DNA from: a virus
DNA length: 34,031 bases
IMG/VR virus record: IMGVR_UViG_3300005264_000028
Span: 1 to 34,031 of that record
Strand: one strand, 5' to 3'
Position 1 is the stretch's first letter, and each line of letters starts with the position of its first letter. This document shows, one piece after another, positions 1-34,031 of this stretch. The translations under genes were made by a program, and so were the position numbers. The notes under the pieces are model-generated. The model did not search any database and was not told where the DNA came from. It saw only the letters and a list, made by a program, of their open reading frames with translations.

Positions 1-659
1 AATACATTATTTCTATTTTCCGATTTCTTATAAATAGATGATTGAACTACACCTATATTAACATATCTTCTCATTGTGGAGTATTGCAAATGATGTTCTA
101 CACAAAAATTATTTAATCCATAATTACAAATATAATTATTACCTTTATCATCTGTAATAATAAATGATTTGCTATGACTTAATCTTTGTTTTTCTTTAAC
201 TATATTTTTTTCATTCAAACTTAATGTGCTTTCTAATCGTTTTGATCTTTTAACAGCACTTAAACTCATCTTTTTCTTAGTTTTATCACTATGTTTCCAA
301 CCACTAGTACCATCTCCACCATCTGTATGATTACCAAGTGGACCAATCCCTAAATCTTTCCTTCCAATTAATTTTATTAGTTTAATTTCTAAATTAAATG
401 CGTGTTGCTCATCTATATTTTGCTTACCAAAATAAATTGGAGCTAAATTACTATTTAAAATACTTCTTAATATTTTATTTTTAATAGTGTCTTTTATAAT
501 TGAGTGTGGTGCTATGTGTTGTTTTCTTCTATTACCTTGTCCCTTACCTACATAAAATGGTTCATACTCAAAAGTATACCTACCGTATTTGTAAGTTCCT
601 GGTTTAAGTGGATTTAGTAAAACATAAGTGTAATATTTATTATCTGTTGAAGTGTTCAT
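1..659 (-). CDS. GIY-YIG homing endonuclease (Seg-like), 3' end cut by window edge
   Basis: About 219 codons are visible and the frame is open to base 1, so the C-terminus is missing. The N-terminal 110 residues form a GIY-YIG nuclease domain: YTYVL at residues 10-14 and YVGKG at 36-40, then R44, H48, E91 in an A-x-x-x-E helix (the usual metal-binding Glu) and N110. A NUMOD3-like DNA-binding motif (GWKHSDKTKKKMS, 120-132) follows, as in T4 Seg proteins. The start is the ATG at 659, with AGAGGT a few bases upstream. The gene follows gp32 on the same strand and has its own late promoter octamer. In T4, the GIY-YIG gene segG also lies beside gene 32. A homing role is inferred from family and location; the target site is unknown. 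Confidence 0.85.
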   Translation of the reverse strand, partial: MNTSTDNKYYTYVLLNPLKPGTYKYGRYTFEYEPFYVGKGQGNRRKQHIAPHSIIKDTIKNKILRSILNSNLAPIYFGKQNIDEQHAFNLEIKLIKLIGRKDLGIGPLGNHTDGGDGTSGWKHSDKTKKKMSLSAVKRSKRLESTLSLNEKNIVKEKQRLSHSKSFIITDDKGNNYICNYGLNNFCVEHHLQYSTMRRYVNIGVVQSSIYKKSENRNNV

Positions 660-704
660 TTTTAACCTCTGTTTAAGTTATCATTGAAATATTTGAAGAG
701 GTAA

Positions 705-726
705 TCTAATTGAAACAGCAATTAGA
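705..726 (-). other. RNA hairpin in leader of the GIY-YIG gene
   Basis: A perfect 8-bp inverted repeat, TCTAATTG and CAATTAGA, has a 6-base loop. It lies between the gp32 stop codon and the endonuclease start, within the transcript expected from the late promoter at 757-764. No U-tract follows it, so it is not a standard terminator. It may be a weak transcript end for gp32 or a regulatory leader structure. It does not cover the ribosome binding site. Confidence 0.4.
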
Positions 727-756
727 AAGGTAGCTTACACCATGTCCCTCTACATA

Positions 757-764
757 TATTTATA
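757..764 (-). promoter_or_regulatory. T4-type late promoter (TATAAATA)
   Basis: An exact TATAAATA octamer on the minus strand sits in the gap between gp32 and the endonuclease gene. Transcription would start near 750 and leave a leader of about 90 bases. T4 homing endonuclease genes are often expressed from late promoters. In DNA this AT-rich an octamer can arise by chance, so support comes from its intergenic position and the presence of gp55 and gp45. Confidence 0.5.
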
Positions 765-776
765 AACTAGTTAATC

Positions 777-1724
777 CTAATCAAATTCATCCAAATCCAA
801 ATCATCATCCAAGTCGTCGAAATCTGAATCATCTATATCATCATCTTCTTCTTCCTTCTCCTCAACTTTAGTTTCTTCTTTGACTGTTTCTTTCTTCTTA
901 GGAGTTTCCTTAACTACTTCTTTCTCCTCTTCATATTCACTCTCATCTTCTACATAAGTTTCGCCCTCATCATCAAAAATGTGTCCAACTCTCTCAACGA
1001 CACTCTCATTGGTTGGTGACTTTTCTAATAATTCGTCTAAATATTTATTAAGATCAAATGCAGTTTCAAATATAGCATCAGTTTCTTTATCGTCTTTACC
1101 TAAACTAGATAACTCTCTATCAAACTCAGACTCAGACCAATTAGGATAATTACCATTTTTTGCGGGAGTGAAATCTAAATAAAACTCTGCCGAATTATCA
1201 ATATCATAAGGATGAAATTCTTTAAAACTTCTTTTATTCTTATCTGCATCATCTGGAGATATTTGTTTTAGTACTTTTTCAAATGCTTGCGGTGACATTC
1301 TAATCATTTTCACAGTACCATTCATATCTGGTTTAGTGTCATCTTGAATAATATAAACATTAGTTAGAAATTTCTTTTTCTTACCATACTTCGAAGCAAG
1401 TGCTTTATCGTCATCATCACCATTCCACCAATCTTTATCATAAATACCTTGACAAATTGGACATTCTTTACCAAATGTAGTTGGGCAAGTTCCAAAATAC
1501 TTTCTCTTCTTTCCATTTACATCTAAATATTCAAATGTATGACTAAATAACTTAACATACATTTCGCTTCCAGTTCCATCATTACTTGGCACAAACTTCA
1601 TTGTGTAAGATTTTCTATTCTTTAAATCACTTAGAGACCAGAATCTATCATCTCCTCCTCCACCATTTAGTTCTTTGTCTGCTTGTTTCTTAGACTTATT
1701 AAAATCAAATTTTTGTCTACCCAT
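777..1724 (-). CDS. 32: gp32-like single-stranded DNA-binding protein
   Basis: This 315-residue protein coats single-stranded DNA during replication and recombination. It has the T4 gp32 layout: a basic N-terminus (MGRQKFDFNKSKKQ), a central OB-fold core with a zinc site, and a very acidic C-terminal tail (about residues 255-315, runs of D and E) that in T4 contacts other replication proteins. The zinc ligands are readable as H62, C80, C88 and C91, a His-Cys3 arrangement like T4 gp32 with different spacing. It is the last replication gene of the minus-strand block, after gp62 and two small genes. Start is ATG with a clear GGAG upstream. Identity is well supported by domain order, length (T4 gp32 is 301 residues) and neighbours. 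Confidence 0.93.
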   Translation of the reverse strand: MGRQKFDFNKSKKQADKELNGGGGDDRFWSLSDLKNRKSYTMKFVPSNDGTGSEMYVKLFSHTFEYLDVNGKKRKYFGTCPTTFGKECPICQGIYDKDWWNGDDDDKALASKYGKKKKFLTNVYIIQDDTKPDMNGTVKMIRMSPQAFEKVLKQISPDDADKNKRSFKEFHPYDIDNSAEFYLDFTPAKNGNYPNWSESEFDRELSSLGKDDKETDAIFETAFDLNKYLDELLEKSPTNESVVERVGHIFDDEGETYVEDESEYEEEKEVVKETPKKKETVKEETKVEEKEEEDDDIDDSDFDDLDDDLDLDEFD

Positions 1725-1726
1725 TT

Positions 1727-1888
1727 TTATTTCTCCTTTTTCTTGTTAGTTTTTTTCTTGTTAGTTTCAGTAAAAGCTTTCCACTCTGATTTAGGGCAAT
1801 AAGTCCAACTATCACTTCTTGTCTTCTCTTCCGCAGTTAAGTCATCTATGCGGAGTATAATACCGTCACTCGATTTTACACATTTCAT
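1727..1888 (-). CDS. Small unknown phage protein (53 aa)
   Basis: A 53-residue gene fills the gap between the 155-residue gene and gp32, starting at ATG 1888 with GGAGGA upstream. The sequence begins MKCVKSSDGI, has a WTYCPKSEWK motif in the middle and ends in a lysine-rich tail (KKKTNKKKEK). C3 and C31 could be paired or metal-linked, but two cysteines are not enough for a normal zinc finger. The tail codons contain the GGAG that serves as the gp32 ribosome binding site, so the two genes are translationally adjacent. Function unknown; the basic tail suggests nucleic-acid binding. Confidence 0.7.
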   Translation of the reverse strand: MKCVKSSDGIILRIDDLTAEEKTRSDSWTYCPKSEWKAFTETNKKKTNKKKEK

Positions 1889-1918
1889 AGGATTAAATCC
1901 TCCATGTTTATTATTAAT

Positions 1919-2386
1919 TTAAGCTATTACTAGCTCTACAATTTCTACATAAGCTTCTTCAATAAATTCAAAACCTCCGTCCTTTCTCCAATTCTTAGCC
2001 ATTTTAAAAGCCTTCTCTAGCATATCATCATTAAGTTTAAGATAATCATGTTCTTTTCTTAAATCAGCTTTAAATTGCTTTAAAAGGTTTATTTCTAGTT
2101 TTGCATATTCTTTCATTTTTGGTTCAAACTTCTTTTCATCAATTACAAACTCAACACCATAACCAGCATTTATTAAATACTGAGCAAATTGATCTCTAAA
2201 GATTTGATTTGCATTTACTTTCGTTTCTTCTAACAATGACATATGTGCTTCCCAATCTTGTAATTGAAATTCATCAATCATTTTACCATTCTTATAAACC
2301 CACAACTTTACAAAATCATTTCTATCTGGTAATTGCTTTCTTATATCAGCAATTTTTACTTCATACTTCTCGCTAAGTTCGCTCAT
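1919..2386 (-). CDS. Unknown protein between gp62 and gp32 (155 aa)
   Basis: A soluble, highly charged protein of 155 residues, predicted mostly helical. Its ATG overlaps the gp62 stop codon (ATGA), so it is probably translated by coupling, with AAGGAG inside the end of gp62. In T4 the corresponding places hold RegA (after gp62) and gp59/gp33 (after gp32). I do not see convincing similarity to any of these; the length is between RegA (122) and gp59 (217). Visible features are an aromatic N-terminal half (FVKLWVYKNGKM, QDWEAHM) and a helical, lysine-rich second half. A role in replication or late transcription is inferred only from position. Confidence 0.8.
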   Translation of the reverse strand: MSELSEKYEVKIADIRKQLPDRNDFVKLWVYKNGKMIDEFQLQDWEAHMSLLEETKVNANQIFRDQFAQYLINAGYGVEFVIDEKKFEPKMKEYAKLEINLLKQFKADLRKEHDYLKLNDDMLEKAFKMAKNWRKDGGFEFIEEAYVEIVELVIA

Positions 2387-2901
2387 TTCTTTTTCTCCTT
2401 TTTAGTTTTGTGTAGTTTATCCCACACTTTCTTTTCTTCATAAATCTCTTTTAATTCATCTTCATCAATAATCTTTAAATACTTTTCTATAACCTCATCT
2501 TTTTCACTAAACTTCCATTTTAATACTATTCTATCTTTATCAGTATCTTTAGCTTGCTTATAATGATATTTTATGAATCCTGGATTTTGAGGAACTAAAT
2601 TCATTAGCATATCAAAGTGCATTCTATTAGAAATATCCATTATATTAACTTCTTTCATAAAAGTCCACATTTTAGAACTTCTCCACACTCCACTATCTTT
2701 CCATACTAATGTTTGAGTAAATATTTGATTGATAATATACTGTGAATATGTAGTTGTGCCAATAAAACTTTCAACTCTATCAATATCTTCTTTAGTTTTA
2801 GTACTAATAGCTTTAGCAAAATCAAATGGACTAACTCTTTTAGATTTCTCAACCTCTATTTTTTTATTACCTACTTCTATACCAAATAAATTTTTAGCCA
2901 C
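2383..2901 (-). CDS. 62: gp62-like clamp loader small subunit
   Basis: The protein is 172 residues; T4 gp62 is 187. In T4 one gp62 joins four gp44 subunits to load the gp45 clamp, and gp62 has no ATPase motifs, consistent with none being visible here. A basic lysine-rich C-terminus (KTKKEKKK) could contact DNA. The start is GTG at 2901, with AAGGAG placed seven bases upstream inside the end of gp44; no ATG fits that ribosome binding site. The assignment rests mainly on position (44 then 62) and length, since gp62 sequences diverge strongly. Confidence 0.75.
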   Translation of the reverse strand: MAKNLFGIEVGNKKIEVEKSKRVSPFDFAKAISTKTKEDIDRVESFIGTTTYSQYIINQIFTQTLVWKDSGVWRSSKMWTFMKEVNIMDISNRMHFDMLMNLVPQNPGFIKYHYKQAKDTDKDRIVLKWKFSEKDEVIEKYLKIIDEDELKEIYEEKKVWDKLHKTKKEKKK

Positions 2902-2905
2902 CTCA

Positions 2906-3883
2906 TTACTCCTTCCATTTCAAGTTACAATCCAATAATTCGAGAACAAACGCACCGTGAGCTCCATCTTTACTAATAGCTTTAGCTAAACTTGAATTAT
3001 AAAATGAAAATATCTGATATGCTTCATTTAGACTATCATTATGCAATAATTTAGGAAACTCTTTTTGAAAACTATGTATAAATCCTGTAGGGTCAACTTC
3101 ATTTGCTATAGCAAGCATTTCTGCTGGTTTAACTTTATCTTTTAATGCTTTAATAATTTTATTACTAACTATTTTATTCATTTGTAGAGCATCTTGATTT
3201 ATTTCTCCATATTCCTGAAAAGCATTTTGTAAAGATATAATTGTATTTCTAAAATCTGGATAGTTAGATGTTACTATTTTCTGAACTATTGGAGCAATAT
3301 TAATTACTTTATCTCCTTTCTTCTTTTCAATAGTACTATATGATACTTTCTCTTTATCTAGAATATATATTGCTCTATTATAAAACATTTTCTTCATTCT
3401 AGCAATATCTTTCTTTTCTGTTGGTAGTAATGAAGTACCTCCACCAAATCTTGATATATTTGCTTCAGGAAATCTTTCAATATGATTTGTCATAAATAAT
3501 ACAGAGCAGTTCTTCTTATTATTTTCTTGCTCAGCTTTTAGTAAATCTAATGAATTAGTAGATAATCTATCTGCCTCATCAATTATTAGTATTTTCCTAT
3601 TAGGAGTCATCTTCATTTTTTTCATAAATGGTATTACATTTCTTCTTAGATTCTCAACCCCAGTATCTGCAGATCCATTCATTACCATACTATCACAATC
3701 AATCTTATTAAGTAGAATCTCCCCTATTAGAGTTTTACCAATTCCTGGAGGTCCATAAAATAACTTCGAATTTCCAATATCTTGATCTTTAATCATTTTT
3801 GCCAACATCTTTCTAAAATTAGGCATTAATACCATATCTTTTTCATTTCTTGGTTTATATTTCCTATCCCATAAACTACTCAT
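2906..3883 (-). CDS. 44: gp44-like clamp loader ATPase subunit
   Basis: A 325-residue AAA+ ATPase of the replication factor C family, the same size as T4 gp44 (319). The Walker A motif GPPGIGKT is at residues 44-51 and the Walker B motif ILIIDEAD at about 98-105. A sensor/arginine-finger segment ISRFGGG follows, with F where the family usually has C (SRC). The protein would open and load the gp45 clamp in the gp44/62 complex. Start is ATG with AAAGGA upstream. It follows a small membrane-protein gene and a strong promoter at 4137-4165, and its 3' end carries the gp62 ribosome binding site. Confidence 0.95.
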   Translation of the reverse strand: MSSLWDRKYKPRNEKDMVLMPNFRKMLAKMIKDQDIGNSKLFYGPPGIGKTLIGEILLNKIDCDSMVMNGSADTGVENLRRNVIPFMKKMKMTPNRKILIIDEADRLSTNSLDLLKAEQENNKKNCSVLFMTNHIERFPEANISRFGGGTSLLPTEKKDIARMKKMFYNRAIYILDKEKVSYSTIEKKKGDKVINIAPIVQKIVTSNYPDFRNTIISLQNAFQEYGEINQDALQMNKIVSNKIIKALKDKVKPAEMLAIANEVDPTGFIHSFQKEFPKLLHNDSLNEAYQIFSFYNSSLAKAISKDGAHGAFVLELLDCNLKWKE

Positions 3884-3886
3884 ATT

Positions 3887-4099
3887 TTATTTTCCTTTTG
3901 TAAAATACATTGATAAATAAGTTATACTTAATATAACACCTAATACAGCTAATATTATTAATATAGGTAACCATATAGGAGAAAGTACCCATATCCAAGA
4001 CCAATCAATTATGTCTGTTAATTTCAATACTATAAATGCTATTGTTAATAATCCAGCAAATCCAATACTATTTGAATTTACTTCTACCTTTCTACTCAT
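3887..4099 (-). CDS. Small two-helix membrane protein
   Basis: A 70-residue protein with two hydrophobic segments, about residues 12-28 and 38-65, joined by a tryptophan-rich turn (IDWSWIWVLSPIW). This pattern occurs in small bacterial and phage proteins annotated as transmembrane Fragile-X-F-like; their function is not known. It is the first gene after the palindromic promoter at 4123-4165, so it leads the transcript for gp44, gp62 and gp32. Start ATG at 4099 with GGAGAG upstream. Confidence 0.75.
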   Translation of the reverse strand: MSRKVEVNSNSIGFAGLLTIAFIVLKLTDIIDWSWIWVLSPIWLPILIILAVLGVILSITYLSMYFTKGK

Positions 4100-4122
4100 T
4101 TAGTTCTCTCCTTTATTTAATT

Positions 4123-4165
4123 AAGTAACTGATTACAATATAATATATAATCAGTTACTTGTCAA
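4123..4165 (-). promoter_or_regulatory. Sigma70-like promoter with 26-base operator-like inverted repeat
   Basis: On the minus strand TTGACA (4160-4165), a 17-base spacer and TATATT (4137-4142) form a near-consensus promoter reading into the membrane protein, gp44, gp62 and gp32. A perfect inverted repeat with 13-base arms (4123-4135 and 4148-4160, arm AAGTAACTGATTA) is centred on the -10 box, one arm filling the spacer and the other near the start site. A dimeric regulator bound there would block RNA polymerase. No U-run follows the hairpin, so a terminator for gp45 is less likely. Confidence 0.75.
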
Positions 4166-4172
4166 GTATTAT

Positions 4173-5036
4173 TTAATCATTTCTAAAATCATCATCAAAA
4201 TCATCATCATAGTCAGTATCGTCATCAAAACTCTCAGTCTCAATATCTGGTGCTATAATATATTTAACTGGCTTATTAACACCCTCTAATAACATTAAAT
4301 CATTTAAAGTTATTTTATAGTCATCTTCTACTAAAAAATCTAGTGGAAAGTTAATTAAAATACTATCCTTATCAGTTAAATTATTAGTACTAATTCCATC
4401 TTCAATATCAAAACTAGCAACATCAGAATTTGACTGAGTAGTTTCATCAGTAACTACAATAGTAATATTACCATTTTCTTTAGATTTTTTAATTACAAAT
4501 TTATCTCTAGTGTTCATAATTCTTTGATATTTACTAATTCTATCAACATCATCTTTACTAAGGATGAATATAGCTTTACTGTCAGTTTTAATAGTTTCTT
4601 CTAGTTCTTCTAGCTTACTATCATCAACTACAACATAACTAGTCATTCTACCATTAATATCAACATCATCATTATCATCTAATTTACCTTTCTCTTTAAA
4701 ATCTACTAGATATAAATCAAACTTATTTCTACTACCAATCGCTTTAACTGATAGAGTTGGTTCATTAATTATCAATTCATAATCCTTTTTAACTGATGCA
4801 AACTGATTTGTTGCCCTAATTAACTTATTAGAATCAAATAAAGCAAATGGTTTATCAATTCCAATACTATCATACTGATAAGTAGACATAATTGCTCCAC
4901 TATCATGAACTACTTTTAACTGAGTGTCGTAAACTACTAGAAATGACTCATTAACACTTCTTTTACCAATCTTTGAATAAATTTTAAATACTTCTAAAAT
5001 CTCATCACTAAATTTAATACTCTTCTTACTTGACAT
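4173..5036 (-). CDS. 45: gp45-like sliding clamp
   Basis: A 287-residue protein matching the T4 gp45 pattern, clearest in the C-terminal segment INFPLDFLVEDDYKITLNDL followed by a final strand ending IIAPDIE. The trimeric clamp tethers the DNA polymerase and, in T4, also activates late transcription together with gp55 and gp33. It is about 60 residues longer than T4 gp45 (228); part of the excess is an extended acidic C-terminal tail of about 20 residues rich in D. Start is ATG at 5036 with AAGGAG upstream. It sits directly downstream of gp55. Confidence 0.85.
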   Translation of the reverse strand: MSSKKSIKFSDEILEVFKIYSKIGKRSVNESFLVVYDTQLKVVHDSGAIMSTYQYDSIGIDKPFALFDSNKLIRATNQFASVKKDYELIINEPTLSVKAIGSRNKFDLYLVDFKEKGKLDDNDDVDINGRMTSYVVVDDSKLEELEETIKTDSKAIFILSKDDVDRISKYQRIMNTRDKFVIKKSKENGNITIVVTDETTQSNSDVASFDIEDGISTNNLTDKDSILINFPLDFLVEDDYKITLNDLMLLEGVNKPVKYIIAPDIETESFDDDTDYDDDFDDDFRND

Positions 5037-5050
5037 TTTATTTCTCCTTT

Positions 5051-5839
5051 TTAATTTTTAATGTATCCATAAATATTATTTTTAGCTAACTTTCTACTTT
5101 TCTTTCTTTTAATAATAATACCATTAGCTTCATCTGTTTTTTTTTGCTCGTACTTAATTGCTTCTATCCTCATCTTTTCTATTTTTTCTTTATTAGTCTC
5201 ATTAGTAAAGTCTAATTCAACTTTTATTTCATCTGTTTGGACTCTACTAGCAGTATTATATAGTAATTGAGTTTTATTTCTTTGGAAATTCTCTTCATTT
5301 ATTACTTTCCAAAATGATTGCTCAATAATATATGTTATGTATGAAAATATATTAGAAAATGCTATCGTAAAAATATCTATTTCATATTCTTTATCTTCAT
5401 ATTCGATTTTACTATATCTTGCATTAAGTTTTTCCTTACTAGTTACTTTACTAACTATTACTTTATTATTGGATATTCTCTTTTTAATAATTACTTCAGT
5501 TCCTAATATATCGTCCAGTAAGATAGTATCAATATTTTTTTCTTCAACTATATTTTGTTTTCTCTTTAAAGCAAGCTTAGTTTTAATATAACAAGTCTTT
5601 CCATTTTTCAATTTTTTAACTTTAATATTACCTCTCTTCAAGTTTATTGCTATAAAATATAAAGCGTTCGATTTCATATCATCCCTCAGATTAGTATATC
5701 CAGAAAACTTACCCTCTCTAATAATTTCATCTATCATTATCTGAATATAATTATAGAATTTCTTTTCATATCTATATTTATTATGTTTACCATATAAATA
5801 TAATGATTCTGCTAAATCGTAATTGTTTACATAATTCAC
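5051..5839 (-). CDS. 55: gp55-like late sigma factor
   Basis: T4 gp55 directs host RNA polymerase to TATAAATA late promoters. This 262-residue protein shows collinear matches to it: NYVNNYDL at the N-terminus (T4 has YNYVNNKEL), FSGYTNLRDDM at 45-55 (T4 FSGYTQSWKQEM) and SYITYIIEQSFWKVI at 166-180 (T4 AYITQACFNAFVQRI). Between the last two blocks lies about 80 extra residues (roughly 72-155, mostly strand-like and basic), which explains the length excess over T4 gp55 (185). The T4 clamp-binding C-terminus (SLDFLY) is not obvious; the protein ends in KNNIYGYIKN. Start is GTG at 5839 with AAGGAA seven bases upstream. The late promoters in this window fit the call. Confidence 0.8.
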   Translation of the reverse strand: MNYVNNYDLAESLYLYGKHNKYRYEKKFYNYIQIMIDEIIREGKFSGYTNLRDDMKSNALYFIAINLKRGNIKVKKLKNGKTCYIKTKLALKRKQNIVEEKNIDTILLDDILGTEVIIKKRISNNKVIVSKVTSKEKLNARYSKIEYEDKEYEIDIFTIAFSNIFSYITYIIEQSFWKVINEENFQRNKTQLLYNTASRVQTDEIKVELDFTNETNKEKIEKMRIEAIKYEQKKTDEANGIIIKRKKSRKLAKNNIYGYIKN

Positions 5840-5857
5840 TTTAAATTCCTTTTTAAG

Positions 5858-8824
5858 TTATAATATTCTTTTTTTCTTTATTAGTGGCAGTCCTAGTGAA
5901 TTTAAAACTTGCTCAACCATTCCATTAAATACAGAGTCTAGCTGTTTATCATAATCTATTTCTATAAAATTTAATATTTCTTTATTATAATCTTCTGGTA
6001 GAGCAACAACATTAACATTTTGAAATTTATCACTCTTTTTTAGCCAACACCATTTTACTTTAGTTCCTTCTACAATATACTCATATTTCTTCTCTTTGTC
6101 ATATTTCTTTAAAAAATTATTATAATAGAACGATCCTCTATAGTGCGGAAGTAATCCAGATTCTTCTGGAGACTTATAAGACTTAAATTTTCCTGTACTA
6201 CTACTCTTTGCTATATCTGTAAAAGTTAAAGACTTAAATTTTTTTGTTACATATCTAATATAAGATCTCAAATAATCTTCATCTTTACCAGTTATTACAT
6301 ATTTTAAGAATATATCCAGTGCATTACTTACCCATTTTGGAGTAGACGATTTAATTGTATCTAGACCTTTAGTTTTAGTTTCAAATGAATTATTATAAAT
6401 AGTGTTATCTTTTTCATAAATCCACCAATGATATTTTTTCTTTGCTGTAAATAAGGCGTTCTTAACAATAACCTCTCTTTCCATTTTTATTTCTATATCT
6501 TCTTTAGAATTCATTAGCTCAGTTATTAAATTGTAATATTCCTTTATTTTTACTTCAACATTCTCTACTAGTTCTTTATTAAATTCTTTATATATTTCAT
6601 CATCAGATTTTGTTAAATCTAAATTAGGTAATTTTAGGAAAATAGAGTCAGTATCCATATAAATCCATTTAGCTAAATTGTGATTTTCTAAATACCTAGC
6701 AGCCCCTCTAGCACATAGCTGCCCACAAGAGGTTACTGACTCAGATAATCTAAAATCTGCATATCTAAACGTAGGATTGGCAACTGCTCCGTATGCTCCA
6801 TTAATTGCTAGTTTAAGAGCTAAATTTTCAATATTATAATTAATACTACTTTCCAAACTACTATCTTTTAATTGTTTAATTTTATCAGCGTCTCTAGTTT
6901 TTAAAATAGTCATCATATTTTTTTTAATATCTGTATCTAAATAACTAATTCCTATAGAATAAAATTCTTTTTTGTCCGCTGATAATTTATTTTTTAAAAA
7001 TGATTTACATATTTTACTAACTATATTATAATTAAATGCAAGATTTTTTGCAATTTTTCTATCTTTAAAAACTAACCCTTGTGTGTCTGGAATAATACCT
7101 TTTTTATTTTTTTTATAAAACTGCAGTATAGGAGTTACTATTAATTTATGTTTCACTAGAAGCCTAGTAAAATGCTTAAACAAATAAGGGTCTTCAGAAA
7201 AATCAGAAACTAGTGTAGAATAGAATAAAGTATGATTAATAAAGTTAACGCTGGTATAGTCTTTTGCCTTATTACTTAACAAGTCTATTAACTCTTCTTT
7301 TGACATAGCAAAGTATACATACTTATTACTGTCAATTTTTTTCATAAGGCTAATTTTTTTATAGTCTATTAAACTATCGTGCCTTATCATAATAAATCTA
7401 GGAAATGCTAATTTATTTATTAACTGCTCATCTTCTGAAGATTTTATATACATGATACTAGTTTTATCTATTGATATTTTTGTAGAATCTAATATTTTTG
7501 ACACACTTCCAGTTCTGCTAACATATAAGTTCTTATTTTTATCATAAGTTCTTTTTAAAGCGTTAAATAAAAATTTTAAAGATAAGTCAAATAGTTCTTT
7601 TGGCAAGTCTTTATAATCTACTATAGTTTCTGGAGAAATATTATGTTTCCTAGTATTAGTCGGGTACGAAGATTCTATATCATATAAAGTACACCATTTT
7701 TGTACGCCTTTAATTGGCTCTTTATTATATCCTCCCATATATTGTAGTTTGTGTATTTTTTTAGATTTATCAACTATTACATTTTGTTTTAAATTATAAT
7801 AATATAAGTAAGTATCCCAATACTTAGTAATAGATAATATATCTATAGGTAAGCATCTAAATCTATTTGACATTGAAAATATTAAATTAAAATACTTTAG
7901 TTTTTTTTCTAATAAGTACGGGAGCATTACATCTACACAATTATAATCTATAAATTTTTTATAATCATTTTTATAAGTACCTCTGAAGCCATCTTCCATT
8001 TCAATTTTGCCAAATCCAAGTTCTAACTTAGATACATTATCTAATGAATATGAAGGCAAGTCTCCTAAATAAAATTTTTTGTATAAAACATAGTAGTCTA
8101 GATTCTGCATTTTACCAAAAAAAATTCCTTCATGTTTTTCTTCACACTCGTTAACAAAATCATCTTCAATACCTAGTCTTTTTAGTCTATTCATAATATA
8201 TTGATTATCGTATCTAAGTATGTTATATCCAGTTAAAACCTGTACATCTTTTTGTTTTAAAAATTTAATAAATTTTCTTAATAATTGCACTTCTGAATTG
8301 CACTTAATATATGAAATTTGTTCTTTTTTAATAGTATATGACTTTTCATTATTAGTAGTTATATCTGTTACTTCATAATCTTTGTATCCAAAAATATAAT
8401 ATTTATTTGTGTGCATTTCTTGAATTGTAATTGACTGAACAGGACCTTTAGCCTGCTCAGGTTTCATAAATTCATCAGAGTTAAGTTTAAAAGCTTCTAT
8501 ATCATAATTATAAGCTTTAATATCTTTATCTATTTTAATATCTTTATTTAAAAATCGATGAGATATATACTGGTATTTTGGGTCAATATCCCCGTAATAT
8601 TCTTCTTTAAGTTCTTTTAATTTATACAAAGCTGATCTATATTGCCAAATATTGCTATAAATCTTCCTTTTTAGTCTATCCCCTAATATATTTTTAAAAT
8701 CTCCATTTTTACTTTTAAAATATAAAGATGGTTTAAATAACACAGATTCTTTTTTTATTTTTCCTGCTACTGAGTATACTAAAGTCGTAGTGGAATCTTT
8801 TTCTGTATAGCAATTATATATCAT
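5858..8824 (-). CDS. 43: gp43-like family B DNA polymerase
   Basis: The replicative DNA polymerase, 988 residues (T4 gp43 has 898), uninterrupted. The 3'-5' exonuclease motifs are NYDIEAF (D108, E110), LTGYNILRYDNQYI and YNCVDV. Polymerase motif A is YDIESSYPT followed by the T4-like NISPETI; motif B is KLAINGAYGA; motif C is YMDTDSIF. It lies upstream of gp55 and gp45, so polymerase, late sigma factor and clamp are co-transcribed. Start ATG at 8824 has AAGGAA upstream. Many phage polymerase genes carry inteins in these motifs; none is present here. Confidence 0.97.
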   Translation of the reverse strand: MIYNCYTEKDSTTTLVYSVAGKIKKESVLFKPSLYFKSKNGDFKNILGDRLKRKIYSNIWQYRSALYKLKELKEEYYGDIDPKYQYISHRFLNKDIKIDKDIKAYNYDIEAFKLNSDEFMKPEQAKGPVQSITIQEMHTNKYYIFGYKDYEVTDITTNNEKSYTIKKEQISYIKCNSEVQLLRKFIKFLKQKDVQVLTGYNILRYDNQYIMNRLKRLGIEDDFVNECEEKHEGIFFGKMQNLDYYVLYKKFYLGDLPSYSLDNVSKLELGFGKIEMEDGFRGTYKNDYKKFIDYNCVDVMLPYLLEKKLKYFNLIFSMSNRFRCLPIDILSITKYWDTYLYYYNLKQNVIVDKSKKIHKLQYMGGYNKEPIKGVQKWCTLYDIESSYPTNTRKHNISPETIVDYKDLPKELFDLSLKFLFNALKRTYDKNKNLYVSRTGSVSKILDSTKISIDKTSIMYIKSSEDEQLINKLAFPRFIMIRHDSLIDYKKISLMKKIDSNKYVYFAMSKEELIDLLSNKAKDYTSVNFINHTLFYSTLVSDFSEDPYLFKHFTRLLVKHKLIVTPILQFYKKNKKGIIPDTQGLVFKDRKIAKNLAFNYNIVSKICKSFLKNKLSADKKEFYSIGISYLDTDIKKNMMTILKTRDADKIKQLKDSSLESSINYNIENLALKLAINGAYGAVANPTFRYADFRLSESVTSCGQLCARGAARYLENHNLAKWIYMDTDSIFLKLPNLDLTKSDDEIYKEFNKELVENVEVKIKEYYNLITELMNSKEDIEIKMEREVIVKNALFTAKKKYHWWIYEKDNTIYNNSFETKTKGLDTIKSSTPKWVSNALDIFLKYVITGKDEDYLRSYIRYVTKKFKSLTFTDIAKSSSTGKFKSYKSPEESGLLPHYRGSFYYNNFLKKYDKEKKYEYIVEGTKVKWCWLKKSDKFQNVNVVALPEDYNKEILNFIEIDYDKQLDSVFNGMVEQVLNSLGLPLIKKKRIL

Positions 8825-8826
8825 AG

Positions 8827-9333
8827 TTATTTCCTTATCTTATCTTTAAACTTTAATTTAATAAAATTTTTAACTTCGGTTACTCTTTTTTTAGAATTAT
8901 CATATACTTCCACCATATATCCTTTATTGCCTAACTTTATTTCATTTTTAGAGTATGTCATACATTGTATAGCATCTGCCATATTAACTATAACAGATTC
9001 AAATGTTTCCATCTTATCAAATTCAAAAATAGGTTTTTTAATAAAATCTGGATAAGTCTCTACAATTTCTTTTTCAACTATTTTTAGTTCTTTAGCTAAC
9101 TTAGGATATTTTTTCTTTATCAAGTGGTTGACATCATCAGTATCTGCTTCAGGAATATCGTGAGTTATCGACATTATTATAGCTTCTCCGAGATTAAAGT
9201 CATAATCTAAATATAAGTTTAAAACTTCTATAGCTACAAAAAAAGAATGTTCTGCTACATTTTCATCTTTAATTCTAGGGGTATTTGAATACCTAGTAAT
9301 ATAAGAAAGATTATAAAGTTTACTCAATTCCAT
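8827..9333 (-). CDS. HD-domain nucleotide phosphohydrolase (YfbR-like)
   Basis: This 168-residue protein has a complete HD metal site: H29 (in ENVAEHSF), H58-D59 (THDIPEAD) and D120 (NMADAI). The ENVAEHS and HDxxEAxTDD pattern resembles YfbR-type 5'-deoxynucleotidases, which dephosphorylate dNMPs. Small phage HD enzymes can also hydrolyse dNTPs, as the dATPase DatZ does in phages with 2-aminoadenine DNA, so the exact substrate is open. It overlaps the upstream deoxyribosyltransferase gene by 14 bases and is followed at once by DNA polymerase, which supports a role in controlling the dNTP pool. Start ATG with GGGAG upstream. Confidence 0.8.
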   Translation of the reverse strand: MELSKLYNLSYITRYSNTPRIKDENVAEHSFFVAIEVLNLYLDYDFNLGEAIIMSITHDIPEADTDDVNHLIKKKYPKLAKELKIVEKEIVETYPDFIKKPIFEFDKMETFESVIVNMADAIQCMTYSKNEIKLGNKGYMVEVYDNSKKRVTEVKNFIKLKFKDKIRK

Positions 9334-9742
9334 CTGTATACTCCCTCTTTATAGATAAATCTAATAATGCGTCGTCTAGTTCTTCTATAGTAGTACATAC
9401 TCTATGAGCAGGTTTAGCTAGCATTAAATTAAATTTTCCTGTTAATCCTGGAGTAAAAAATATAATAGGCTTATTTTTCTCTATGAACTGACCCACTTCT
9501 ACTAAAGTACCCATATCTTTATCTGTTGTTATTGCTATCATATAGTCGCACAGCTCAAGTTCTTCAATATTTCTAGTATATATAGTATTCCAATCACTAA
9601 TTCCATCTATACCTAAGCAATCAGTACGAGGTCTAAAGTAGTCATACTTGTTTTGATTTTCAAGTTTTTTATCTAGTATATCTAAGTGTTTTACTTGATT
9701 TGGAGTAAACCACCCACCTGCTATATAAATTTTATTTTTCAT
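9320..9742 (-). CDS. Nucleoside 2-deoxyribosyltransferase-like protein
   Basis: A 140-residue member of the nucleoside 2-deoxyribosyltransferase family, which moves 2-deoxyribose between bases or hydrolyses deoxynucleoside monophosphates. It begins with the family strand KIYIAGGWF, has the acidic D74/D76 and the nucleophile Glu (E82 in GTLVEVG), and a late FNLMLA segment that matches the substrate-closing C-terminus. Length is normal. It overlaps ThyX by 11 bases and the HD hydrolase by 14, so the three are translationally linked. It probably recycles or remodels deoxynucleotides; a role in a modified base is possible but has no other support in the window. Confidence 0.82.
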   Translation of the reverse strand: MKNKIYIAGGWFTPNQVKHLDILDKKLENQNKYDYFRPRTDCLGIDGISDWNTIYTRNIEELELCDYMIAITTDKDMGTLVEVGQFIEKNKPIIFFTPGLTGKFNLMLAKPAHRVCTTIEELDDALLDLSIKREYTDGIE

Positions 9743-10595
9743 TTAGTACCTCATTAAATATTTTTAAAAAGTAATTATGATTCGACAAAGTATCTTTAGC
9801 TTGGCTATGAGAAAATTTTGCACTACTATAATCAATATTTCTTTTATCTAATTCTTTTTTATGAAAGGAATCAGGTGGAAATGTATTCATATTCATCTTA
9901 TTATTAATTGATGAAATATAATGCTGCTGTATTTTTTCCGTAGGCATTTGTTTTTCTAAAATATCCTTAACGTCCGGATAAGCTTTTAATAATTGCTGTC
10001 TCATCTTAAGTGCTAAAATATTATCGCTATCTGGTTGATTAGTTCTTCCCAATCTAGTATTTATGAAGCCAATAAAATCTTTTATATTTCCACTCATAAA
10101 ATATTTTGCTTCTTTAGCTCTTGGTTGATAATGTCTAGCGTCATAAAAACTAATTCCTCTATTTAAAGCATCTTTGTATAGTTCATTAGATTCTAATGTT
10201 AATTTTTTAGCTCGTTCAGCTAAATCTTTATGCTCGTCAAAAGCAGAGTTAGTTAATATATCGTGGTCTTCCATTGAAACTGGGTCTGTAGATTGGGCAG
10301 AAAATGAAAATAATCTATGTCTAATAATATGTGTCACATTTGTTAAATCTAGACCTTCTAAAAAGAATGTTACTCGCACAGTTTCTAATGCAGTAGGCAG
10401 AGTTCTCCAATTAAACATCTCTCTCACACAATCTAATCTTGACATATCTCTACTTTTAAGAAATTTATCTGTGTCTTGAATATCTTGAAGCCATGTAATG
10501 CTAACAAATTCTGGTATATAATTCTCTAGTTCAGTAATTGAAGTATTAGACATAATAGTCGCATTAATACTTTCTAAATGTTTTTTATAATTCAT
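9732..10595 (-). CDS. thyX: FAD-dependent thymidylate synthase ThyX
   Basis: ThyX methylates dUMP to dTMP using methylene-tetrahydrofolate, NADPH and FAD. This 287-residue protein carries the signature RHR-x7-S (R92, H93, R94, S102 in RHRLFSFSAQS). The downstream QQLLKAYPDV helix fits the family C-terminal region, and the length is in the upper normal range. It works with dUTPase (14994-15515), which supplies dUMP. It overlaps the preceding gene by 11 bases; AGAGGAG lies upstream of the ATG. ThyX in place of T4-type thymidylate synthase (td) is common in marine and anaerobe phages. Confidence 0.92.
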   Translation of the reverse strand: MNYKKHLESINATIMSNTSITELENYIPEFVSITWLQDIQDTDKFLKSRDMSRLDCVREMFNWRTLPTALETVRVTFFLEGLDLTNVTHIIRHRLFSFSAQSTDPVSMEDHDILTNSAFDEHKDLAERAKKLTLESNELYKDALNRGISFYDARHYQPRAKEAKYFMSGNIKDFIGFINTRLGRTNQPDSDNILALKMRQQLLKAYPDVKDILEKQMPTEKIQQHYISSINNKMNMNTFPPDSFHKKELDKRNIDYSSAKFSHSQAKDTLSNHNYFLKIFNEVLNEK

Positions 10596-11067
10596 TTTTT
10601 AACATCTCCTCTATTAGTTTAGAATATCCTTGTAAATCATGTATAGAATCTGTATGACTAGGTGTGCTAGAAATTCTACATAGTTTAGCTATTAAATCAG
10701 TTAGCCAAATTATTTGAGATACTGGCATATCTTTATTATTAATTTCTCTGTACTGGTAAATAAGTATTTCTAAAATACCCGCTCTAGAGTCTACTCCTAG
10801 TTTATAGCCTCCATAATTAGTATTTCTTTCTTTTAATGTTTCTTTTAGTTCGCTCATTTCTATTTCTCCTTGTTTATTTTTATTACTAATTAAAAAAAAG
10901 TTAACTTGAAGATTAATTAAATCTAAAGTAAACCTATATAAATGTGTATCATCAGTAAATCGTCCAACAATAGTATTATTGGAATGTAAAGAATATTCCA
11001 TTACTATTATATCTCCAGTAGTTTCAATTTTATTTTTAATCATTGCTGCTAATTGTATTTTATTCAT
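10585..11067 (-). CDS. Unknown protein; conserved C-terminal phage domain with possible internal start
   Basis: The frame is open from 11079, but the ATG at 11067 is the better start: GGAG lies seven bases upstream and the promoter at 11089-11117 would place the transcript start near 11082. This gives 160 residues. The C-terminal 90 residues (KERNTNYGGYKLG, then a helical part ending in DLQGYSKLIEEML) look like a small phage protein family that usually stands alone. A second in-frame ATG at 10857 has a strong AAGGAG eight bases upstream, so a separate 90-residue product is likely. The first 70 residues are unrecognised. It is the first gene of the thyX-to-gp45 transcript. Confidence 0.75.
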   Translation of the reverse strand: MNKIQLAAMIKNKIETTGDIIVMEYSLHSNNTIVGRFTDDTHLYRFTLDLINLQVNFFLISNKNKQGEIEMSELKETLKERNTNYGGYKLGVDSRAGILEILIYQYREINNKDMPVSQIIWLTDLIAKLCRISSTPSHTDSIHDLQGYSKLIEEMLKNEL

Positions 11068-11088
11068 AATGTTCTCCATTTATTTTAA

Positions 11089-11117
11089 AATATAACAAAT
11101 AATATAATATTTGTCAA
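11089..11117 (-). promoter_or_regulatory. Sigma70-like promoter, proximal
   Basis: Minus strand TTGACA (11112-11117), 17 bases, TATATT (11089-11094), reading into the 10585-11067 gene and on to thyX, gp43, gp55 and gp45. A 7-base inverted repeat (ACAAATA and TATTTGT around a 6-base centre, 11095-11114) fills the spacer and could be an operator. Confidence 0.75.
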
Positions 11118-11144
11118 TATTATTTTTAATTAACTTATAATAGC

Positions 11145-11173
11145 AATATACACATTTTATAAATAAAAGTCAA
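11145..11173 (-). promoter_or_regulatory. Sigma70-like promoter, distal (tandem)
   Basis: Minus strand TTGACT (11168-11173), 17 bases, TATATT (11145-11150), placed 56 bases upstream of the proximal promoter and reading the same way. Its -35 box overlaps the rightward late-promoter region, so leftward early and rightward late transcription could interfere. Confidence 0.65.
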
Positions 11174-11190
11174 GAACTATTTTATAAATA
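11158..11190 (+). promoter_or_regulatory. Two tandem T4-type late promoter octamers
   Basis: TATAAATA occurs exactly at 11158-11165 and 11183-11190, 25 bases apart, in front of the only plus-strand gene of this part of the window (11218-11646). The second one is correctly placed for a leader of about 20 bases carrying the ATAGGAT ribosome binding site. Confidence 0.65.
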
Positions 11191-11217
11191 TAAATAAAAA
11201 ATATAGGATGAATAAAA

Positions 11218-11646
11218 ATGCCAGACAAGCGTAAACTAATTTTAGATTTTCCAAGCAATAAATTTTTAGAAGATTTAGAGATGCAAAGAAACTATATACA
11301 AGAAATGATAAATTTTAAAAATAAAATTACTAAAAGAATTGATAAAGATGATTTATTATTTAGAGAAGTTGAAATTGATGTTGAAATGGAGGATGGTGAT
11401 AATTCTGATGAAGTCGAAATTGATAGGAACATAGTTAATACTATTATCAATTTAAACGATAGTATTAGCTCGTCATTTGAGACTTTAAATAATACCTATC
11501 ATAAACTAGCAAAGAATATAGAAGTTGTTGAAAAAGCTGTTAAAATAAGCAATGATTCAAAACCTAAAGAAATTGTTGAAGATAAAAAAAAGATTAATCC
11601 CGTGAAGTTACTTAATCAAGGGAAAAATCTTTTTAATACGAAGTAA
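11218..11646 (+). CDS. Late coiled-coil protein, possible small terminase subunit
   Basis: A 142-residue, mostly helical protein expressed from late promoters, with its plus-strand orientation isolated between two minus-strand blocks. The pattern is a helix near residues 15-40 (FLEDLEMQRNYIQEM), an acidic linker (51-67) and a longer helix (68-110, NDSISSSFETLNNTYHKLAK), ending in a lysine-rich tail. T4 gp16 small terminase has a similar layout: an R-N-containing helix, then a helix with N-R-E-I-L-K-L-H-K-style repeats. Similar length and late expression fit, but sequence similarity is weak and the large terminase is 9 kb away. Treat the terminase idea as a hypothesis. Confidence 0.75.
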   Translation: MPDKRKLILDFPSNKFLEDLEMQRNYIQEMINFKNKITKRIDKDDLLFREVEIDVEMEDGDNSDEVEIDRNIVNTIINLNDSISSSFETLNNTYHKLAKNIEVVEKAVKISNDSKPKEIVEDKKKINPVKLLNQGKNLFNTK

Positions 11647-11652
11647 TATTAT

Positions 11653-11829
11653 TTAAATCTCAAAATCAATTGGTTTTAAATATTTAGTACTATCTGGAAA
11701 TATCCATTTACTAGTTTTTATATCTTTATAATTATTATTTTTAAGACATTCATAATGTCCTATAATTATATTGGCCTTATTGAATGAAAATTCCTCTTTT
11801 AGTTTCTTCTTACATATATCGCAATTCAT
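11653..11829 (-). CDS. Small zinc-ribbon-like protein (58 aa)
   Basis: A 58-residue gene directly downstream of the ribonucleotide reductase, starting at ATG 11829 with AGAGGA upstream. The sequence begins MNCDICKKKL and continues with HYECLKNN; C3, C6, H25 and C28 could form one zinc site of the treble-clef or HNH-finger kind. No catalytic motif is visible. Its end is convergent with the plus-strand gene ending at 11646. Function unknown. Confidence 0.7.
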   Translation of the reverse strand: MNCDICKKKLKEEFSFNKANIIIGHYECLKNNNYKDIKTSKWIFPDSTKYLKPIDFEI

Positions 11830-11849
11830 ATTAGTATTTCCTCTATTAT

Positions 11850-14800
11850 TTAATTACACGCAGTGAAACCACAATTCATACATATTGAACAACCGCCTTC
11901 AAAAACTAATTGGTTATCGCATTCGCTACATTTTTCACCTGTATATTCACCTTCAACAAATTTAGATAGTAATTTCTTAATTTGGAATATAAATGAATAT
12001 ACAGGAGGCTGGATTTCTTCAATAGTTTTAATAATTTCTAACATTGGAATATTATGCCTTAATAATAATGATAATGTTCTAGCAATTTTAGTAACATTAT
12101 TCTGTTTTTTATGTTTATCTTTTAGCTCATCTAATAAGATATCTTTAAGATATTTTTGCGCTAAAACTTCTAAATACTCTAATACATTATCAGTCATAAT
12201 ATTTGTTTCTGTTGAATTAGTATTAACAAATAATGAAGATGGCATTTTAGTCTCATCATTTATAGTATAAAAAACATACCATTTTCTACCCTCGGAGTGT
12301 ATGGCATTCATTATTGCATCTTGAACTGGAGCAAACTTTACATCTTCTAGCACACTACTATCTTTTCTCTTTTCGTCAACTTCTTTAAGTACACCATCTC
12401 TTGAGCCATCTCTATATATTGTAATACCTTTTAATCCTTGTTTCCATGCTTCCATATAAATATTGCTTATAACTTCTTTTGTTGTATCTCCTGGTAAATT
12501 AACAGTTGACGATATTGATTGAGAAATACTTTCTTGAATAGCTGCTTGCATTTTTACTCTTTTCTTCCAGTCTATATCTTTAGATACAATAAAATTTTCA
12601 TTCTTTAAGTGTGCATTTTTACCAAATATACTATTATACTCTTCTACTAATGGATGAAATACTTCATAGTCTTTTTCTTTACCTGCTTGTTTAACAGTTC
12701 TGTTATAAGATAATGCAAATATAGGCTCAATTCCTGATGTTCCTCTAAGTATAATACCTAAACTACCATTCGGAGCAATTGTATTTAGACCAATGTTTCT
12801 AATACCAAATTTATATAATTTATCTCTATACTCATCATCTACAGACCTCCAATATTCATGAGCTCTCCAATTTGTTAGCTCGTTTTTATCTTTGTATAAA
12901 TCTAATACTCCACACTGTCCTCTTTCTTCAGCTAAGTCTATTGACTCTTCTATACTATATTGTTTTAATATTTTTTTAATACTTTTAGTAAACTCTATAG
13001 CTTCATCTGTATCATATTTCATATTCATTTTAATTAACATATCAGCTAAGCCTGTAGCTCCAAGGCCAATTCTATTTCCTAATTTTAATGCTACTTTATT
13101 CTTTTCTAATGGTTGCCTATCATAATTTAGTATATTTACATTATCTAAAAATCTAATTGATAGCTTTACTACTTTTTTAAATTTATCATAATCAAAAGCA
13201 GCATTTTCTGTAAATGAATTAATAATAAAATTAGATAGATTAATAGATCCTAAGTTACATGCAGAACCTGGTTCTAATGGTTGTTCTCCACAATTATGTA
13301 CTAATACTCCAGAGCTATTTAAAAAATTACAATCATCTGACTTTGTTATAATATAAAAATTATGATTGTCTTTTACTGTTAAATCATACACATCTTCATA
13401 TTCATTATTGTCAATAATTTCTGTAACAAAAATTCTTTCATCTAAATATACATTATTAGATTCTTTTATTTCTTTTAATTCATTTAGTCTTTCTAAATTT
13501 TCATTATCCCATTCTTTTAATTTTTCATTAATTTTTTCTTCAGACCAATCATATCTTTTACCATTAGCTTGAATATTTGATCTACTAGAATATAATGATA
13601 AATATTCAGTTCCTTTTATTCTTTGAATTGGATTATCTTTACTATGTCTTTTAGTTCTTAATATATGTTCTACTATACTTATTAATTCTAAATTATCAAT
13701 ATTATCATTAGTAGAATCATTATCAACATGATCTAAATTATAAATTTTACCATCATATTTACCTTTTTTCTCTTCCCATATCATTCTATATTGTTTAGAA
13801 TAACCGTTTATCTTACTTTTAATGTGCCTATAAGATTTTTCTGTATTTTTATTAGAAAATGTGTAAAATTTTTCTAACTCTAATCCTAAAGTAGATTTAG
13901 CTTCAACATAAGATTTTCCATCAGGTAAAGCTAATAGATGTTCTGGTGTACATTTAATAATGGAAGCATCACTTAATTTAAGAGTAATTATTTTTCTTTC
14001 TCCAGTCTTAAAAGCCACAGCTGGTTTAATTTCTACTTTCCATTGATTTTTTGAACCACTTTTTCTAGCAGAATAAACATTGAATTTTTCATCTTTATCT
14101 GATAACTCCTTAATACTAACTCCATTTCTACCATCAGCAACAGCTACTATTGTGTCACCAGTAAAACAAGGATTTGTTGATACAGGCTTAGTTTCTTTAA
14201 ATATACTAGAAGGATCATTATCTATTATGCTATCCCAATATAATAGTCCAGGCTCTGCTCCATTATAATTTGACTCTACTATTAAGTCCCATATAAGTTT
14301 AGCTTTTTCAACTCTTTCAATTACTTCATTAGAGTGAGTAGTAAATGTCATTTTCCAGTCACTGTCTTCTTCAACTGCTTCCATAAAATCATTATTAATT
14401 CTGATAGATATATTAGCATACTGGACTTTTGTTTTATCTTTACCACCTTTAATATTAATAAAATCAATTATATCTGGGTGATTAATATCCATTGTTAGCA
14501 TCAATGCTCCACGTCTTCCGTGCTGTCCAATTATTCCAGTGACACTAGAGTATAAATCCATAAAACTAGTAGGCCCTGTTGTTGTTCCTGCTGAGTTGTT
14601 AACTTTACTACCTTTTGGTCTAAGCGTAGATATATCAAAGCCAACCCCACCCCCTTTACTAAAAATTCTTGCTTGTCTTTTAGCAGTATTAAAGATTTCT
14701 TCTATACAGTCAGCTCTAATATCTTCAACATAGCAATTTGAAAATGTCGCAGTTAAATCATAAGGATTGCCTAAAGCATATAAAACTCTTCCCGCTGGTA

Positions 14801-14990
14801 GAAAATTATTTATTAAAGGTGTAAAGTCTGTATTATCAATAATCTTAATAGCACCAAACATTCTATTATATATGTCTAATAATGAGAATTCTGTGACTTC
14901 ATCATTTTTATTTTTCAAAGCATATTTATTTACAAATACATTAGACGCTAATTCATCTCCATTAAAGTTTGATAAGATTTTCTTATTCAT
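11850..14990 (-). CDS. nrdJ: Adenosylcobalamin-dependent (class II) ribonucleotide reductase with intein
   Basis: This 1046-residue precursor contains an intein of 292 residues (275-566), leaving a mature enzyme of about 754 residues. It reduces ribonucleotides to deoxyribonucleotides using a vitamin B12 radical. The first redox cysteine is C86 (FSNCYVEDI), the active-site loop NPCGEQPLEPGSACNLGSIN is split by the intein, and further class II motifs follow (GSLGIILRGTSGIEPIFA). The C-terminus ends in a zinc ribbon, CSECDNQL then CSICMNCGFTAC, typical of NrdJ and absent from class I NrdA. No nrdB is present, as expected. Start ATG with AAAGGAC upstream; the gene follows dUTPase by three bases. 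A B12 enzyme makes the phage independent of oxygen. Confidence 0.93.
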   Translation of the reverse strand: MNKKILSNFNGDELASNVFVNKYALKNKNDEVTEFSLLDIYNRMFGAIKIIDNTDFTPLINNFLPAGRVLYALGNPYDLTATFSNCYVEDIRADCIEEIFNTAKRQARIFSKGGGVGFDISTLRPKGSKVNNSAGTTTGPTSFMDLYSSVTGIIGQHGRRGALMLTMDINHPDIIDFINIKGGKDKTKVQYANISIRINNDFMEAVEEDSDWKMTFTTHSNEVIERVEKAKLIWDLIVESNYNGAEPGLLYWDSIIDNDPSSIFKETKPVSTNPCFTGDTIVAVADGRNGVSIKELSDKDEKFNVYSARKSGSKNQWKVEIKPAVAFKTGERKIITLKLSDASIIKCTPEHLLALPDGKSYVEAKSTLGLELEKFYTFSNKNTEKSYRHIKSKINGYSKQYRMIWEEKKGKYDGKIYNLDHVDNDSTNDNIDNLELISIVEHILRTKRHSKDNPIQRIKGTEYLSLYSSRSNIQANGKRYDWSEEKINEKLKEWDNENLERLNELKEIKESNNVYLDERIFVTEIIDNNEYEDVYDLTVKDNHNFYIITKSDDCNFLNSSGVLVHNCGEQPLEPGSACNLGSINLSNFIINSFTENAAFDYDKFKKVVKLSIRFLDNVNILNYDRQPLEKNKVALKLGNRIGLGATGLADMLIKMNMKYDTDEAIEFTKSIKKILKQYSIEESIDLAEERGQCGVLDLYKDKNELTNWRAHEYWRSVDDEYRDKLYKFGIRNIGLNTIAPNGSLGIILRGTSGIEPIFALSYNRTVKQAGKEKDYEVFHPLVEEYNSIFGKNAHLKNENFIVSKDIDWKKRVKMQAAIQESISQSISSTVNLPGDTTKEVISNIYMEAWKQGLKGITIYRDGSRDGVLKEVDEKRKDSSVLEDVKFAPVQDAIMNAIHSEGRKWYVFYTINDETKMPSSLFVNTNSTETNIMTDNVLEYLEVLAQKYLKDILLDELKDKHKKQNNVTKIARTLSLLLRHNIPMLEIIKTIEEIQPPVYSFIFQIKKLLSKFVEGEYTGEKCSECDNQLVFEGGCSICMNCGFTACN
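13293..14168 (-). mobile_element. Intein in NrdJ active-site loop with HNH endonuclease domain
   Basis: The intein spans residues 275-566 of the precursor. It starts at C275 (block A, CFTGDTIVAVADG), has block B with CTPEHLLALPDG near 347-358, and ends with blocks F and G, YDLTVKDNHNFYI then VLVHN566, followed by C567 as the +1 nucleophile. Excision restores TNPCGEQ, so the inserted point is the catalytic NPC motif itself. Between the splicing blocks, IYNLDHVDNDSTNDNIDNLE (416-435) is an HNH-type nuclease signature. All splicing residues look intact, so both splicing and homing may be active. Confidence 0.9.
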
Positions 14991-14993
14991 ATT

Positions 14994-15515
14994 TTATTGT
15001 CCTTTATTAGTTGACCCAAATCCACCAGATTTTCTATCAGATTGAGAATTTTTATATAAAGTTTCTAACGAAGTTTCTTCTGTAATACTGCATAAATTTA
15101 TTGGTAGTAAAATAAATTGAACAATTTTTTCATCAAAATAAATTATTACCTCTACATTAGAAGTATTTAGTAAACTTATGTGAACTTCTCCTTCGTAAGA
15201 ACTATCTACAACTGCAGCCAATACAGATAATCCTTTTTTAGTAGATACTCCTGATTTATTATATGCAACTAACGCATTACTACTAGCAAATTTAACATGA
15301 ATTCCGCTTGGTATAAGAATGCTACTGTGTGCAGGTACTACTATACCTTCATTATTTTCTAATAAACGTATGTTATTATTTTTGTTTACTTCAATACTTA
15401 ACAATTTTTTAGTAAAATCTTCAGTATTACTTGGACAATAAAAATCTATTCCAGCGTCAGTAGAATGACCTCTTTCAATTGACTTTGTTTCCAGTGTTTT
15501 TACATAGTTTAACAT
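14994..15515 (-). CDS. dut: dUTPase
   Basis: A trimeric-type dUTPase of 173 residues that hydrolyses dUTP to dUMP, keeping uracil out of DNA and feeding ThyX. All five motifs are seen: STDAGIDFY (18-26), NKSGVSTKKG with K replacing the usual R of RSG, AAVVDSSYEGEVHISLLN, EKIVQFIL, and the C-terminal RKSGGFGSTN. Length is somewhat above the 145-155 norm because of extra residues between motifs 1 and 2. It is three bases upstream of nrdJ in the same operon. Start ATG at 15515 with AAGGAG upstream. Confidence 0.93.
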   Translation of the reverse strand: MLNYVKTLETKSIERGHSTDAGIDFYCPSNTEDFTKKLLSIEVNKNNNIRLLENNEGIVVPAHSSILIPSGIHVKFASSNALVAYNKSGVSTKKGLSVLAAVVDSSYEGEVHISLLNTSNVEVIIYFDEKIVQFILLPINLCSITEETSLETLYKNSQSDRKSGGFGSTNKGQ

Positions 15516-15539
15516 TTATTTCTCCTTTTTTTAAATTTA

Positions 15540-15926
15540 TTATTTCTGGTATTCTTTTTGTAATCCTTTATTTTTTGATAATTTTTTTAAAGTTGACCCT
15601 TTAAGTGACATAAAATTAGTTCTTTTCATTTCTTTACCTTTAATGATTGCAAAAACAGGGTTATTCCCTGTATATTTTGATTTAAACTTTACCATCATAG
15701 CTCTTAGCTGTTTAGGCATTGTTTTTAGCTCAGTTGCTAGAGCATCTACAATAGAGCTTATTAGTATAGATGAATTAGATGACTTTGCATCATTTATCAG
15801 CTCATCTATAGTTAGGTCTAGATCATTTATAAAATCTTTTTCTTCAGACTCTAATAAAATACTATCGTTCACTGTTATTCCATTTGATTCTGATAATTCT
15901 TCTGCTAAAAATTCTGTTAATTTCAT
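15540..15926 (-). CDS. Unknown protein with capsid-targeting-like N-terminus; paralogue of next gene
   Basis: A 128-residue protein. It begins MKLTEFLAEELSES, resembling the leader of T4 internal head proteins that the prohead protease removes after an I/L-x-E site (here LAE at 7-9). After an acidic linker, residues about 54-110 match the neighbouring 109-residue protein: both share a LATEL/IARDL helix, a KSKYT-x-NN turn and a KRTNF or RKQNF ending. The neighbour lacks the leader. No known fold was recognised; the shared region ends very basic. Start ATG with TGGAG upstream. Packaging into the head is a hypothesis. Confidence 0.75.
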   Translation of the reverse strand: MKLTEFLAEELSESNGITVNDSILLESEEKDFINDLDLTIDELINDAKSSNSSILISSIVDALATELKTMPKQLRAMMVKFKSKYTGNNPVFAIIKGKEMKRTNFMSLKGSTLKKLSKNKGLQKEYQK

Positions 15927-15958
15927 TTTTTACTCCAGTTATTAAATTTATTTATTAT

Positions 15959-16288
15959 TTATTTATTTATAAAAATATAGTTTAATTTCTTTTTTAATTT
16001 TTTCTCTACCATTAATCTTATTCTAGAAAAATTTTGCTTCCTAACTAAAGCTCCTCCAACAACTGCATAAATATGATTATTATATGTATATTTAGATTTA
16101 TGCTTATTCATCATTAATATTAATCTAGTTGGCTTAATATCTAAATCTCTAGCAATATCCTCTATAATCGACTTAACTATTATAGCACCTCTTATATTTT
16201 TATATTCTTGTACTATATCTTCTATCAAATATTCAACTTCTTTTACGAAATTTCCAGTTTCTTTCATATCTTCTTCTTTAATATACAT
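15959..16288 (-). CDS. Unknown protein; paralogue of the 15540-15926 gene
   Basis: A 109-residue protein whose residues about 38-90 repeat the conserved block of the downstream gene (IIEDIARDL, then MMNKHKSKYTYNN and RKQNF). The pair arose by tandem duplication and has since diverged greatly. The N-terminal part is acidic and helical, the C-terminus very basic (VEKKLKKKLNYIF). Its ribosome binding site, GAGGT, lies in the last codons of the upstream HD gene, so translation is coupled. Function unknown. Confidence 0.75.
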   Translation of the reverse strand: MYIKEEDMKETGNFVKEVEYLIEDIVQEYKNIRGAIIVKSIIEDIARDLDIKPTRLILMMNKHKSKYTYNNHIYAVVGGALVRKQNFSRIRLMVEKKLKKKLNYIFINK

Positions 16289-16291
16289 AAT

Positions 16292-17116
16292 CTATACCTC
16301 AAAATCCTTATTAAAATCCATAGTTATATATTTTCTACTAGCCATTAAATCAGCTAAATGTAACACAACCTCCATTTTAGTCTTTGGTTTAGGTAATATT
16401 TCTTTTGGATTCTTACCTCTTTCAGTAGTATTCCACTTTCCCATGTGAGATTCAATACAATTACACATCTTATCAAAATCTTTTTGTGGATAGTCTTCTA
16501 GTTTAATATTCTCTCTTAAAAATTGAGTAATTTCTAATGGATGTTTTGGAACGGTATATTCACTACCATTAAATCCTAATTTAGCCATATCATGAAGTAT
16601 TGCGCTAGCCATTAATATATCTCTCTTTCTTTCATTAAATTCAAATATCTCAACCTCAAATAAATCTTGTAGTATTTTAACGATTGCTTTAGTATGTTTC
16701 ATTAATCCATTTGCTTCACAACTAAATGCTGGATGATACTTAAGCGTACTTGAGGCAGGTATTGACCAAACATAATCTGGTACTTTTACTAAAGCTCGAA
16801 TTAAAAATTTCTTAATATCATCAGACTTAATTAGATTTAATTCATTTTCAAATATCTTAATTTTTTGTTCATCTGTATATTCTAATAATTCAGTTCTTTT
16901 TTCAATAGCTTCAACATCATCTTTATAATCTTCTTTAATCATATCAATGAATTTATCTTCAAATCCTTGCTCTCTAATATCTGCTAATTTTTTACCTCCA
17001 GTCCATGTTAATTCTGGATAAGTGTTATTCATCTTTTTATATAAATCCCCATATATAAACCAAACTTCTTTTTTCTTAATAGATGCCACTTTTGTTAGTA
17101 CTTTATGAATATTCAT
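16292..17116 (-). CDS. HD-domain phosphohydrolase
   Basis: A 274-residue protein with an HD metal-binding domain in its C-terminal half: H141, H175-D176 (LHDMAKLG), H192 (KHPLEITQF), H224 (ESHMGKW) and D256 (LADLMAS). This set resembles HD domains of the YhaM-like nuclease and HD-GYP-like groups more than small dNTPases. The N-terminal 100 residues contain WFIYGDL and lysine/aspartate-rich helices with no recognised domain. It overlaps the methylase gene by 14 bases. A nuclease or nucleotide-hydrolase role is likely; the substrate is unknown. Confidence 0.75.
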   Translation of the reverse strand: MNIHKVLTKVASIKKKEVWFIYGDLYKKMNNTYPELTWTGGKKLADIREQGFEDKFIDMIKEDYKDDVEAIEKRTELLEYTDEQKIKIFENELNLIKSDDIKKFLIRALVKVPDYVWSIPASSTLKYHPAFSCEANGLMKHTKAIVKILQDLFEVEIFEFNERKRDILMASAILHDMAKLGFNGSEYTVPKHPLEITQFLRENIKLEDYPQKDFDKMCNCIESHMGKWNTTERGKNPKEILPKPKTKMEVVLHLADLMASRKYITMDFNKDFEV

Positions 17117-17936
17117 TATTTTCCTCTATTTTATAGTACAATACTTCTTTATTACCTTTTACTTTTTCTAAATTATTTTTTCTATTTGGTGAAGTATTAC
17201 TCATTTGTTTTCTTAATAGTTTTCTTTTAAATTTATTTATTTGCTTGTATACTTCTTCATTATAAATATCAGTATATAACACATCATTATTTTTTGAATA
17301 TTGTATTATATTATTGATAAATTCTTTATTATCTTCATTATCAAATTTAGAATAACTACTATCTCTTTCAAAATATGGTGGGTCTAAAAATAATAGAGAA
17401 TTACTATATTCTATCTCAGTATAATCTAAATTTAAGATTTTTGTCTTTTTCAATTTCATCTTAATTTTATTATAAGATAGTTTATTAAATGTATATGATA
17501 CATTTCCATAGCTTTGATTCATTCCATTTGGACCAAACCTCAAAAATGAATTTATACAACTATTAGCTAAGAAATATAGATAAATACCTTTTTCTTTCTT
17601 ATCTGTAAAATGAATTTTTTCATTATATGTATTTCTAAAATTATAATATGACTCTTTATTATTTTTAATGTCCCCAAACTTATTAAAAATATATCGCTTT
17701 CTATCAGACCAGTCCTTATAATTAAACTCTTTAATTGCATTCCATATAGAAATGATGTTAGAGTCAACATCATTTATTATATATTCATCAAATTTATCTA
17801 TAGTGTTAATAAATACAGAACCACTTCCAATAAATGGTTCAATAAATATTTTCTTGTTTGATTTATTAATAATTTCATTTATAATTTCAACAAAATTATA
17901 TTTACTTCCTGAATACCTCATCATTCTAATATTCAA
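17103..17936 (-). CDS. dam: Dam-type DNA adenine-N6 methyltransferase
   Basis: A D12-class adenine methylase of 277 residues. Motif X is RYSGSK (7-12), motif I FIEPFIGSGSVF (31-42), an acidic NDVDSNIISIW follows, and the catalytic motif IV is LDPPYFE. Length matches T4 Dam (259). It would methylate adenine in a short site, perhaps GATC, protecting phage DNA or marking it. The frame begins with TTG at 17936, immediately after the stop of the upstream gene and six bases after GGAG; the nearest ATG codons (5 and 6) are too far from that site, so TTG initiation with translational coupling is the best reading. Confidence 0.9.
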   Translation of the reverse strand: MNIRMMRYSGSKYNFVEIINEIINKSNKKIFIEPFIGSGSVFINTIDKFDEYIINDVDSNIISIWNAIKEFNYKDWSDRKRYIFNKFGDIKNNKESYYNFRNTYNEKIHFTDKKEKGIYLYFLANSCINSFLRFGPNGMNQSYGNVSYTFNKLSYNKIKMKLKKTKILNLDYTEIEYSNSLLFLDPPYFERDSSYSKFDNEDNKEFINNIIQYSKNNDVLYTDIYNEEVYKQINKFKRKLLRKQMSNTSPNRKNNLEKVKGNKEVLYYKIEENNEYS

Positions 17937-18479
17937 TTATATCTCCAATTTTATTAACTCAATTCCATGATCAATTTTCTTAACATTATTTTCTTTTAAA
18001 AATCCAATACTATATTCCATATTCTCATCATTTTCTTCTACATCATGTAAATGATATTCATTATTTTCTATATCAACATTGTATTGATTAAAGAGATATT
18101 CAGCATTCTCATTAAGAGTAATTGCCCAATCATAATTTTTAACTTTCATATCAATATCTAATATTGTGATTGTAATAATAGTTCCTTTGAGTTTTGCTTT
18201 AGATGTATTCTTAGTGAATTTCAATAATACTTTAATATCGCTCTTTAAGAACATACATAAATAAACTCCATTACTTTGGTCAAAATCATCGATTATTGCA
18301 TCAACAAATTTATTTAACTTTTTCTTAAATATATCTAATGTCAAATTACTTCTATCAGCTAGTCTCTTTTCAACATGAGTATCAAAATTTACTTTGTCAC
18401 CTTTCATAGTGAATTTGATAATGACATTGTTATGTCTATATTTCGTTTCTTCATTCATAAGTTCTTTAAAGCTCTTCAT
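17937..18479 (-). CDS. Unknown protein with capsid-targeting-like leader
   Basis: A 180-residue protein, first gene of the dam-dut-nrdJ transcript. The N-terminus MKSFKELMNEE fits the short leader pattern of T4-type internal head proteins. The body looks like alternating strands with a conserved-looking FLKSDIKVLLKF stretch, an acidic segment (135-155) and an IDHGIELIKLEI end. Start ATG at 18479 has only a weak AAGAAA upstream. A promoter at 18512-18540 is correctly spaced. No family recognised. Confidence 0.75.
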   Translation of the reverse strand: MKSFKELMNEETKYRHNNVIIKFTMKGDKVNFDTHVEKRLADRSNLTLDIFKKKLNKFVDAIIDDFDQSNGVYLCMFLKSDIKVLLKFTKNTSKAKLKGTIITITILDIDMKVKNYDWAITLNENAEYLFNQYNVDIENNEYHLHDVEENDENMEYSIGFLKENNVKKIDHGIELIKLEI

Positions 18480-18511
18480 TTTGTTTCTTTTTTAAATATA
18501 TTCATAATTCT

Positions 18512-18540
18512 AATATAAGCATAAAATTTAATAATGTCAA
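18512..18540 (-). promoter_or_regulatory. Sigma70-like promoter of the dam-hd-dut-nrdJ operon
   Basis: Minus strand TTGACA (18535-18540), 17 bases, TATATT (18512-18517), a perfect match to the phage's early promoter pattern. It lies 33 bases upstream of the first ATG. All genes from 18479 down to 11653 are on this strand with gaps under 60 bases, so one transcript of nearly 7 kb is expected. Confidence 0.8.
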
Positions 18541-18544
18541 GTAT

Positions 18545-18970
18545 TTATTTTCCTTTTATATAAGTATACTCATAAACTTTTTCATTATAGATAAATTTCA
18601 TTACATTAAAGAACTTAAAAAGTGACGCGAGCTGTCTTAATTCGTTATGATATTTATCATAAAAATCATTTTTGTAATTTGCATACTCCACATACATCCA
18701 ACTATTTACAGCTAACTCATGTTCTTTATTAAAAAAATTAAATACCTTTTCTTCAGTGCAATAAATATATGGGTGATTGTGTTTATATCCATTTCTTCTT
18801 AAGTATTGTAATATATCAGTAATTAGTTCAATCTCAGCTTTAAATGTATCACTACACTGGTCATTTGTTAATTCTATGTTATACTCTCTAATTACAATTC
18901 CATCTTTAGTCTTAATTAAAATATTTCGGTTAAAAAGTTCATGTGGTGTGATAATAATATCTATTCTCAT
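18545..18970 (-). CDS. Unknown protein (141 aa)
   Basis: A soluble 141-residue protein with a strand-rich N-terminus (MRIDIIITPHELF, KDGIVIREYNIEL) followed by an acidic helix (DTFKAEIELITDILQYL). The order loosely recalls an RNase H-like fold, but the expected catalytic acids are not all present, so no enzymatic call is made. It has its own weak promoter (18997-19025) and AAGGAG before the ATG at 18970. Its end lies just before the promoter of the next operon. Confidence 0.75.
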   Translation of the reverse strand: MRIDIIITPHELFNRNILIKTKDGIVIREYNIELTNDQCSDTFKAEIELITDILQYLRRNGYKHNHPYIYCTEEKVFNFFNKEHELAVNSWMYVEYANYKNDFYDKYHNELRQLASLFKFFNVMKFIYNEKVYEYTYIKGK

Positions 18971-18996
18971 TGGTTTATTTCTCCTTTATTGACATA

Positions 18997-19025
18997 AAAA
19001 TAACTTTTCACTTAAGGTAAGTAAA
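18997..19025 (-). promoter_or_regulatory. Weak sigma70-like promoter
   Basis: Minus strand TTTACT (19020-19025), 17 bases, TATTTT (18997-19002). The spacing equals that of the other promoters in the window but the boxes deviate at several positions. It would give a leader of about 20 bases before the 18970 start. Confidence 0.35.
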
Positions 19026-19035
19026 TTTGATTTGT

Positions 19036-19090
19036 TAAATAACTTAATAATATATATTATGTTTTTAATAAAAAGAGAAATTAGTAATTA
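19036..19090 (+). repeat. Direct repeat copy A of a late leader sequence
   Basis: About 55 bases (from TAAATAACTTAAT to AGAAATTAGTAATTA) repeat almost perfectly at 21019-21074, with roughly three differences. Both include the palindrome ATAATATATATTAT. Copy A lacks the TATAAATA box that precedes copies B and C, and no plus-strand gene follows. The stop codon of the minus-strand HTH gene uses its last bases. Confidence 0.85.
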
Positions 19091-20266
19091 TAATAGAATG
19101 CTATATCGCTGTCGTCTATTAATGAAGGACTGTCTAAATTTATTATTACTTTTACTAATAATAACATTTTGGGTATTAGTCTTCTTACTTAAATATACTT
19201 TTAATCTATATTTATCAGACTTAATTCTCCTACCTTCTATATCTCTTTTATTATTTTCATAATGATCCATTAAATGTATATTGCTTTTTTCTAATGAAAG
19301 GTTATTAGCATATAAATAAAAGTAATCATTAAGATTATTACTATTTCCAAACTTATCATAGTTAATACTTGTACCTTCTCGAAGTTGCCCCTTACATATA
19401 TAGGTTTTCTCTTTTCCCGACGAAAGTGTTACGATTTGTTTGTTTTTAGAAATATCACTGATTACTTGATATTTATATTTAGCACTTACATTTAATTTAA
19501 GCTCACCCCTCAGTGAACTATATTGTTTATTGTTTTTATATTTAAAATATATTTTATCATCAATCTTAACTAATCTACTACCTTCTAATCTAATTATATA
19601 AAATTGTTGAATTGTTTTCTTTTCATGATAGTGTGATACTATTGAATATCTACCTCGTTTAATAGTATTAAAATATTTCAATTTTTGTTTAGCATCTTCC
19701 CAAGATTTTAATTCATTATATTCAGTTAGCCTTTTAAAAGAATATATTTTATCAATACCTTTTGTTTGTTGTGATACTACACTTTGAGAAATATTTAGAG
19801 TTTTAGATATTTTTTGTTGAGAAGTAAAGTTTATAAAACTACCATACTTATTTAGTTTTTGAAATGATTTAATATTTGGTCTTGTATAAAGAAATTCTAT
19901 TACTTCTTTTTTGAAAATATTAAAAGTAAATTTCTTAATATCTTTTATTTCATAACTTAAATATATAGTGTCACTATTTTCATAGTCATACTTAGGTTTA
20001 ATTGTAATAAAGTCTCTATTATATGATTTTATATAAGAAGATAATTGAAATTGATTTAATAGCTTGTTTATATACTTTAACGAATGATTCTTATAGCCTA
20101 TAAGCTTTAAAAATTTAATAAGAGTAGATTTCTTAATTGTATTACTATGTTTCTTAGCAATCCCTTTCTTTCTTAAGTGAAATAGTAGATTTCTAGAAAT
20201 TGTAAGTAGATACTTATTAATTAAGTCTTCATCATTATTAGAGTCTAATATTGACTCATATATCAT
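19088..20266 (-). CDS. Putative HTH DNA-binding regulator (392 aa), family unknown
   Basis: A basic 392-residue protein. At about residues 148-170, SQQKISKTLNISQSVVSQQ is a classical helix-turn-helix (turn at NIS, second helix starting SQSVVSQQ). The remainder is rich in lysine, tyrosine and asparagine, with predicted winged or strand-rich parts, and ends in an R/K-rich stretch (NRRQRYSILL). No known phage regulator or replication initiator is recognisable. The gene lies between two direct repeats with two small genes on the same strand, and its promoter overlaps an inverted repeat (20322-20355), so autoregulation is plausible. The ATG at 20266 has no good ribosome binding site. Confidence 0.75.
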   Translation of the reverse strand: MIYESILDSNNDEDLINKYLLTISRNLLFHLRKKGIAKKHSNTIKKSTLIKFLKLIGYKNHSLKYINKLLNQFQLSSYIKSYNRDFITIKPKYDYENSDTIYLSYEIKDIKKFTFNIFKKEVIEFLYTRPNIKSFQKLNKYGSFINFTSQQKISKTLNISQSVVSQQTKGIDKIYSFKRLTEYNELKSWEDAKQKLKYFNTIKRGRYSIVSHYHEKKTIQQFYIIRLEGSRLVKIDDKIYFKYKNNKQYSSLRGELKLNVSAKYKYQVISDISKNKQIVTLSSGKEKTYICKGQLREGTSINYDKFGNSNNLNDYFYLYANNLSLEKSNIHLMDHYENNKRDIEGRRIKSDKYRLKVYLSKKTNTQNVIISKSNNKFRQSFINRRQRYSILL

Positions 20267-20315
20267 CAGTTTATTTATAATAGCTTGTTATTACCTTTAT
20301 TTAGAATTCTGTTAT

Positions 20316-20355
20316 AATATAATAAATAACTTTCAATAAATCAATAGTTATTTAT
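20316..20355 (-). promoter_or_regulatory. Promoter with operator-like inverted repeat upstream of HTH gene
   Basis: Minus strand TTGATT (20339-20344), 17 bases, TATATT (20316-20321). A 10-base inverted repeat (ATAAATAACT at 20322-20331, AGTTATTTAT at 20346-20355, 14-base centre) brackets the -35 box and spacer. A TATAAATA octamer also occurs on this strand at 20349-20356, so late expression is possible. Confidence 0.6.
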
Positions 20356-20369
20356 AAATTTCTTAATCT

Positions 20370-20600
20370 TTATTTATATAGCGTTACAAAATGTCCAAAA
20401 TTATTATCAAATACATTTATTAAATTTTCATAATCTGATGTTTGCATATCTTTTAATATTTGATTAGTTTTCTCTTTACTAAATTCTAACATTCTACAAT
20501 ATCCCTTTGCTTTACCTAATAATACAAAAGCATTTCCTTCACTTCCAGTTAAATCTATTTCTACTACACTTATTTTTTCATCAATACTCTTAATAGTCAT
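20370..20600 (-). CDS. Conserved small phage protein (76 aa)
   Basis: A 76-residue protein of a type common in phages and of unknown function: it starts with an acidic strand containing IDLTGSEGNAFVLLGKAKGY, then a helix (EFSKEKTNQILKDM), then a motif YENLINVFDNNFGHFVTL. It is preceded by AAGGAG and follows the 101-residue gene by four bases. Both belong to the minus-strand module between the direct repeats. Confidence 0.8.
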   Translation of the reverse strand: MTIKSIDEKISVVEIDLTGSEGNAFVLLGKAKGYCRMLEFSKEKTNQILKDMQTSDYENLINVFDNNFGHFVTLYK

Positions 20601-20604
20601 TTCT

Positions 20605-20910
20605 TTAATTCTCCTTTATGATTATTATTTCTTTTATAGTTAATTCTTCCCAAGTTTTATATCCTCGACTTGGTTTATCAATAATTGTTAAGTATGGCTT
20701 AAACTTATAATAATATTTTGTTTTGTCGGTATCGCCTTGTCCGTCTTCTTTCCAAGTTTTACCACAATCACAGACATAGCCTTTGATTTGGTACTTATTT
20801 AATCCTTTGTTAGGAGTATCAAACTTAATCAATACATCAAAGTCATCACCTAAAACTTTTTGGTCAAAACTTACTGTTTCTTCTTTTTTACTTTCACATT
20901 TTTCACACAT
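20605..20910 (-). CDS. Small protein with cysteine pairs (101 aa)
   Basis: A 101-residue protein starting MCEKCESKKEE and containing a later CDCGKTW. The four cysteines in two C-x-x-C or C-x-C pairs could bind one zinc ion. The middle is aromatic and strand-like (KYYYKFKPYLTII). It is the first gene after a consensus promoter at 20952-20980, with AAGGAG before the ATG. Function unknown. Confidence 0.75.
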   Translation of the reverse strand: MCEKCESKKEETVSFDQKVLGDDFDVLIKFDTPNKGLNKYQIKGYVCDCGKTWKEDGQGDTDKTKYYYKFKPYLTIIDKPSRGYKTWEELTIKEIIIIKEN

Positions 20911-20951
20911 TTTCTTACTCCTTTATTATGTTAAATTAACCTACAACTACA

Positions 20952-20980
20952 ATATAATAATAATTTTTAATAATGTCAAG
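20952..20980 (-). promoter_or_regulatory. Sigma70-like promoter of the small-gene pair
   Basis: Minus strand TTGACA (20975-20980), 17 bases, TATATT (20952-20957), matching the early pattern exactly. It reads left into the 101- and 76-residue genes. The late promoter for the terminase starts 20 bases away in the other direction. Confidence 0.8.
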
Positions 20981-20999
20981 CTTTATTTTTTAATTATTT

Positions 21000-21007
21000 T
21001 ATAAATA
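21000..21007 (+). promoter_or_regulatory. T4-type late promoter of the terminase locus
   Basis: Exact TATAAATA on the plus strand, followed after a few bases by leader copy B. The same order (octamer, then AGTAGAGTAAATAA) recurs at 25071-25094 before the neck gene. Confidence 0.75.
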
Positions 21008-21011
21008 TTAA

Positions 21012-21074
21012 AGTAGAGTAAATAACTTAATAATATATATTATGTTTTTTATAAAAAAGAGAAATTAGTAATTA
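21012..21074 (+). repeat. Direct repeat copy B: conserved late leader of terminase
   Basis: The leader begins AGTAGAGTAAATAA and contains the palindrome ATAATATATATTAT followed by GTTTTTT and an A/G-rich stretch. It is nearly identical to copy A over about 55 bases and clearly related to copy C at 25081. It separates the late promoter from the terminase start and would be the 5' untranslated region of the transcript. Confidence 0.8.
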
Positions 21075-21112
21075 ATAAAAAAAGTAAATATCAACTTCAG
21101 CTTGACTTCTTA

Positions 21113-21646
21113 TTGGAGCTACCATTATATGGTGATATGAATCTATTTGATTTTATAGATAAGAATATTTCATGGGATGTGTTTGTAAAAATAACTGATT
21201 TGATTGACATTGAAACTATTCCAGATATTAGTAAAGATGTAAATGGAATATCAATAGAATTTAAAAGAAAACCTAGTATTATTAGAGAAGATGCAATTTA
21301 TGACTTATTACCAATACATCATTTAGTTAATATAAGATGTAAAAATGATATACAATATTTTGCTCAATTTTTTAAAGTAGTATCAATTGATGATGGCTTA
21401 ATAAGAATGCCATTAAGAAAGTTTCAAGTAAAAGCATTAGACTTATTTGTTAATGATCCCAAAGTTGCACTTTCTTGTTCAAGACAAGTTGGAAAATGTG
21501 TGCAATTTAACACTTTTATAAATATAAGAAATAAGAAGACAAATAAAATAGAAAATATCACTATACATAGACTATATTTTCGACTTCTTATAAAAAATAT
21601 TAAAAGGAGTGTTAAAAATGGAATTAAAAGAATGCTTTATATGTAA
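21113..21646 (+). CDS. 17: Large terminase gp17-like, N-terminal part fused to N-half of a split intein
   Basis: Residues 1-128 are the N-terminal part of a T4 gp17-type packaging ATPase, ending in the P-loop fragment SRQVGK (T4 has SRQLGKTT). The next residue, C129, begins a 49-residue intein N-fragment, and the gene then stops. The missing part of the terminase is encoded at 23044-24888. Adding the two exteins gives 608 residues, the size of T4 gp17 (610). The start is uncertain: TTG at 21113 is the only usual start codon before the ATG at 21137, and neither has a good ribosome binding site. The frame is open back to 21026. Transcribed from the late promoter at 21000. Confidence 0.9.
   Translation: MELPLYGDMNLFDFIDKNISWDVFVKITDLIDIETIPDISKDVNGISIEFKRKPSIIREDAIYDLLPIHHLVNIRCKNDIQYFAQFFKVVSIDDGLIRMPLRKFQVKALDLFVNDPKVALSCSRQVGKCVQFNTFINIRNKKTNKIENITIHRLYFRLLIKNIKRSVKNGIKRMLYM
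21497..21643 (+). mobile_element. Split intein, short N-fragment (49 aa)
   Basis: It starts at C129, directly after SRQVGK. Only intein block A is present (CVQFNTFINIRNKK), followed by IENITIHRLYFRL and a basic tail. Block B is absent and instead lies in the downstream gene. This division, with a very short N-fragment, is the atypical type known from the AceL-TerL intein of metagenomic terminases, whose N-fragment begins CVYGDTMVETEDGK. Confidence 0.88.
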
Positions 21647-23051
21647 GAAGAAATTTGAGGGTAAACAAACTAAAATTAAATTTTTATGTTCTGATATATG
21701 TAGAAAAATAAGCAGGTATAATAACAAAGGAATTAATTATTATGATTTTCCTAAATGTGAAATTTGTGGAGAAAGATTTAAAGGATTAGATCAACATTTA
21801 AGACAACATCATGAACTTGATAAAAGTGGTATAGAAAAATATTTAATGAAAAATAATATCACTAAAGAAGATTTAATATATAAAGATAAAAAATATAAAA
21901 AGATTTGTATTATATGTGGTAATGAGTACTATAATCAAATACCATCATCAAAGACTTGTTCAAATAAAATGTGTAAAGAAAAACAGTATTTTAATTCAAT
22001 TAAAAGTAATGTTAGTGCTGACTATGATAGTTTATTAGAATGTAAAATTTGCAATAAAAGAACATCTAAATTAGCAAATCATATAAAATATCATCATAAA
22101 GATATTAGTGTTGATAGTTACTGTAAAAAATATAACTTAACTAAAAAAGATTTAATTCATAATAAATTAGTTGAATATATGAGTGAAAGAATTAAAGGAG
22201 ATAAAAATCCATTATATCAGCATAATGGTAAATTTTCATCATATAGTAAAAATTTTATTAAATATGATAAATTATCAGAAGATGAAAAAGAAAAAGAAAT
22301 AAATAAAATAGTTAATAAGATGAAGAAAACTAAGTTAGATAATGAACTATATCCTCAAAGAATAGAATATTGGATTAAACAAGGATACACAGAAAAAGAA
22401 GCTAAAGAAAAAGTATCAGAAAGGCAAACAACATTTTCTAAAGAAAAATGTATTATAGAGTATGGTGAAATTGAAGGATTAAAGATATTCAATGAAAGGC
22501 AGAGAAAGTGGCAAGAAACTTTAAATAATAAAAGTGATGAAGAAAAAGCAGAAATTAATTTGAAGAAAAATCCATTTAATCATTTAAACTTCACTAATAG
22601 GTATGGTGAAATTGATGGAATGATTAAATATAATGAATTTAGACTAAATAACAGTAAAACTTATTCTAAAATATCAATAGAAATGTTTGATGAAATAATA
22701 AAACAAGGAAGTTTAGACTTAAGCGATGTTGAATATAAAGAAAATGAAACTATAAGCTATGACGAAACAAATAATAAATATTATTTATATGATTTTACTC
22801 TTTACTCAAAAAAGAAAATAATAGAATTTAATGGTGATTATTGGCATGCTTCTCCTAAAAAATATAGAAATAATGAAGTAATAAAACAAATGAATAGAGA
22901 AATATCCGTAGATGAAATATGGAAGCAAGATTATATAAAAGTAAATCATGCTATTAGTAAGGGATATGAAGTTTTGATTATATGGGAAAGTGATTATAAA
23001 AATAATAAGAAAAAGATAATTAATAAATGTTTGGAGTTTTTAAATGTTTAA
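21618..23051 (+). CDS. Free-standing EDxHD (Vsr-like) homing endonuclease between intein halves
   Basis: A 477-residue protein. The N-terminal 200 residues hold several zinc-finger-like motifs (CFICKKKF, CEICGERFKGLDQHLRQHH, CIICGNEYY, CKICNKRTSKLANHIKYHH). The centre has two copies of a YGEIxG-type DNA-binding segment, and the C-terminus has the nuclease signature E403, D407 and H410 in IEFNGDYWH followed by WKQDY and GYEVLIIWESD. This is the EDxHD family described in fractured genes with split inteins. The frame opens at GTG 21609, but ATG 21618 has AAGGAG eight bases upstream. The gene overlaps the N-intein end by 29 bases and the C-intein start by 8. Confidence 0.9.
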   Translation: MELKECFICKKKFEGKQTKIKFLCSDICRKISRYNNKGINYYDFPKCEICGERFKGLDQHLRQHHELDKSGIEKYLMKNNITKEDLIYKDKKYKKICIICGNEYYNQIPSSKTCSNKMCKEKQYFNSIKSNVSADYDSLLECKICNKRTSKLANHIKYHHKDISVDSYCKKYNLTKKDLIHNKLVEYMSERIKGDKNPLYQHNGKFSSYSKNFIKYDKLSEDEKEKEINKIVNKMKKTKLDNELYPQRIEYWIKQGYTEKEAKEKVSERQTTFSKEKCIIEYGEIEGLKIFNERQRKWQETLNNKSDEEKAEINLKKNPFNHLNFTNRYGEIDGMIKYNEFRLNNSKTYSKISIEMFDEIIKQGSLDLSDVEYKENETISYDETNNKYYLYDFTLYSKKKIIEFNGDYWHASPKKYRNNEVIKQMNREISVDEIWKQDYIKVNHAISKGYEVLIIWESDYKNNKKKIINKCLEFLNV

Positions 23052-23445
23052 TTATATAACACATAATATAATATCTTTTTTCTTAAATAAATTCATAAAA
23101 ATATCAGATAAATTTATTTCTATTTTAGAAACAGATGAATATGAAGTTTTATCTTATGATGAATATAAAGATTTTAAAGGAATTGGTTTAACTAAAAAAT
23201 ATCAAATATATGTAATTACTTTAGAAAATAATATAGTTTTAGAGTGTGCAGATAATCATATTTTAATAGATAATTTTAATAATAAAATATTCGCTAAAGA
23301 TTTAACAAAAAATGATATGCTAGTTACTAATAAAGGAATTTCTAGTGTTAAGTCAATAAAAATATTAAATAAATTTGATAACATGTATGATTTAATTGAT
23401 GTTGATGACAAGCTATATTATACTAATGGATTATTAAGTCATAAC
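23044..23445 (+). mobile_element. Split intein, long C-fragment (134 aa)
   Basis: It carries block B (LECADNHILI, residues 67-76, with the conserved H72), a middle region (KIFAKDLTKNDML) and blocks F/G (MYDLIDVDDKLYYTNGLLSHN). The fragment starts MFNYITHNI, comparable to AceL-TerL (MFRTNTNNI), and its ITNG-type ending matches too. The +1 residue is threonine, an accepted nucleophile. All key splicing residues are intact. Confidence 0.9.
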
Positions 23446-24888
23446 ACTACTATTGTTACAGTATATGCTTGTTGGAAATTTATCTTTAGAGAATATAATA
23501 CAACAGCAATCATTGGTAATAAGAAATCAACAGCAATGGAAGTATTAGAAAGAGTTCAAATAGGTTATGAATCACTTCCTAAGTTTATGCAACAACCAAT
23601 AGTCACTTATAATAAAGGTGATATGAAAGGTACTAATGGTTCTAAAATATTCACATCAGCAACTACAAGAGATAGCATTTCTGGTAAATCTGTGAATGAT
23701 TTAATAATTGATGAGGTAGCAAAAATTCCATTAAATATGTGGAATGATTTTTGGGGTGCAACATATCCAGTAATTGCCTCAGCTAAAAAGAAGTCTAGTA
23801 TTAGTGTTATTATGATGTCAACACCTTATGGAGATAATCATTGGAAAGAAATAGTTGATAAAGGTAATTTAGAAGGAACTCCTAATTGGAATGGATTTAA
23901 AGTACTAAATGTTACTTATAAAGATATTCCAGAAAGAAATAATAAAAAATGGAGAGATGAGCAACTAGCAGTAATGTCATTAAATCAATTTGAACAAGAC
24001 CATGAAACAAAATTTGTTGTATTAGAAAATATATATATTGACGGTAAAGTATTAGAAAATATAAAAGTTAAATATCCAATTAGTGATAGCTTTATAAATC
24101 AAAAATTAAAAAAGTATACTGAGCAAATATCAACATATTATTCTCCAATTAAAGGACATAAATATATTATATCAATAGACCCATCAGAAATGACATTATA
24201 TTCAAAAGAAGGTGATAATGATAATATAGGTATTCAAATTTTAGATGTTACAGATGTTAGAAAAAAAATAAAACAAGTATTAACAATTAATTTTAAAGAT
24301 CATTTTGATTATTTAGAATCATCTTTAATATTATATATATTAGGTAAATATTATAATGATGCTCTAATAGTTGGTGAAAATAATATTGCTAAACAAATAC
24401 TAAATGATTTGAGAACTGATTATGAATATGATAATATATATTCTGAAAAGAAAGAAATTTATGGATATAGATTAACAAAATCAAATAAACCAATGATTGC
24501 TAAGATAATGAAATTTTTAATTGAAAATGATATACTAGAAATCAATGATGACGATACAGTAAAAGAACTTAAAGTATTTACTAAACAATTAAAAGCAATG
24601 ACACCTTTAACAGATGGTCTTGTAACATCATTATTAGCTGGATTATATTTTATGACTTGGAAGAAAAATAAAATTGAAAATTTAATTGGTGATGAATCAG
24701 ATGGAGTTTATATCAAAACTGGAAAGGAATTGTTAAAACTATCATTAGATGAAGATATTGATGAAGATAAAGAACTTTCAGATATTATTATACAATCAAA
24801 TGAAGATGAAGAATTAGTTCAAGAAATATTAAGAGATAATGGATTCTTTGATGAGCAGGAAGAAGAAACTAGTACTATAATGTTTTAG
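23044..24888 (+). CDS. 17: C-half of split intein fused to C-terminal part of large terminase
   Basis: A 614-residue protein. Residues 1-134 are an intein C-fragment ending in SHN; T135 starts the terminase C-extein TTIVTVYACW, which completes the P-loop as SRQVGK-TT. The rest is gp17-like: Walker B with D223-E224 (LIIDEVAKIP), coupling motif MSTPYGDNH, and the nuclease domain with D379 (ISIDPSE), E445 (IVGENN) and D524 (TDGLVTSL). It has its own ATG at 23044, overlapping the endonuclease stop, and GGAG seven bases upstream, so it is a real separate gene. Packaging requires trans-splicing with the 21113-21646 product. Confidence 0.92.
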   Translation: MFNYITHNIISFFLNKFIKISDKFISILETDEYEVLSYDEYKDFKGIGLTKKYQIYVITLENNIVLECADNHILIDNFNNKIFAKDLTKNDMLVTNKGISSVKSIKILNKFDNMYDLIDVDDKLYYTNGLLSHNTTIVTVYACWKFIFREYNTTAIIGNKKSTAMEVLERVQIGYESLPKFMQQPIVTYNKGDMKGTNGSKIFTSATTRDSISGKSVNDLIIDEVAKIPLNMWNDFWGATYPVIASAKKKSSISVIMMSTPYGDNHWKEIVDKGNLEGTPNWNGFKVLNVTYKDIPERNNKKWRDEQLAVMSLNQFEQDHETKFVVLENIYIDGKVLENIKVKYPISDSFINQKLKKYTEQISTYYSPIKGHKYIISIDPSEMTLYSKEGDNDNIGIQILDVTDVRKKIKQVLTINFKDHFDYLESSLILYILGKYYNDALIVGENNIAKQILNDLRTDYEYDNIYSEKKEIYGYRLTKSNKPMIAKIMKFLIENDILEINDDDTVKELKVFTKQLKAMTPLTDGLVTSLLAGLYFMTWKKNKIENLIGDESDGVYIKTGKELLKLSLDEDIDEDKELSDIIIQSNEDEELVQEILRDNGFFDEQEEETSTIMF

Positions 24889-25022
24889 TATTCATTCTTA
24901 TTCTGCTTCCATTTTCTTCTATCATTTCTATTTCTGTATTTTTTAGACTTTTCCATAGTATAAGAACTAGTATTTATCTTATCTACTACTCTCACCTTAA
25001 TATTTTTAATTTCTATTTTCAT
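24885..25022 (-). CDS. Small basic protein, convergent with terminase (45 aa)
   Basis: A 45-residue frame on the minus strand, starting at ATG 25022 and ending within the terminase stop codon. The first half is strand-like (MKIEIKNIKVRVV), the second highly basic (KYRNRNDRRKWKQNKNEY), suggesting RNA or DNA binding. The ribosome binding site is weak (TTAGAGA). A promoter-like TTGACT-N17-TAAATT lies just upstream. It is plausible but could be a chance frame in an intergenic gap. Confidence 0.5.
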   Translation of the reverse strand: MKIEIKNIKVRVVDKINTSSYTMEKSKKYRNRNDRRKWKQNKNEY

Positions 25023-25031
25023 AATATCTCT

Positions 25032-25060
25032 AATTTAATATTATATTTATAAATAGTCAA
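25032..25060 (-). promoter_or_regulatory. Possible promoter for the 45-aa gene
   Basis: Minus strand TTGACT (25055-25060), 17 bases, TAAATT (25032-25037). The spacing equals that of the consensus promoters but the -10 box is weaker. It overlaps the first rightward late octamer. Confidence 0.4.
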
Positions 25061-25078
25061 GTATTATTTTTATAAATA
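25048..25078 (+). promoter_or_regulatory. Two tandem T4-type late promoter octamers
   Basis: Exact TATAAATA at 25048-25055 and 25071-25078, 23 bases apart, upstream of the neck gene. The paired arrangement mirrors 11158-11190. The second octamer is followed by the conserved leader. Confidence 0.7.
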
Positions 25079-25080
25079 AT

Positions 25081-25124
25081 AGTAGAGTAAATAATCTAAT
25101 ACTATATATTATGTTTTAAATAAA
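25081..25124 (+). repeat. Conserved late leader, copy C
   Basis: The segment starting AGTAGAGTAAATAA and continuing to TATATTATGTTTT is a diverged copy of the terminase leader at 21012. The palindrome ATAATATATATTAT is broken here (ATACTATATATTAT). It ends before AAGGAAATAAATTATAA, which recurs upstream of the gene at 28615. Confidence 0.7.
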
Positions 25125-25157
25125 AAGGAAATAAATTATAATTAAGGAAGTATGTAA

Positions 25158-25781
25158 ATGGCATTCACAAAATTTAGACATAACACAGTACCGTTAACAG
25201 AAAAAAGTTATAATCAAAATTTAAAGCAAACTACTGAAATATTTGAAAAATTTGGTAGTAAGTGTTTATATATACCTAGAGTTGAAGTTGATGAAACTTT
25301 AGTTGGTGGAAACTATTTAGATATGTTATATGATGCTGGGCAAGAAATATATTTGAGAGTTACTGGGCATGAAAGTGTAGATGAAGGTAATTTCTTTTCA
25401 AAATTCGGGTATTCTGATCAATCTTCATTAGAGTTTTTTGGTTCAATAGAACAATTTGCTGAAATATCAATAGTGCCAGAAATAGGCGACTTAATTTACG
25501 TTGAAGATTTAAATAAGAAATTATATGAAGTTACACATTCTACTCATCAAACAGTAAATAATAAATATGTATTTGGTAAACCATCAACTTTCCAATTAAA
25601 GTGTAAACTACACAATATTGATTTAATTTCAACTTATACAACTGGAAATATCGATATTGATAGTCAAGATAATGAAAGTGATGAAACAGATACTAAGATG
25701 AATAATGAAATAACTCAAAAAATAACAGATAATAATATAGTTGATAATAGTGAAAGTAATCCTCTTAATGATTTTGAATGA
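25158..25781 (+). CDS. 14: gp14-like neck protein
   Basis: The protein has 207 residues; T4 gp14, which closes the filled head and joins the tail, has 256. Collinear matches include CLYIPRVEVDETLVGG (T4 CYYVPREYVSPDLIFG), FFSKFGYSDQSSLEFFGS (T4 FFSNFGMQVQDEVTL), EIGDLIYVEDLNKKLYEV (T4 EGDLIYFPMDNSLFEI) and an acidic end SNPLNDFE (T4 SSPFDNDF). The C-terminal 45 residues are D/N/S-rich and probably flexible. Start ATG at 25158 with AAGGAAG upstream. Late expression from the octamers at 25048 and 25071. Confidence 0.85.
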   Translation: MAFTKFRHNTVPLTEKSYNQNLKQTTEIFEKFGSKCLYIPRVEVDETLVGGNYLDMLYDAGQEIYLRVTGHESVDEGNFFSKFGYSDQSSLEFFGSIEQFAEISIVPEIGDLIYVEDLNKKLYEVTHSTHQTVNNKYVFGKPSTFQLKCKLHNIDLISTYTTGNIDIDSQDNESDETDTKMNNEITQKITDNNIVDNSESNPLNDFE

Positions 25782-25786
25782 ATAGC

Positions 25787-25815
25787 TTGACTTTATATTA
25801 TATATTTATTATATT
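25787..25815 (+). promoter_or_regulatory. Sigma70-like promoter of the toxin-antitoxin pair
   Basis: Plus strand TTGACT (25787-25792), 17 bases, TATATT (25810-25815), beginning six bases after the neck gene stop. It gives the toxin-antitoxin genes expression independent of late transcription. Confidence 0.75.
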
Positions 25816-25846
25816 TAATAGATAAACTAAATTTAAAGGAGATAAA

Positions 25847-26026
25847 ATGAAAAAAGAAAATTTTAAAGAATATTATGAGAAAGAAATAATACAAGAAAAG
25901 ATAGATTCTAATAAACAGTTTGAATCAGATCTAATTCAAGGTACTAAAGATTATGAAAATGGTGATTATGTTAATATGACATCTGATGAGTTTGAGAAAT
26001 ATATGGAGAAAGAATATGGTATATAA
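25847..26026 (+). CDS. Putative antitoxin (59 aa)
   Basis: A 59-residue acidic protein starting at ATG 25847 with AAAGGAG upstream, under its own promoter. It starts MKKENFKEYYEKEI and ends MTSDEFEKYMEKEYGI, a helical acidic C-terminus typical of toxin-wrapping antitoxin tails. No DNA-binding fold is obvious, though the protein is very short. Its last codons contain the ribosome binding site and start codon of the toxin gene, the usual antitoxin-first, overlapping arrangement. The call rests on the partner and layout. Confidence 0.75.
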   Translation: MKKENFKEYYEKEIIQEKIDSNKQFESDLIQGTKDYENGDYVNMTSDEFEKYMEKEYGI

Positions 26027-26318
26027 TCTAATACAAACAAATGTATATAAAAAGAGATATATTAAGTTTTTGAAGAAATATCAATATATGAAAAAGAAAT
26101 TAAGCAAAGTTACAACTCAATTAGAAAATGATCCGGATGTTACATGGTTGGAGAATCATAATTTAAAAGGTAAACTAAAGAAATATTCAACCTCTAAAAT
26201 AAATGATGGATTTAGAATTGGTTATGAGCGAAGAGGTAAAAATATTATATTACTAGCTTTAGGAACTCATGCTGAAGTTTATAATAAACAACTGAAAGAG
26301 GATATTATAGATGAATGA
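26016..26318 (+). CDS. RelE/YafQ-superfamily toxin
   Basis: A 100-residue protein of the RelE fold: a basic helical hairpin at the start (VYKKRYIKFLKKYQYMKKK), then the ENHNLKGKLKKYSTSKI strand and GFRIGYERRGKNIILLALG, ending with the THAEVY motif whose His is catalytic in YafQ-like ribosome-dependent mRNA interferases. The frame is open from 25986, but ATG 26016 has GGAG seven bases upstream and overlaps the antitoxin end by 11 bases. It likely cleaves mRNA on ribosomes unless bound by the antitoxin. The tail gene start overlaps its stop. Confidence 0.85.
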   Translation: MVYNLIQTNVYKKRYIKFLKKYQYMKKKLSKVTTQLENDPDVTWLENHNLKGKLKKYSTSKINDGFRIGYERRGKNIILLALGTHAEVYNKQLKEDIIDE

Positions 26319-26907
26319 ACAAAATAAAGCATTTTTAAATAGAAGTGAATTTTTAGTAAATAGTAATATTACTGACCCATTGTTAGATAATTTATTTAGA
26401 CTTGAATTTATTGACGATGATGGTAATCAGACTTTAAGTGATTATATCGAATATGTGGATGAAGATAATAATACAATACTTCCGGATAAATATATAGATG
26501 TATGGGATTTGCTAATTAAAAATGCTCACTCAATAACTGTATCATCTCAAGAAACAGAATACTCACCTCAATATATACGAGATGATAGAAGATATACAGC
26601 TTTCAAAAGATTGGACAGTAATATTCAAATATCTTTTATAGAAAGTGCTGATCTAAGTATTAGAAAAGTAATTGATAGGTGGTTAGATTTAACACTACCA
26701 ACAAATAAAGAAGGATTATATTTTGATGAGACATCTGTTGATTTGAATATATTAAGTATAGATAGTAATATGGACACTAAAGCAAAAATGATATATGAAG
26801 GAATACAACCAATTAGTTATGCTGATATTACACTTAATTTAGGTGGTGATGTAGAAGTTAAAGCTATTGTGGTTATTTTCAACTTTGTAAGTAATAGAAT
26901 GGAATAA
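26311..26907 (+). CDS. Tail-tube-like structural protein (gp19/gp54 type)
   Basis: This 198-residue protein shows the tail-tube fold pattern of T4 gp19 and gp54: an early LFRLEF strand, then SNIQISFIESADLSIRKVID (hallmark of loops before the helix), WLDLTLP, and the C-terminal AKMIYEGIQPISYADITLNL. T4 gp19 is 163 residues and gp54 is 320, so the size favours a tube or small tube-initiator protein. Its ATG overlaps the toxin stop by eight bases, meaning translation is coupled to the toxin-antitoxin transcript or to readthrough from the late promoters. GAGG lies upstream of the ATG. Confidence 0.6.
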   Translation: MNEQNKAFLNRSEFLVNSNITDPLLDNLFRLEFIDDDGNQTLSDYIEYVDEDNNTILPDKYIDVWDLLIKNAHSITVSSQETEYSPQYIRDDRRYTAFKRLDSNIQISFIESADLSIRKVIDRWLDLTLPTNKEGLYFDETSVDLNILSIDSNMDTKAKMIYEGIQPISYADITLNLGGDVEVKAIVVIFNFVSNRME

Positions 26908-26912
26908 AATAC

Positions 26913-26941
26913 TTGACATTTACAATATAATTTATTATATT
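26913..26941 (+). promoter_or_regulatory. Sigma70-like promoter before pseudogene and 27535 gene
   Basis: Plus strand TTGACA (26913-26918), 17 bases, TATATT (26936-26941), followed directly by AAAGGAG. It starts a transcript through the degraded gene into the 114-residue gene and the RuvC-like gene. Confidence 0.75.
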
Positions 26942-26967
26942 AAAGGAGAAATAAAAAAAATAAAAAA

Positions 26968-27521
26968 ATGAAAACTATAAGAGAGTATATCAATGAATCA
27001 GCTCAAAGTAATGATGGTTAGGAATTAGGTGTAGATTATTTGTTTGACAATTTAATTGATAATATTAATATTGGTCTAAAGAATAATAGATTCTATAAAA
27101 CTAAAACAAAGAATATAAGACAATATAAAGTTAATATTGCAGATTATATATTTATTCATCATAATAATAAAATAGTGAATGGTGGTTGCTATTTAATGGA
27201 TAGTGGGATTAAATATAAATCTAAAACTCTATATATAGAGCAAAAGTAACAAATAAGAATAATGATTTATATAAAAGAATGATGACTTTATTATATAAAT
27301 CTTTTCAAGACGAATCTTTAGGTTATGTAATGGGAGATGAACTACAAACAAAATATAGTAAGTCTGTATGGTTAAAATGACTTAAAAATACTGATGATAT
27401 TAAAGAGGGTTTAATTTATGACAATATAGAAAATAAATTTATTAAATATGATAATCCAGAAGATTATCGGGGAACTAAACCATATTATCGTAGATTTCAA
27501 CCAGTAGTTATATTCAAGTAA
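26968..27521 (+). pseudogene. Decayed gene with capsid-targeting-like leader
   Basis: Reading from ATG 26968 gives MKTIREYINESAQSNDG, then an amber stop (27019-27021). The same frame continues for 75 codons to an ochre stop at 27247. The reading then continues one base back (frame of 27246) for 91 codons with an internal TGA at 27378-27380 and a final stop at 27519-27521. The final part is protein-like (KYDNPEDYRGTKPYYRRF). The ribosome binding site is 19 bases from the ATG, also unusual. The original gene coded about 185 residues and, like the 28615 gene, began MKTIRE. Two stops plus a frameshift make it non-functional unless recoded. Confidence 0.75.
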
Positions 27522-27534
27522 GGGAGAAATAAAA

Positions 27535-27879
27535 ATGAAACTAATAGAAAAGAAAAACTATCATGAATCAGAAACATATAATTTTCAGAAGTCAATAATC
27601 TCTTATGGTGGAGTATATTTATATAAAGAAAGTGAAAGTAGTGGTTTTGTAGTAGGATTACGATTATTTGATAGAATTATTAGATTTAAGTATAGAAAAA
27701 ATAAAAACAGAGAAATATTTAAGGAATTATTTTATGTTGAAGTAGATAATAAGAATAAGAAGATTTGGTGGACTTTTTCTAATTTTAATATATTGCCTTT
27801 GAAATGGAATAAGTCACTAAGTAAAGAAGAAATAATAAATGAAGATTTGTTTAGAGAAATAGTGAGGAATAATAAGTGA
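27535..27879 (+). CDS. Unknown protein (114 aa)
   Basis: A basic, strand-rich 114-residue protein: SYGGVYLYKESESSGFVVGL, then a run of lysine and arginine (RFKYRKNKNREIFKE), then VEVDNKNKKIWWTFS. Start ATG at 27535 with GGGAG upstream. Its last two bases overlap the GTG start of the RuvC-like gene, so it belongs to the same transcript from the promoter at 26913. No family recognised. Confidence 0.7.
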   Translation: MKLIEKKNYHESETYNFQKSIISYGGVYLYKESESSGFVVGLRLFDRIIRFKYRKNKNREIFKELFYVEVDNKNKKIWWTFSNFNILPLKWNKSLSKEEIINEDLFREIVRNNK

Positions 27880-28565
27880 TAATATGTGGATTAGACTTGT
27901 CAATAAACTCATCCGGAATAACCAAATTTACGTTGGATGATAACTTAGATATAGTAAAGAAAGAATTTTTAGCATTTACAAGTGTTAAGAAAAATTTAAA
28001 AAAATATGATAATGGTATAGTTCATTTTTATCATAAGAATATGTTTAAAGCTCAGTATATTGAAAAGCATATTTGGATGGAAGAAAAGATAATTGATTTT
28101 ATTAAAGATGCAGATTTTGTGAGTTTAGAAGATTATGCAATGGGTGCTAGTAAAGGTCAAGTATTTAACATAGCAGAATTTACTGGATGTGTTAAGAGAA
28201 AAATATTTGATTTAGATATACCATTAAGGAAATATGATATAAACTCAATTAAAATGTTCATAACTAATAGAGGAAATAGTGATAAATCTTTAATATTATC
28301 ATTCTATAATAAAGTTGAAGATTCAGATAAATTTATTTTCCCTAAAGATATAATAGAAAATGAGAAAAGTTATGCTAATGATATTATAGATAGTTATTAT
28401 ATTGCTAAATTACTACAATTAGAATTAAAAATAAGACATGGTTTAGTATTATTGAAAGAATTACCTTTAAAACAAATTGAAATGTTCAATCGTACGACTA
28501 AAGGAAATCCTGTTAATATTTTAGCTAGAGATTTTATTTTAAAGAAAAAACTTGACATTTTATAA
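27876..28565 (+). CDS. RuvC-like Holliday junction resolvase
   Basis: A 229-residue protein with the RNase H-like RuvC fold. Catalytic acids are visible in order: D7 (IICGLDLSINSSG), E88 (FVSLEDYAMGASKG), and the C-terminal pair in NDIIDSYYIAKLL. A conserved ISIKMF-like segment and a lysine (NSDKSLI) precede the last motif, as in phage RuvC-like enzymes. It would resolve branched DNA before packaging, the job of endonuclease VII (gp49) in T4. Start is GTG at 27876, overlapping the previous stop (GTGA), with GAGG seven bases upstream. Located in the late region, consistent with a packaging role. Confidence 0.75.
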   Translation: MIICGLDLSINSSGITKFTLDDNLDIVKKEFLAFTSVKKNLKKYDNGIVHFYHKNMFKAQYIEKHIWMEEKIIDFIKDADFVSLEDYAMGASKGQVFNIAEFTGCVKRKIFDLDIPLRKYDINSIKMFITNRGNSDKSLILSFYNKVEDSDKFIFPKDIIENEKSYANDIIDSYYIAKLLQLELKIRHGLVLLKELPLKQIEMFNRTTKGNPVNILARDFILKKKLDIL

Positions 28566-28580
28566 ATACTTTTGTATATT
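28553..28580 (+). promoter_or_regulatory. Overlapping early and late promoters
   Basis: Plus strand TTGACA (28553-28558), 16 bases, TATATT (28575-28580). The late octamer TATAAATA (28561-28568) lies inside the spacer. One site could thus serve host sigma70 early and gp55 late. The TTGACA overlaps the end of the RuvC-like gene. Confidence 0.65.
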
Positions 28581-28614
28581 TGTAAATGTGAGATAAATTA
28601 AAAGGAAATAAATT

Positions 28615-29088
28615 ATGAAAACTATTAGAGAATTTGTAAGTCAAGATTTTTTATTCGAGATGGGATTTGGTAAAAAAATTATAGAGGATAAAGTTAGAAA
28701 TAGAGCTAAAAATTTTATTACTCATATAATGAGAATGATTATACTAGATTGTAGTAGTGAAGAATATAAAAAACACTTAAAAGACCCACTAATTCCATTA
28801 TCTCATGAACTAAATGATTTGTGGGTAAATAAATCTAATAACAGACTATCTAGTAAAACATATTTTAAATTATTATATACTGATTTCTTAGGAACAAACG
28901 ATCGAGTTATTAATAGAATTTATTTAAGACTAATTGAAAAATATAAAAATAATAATGTAATAATAGAGAAAGAAAATGTTAGAATTATTTTAAAGGATAT
29001 ACTAAGTAAAATATCTAATGATATGGGTTTAGATATTTTAAAAAATATGAATATTTATTTAGATGATTATACTAAGATTATAATATAG
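28615..29088 (+). CDS. Unknown protein with capsid-targeting-like leader (157 aa)
   Basis: The protein begins MKTIREFVSQDFLFE, close to the MKTxxEFI-type leader of T4 internal head proteins, and shares MKTIRE with the pseudogene at 26968. Beyond it lies a mainly helical body, with basic helices early (IIEDKVRNRAKNFITHIMR) and LKDILSKISNDMGLDILKNM near the end. It has both early and late promoter signals. Start ATG with AAAAGGAAA upstream. The gene ends in a 12-base tandem repeat that duplicates the stop codon (TAG at 29086-29088 and 29098-29100). No family recognised; packaging with the head is a hypothesis. Confidence 0.75.
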   Translation: MKTIREFVSQDFLFEMGFGKKIIEDKVRNRAKNFITHIMRMIILDCSSEEYKKHLKDPLIPLSHELNDLWVNKSNNRLSSKTYFKLLYTDFLGTNDRVINRIYLRLIEKYKNNNVIIEKENVRIILKDILSKISNDMGLDILKNMNIYLDDYTKIII

Positions 29089-29101
29089 ATTATAATATAG
29101 A

Positions 29102-29145
29102 TTTGGGATGCTAATCACTACCCAAAAACTCCTTTAATAGTGATT
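29102..29145 (+). ncRNA. Possible H-type pseudoknot RNA
   Basis: Two interlocked helices can form: TTTGGG (29102-29107) with CCCAAA (29121-29126), and AATCACTA (29113-29120) with TAGTGATT (29138-29145). The loop of the first contains the 5' arm of the second, the order of an H-type pseudoknot, with the two helices adjoining at 29120/29121 and so able to stack. It follows the stop of the 28615 gene and precedes the terminator. Confidence 0.5.
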
Positions 29146-29161
29146 GAGAATTAACTTACAA

Positions 29162-29199
29162 GAAGAAGCCTAATTATAGAAATATAATTAGGCTTCTTC
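29162..29199 (+). terminator. Strong 17-bp hairpin with GAAA loop
   Basis: A perfect 17-base inverted repeat (29162-29178 and 29183-29199, arm starting GAAGAAGCCTAATTA) closes on a GAAA tetraloop. It is the strongest hairpin seen in the window and separates the 28615 gene from the late promoter at 29218. A typical U-run is missing (GATTTGTGTT follows), so termination efficiency is uncertain; RNA 3'-end protection is another role. Confidence 0.75.
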
Positions 29200-29217
29200 G
29201 ATTTGTGTTATGTAATT

Positions 29218-29225
29218 TATAAATA
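29218..29225 (+). promoter_or_regulatory. T4-type late promoter
   Basis: Exact TATAAATA on the plus strand just after the terminator hairpin, 24 bases before the ATG of the kinase-like gene. It starts the transcript for that gene, two membrane proteins and the tail-fibre genes. Confidence 0.7.
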
Positions 29226-29249
29226 TAAGTAAATATATAAAGGTAAATT

Positions 29250-29813
29250 ATGAATTTCGAACAATTATTAGAAAAATTTAGTGAAGTAAGAAAGACAGTT
29301 GAAGATTTCTGTAAAAATAATAAAATATCTTATAATACTATTAAGTATCTTGATGGTGGTATGCAGGGTGAGATATATAGCATAAATAATAAACTAGTAG
29401 TTAAAGTATTAGATACTAATAAATTTAAAAGCGATATAAAAGCTTACAAATCTATTATGAAACATAAATATAAAACTACAAATGAAATTAATTATATTTT
29501 TGAAGATAAAAATAGAACTTTTATAATTCAGAAAAAATTAAAACAATTAAAATTACAAGATGAAGAAATATTTAGTGATATTCATTCTGTTGTAAAGAGT
29601 GAAGTAGGAGGTGATTATAATATCTTTGATTGTGATTTAGACGAGATTGAAGAGAAGTATGATAGTCATTTTGAAGAAGATGGGGATGCTCATTTTGATT
29701 TTTTAAGAGAAGCTCAAAAAGAATTAAAAAGTAAATTTAAGTTTAAAGATTGGCATAATGAAAACTATATGATGAATGGAAGTGAATTTGTAATTATAGA
29801 TGGATTAAAATAG
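29250..29813 (+). CDS. Mini kinase-like protein (187 aa)
   Basis: The protein contains a compact protein-kinase-like pattern: a glycine-rich loop YLDGGMQGEIYS (33-44), VVKVL with the ATP-binding lysine, an FIIQKKL hinge region, and at the C-terminus FKDWHNENYMM followed by FVIIDGL, resembling the catalytic HxDxxxxN and DFG segments with altered order (DWHNEN). Normal kinases need 250 or more residues; this one lacks much of the C-lobe, while residues 95-150 are acidic. It may be a small kinase, a phosphotransferase or a pseudokinase. Expressed late, first gene after the terminator. Confidence 0.65.
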   Translation: MNFEQLLEKFSEVRKTVEDFCKNNKISYNTIKYLDGGMQGEIYSINNKLVVKVLDTNKFKSDIKAYKSIMKHKYKTTNEINYIFEDKNRTFIIQKKLKQLKLQDEEIFSDIHSVVKSEVGGDYNIFDCDLDEIEEKYDSHFEEDGDAHFDFLREAQKELKSKFKFKDWHNENYMMNGSEFVIIDGLK

Positions 29814-30161
29814 ATGAATATAACAGATAGAAAAAGAATTTGTAGATTCGATAAAGAACAAATAATTAAAGATATAGTAAAAATATCAGAAAATTATGAT
29901 AGTCATAAATATGAATTAGAAACTGAATTAGATGAATATTTATATGAATATGATTTCTTCAAGTATGAAAATACTAAAAATAAATTTAATGTATATAGAT
30001 TCTCATTTTCTATATATATAATTATAATATTATTTTTAGGTTTATTTATATTACCTTTAAGGTGGATTATAACTGGTAATTATTATGTGAGTGGTAAAAG
30101 TAAGTTTGCTAAATTTATTAGTGTTTGGTATGATAGAATACAAGGTAAAAAATGTATATAA
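29814..30161 (+). CDS. Single-pass membrane protein (115 aa)
   Basis: One hydrophobic segment (about 64-82, FSIYIIIILFLGLFILPL) follows a charged N-terminal half (RFDKEQIIKDIVKISEN). The C-terminal part is basic and aromatic (KSKFAKFISVWYDRIQGKKC). It starts immediately after the kinase-like gene stop (TAGATG). A holin is possible from size and late position, but one segment and the context do not prove it. Ends overlapping the fibre gene. Confidence 0.7.
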   Translation: MNITDRKRICRFDKEQIIKDIVKISENYDSHKYELETELDEYLYEYDFFKYENTKNKFNVYRFSFSIYIIIILFLGLFILPLRWIITGNYYVSGKSKFAKFISVWYDRIQGKKCI

Positions 30162-31690
30162 TTAGAGAAAAAGAAAATAAAACCATAACACCTATTATTA
30201 TTGATAGAAAAGAAACCATTATAAAATCTTTAGATTTACCGGATGATATAATAAATGAAGAGATATTAAGCAATGATATTTTGATGTTGAAATTACACTT
30301 ATTATCTAAGATCAAAAAATCTAATACTGAATTAAGTGATAAAATATCAAAAGTTAATTCTGATATTATTGGTCGTTTAAGCATAGATAAAATCAATATT
30401 AATAATTTATTGACTAATACTAAAGAAACAATTAAAGGTCAGTTAAGTGATACTAAAACATCAGTTAGTATAAGAATAGATAATGTAGTTAAAAGTATAG
30501 ATGATTTTCAATTAAAATTTGTCGAAAGTATACATATAATTAATCAAACATTTGATGAGATACGAGAGTATAATAAAAGAAATGAAGCAGTAATAAATTA
30601 TAATAAAATTCTAACAGATAAAGAAACAAAAAGATTAGATAATATCAAGATTAATACAGAAGATTTTGATAGAAGTATGGAAAATTTAGTAAGACAAATT
30701 GGTAGTATTACTGATAGAATTGAAATAATGATAAATGAGCAGAATATTGAAATTAAAAAATATTCTGATGAAAAAGATAAAGAATTAAAGAAAGTAATAT
30801 TTACTAAAATTTGGCAGGAAATAAAAGCATTTAAAGGTGAAATTTCTCATAGCGAAAATAAGATTAAAGAGAAAATAAATCATAATAAAAAGAATATTGA
30901 AAAGAAGTTAGATGAAACAAATATTAGAGTTAAGAATTTAAAGCAAAATCAGAAAGAAGATAAAAATAAATTAAGCAATGACATAGAACAAAGTAATATT
31001 GATTTAAACAAACTTTTGACTAGCATTAAATCGAGTTTCGATAAAGATATACATAATATGTCATCTGAAACTAAAAGTCTCATAGATCGTCTTTATGATA
31101 GTATTTCTGAAAAGTACTATAGAATAGAAGATAAGTTAAAAGATTTTATAACACCAGATGATATTTCATCTTATATTCCAGTCAGTAAAGAATCTCCAAC
31201 TAAGATTATTAATATTAAAGCTAGAGATGGGATAAATGGTATTGATGGTAAAGATGGTAAAGATGGTAAAAGTATTGATGGTAAAGATGGTAAAGATGGA
31301 AGAACGCCTAAACATCAAATTGAAAGCAATTTTAATGGATTCCAATTAAGATTCGAAAATCCAGATGGAACTTGGGGTCAATGGATAGTTATTCATAGTG
31401 GTGCTGGAGGTGGAGATTCTATTAGTGGTAATGTAGGGGGATCAACTCTAATAAATGAATTTTTCACTTTATCTTCAACTGATATTACAAATAAATATAT
31501 AACTTTAGCTTATGTTCCAGATATAATGAGTTCTATTATAATGGAAATAAGTGGTGCTCCTCAACAATTATTGAATGTTGATTATGAAGTGTCTGATAGT
31601 AATAGTTATCGAATTACTTGGGAGGGTTTTGGTATGGAAAATATATTAGAGATAGGCGAAAAAATTAATATGAATTATTCAAGGGTGTAA
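30152..31690 (+). CDS. Tail fibre with long coiled coil and collagen-like repeat
   Basis: A 512-residue structural protein. Residues 1-345 are helical and highly charged, with repeats such as LSDKISKVNSD, KIKEKINHNKKNIEKKLDET and KNKLSNDIEQSN, indicating a long trimeric coiled coil. Residues about 359-385 are a collagen-like G-x-y stretch (GINGIDGKDGKDGKS and GKDGKDGRT). Then comes FQLRFENPDGTWGQWI, a module frequent after phage collagen repeats, and a strand-rich C-terminal domain. It overlaps the preceding gene by ten bases. It probably forms the fibre shaft or base for receptor binding. Confidence 0.8.
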   Translation: MYIIREKENKTITPIIIDRKETIIKSLDLPDDIINEEILSNDILMLKLHLLSKIKKSNTELSDKISKVNSDIIGRLSIDKININNLLTNTKETIKGQLSDTKTSVSIRIDNVVKSIDDFQLKFVESIHIINQTFDEIREYNKRNEAVINYNKILTDKETKRLDNIKINTEDFDRSMENLVRQIGSITDRIEIMINEQNIEIKKYSDEKDKELKKVIFTKIWQEIKAFKGEISHSENKIKEKINHNKKNIEKKLDETNIRVKNLKQNQKEDKNKLSNDIEQSNIDLNKLLTSIKSSFDKDIHNMSSETKSLIDRLYDSISEKYYRIEDKLKDFITPDDISSYIPVSKESPTKIINIKARDGINGIDGKDGKDGKSIDGKDGKDGRTPKHQIESNFNGFQLRFENPDGTWGQWIVIHSGAGGGDSISGNVGGSTLINEFFTLSSTDITNKYITLAYVPDIMSSIIMEISGAPQQLLNVDYEVSDSNSYRITWEGFGMENILEIGEKINMNYSRV

Positions 31691-31694
31691 AAAT

Positions 31695-32045
31695 ATGTTA
31701 AAAGAAATAATAAATAGTAAGTTAGTAAAATTAGGTTTTTGTCAGAATTATTGGATAACATTTCATATATATAGTGCTATGATTGGTGTTATTATAATGG
31801 GATTATTAGGACTATCTAATACTCAAATATTAGGAGTATCATTTTTAATAATGATATTATGGGAATTGGTAGAATTTAAGTACGAAATACAAAATGTAAT
31901 GCTCAAAAAGAATATAAAAGGTATAGATTGGAGTTTAACAAATTATAAATATAAAGAGAAATGGATTTACGATACTGTTGGTGATATATTAGGGGCTTTT
32001 ATATCAGTAGTTATAATGATAATATTTAAAATGGTTATAATATAG
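31695..32045 (+). CDS. Multi-pass membrane protein (116 aa)
   Basis: Three predicted membrane segments: about 24-38 (YSAMIGVIIMGLLGL), 44-59 (ILGVSFLIMILWELVEF) and 96-116 (ILGAFISVVIMIIF). The WELVEF segment and the YDTVGDILGAF motif resemble a family of small bacterial membrane proteins related to VanZ-like and YdjM-like proteins. AAGGG lies before the ATG. Its place inside a tail-fibre cluster is odd; lysis or superinfection exclusion are possible roles with no direct evidence. Confidence 0.65.
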   Translation: MLKEIINSKLVKLGFCQNYWITFHIYSAMIGVIIMGLLGLSNTQILGVSFLIMILWELVEFKYEIQNVMLKKNIKGIDWSLTNYKYKEKWIYDTVGDILGAFISVVIMIIFKMVII

Positions 32046-32468
32046 ATGTCTAAAATGAAATTAAAATGGTTGGAAGGTGGAAATAAATTAGATTTAATGT
32101 CTATGTTTAAATTCGCTTTAGAAACTTGTGAAGCAATTCCAACTAGAAATATAGATGATAGATTAGAGAGATGGGATGTTTGGGAAGATTCATCTCACTC
32201 TCTAAAGCTATTTGAACAAGTTAGAACATTTATAGATGGTAGAGTAACTAAAAAAGTAACTACAGATTTACAAACTGGATTATCTTATACGGTTGATGTT
32301 ACTTTAGTTGATGGTAAAAGTACAAAAATAGTTAGAACTTTTGGTGAAATTGTCCCTATAATTAGTGATTGGGTCGATAGTGAAGTTTGGGTCGATAGTG
32401 AAGTTTGGATATATAATATTTGGATTGATAGTGAAGCTTGGAATAATAATGAAATATGGGACGATTAA
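32046..32468 (+). CDS. Structural protein with C-terminal WxDSExW repeats
   Basis: A 140-residue protein between two fibre genes. Residues 1-105 are ordinary (FKFALETCEAIPTRNI, then GLSYTVDVTLVDGKSTKIV, strand-rich). The C-terminus from about 109 is a tandem repeat of a six- to nine-residue unit: WVDSEVW, WVDSEVW, WIDSEAW, then NNNEIWDD. Two of these are encoded by an exact 18-base duplication. It starts one base after the membrane protein stop. Probably a fibre connector or small virion protein. Confidence 0.7.
   Translation: MSKMKLKWLEGGNKLDLMSMFKFALETCEAIPTRNIDDRLERWDVWEDSSHSLKLFEQVRTFIDGRVTKKVTTDLQTGLSYTVDVTLVDGKSTKIVRTFGEIVPIISDWVDSEVWVDSEVWIYNIWIDSEAWNNNEIWDD
32371..32406 (+). repeat. 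18-bp tandem duplication in coding sequence
   Basis: Two exact, adjacent copies of GGGTCGATAGTGAAGTTT (32371-32388 and 32389-32406) code for repeated WVDSEV units; a third, diverged copy follows around 32416-32440. Perfect identity suggests a very recent duplication by slippage, and repeat number may vary between isolates. Confidence 0.9.
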
Positions 32469-33038
32469 ATGGAAAATTTAAATGGTAGTGGCGAAACACA
32501 TGGAACAATTAGAGTTAAAATAAATGATAATTTTAGTGAAGTTGTTACTGATCTTAGTAATAAAGCAGAAACCTCTGCTATATCAAATATAGATAATACA
32601 TCAGATATTAATAAACCAGTATCTACAGCTCAACAAACAGCTTTAGATTTAAAATTGGATTCTAGTGGACATATATTAACAGATGAAAACTTTACCACAA
32701 CTAAAAGTAATAAACTAGATGATTTAGGTAGAGATATTGGAATACCAATATCTGGAGTAGCTTACACTGTAGTACTATCTGATAAAGGTAAGTATATATT
32801 ATGTAATAATACAATTGAACAAATAATAACCATACCCCCAAATAGTTCTGTATCATTTGACTTAGGAACTGAAATTGAATTTGAAATGAACGGTACAGGC
32901 ACAGTTACATTTAATGAAGGTATTGGAGTCACTATAAATAGTTTTGAGAATAGTTATAGTATAGCTGGTAGGTATGGAACTGCTAGTATAAAGAAAGTTG
33001 ATAATGATATTTGGACATTAATAGGAGTATTAATATAA
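32469..33038 (+). CDS. Tail fibre protein
   Basis: The protein has 189 residues. It contains the phrase NTSDINKPVSTAQQTALDLK, a common tail-fibre motif, preceded by THGTIRVKINDNFSEVVTDL. The C-terminal half is a strand-rich head-like domain (SDKGKYILCNN, IITIPPNSSVSF, GTEIEFEMNG) like those ending many phage fibres. It begins immediately after the previous stop with no gap and ends two bases before the lectin-like gene. It is probably a distal or side fibre. Confidence 0.8.
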   Translation: MENLNGSGETHGTIRVKINDNFSEVVTDLSNKAETSAISNIDNTSDINKPVSTAQQTALDLKLDSSGHILTDENFTTTKSNKLDDLGRDIGIPISGVAYTVVLSDKGKYILCNNTIEQIITIPPNSSVSFDLGTEIEFEMNGTGTVTFNEGIGVTINSFENSYSIAGRYGTASIKKVDNDIWTLIGVLI

Positions 33039-33039
33039 T

Positions 33040-34031
33040 ATGAGAAATCATAATACAAAAAATTCTTTATTTCCATTAAAAGGTAGAGTTCAATTTCTGT
33101 CAAGAAATAGTAAATATAGAAAGAATCCCAATACAGGAGTTCATGAAATAGTAGACACACTTAATCCAGAGAGTTCAGATAGATTGCCACAGAACGGTAA
33201 GGGTTATCAGTTTGATGGAGTAGGTTATATAAAGGTTAATAATGATAACAGTTTAAATTTTGGAACAGATAGTTTTCAAATTGAAATGGATGTCATTTTT
33301 GCAGATTTTGCAAATGACTATGATTTAATACATAAAAACACTGCTACGGGGCAGACTGGCTATCTTTGTTTTTACAAGAAAAATACAGACACTTTAGAAT
33401 TTGGAGTCAGACTTGGTTCGTCAACAGCTATTTCCGTTATTGCAAACGCCTCGACTGTTTTAGGAACTGGCAAGCACACGATATTAGCAGATATAAACAG
33501 AAGTAGCGATGTAGTCTTATATGTTGATGAGGTAGAAGCTACAAGAGTTGATATAAGTAGTAGTTCAACAGTTAATATTGACAACACTAATGATCTATAT
33601 ATCGGGGTTAACAGTAATAATCTTGTAAATTATTTCACAGGTCAACTATCCAATATAATACAAAGAGACATAAATGGTAAAGTTCTTCACAAATGGAATT
33701 GCGATGAAGATGAAACAATAGATGGATATAGTTTAATAACTTATGATAGTGCTGATACTCTAACTCCTGCACACGGAACTAAGACTAATGTAACTTTATC
33801 TACATTCCATATAGAAGATATAAGATTTGCTAGCGAACAGAATAGAATAGGCTATGCAACTATTGAGTTTCTTGCAGGTATGATACCTTTGAATAGCAAT
33901 GAAGAGCCAACTTATGGGAGTGAGTTGTTAGATGTGGCTTATATAGTAATAGAAGGTGATAGCCTTTCAGAGAGTGATAAGTATCAAGCAGAATTGATAA
34001 GTTTGTACGATGATGAAGATAAAACCTTGGC
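33040..34031 (+). CDS. Tail fibre or adhesin with LamG/concanavalin-like domain, 3' end cut
   Basis: The frame is open for 330 codons to the right edge. After a short N-terminus, residues 55-205 form a jelly-roll lectin-like domain of the laminin-G type: YQFDGVGYIKVNN, SLNFGTDSFQIEMDV, the KHTILADINRSSDVVLYVDE core and NTNDLYIGVNSNN. The following part (from about 245) starts another domain. Likely binds carbohydrate on the host surface. Base composition is higher in GC than its neighbours (three sampled 60-base lines: 40, 47 and 33 percent), a sign of recent acquisition. Start ATG at 33040 with AGGAG 12 bases upstream, a rather long spacing. Confidence 0.8.
   Translation, partial: MRNHNTKNSLFPLKGRVQFLSRNSKYRKNPNTGVHEIVDTLNPESSDRLPQNGKGYQFDGVGYIKVNNDNSLNFGTDSFQIEMDVIFADFANDYDLIHKNTATGQTGYLCFYKKNTDTLEFGVRLGSSTAISVIANASTVLGTGKHTILADINRSSDVVLYVDEVEATRVDISSSSTVNIDNTNDLYIGVNSNNLVNYFTGQLSNIIQRDINGKVLHKWNCDEDETIDGYSLITYDSADTLTPAHGTKTNVTLSTFHIEDIRFASEQNRIGYATIEFLAGMIPLNSNEEPTYGSELLDVAYIVIEGDSLSESDKYQAELISLYDDEDKTL

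Follow-up and report, generated by a model that had tools for sequence, protein, structure and literature searches.

Repeated late leaders bordering an early-type gene block beside the terminase gene of a divergent T4-like phage

Gene shuffling at promoter cassettes (PeSL) has been reported in T4-like phages (Arbiol 2010; Comeau 2014, both as relayed in PMC4503421). In the Campylobacter group II phages CP21 and CP220, arrays of 1–2.9 kb built from units of 72–86 bp separate genome modules of 28–55 kb (PMC4546147). For phage T4, a recombination box for the amplification of gene 17 has been described (Wu and Black 1995, as cited in PMC3012670). Endonuclease genes are found near terminase genes and at the boundaries of phage genetic exchange (PMC10448857). 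Here we describe a pair of repeated late leaders on either side of a block of early-type genes next to a terminase gene.

The window, by which we mean the whole stretch of 34,031 nucleotides that was analysed (IMG/VR record IMGVR_UViG_3300005264_000028), encodes a terminase, a gp32-like protein, a clamp loader, a DNA polymerase, a ribonucleotide reductase and late connector and tail proteins. This gene set marks the source as a T4-like myovirus, and it is a very divergent one; the closest terminases, among the IMG/VR matches listed, share 33–34% identity with it. Genes to the left of the boundary between the early-type block and the terminase are mostly on the minus strand and of early type, those to the right are on the plus strand and of late type, and the two halves diverge at this boundary.

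A pattern scan of IMG/VR for the leader matched a single contig, IMGVR_UViG_3300005264_000010 (73.8 kb, hereafter G001). Positions 1–104 of the window correspond to the last 86 bases of G001 (73699–73784) and are identical to them except for one 18-bp indel, so that a polymorphism between strains probably interrupted the assembly. Beyond this overlap, the only similarities between the two sequences are short intergenic repeats and three protein matches that are both short and weak. Judging from the overlap, we take G001 to be the left neighbour of the window from the same phage population; together they would represent about 108 kb of phage. Among the records open to the leader and cassette pattern scans, all matches were limited to G001, in the same phage, and one stricter pattern matched nothing.

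Several other features of the two sequences were recorded. The gene for the large subunit of ribonucleotide reductase (11850–14990, minus strand) contains an HNH endonuclease match at residues of about 382–454, which is probably an intein. A RelE-like toxin match (25986–26318) lies within the late tail and connector region. Genes that start with MKTIREF-like peptides and share common upstream DNA occur at 28615–29088 and about 26975, and at 10213, 20976 and 29096 of G001; we take these starts to resemble the capsid targeting sequence found on internal proteins of T4. G001 also encodes a late protein of 1231 residues (6385–10080) with a weak match, just under the Pfam cut-off, to PARP-type ADP-ribosyltransferases, as well as two related DUF7487 endonuclease-like genes on opposite strands (310–1365 and 50267–51436; 68% DNA identity over 729 bp). 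A further dispersed repeat family, 68–84% identical, is present at 15401–15500, 29798–29898 and 46616–46796 of that contig.

Two near-identical repeats of about 55 bases are located on the plus strand at 19036–19090 (copy A) and 21019–21074 (copy B), as a preliminary description had stated. They are 96% identical over 55–56 bp (E = 3.1e-21). A leader core pattern allowing up to three mismatches occurs at three sites in the window, compared with none in 100 shuffles. Copy B is the late leader of the terminase, and the matching late promoter octamer, TATAAATA, is found upstream of it at 21000–21007 on the plus strand. Copy A has neither this octamer nor a late gene after it, again in agreement with the preliminary description. 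The nearest octamer-like sequence, TAAAAATA at 18994, matches at seven of eight positions and is displaced, lying about 42 bp upstream of the leader as against 19 bp at copy B.

The left edge of copy A is abrupt. The 30 bp upstream of it resemble the corresponding bases of copy B no better than shuffled sequence does, whereas copy B and a third copy match each other in this region (0 of 500 shuffles). On the right, copy A ends exactly where the stop codon (19088–19090) of a gene for a protein of 392 residues ends, the three bases of the codon being the last three of the repeat.

Two further copies of the leader were found that the preliminary description had not included. Copy C (25079–25140, plus strand) directly follows an octamer at 25071–25078, with a second octamer at 25048, and precedes a head-closure gene (25158–25781; PHROG Hc2, 1e-15). 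When the octamer is included, the alignment extends over 83 bp (25063–25145) with 84% identity to copy B. Copies B and C are direct repeats either side of the terminase, 4,069 bp apart. Copy D lies about 100 kb away, at 5338–5384 of G001, and has a broken octamer, TATAATA. Upstream of it are the major capsid gene (Pfam Gp23) and a strong hairpin accompanied by a run of T; downstream follow an early promoter, a DUF559 nuclease gene and a late gene that has an octamer of its own. No partner for copy D was found within the 73.8 kb of G001.

Alignment of the leader cores gives scores of 45 for A with B, 39 for A with D and 33 for A with C. Copy A is thus closer to copy B than to either of the others, above all in its last 16 bp. 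The intact octamer is present just upstream of copies B and C and of many late genes in G001; it is absent at copy A and broken at copy D. The leader thus forms a small dispersed family of late promoters and leaders with at least four copies in about 108 kb, of which B and C look like working copies and A and D like promoterless relics. Each of the two relics adjoins accessory early-type genes.

The block between copies A and B consists of three open reading frames on the minus strand. Their own promoters, which had also been noted previously, were located as two sigma70-like patterns. The first gene (20605–20910) encodes a protein of 101 residues with cysteine motifs, for which no relative was found, and the second (20370–20600) a protein of 76 residues that belongs to PHROG 1933, of unknown function, and shares 53% identity with a protein of the Methylophilales phage Melnitz. 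The putative early promoter of the module, TTGACA-17-TATATT, is at 20951–20979 on the minus strand. The third gene (19088–20266) has a promoter pattern of its own, TTGATT-17-TATATT, at 20316–20344 on the same strand, and encodes the orphan protein of 392 residues, in which a helix-turn-helix-like stretch can be recognised by eye. No relatives of this protein were found in viral_contigs, genome_contigs, phages, plasmids, PDB sequences, Pfam, PHROGs or NCBIfam; the sole matches in the family searches were far under the cut-offs, and a single-sequence AlphaFold model had a pLDDT of 33 and was useless. To the left of copy A lies an early gene for a protein of 141 residues (18545–18970, minus strand), with no good early promoter between the gene and copy A. 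Its best promoter match is 9 of 12 positions, whereas four other early genes in the window match at all 12.

The right end of the block is a divergent promoter cassette (20931–21012), in which the early promoter faces left and the late octamer faces right. From its sequence, this cassette is predicted to fire the early genes leftward and the terminase rightward. Copies with 81–86% identity are present at 41046, 44399 and 62951 of G001, each with a minus-strand gene on one side and a late plus-strand gene on the other. A copy with 89% identity is found at 17680 of G001; here and at 10141 it is the early part of the cassette that is repeated. Copy A has neither half of the cassette. The late leaders at 41046, 44399 and 62951 are short and different, so that the cassette belongs to another repeat family than the long leader. 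In the late region of G001, further early modules, such as those starting at 41020 and 62953, showed no leader relic in repeat searches.

The terminase gene itself (21137–24888) is interrupted by a split-intein-like sequence (SRQVGK/C ... HN/TT), which divides it into two parts. According to sequence and family matches, the first part (21137–21646, plus strand) encodes the N-terminal portion of the large subunit with the N-half of the intein, and the second (23044–24888, plus strand) the C-half of the intein with the C-terminal portion. An endonuclease-like gene (21618–23051) is located between the halves, an arrangement like the "fractured genes" described for phages. Between the terminase and the Hc2 gene there is also an open reading frame of about 45 codons (24885–25024, minus strand) with its own early promoter (25060), divergent from copy C; together they look like a smaller version of the architecture of the module.

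The observation of a leader-flanked block is real and well placed, and its reading as a gained module is reasonable but unproven. The explanation we favour, to which we would give an even chance, is that the three genes are an accessory early module acquired when recombination took place in shared regulatory DNA, and that copy A is a stranded former leader. The block would be an accessory module sitting where the early minus-strand half and the late plus-strand half of the genome diverge. Most likely, recombination at the leader brought it in and stranded copy A, and the original promoter DNA to the left of copy A would then have been lost. The terminase, as well as the early gene on the left side of copy A, would now depend on promoters inside the module. 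The octamers at copies B and C, the abrupt left edge of copy A, its right edge at the stop codon, the repeated cassette and the promoter-poor neighbour of copy A all fit a gain of this kind. Copy D, with its broken octamer, a nuclease gene with an early promoter and a late gene behind a new octamer, fits a parallel outcome.

Part of the earlier interpretation is retained here: copy A does look like a promoterless relic of a leader of the terminase type, with copy B as its best match. The proposal that entry of the module duplicated the leader fares less well. A simple insertion predicts an octamer to the left of copy A, and none is there, so that a further deletion or a different route would be needed. 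The claim is also weakened because the leader is a dispersed family of four copies, in which B and C likewise flank the terminase and D is solitary. Flanking copies alone thus prove nothing and need not mark insertions. A relative with an empty site, which bears on the direction of the event (gain of the module as opposed to loss or rearrangement), was absent from the collections searched, in which no close relative of the phage was found at all; the terminase relatives in IMG/VR, at about 34% identity among the matches listed, are too distant for such a comparison.

A computed recombination product between copies A and B lacks 1,983 bp. It keeps the leader and is left with only the displaced seven-of-eight octamer, the octamer lost being the terminase's only intact late octamer nearby. 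Such recombination would remove the block together with this promoter element, a cost that would tend to keep the module in place and may explain why the block persists.

The serious rival is that copy A is a stray member of the dispersed leader family, which lost its late gene or arose by unrelated copying. Its position opposite copy B would then be coincidental, and the three genes would have come separately or always been present. We regard this as possible, though doubtful. Four leader copies within about 108 kb are in keeping with it, as are the lone octamer-less copy D, the general abundance of repeated intergenic regulatory sequences in this phage and the occurrence of the divergent cassette elsewhere without the long leader. 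It accounts poorly for the closer similarity of copy A to B than to C or D, for the coincidence of its edge with a stop codon and for an adjoining early gene that is without its promoter.

Copy A might instead have been retained because it is itself functional; it could, for instance, form the 3' end or a stabilising hairpin in the mRNA for the 392-residue protein, or serve as an antisense start. Its 96% identity to copy B despite the missing promoter, and its direct contact with the stop codon, would suit such a role. Predicted RNA folding of the leader copies was, however, no better than that of shuffled sequences (z of about −0.9 to +0.6 on the plus strand); no covariation in the leader RNA, no terminator-like site in the leader unit and no Rfam or tRNA matches were found. 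We consider this reading improbable.

Slightly less probable still is that the leader copies are recombination boxes for amplification of the terminase gene, with copy A as an outlying box. The direct repeats B and C either side of the terminase recall T4, in which gene 17 amplification uses a sequence-specific recombination box, as far as this is set out in PMC3012670. However, a plain leader role accounts for the position of both copies directly behind late octamers, and copy D is near the major capsid gene rather than the terminase. A transposable element with the 55-bp repeats as its ends or target-site duplication was suggested by the direct repeats either side of the block and is rejected as highly improbable: there is no transposase or integrase family match, there are no convincing terminal inverted repeats (just weak long AT-rich pairs at the ends, 70–73% identical), the repeat greatly exceeds the usual length of such duplications, and copies C and D occur without the block.

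If the module was indeed gained at the leader, gene shuffling at regulatory cassettes would extend from early promoters to late leaders. There would also be a simple reason for a stable accessory block beside an essential gene, in spite of direct-repeat flanks in a recombination-prone phage, and the terminase promoter of the A–B deletion becomes a concrete test point. A broader version, which we think unlikely, is that late leaders are preferred joining sites that capture accessory early modules with their own divergent cassette ahead of essential late genes, and that such a module, as the source of the sole late promoter of an essential gene, is then hard to lose.

Compared with the described systems, the association of nucleases with exchange boundaries (PMC10448857) has a counterpart in the terminase with its inserted endonuclease-like gene and in copy D beside the DUF559 gene; the block between copies A and B, in contrast, contains no recognisable nuclease. 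Copies B and C resemble the T4 gene 17 box, as presented in PMC3012670, in being short direct repeats either side of a terminase gene. Here the repeats are late leaders, and the likeness is one of arrangement. CP21 and CP220 are likewise AT-rich T4-related phages with genome modules bounded by repeats, but in the present phage single copies of 55 bp bound a module of 2 kb.

The likeness to the PeSL cassettes, as far as PMC4503421 describes them, lies in repeated intergenic regulatory DNA beside accessory genes of a T4-like phage, at which recombination has been proposed. Here too there are several copies, four in number, and A and D border accessory genes. The PeSL unit of that account comprises an early promoter and a stem-loop terminator, whereas the present unit is a late promoter and leader. 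Its early promoter sits in the separate divergent cassette beside copy B, and the unit has no terminator-like site. With these two defining parts lacking, the leader family may work like PeSL cassettes and is not filed as a member. The shuffling of genes into a genome through common regulatory DNA is a theme already known from other T4-like phages, and what seems different here is that the repeat is a late leader.

Follow-up and report, generated by a model that had tools for sequence, protein, structure and literature searches.

What role, if any, is played by the 161-nt gap at 29089–29249 between two listed ORFs of IMG/VR virus record IMGVR_UViG_3300005264_000028, where two interlocked short helices are followed by a long perfect hairpin? 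The window, by which we mean the whole stretch of DNA analysed, comprises 34,031 bases at 25% GC. Its ORFs match phage families of SSB, clamp loader, DNA polymerase, NrdA and TerL, and the phage is labelled T4-like here because tblastn with TerL and DNA polymerase leads to T4-like phages at about 30% identity. A TerL alignment search of IMG/VR provided 80 loci for comparison (29–35% identity), which are the best 80 of 444 confirmed, and nearer kin may exist. The SSB of the phage (ORF 777–1724) belongs to phrog_224. Stop-codon read-through and TAG recoding were considered and rejected: the SSB, clamp loader and DNA polymerase ORFs span their profiles nearly end to end and unbroken, and TAG is also the stop codon of the SSB ORF (the 36 ORFs use TAA 26, TAG six and TGA four times). 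The NrdA-like ORF (11850–14990, minus strand, 1046 aa) has HNH endonuclease matches at about residues 382–454 and probably carries an intein. At its start, the TerL ORF (23044–24888) aligns with the part of Campylobacter phage CP220 TerL that is annotated as an intein, the preceding ORF (21609–23051) weakly matches the endonuclease family phrog_13076, and 21113–21646 is matched by 41 of 86 loci; 21113–24888 is possibly a TerL gene with its intein and homing endonuclease in separate, overlapping ORFs. The protein of 16292–17116 (minus strand; phrog_5889, E 1.3e-50) shows about 35% identity to SPO1 gp32.6 and similar Bacillus phage proteins, and such a protein is unexpected in a T4-like phage.

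The gap is flanked on the plus strand by a 157-aa ORF (28615–29088) without an assigned function, which weakly matches the unknown-function family phrog_31822 (E 2.6e-4), and by a 187-aa kinase-like ORF (29250–29813), the match of which to Pfam Kinase-PolyVal (E 0.0022, 18.4 bits) does not reach the cut-off of 27. The mean pLDDT of their predicted structures is 40.7 and 35.6, respectively, and these models were left out of account. Just 5′ of the 157-aa ORF lies TTGACA-N17-TATATT (28552–28580, plus strand), one of six exact copies in the window, the others being at 4165–4137, 11117–11089, 18540–18512 and 20979–20951 (minus strand) and 26913–26941 (plus strand); any copy at all occurred in 13 of 300 shuffles. 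Five of the six fall in gaps between listed ORFs (at least 80 aa) and one overlaps the end of a RuvC-like ORF. These motifs are likely to be phage early promoters, the label `early' following from their sigma-70-like consensus. The kinase-like ORF, which starts 50 nt past the hairpin, is probably a separate transcription unit; the TATAAATA before it (29218–29225), which we take to be a T4-late-type motif, is given little weight because 28 such octamers occur on both strands of the window. At another of the early-type promoters (4165–4137), the −10 box is flanked by a perfect 13-bp inverted repeat (4160–4123, minus strand; AAGTAACTGATTA, 12 nt, TAATCAGTTACTT), 3′ of which are AAAGGAG and a 70-aa ORF (4099–3887, minus strand) that is hydrophobic-looking, like a small membrane protein. 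This repeat may be an operator-like dyad or a leader hairpin.

One element of the gap is the perfect 17-bp stem with a GAAA loop that had been noted in the preliminary description and is present on the plus strand at 29162–29199, with fully (100%) complementary arms at 29162–29178 and 29183–29199. It begins 73 nt past the stop codon of the 157-aa ORF and 16 bases past the last strand of the interlocked helices. Of the perfect hairpins in the window it is the longest. Dinucleotide shuffling of the whole window, repeated 200 times, never produced one of at least 17 bp (the longest had 15 bp); the hairpin is clearly non-random. Folded alone it has an energy of −24.5 kcal/mol, and every pair has a probability of at least 0.96 in transcripts 28588–29207 and 29089–29207. 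A G-C foot (GGC, 29191–29193) is followed by the U-rich UUCUUCGAUUUGUGUU (29194–29209), and a terminator scan calls the hairpin with the tail GATTTGTGTT, which has the five or more T in eight bases that the scan looks for. The U-tract is interrupted by C and G, and its first part (UUCUUC) lies within the stem, paired to GAAGAA. The earlier remark on the lack of the U-run expected in an ordinary terminator is thus correct for an uninterrupted run and incorrect for a U-rich tail as such. Since an early-type promoter precedes the 157-aa ORF, the hairpin sits where the early unit should end, and a stable, G-C-containing hairpin at the presumed end of a unit is one of the features of an intrinsic terminator. 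We therefore consider that the hairpin and its U-rich tail are probably an ordinary intrinsic terminator of a short early unit, with a pseudoknot possible in the 3′ UTR. The earlier proposal of a structured 3′ element after the 28615–29088 ORF is well supported at the sequence level, while an intrinsic terminator fits better than an element made special by the lack of a U-run. Among the terminator calls in three stretches covering the window, only this hairpin has more than nine pairs. Elsewhere in the window, the number of calls is close to that in shuffled sequence (0 versus 2.2 expected in one stretch and 3 versus 1.8 in another), so routine use of such terminators by the phage is unsupported. 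Further points against the terminator reading are the broken U-tract and a possible pairing of approximately 29092–29113 with the 3′ arm and the tail (starting near 29190), which at −15.3 kcal/mol is weaker than the hairpin.

The same parts could be read as a cis-regulatory leader of the kinase-like ORF, with a conditional terminator in the hairpin and, in the pseudoknot, an aptamer or protein-binding operator. The order of pseudoknot, terminator and ORF start is indeed that of a terminator-type riboregulator, and the phage has a phrog_224 SSB, T4 gp32 being known to bind a leader pseudoknot (PMC535899). However, the strongest pairing of 29089–29158 to the 5′ arm of the hairpin amounts to −5.7 kcal/mol, so that no strong antiterminator against this arm is evident. 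In addition, no Rfam family is matched at its gathering score anywhere in the window, and what separates the pseudoknot from the start codon is a 17-bp hairpin, whereas the gp32 operator is less structured and UUAAA-rich there (PMC535899). Such a leader is very unlikely.

The interlocked 6-bp and 8-bp helices reported earlier for 29102–29145 (plus strand) are likewise present as described, and their order and feasible loops are those of an H-type pseudoknot. In the first helix (S1, 6 bp), TTTGGG (UUUGGG in RNA; 29102–29107) pairs with CCCAAA (29121–29126); in the second (S2, 8 bp), AATCACTA (RNA AAUCACUA; 29113–29120) pairs with TAGTGATT (RNA UAGUGAUU; 29138–29145). Loop L1 is ATGCT (5 nt), L2 has 0 nt and L3 is AACTCCTTTAA (11 nt). 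With S1 of 6 bp, S2 of 8 bp and set loop limits, thresholds that were fitted to the observed pseudoknot, it is unique in the window; any such structure occurred in 16 of 300 shuffles and one as stable in seven of 300. In a generic scan (S1 of at least 4 bp, S2 of at least 5 bp) it is the best on the plus strand, a stronger, A/T-rich candidate lies on the minus strand at 4172–4123, and 30 of 200 shuffles equal or beat it somewhere in the window on either strand. Because of the fitted thresholds and this outcome of the generic scan, the pseudoknot taken alone is weakly significant. Its place in the 161-nt gap beside the best hairpin of the window adds weight, this being a consideration chosen after the fact.

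The pseudoknot may accordingly be fortuitous. Two short inverted repeats would then simply overlap in AT-rich DNA without a function in any RNA, and the hairpin alone would matter, an explanation that is compatible with the terminator reading. Besides the shuffles, it is favoured by the equal pairing score (35) that is found downstream of 17937–18479 when G-U pairs are allowed and by pattern scans of IMG/VR and GTDB, which returned no homologue. It is opposed by the rank of the pseudoknot on the plus strand, by its adjoining the top hairpin and by a survey of this architecture on both strands of the window and the 80 T4-like loci. Hairpins of at least 10 bp with at least three G-C pairs gave 46 readings, those with less than 80 nt upstream being dropped, and the pseudoknots upstream of them numbered four versus 1.35 expected at −12 kcal/mol or better, two versus 0.40 at −15 kcal/mol and one versus 0.05 at −18 kcal/mol, this last being the window itself, the case that prompted the comparison. 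The order of pseudoknot and hairpin is not established as a shared design. In G-C content, the 44-nt pseudoknot segment does not stand out from other inter-ORF sequence, as it is equalled by 867 of 4438 windows; among those listed, the first 50 outside the pseudoknot are all at 44–318, a contig end that may be coding. On balance, we put a fortuitous origin at a little under an even chance.

Energetic considerations bear on whether both helices would form together. The energies are −5.1 kcal/mol for S1 alone and −5.4 kcal/mol for S2 alone, and a rough estimate for the pseudoknot, based on stacking energies plus a fixed penalty, is about −11.5 kcal/mol versus −6.7 kcal/mol for the best nested fold of 29089–29160. 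Nested folding, in which both helices at once cannot be represented, favours S1 (0.67–0.96) over S2 (0.01) in transcript 28588–29207 and S2 (0.56–0.72) over S1 (0.14–0.27) in transcript 29089–29207; a long-range helix between the region 5′ of S1 and bases past the hairpin is a competitor. We would place the existence of the pseudoknot in RNA at about even.

The preliminary description also suggested that the element forms a small RNA. An independent transcript of about 100 nt would start near 29102 from its own promoter (TATAAT, 29091–29096), carry the pseudoknot at its 5′ end and finish at the terminator, and both the perfect TATAAT at the right distance 5′ of S1 and the terminator-like hairpin at the 3′ end agree with this. 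The phage's early-type promoters, however, have a full TTGACA, and no −35 element comparable to those of the TTGACA-N17-TATATT promoters is found 5′ of the pseudoknot, nor is a properly spaced −35 hexamer seen by eye. Of 67 promoter-like sites, the 60 listed include none that ends at 29096, and such matches are at the shuffled level (67 versus a mean of 70.1). Both TATAAT copies, moreover, derive from a tandem duplication: two 12-nt copies of AGATTATAATAT (29075–29098, plus strand) straddle the stop codon of the 157-aa ORF and yield two in-frame TAG codons together with the two TATAAT boxes. The frame past the second TAG (29098–29100) is open for 17 codons, which is unremarkable. A separate small RNA is unlikely.

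The search for relatives addressed whether the helices are conserved. No relatives emerged when IMG/VR was scanned with one protein at a time, the queries being the products of the 157-aa and kinase-like ORFs, RuvC, TerL and DNA polymerase. Neither flanking ORF was matched by tblastn at 1e-3 in 86 loci (the 80 TerL loci and six named phages) or by tblastn against named phages, and blastn of 28100–31000 against named phages gave two 54-base matches, both outside the gap. A pattern of S2 plus CCC occurs in 20 IMG/VR contigs, none with the full S1; TTTGGG lies upstream in two of them (L101 and L106) but with CCCCGG instead of CCCAAA. One 39-nt arrangement is common to 11 of the 20, and in all 20 the frame is open for at least 100 codons. 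We rejected these contigs as chance matches in coding DNA on account of the open frames and the lack of a full S1. The S1/L1/L3 pattern had no match in IMG/VR, and S1 plus the 5′ strand of S2 had four in GTDB genomes, none with the 3′ strand of S2 within 45 nt. Overall, these scans, which covered IMG/VR, phage records and GTDB genomes, yielded no homologous locus in which the pairing of S1 and S2 could be compared. At E up to 10, Rfam returned five matches to 351 bases, all below their gathering scores, four resting wholly or largely on the hairpin and one on AT-rich coding sequence; the best was NrrF (26.4 bits versus 60 needed), on the minus strand and resting on the hairpin and its AT-rich flank.

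Returning to the intrinsic terminator of a short early unit, we propose the following course of events, in which promoter use and timing, termination and RNA protection are what we infer. RNA polymerase would start at the TTGACA-N17-TATATT promoter (28552–28580), transcribe the 157-aa gene and stop at the 17-bp hairpin with its U-rich tail, so that transcripts from this promoter would not run on into the kinase-like ORF or those beyond it. In bacterial mRNAs a 3′ hairpin generally serves as a cap against 3′-to-5′ exonucleases, and this hairpin would stay on the transcript as such an ordinary cap. Just past the stop codon, the 3′ UTR may also fold into the pseudoknot, which in that case would stabilize it further or keep it compact; exonuclease blocking by the pseudoknot is possible. 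A more elaborate 3′-UTR module, in which the pseudoknot and long terminator hairpin would form a nuclease-resistant 3′ end or a released trans-acting RNA that, for example, binds the phage SSB or a host RNase in early infection, seems quite improbable. Should the element be a terminator only, its value is confined to delimiting the transcription units of a divergent phage; a real and functional pseudoknot would make the locus a case of a 3′-UTR pseudoknot in a DNA phage. A literature search found no 3′-UTR pseudoknot beside a phage terminator, which is not proof of absence in print.

Among known systems, the type III toxin–antitoxin loci share the order of parts. In ToxIN a pseudoknot RNA, a terminator and a toxin ORF follow one another, as they do in CptIN, and the antitoxin RNA contains tandem repeats (PMC8860590). 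The present locus, if read in this way, would have the pseudoknot as RNA antitoxin and the downstream ORF as toxin. It differs in being a single unit without tandem pseudoknot repeats, its sole repeat being the 12-nt duplication outside the pseudoknot, and the downstream ORF, which is weakly kinase-like, matches no entry under the name of a type III toxin in Pfam, PADLOC or NCBIfam, libraries that may not model every type III toxin family. TenpIN is also a type III toxin–antitoxin system. We regard a locus of this kind here as extremely improbable. The gene 32 leaders of T4, T2 and RB69 resemble the locus in having a two-helix pseudoknot in a T4-like phage with an SSB gene. There the pseudoknot, which gp32 recognizes, leads into UUAAA-rich sequence that is less structured and extends to the ribosome-binding site (PMC535899), whereas here it follows a stop codon and precedes a 17-bp terminator hairpin, which intervenes where that sequence would be, and does not lie ahead of the SSB gene, the leader of which (777–1724) gave short, weak candidates only when scanned for pseudoknots. 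A type III antitoxin, a gp32-type operator, recoding and an independent small RNA are thus not supported. The closest likeness is to the intrinsic terminators of bacteria and phages, with which the element shares a strong hairpin, a G-C foot, a U-rich tail and a position after one gene and before the next ORF; it departs from them in its long perfect stem and in a U-tract broken by C and G, the first part of which is paired with GAAGAA. The hairpin, with its possible pseudoknot, is most likely a further example of this already known kind.
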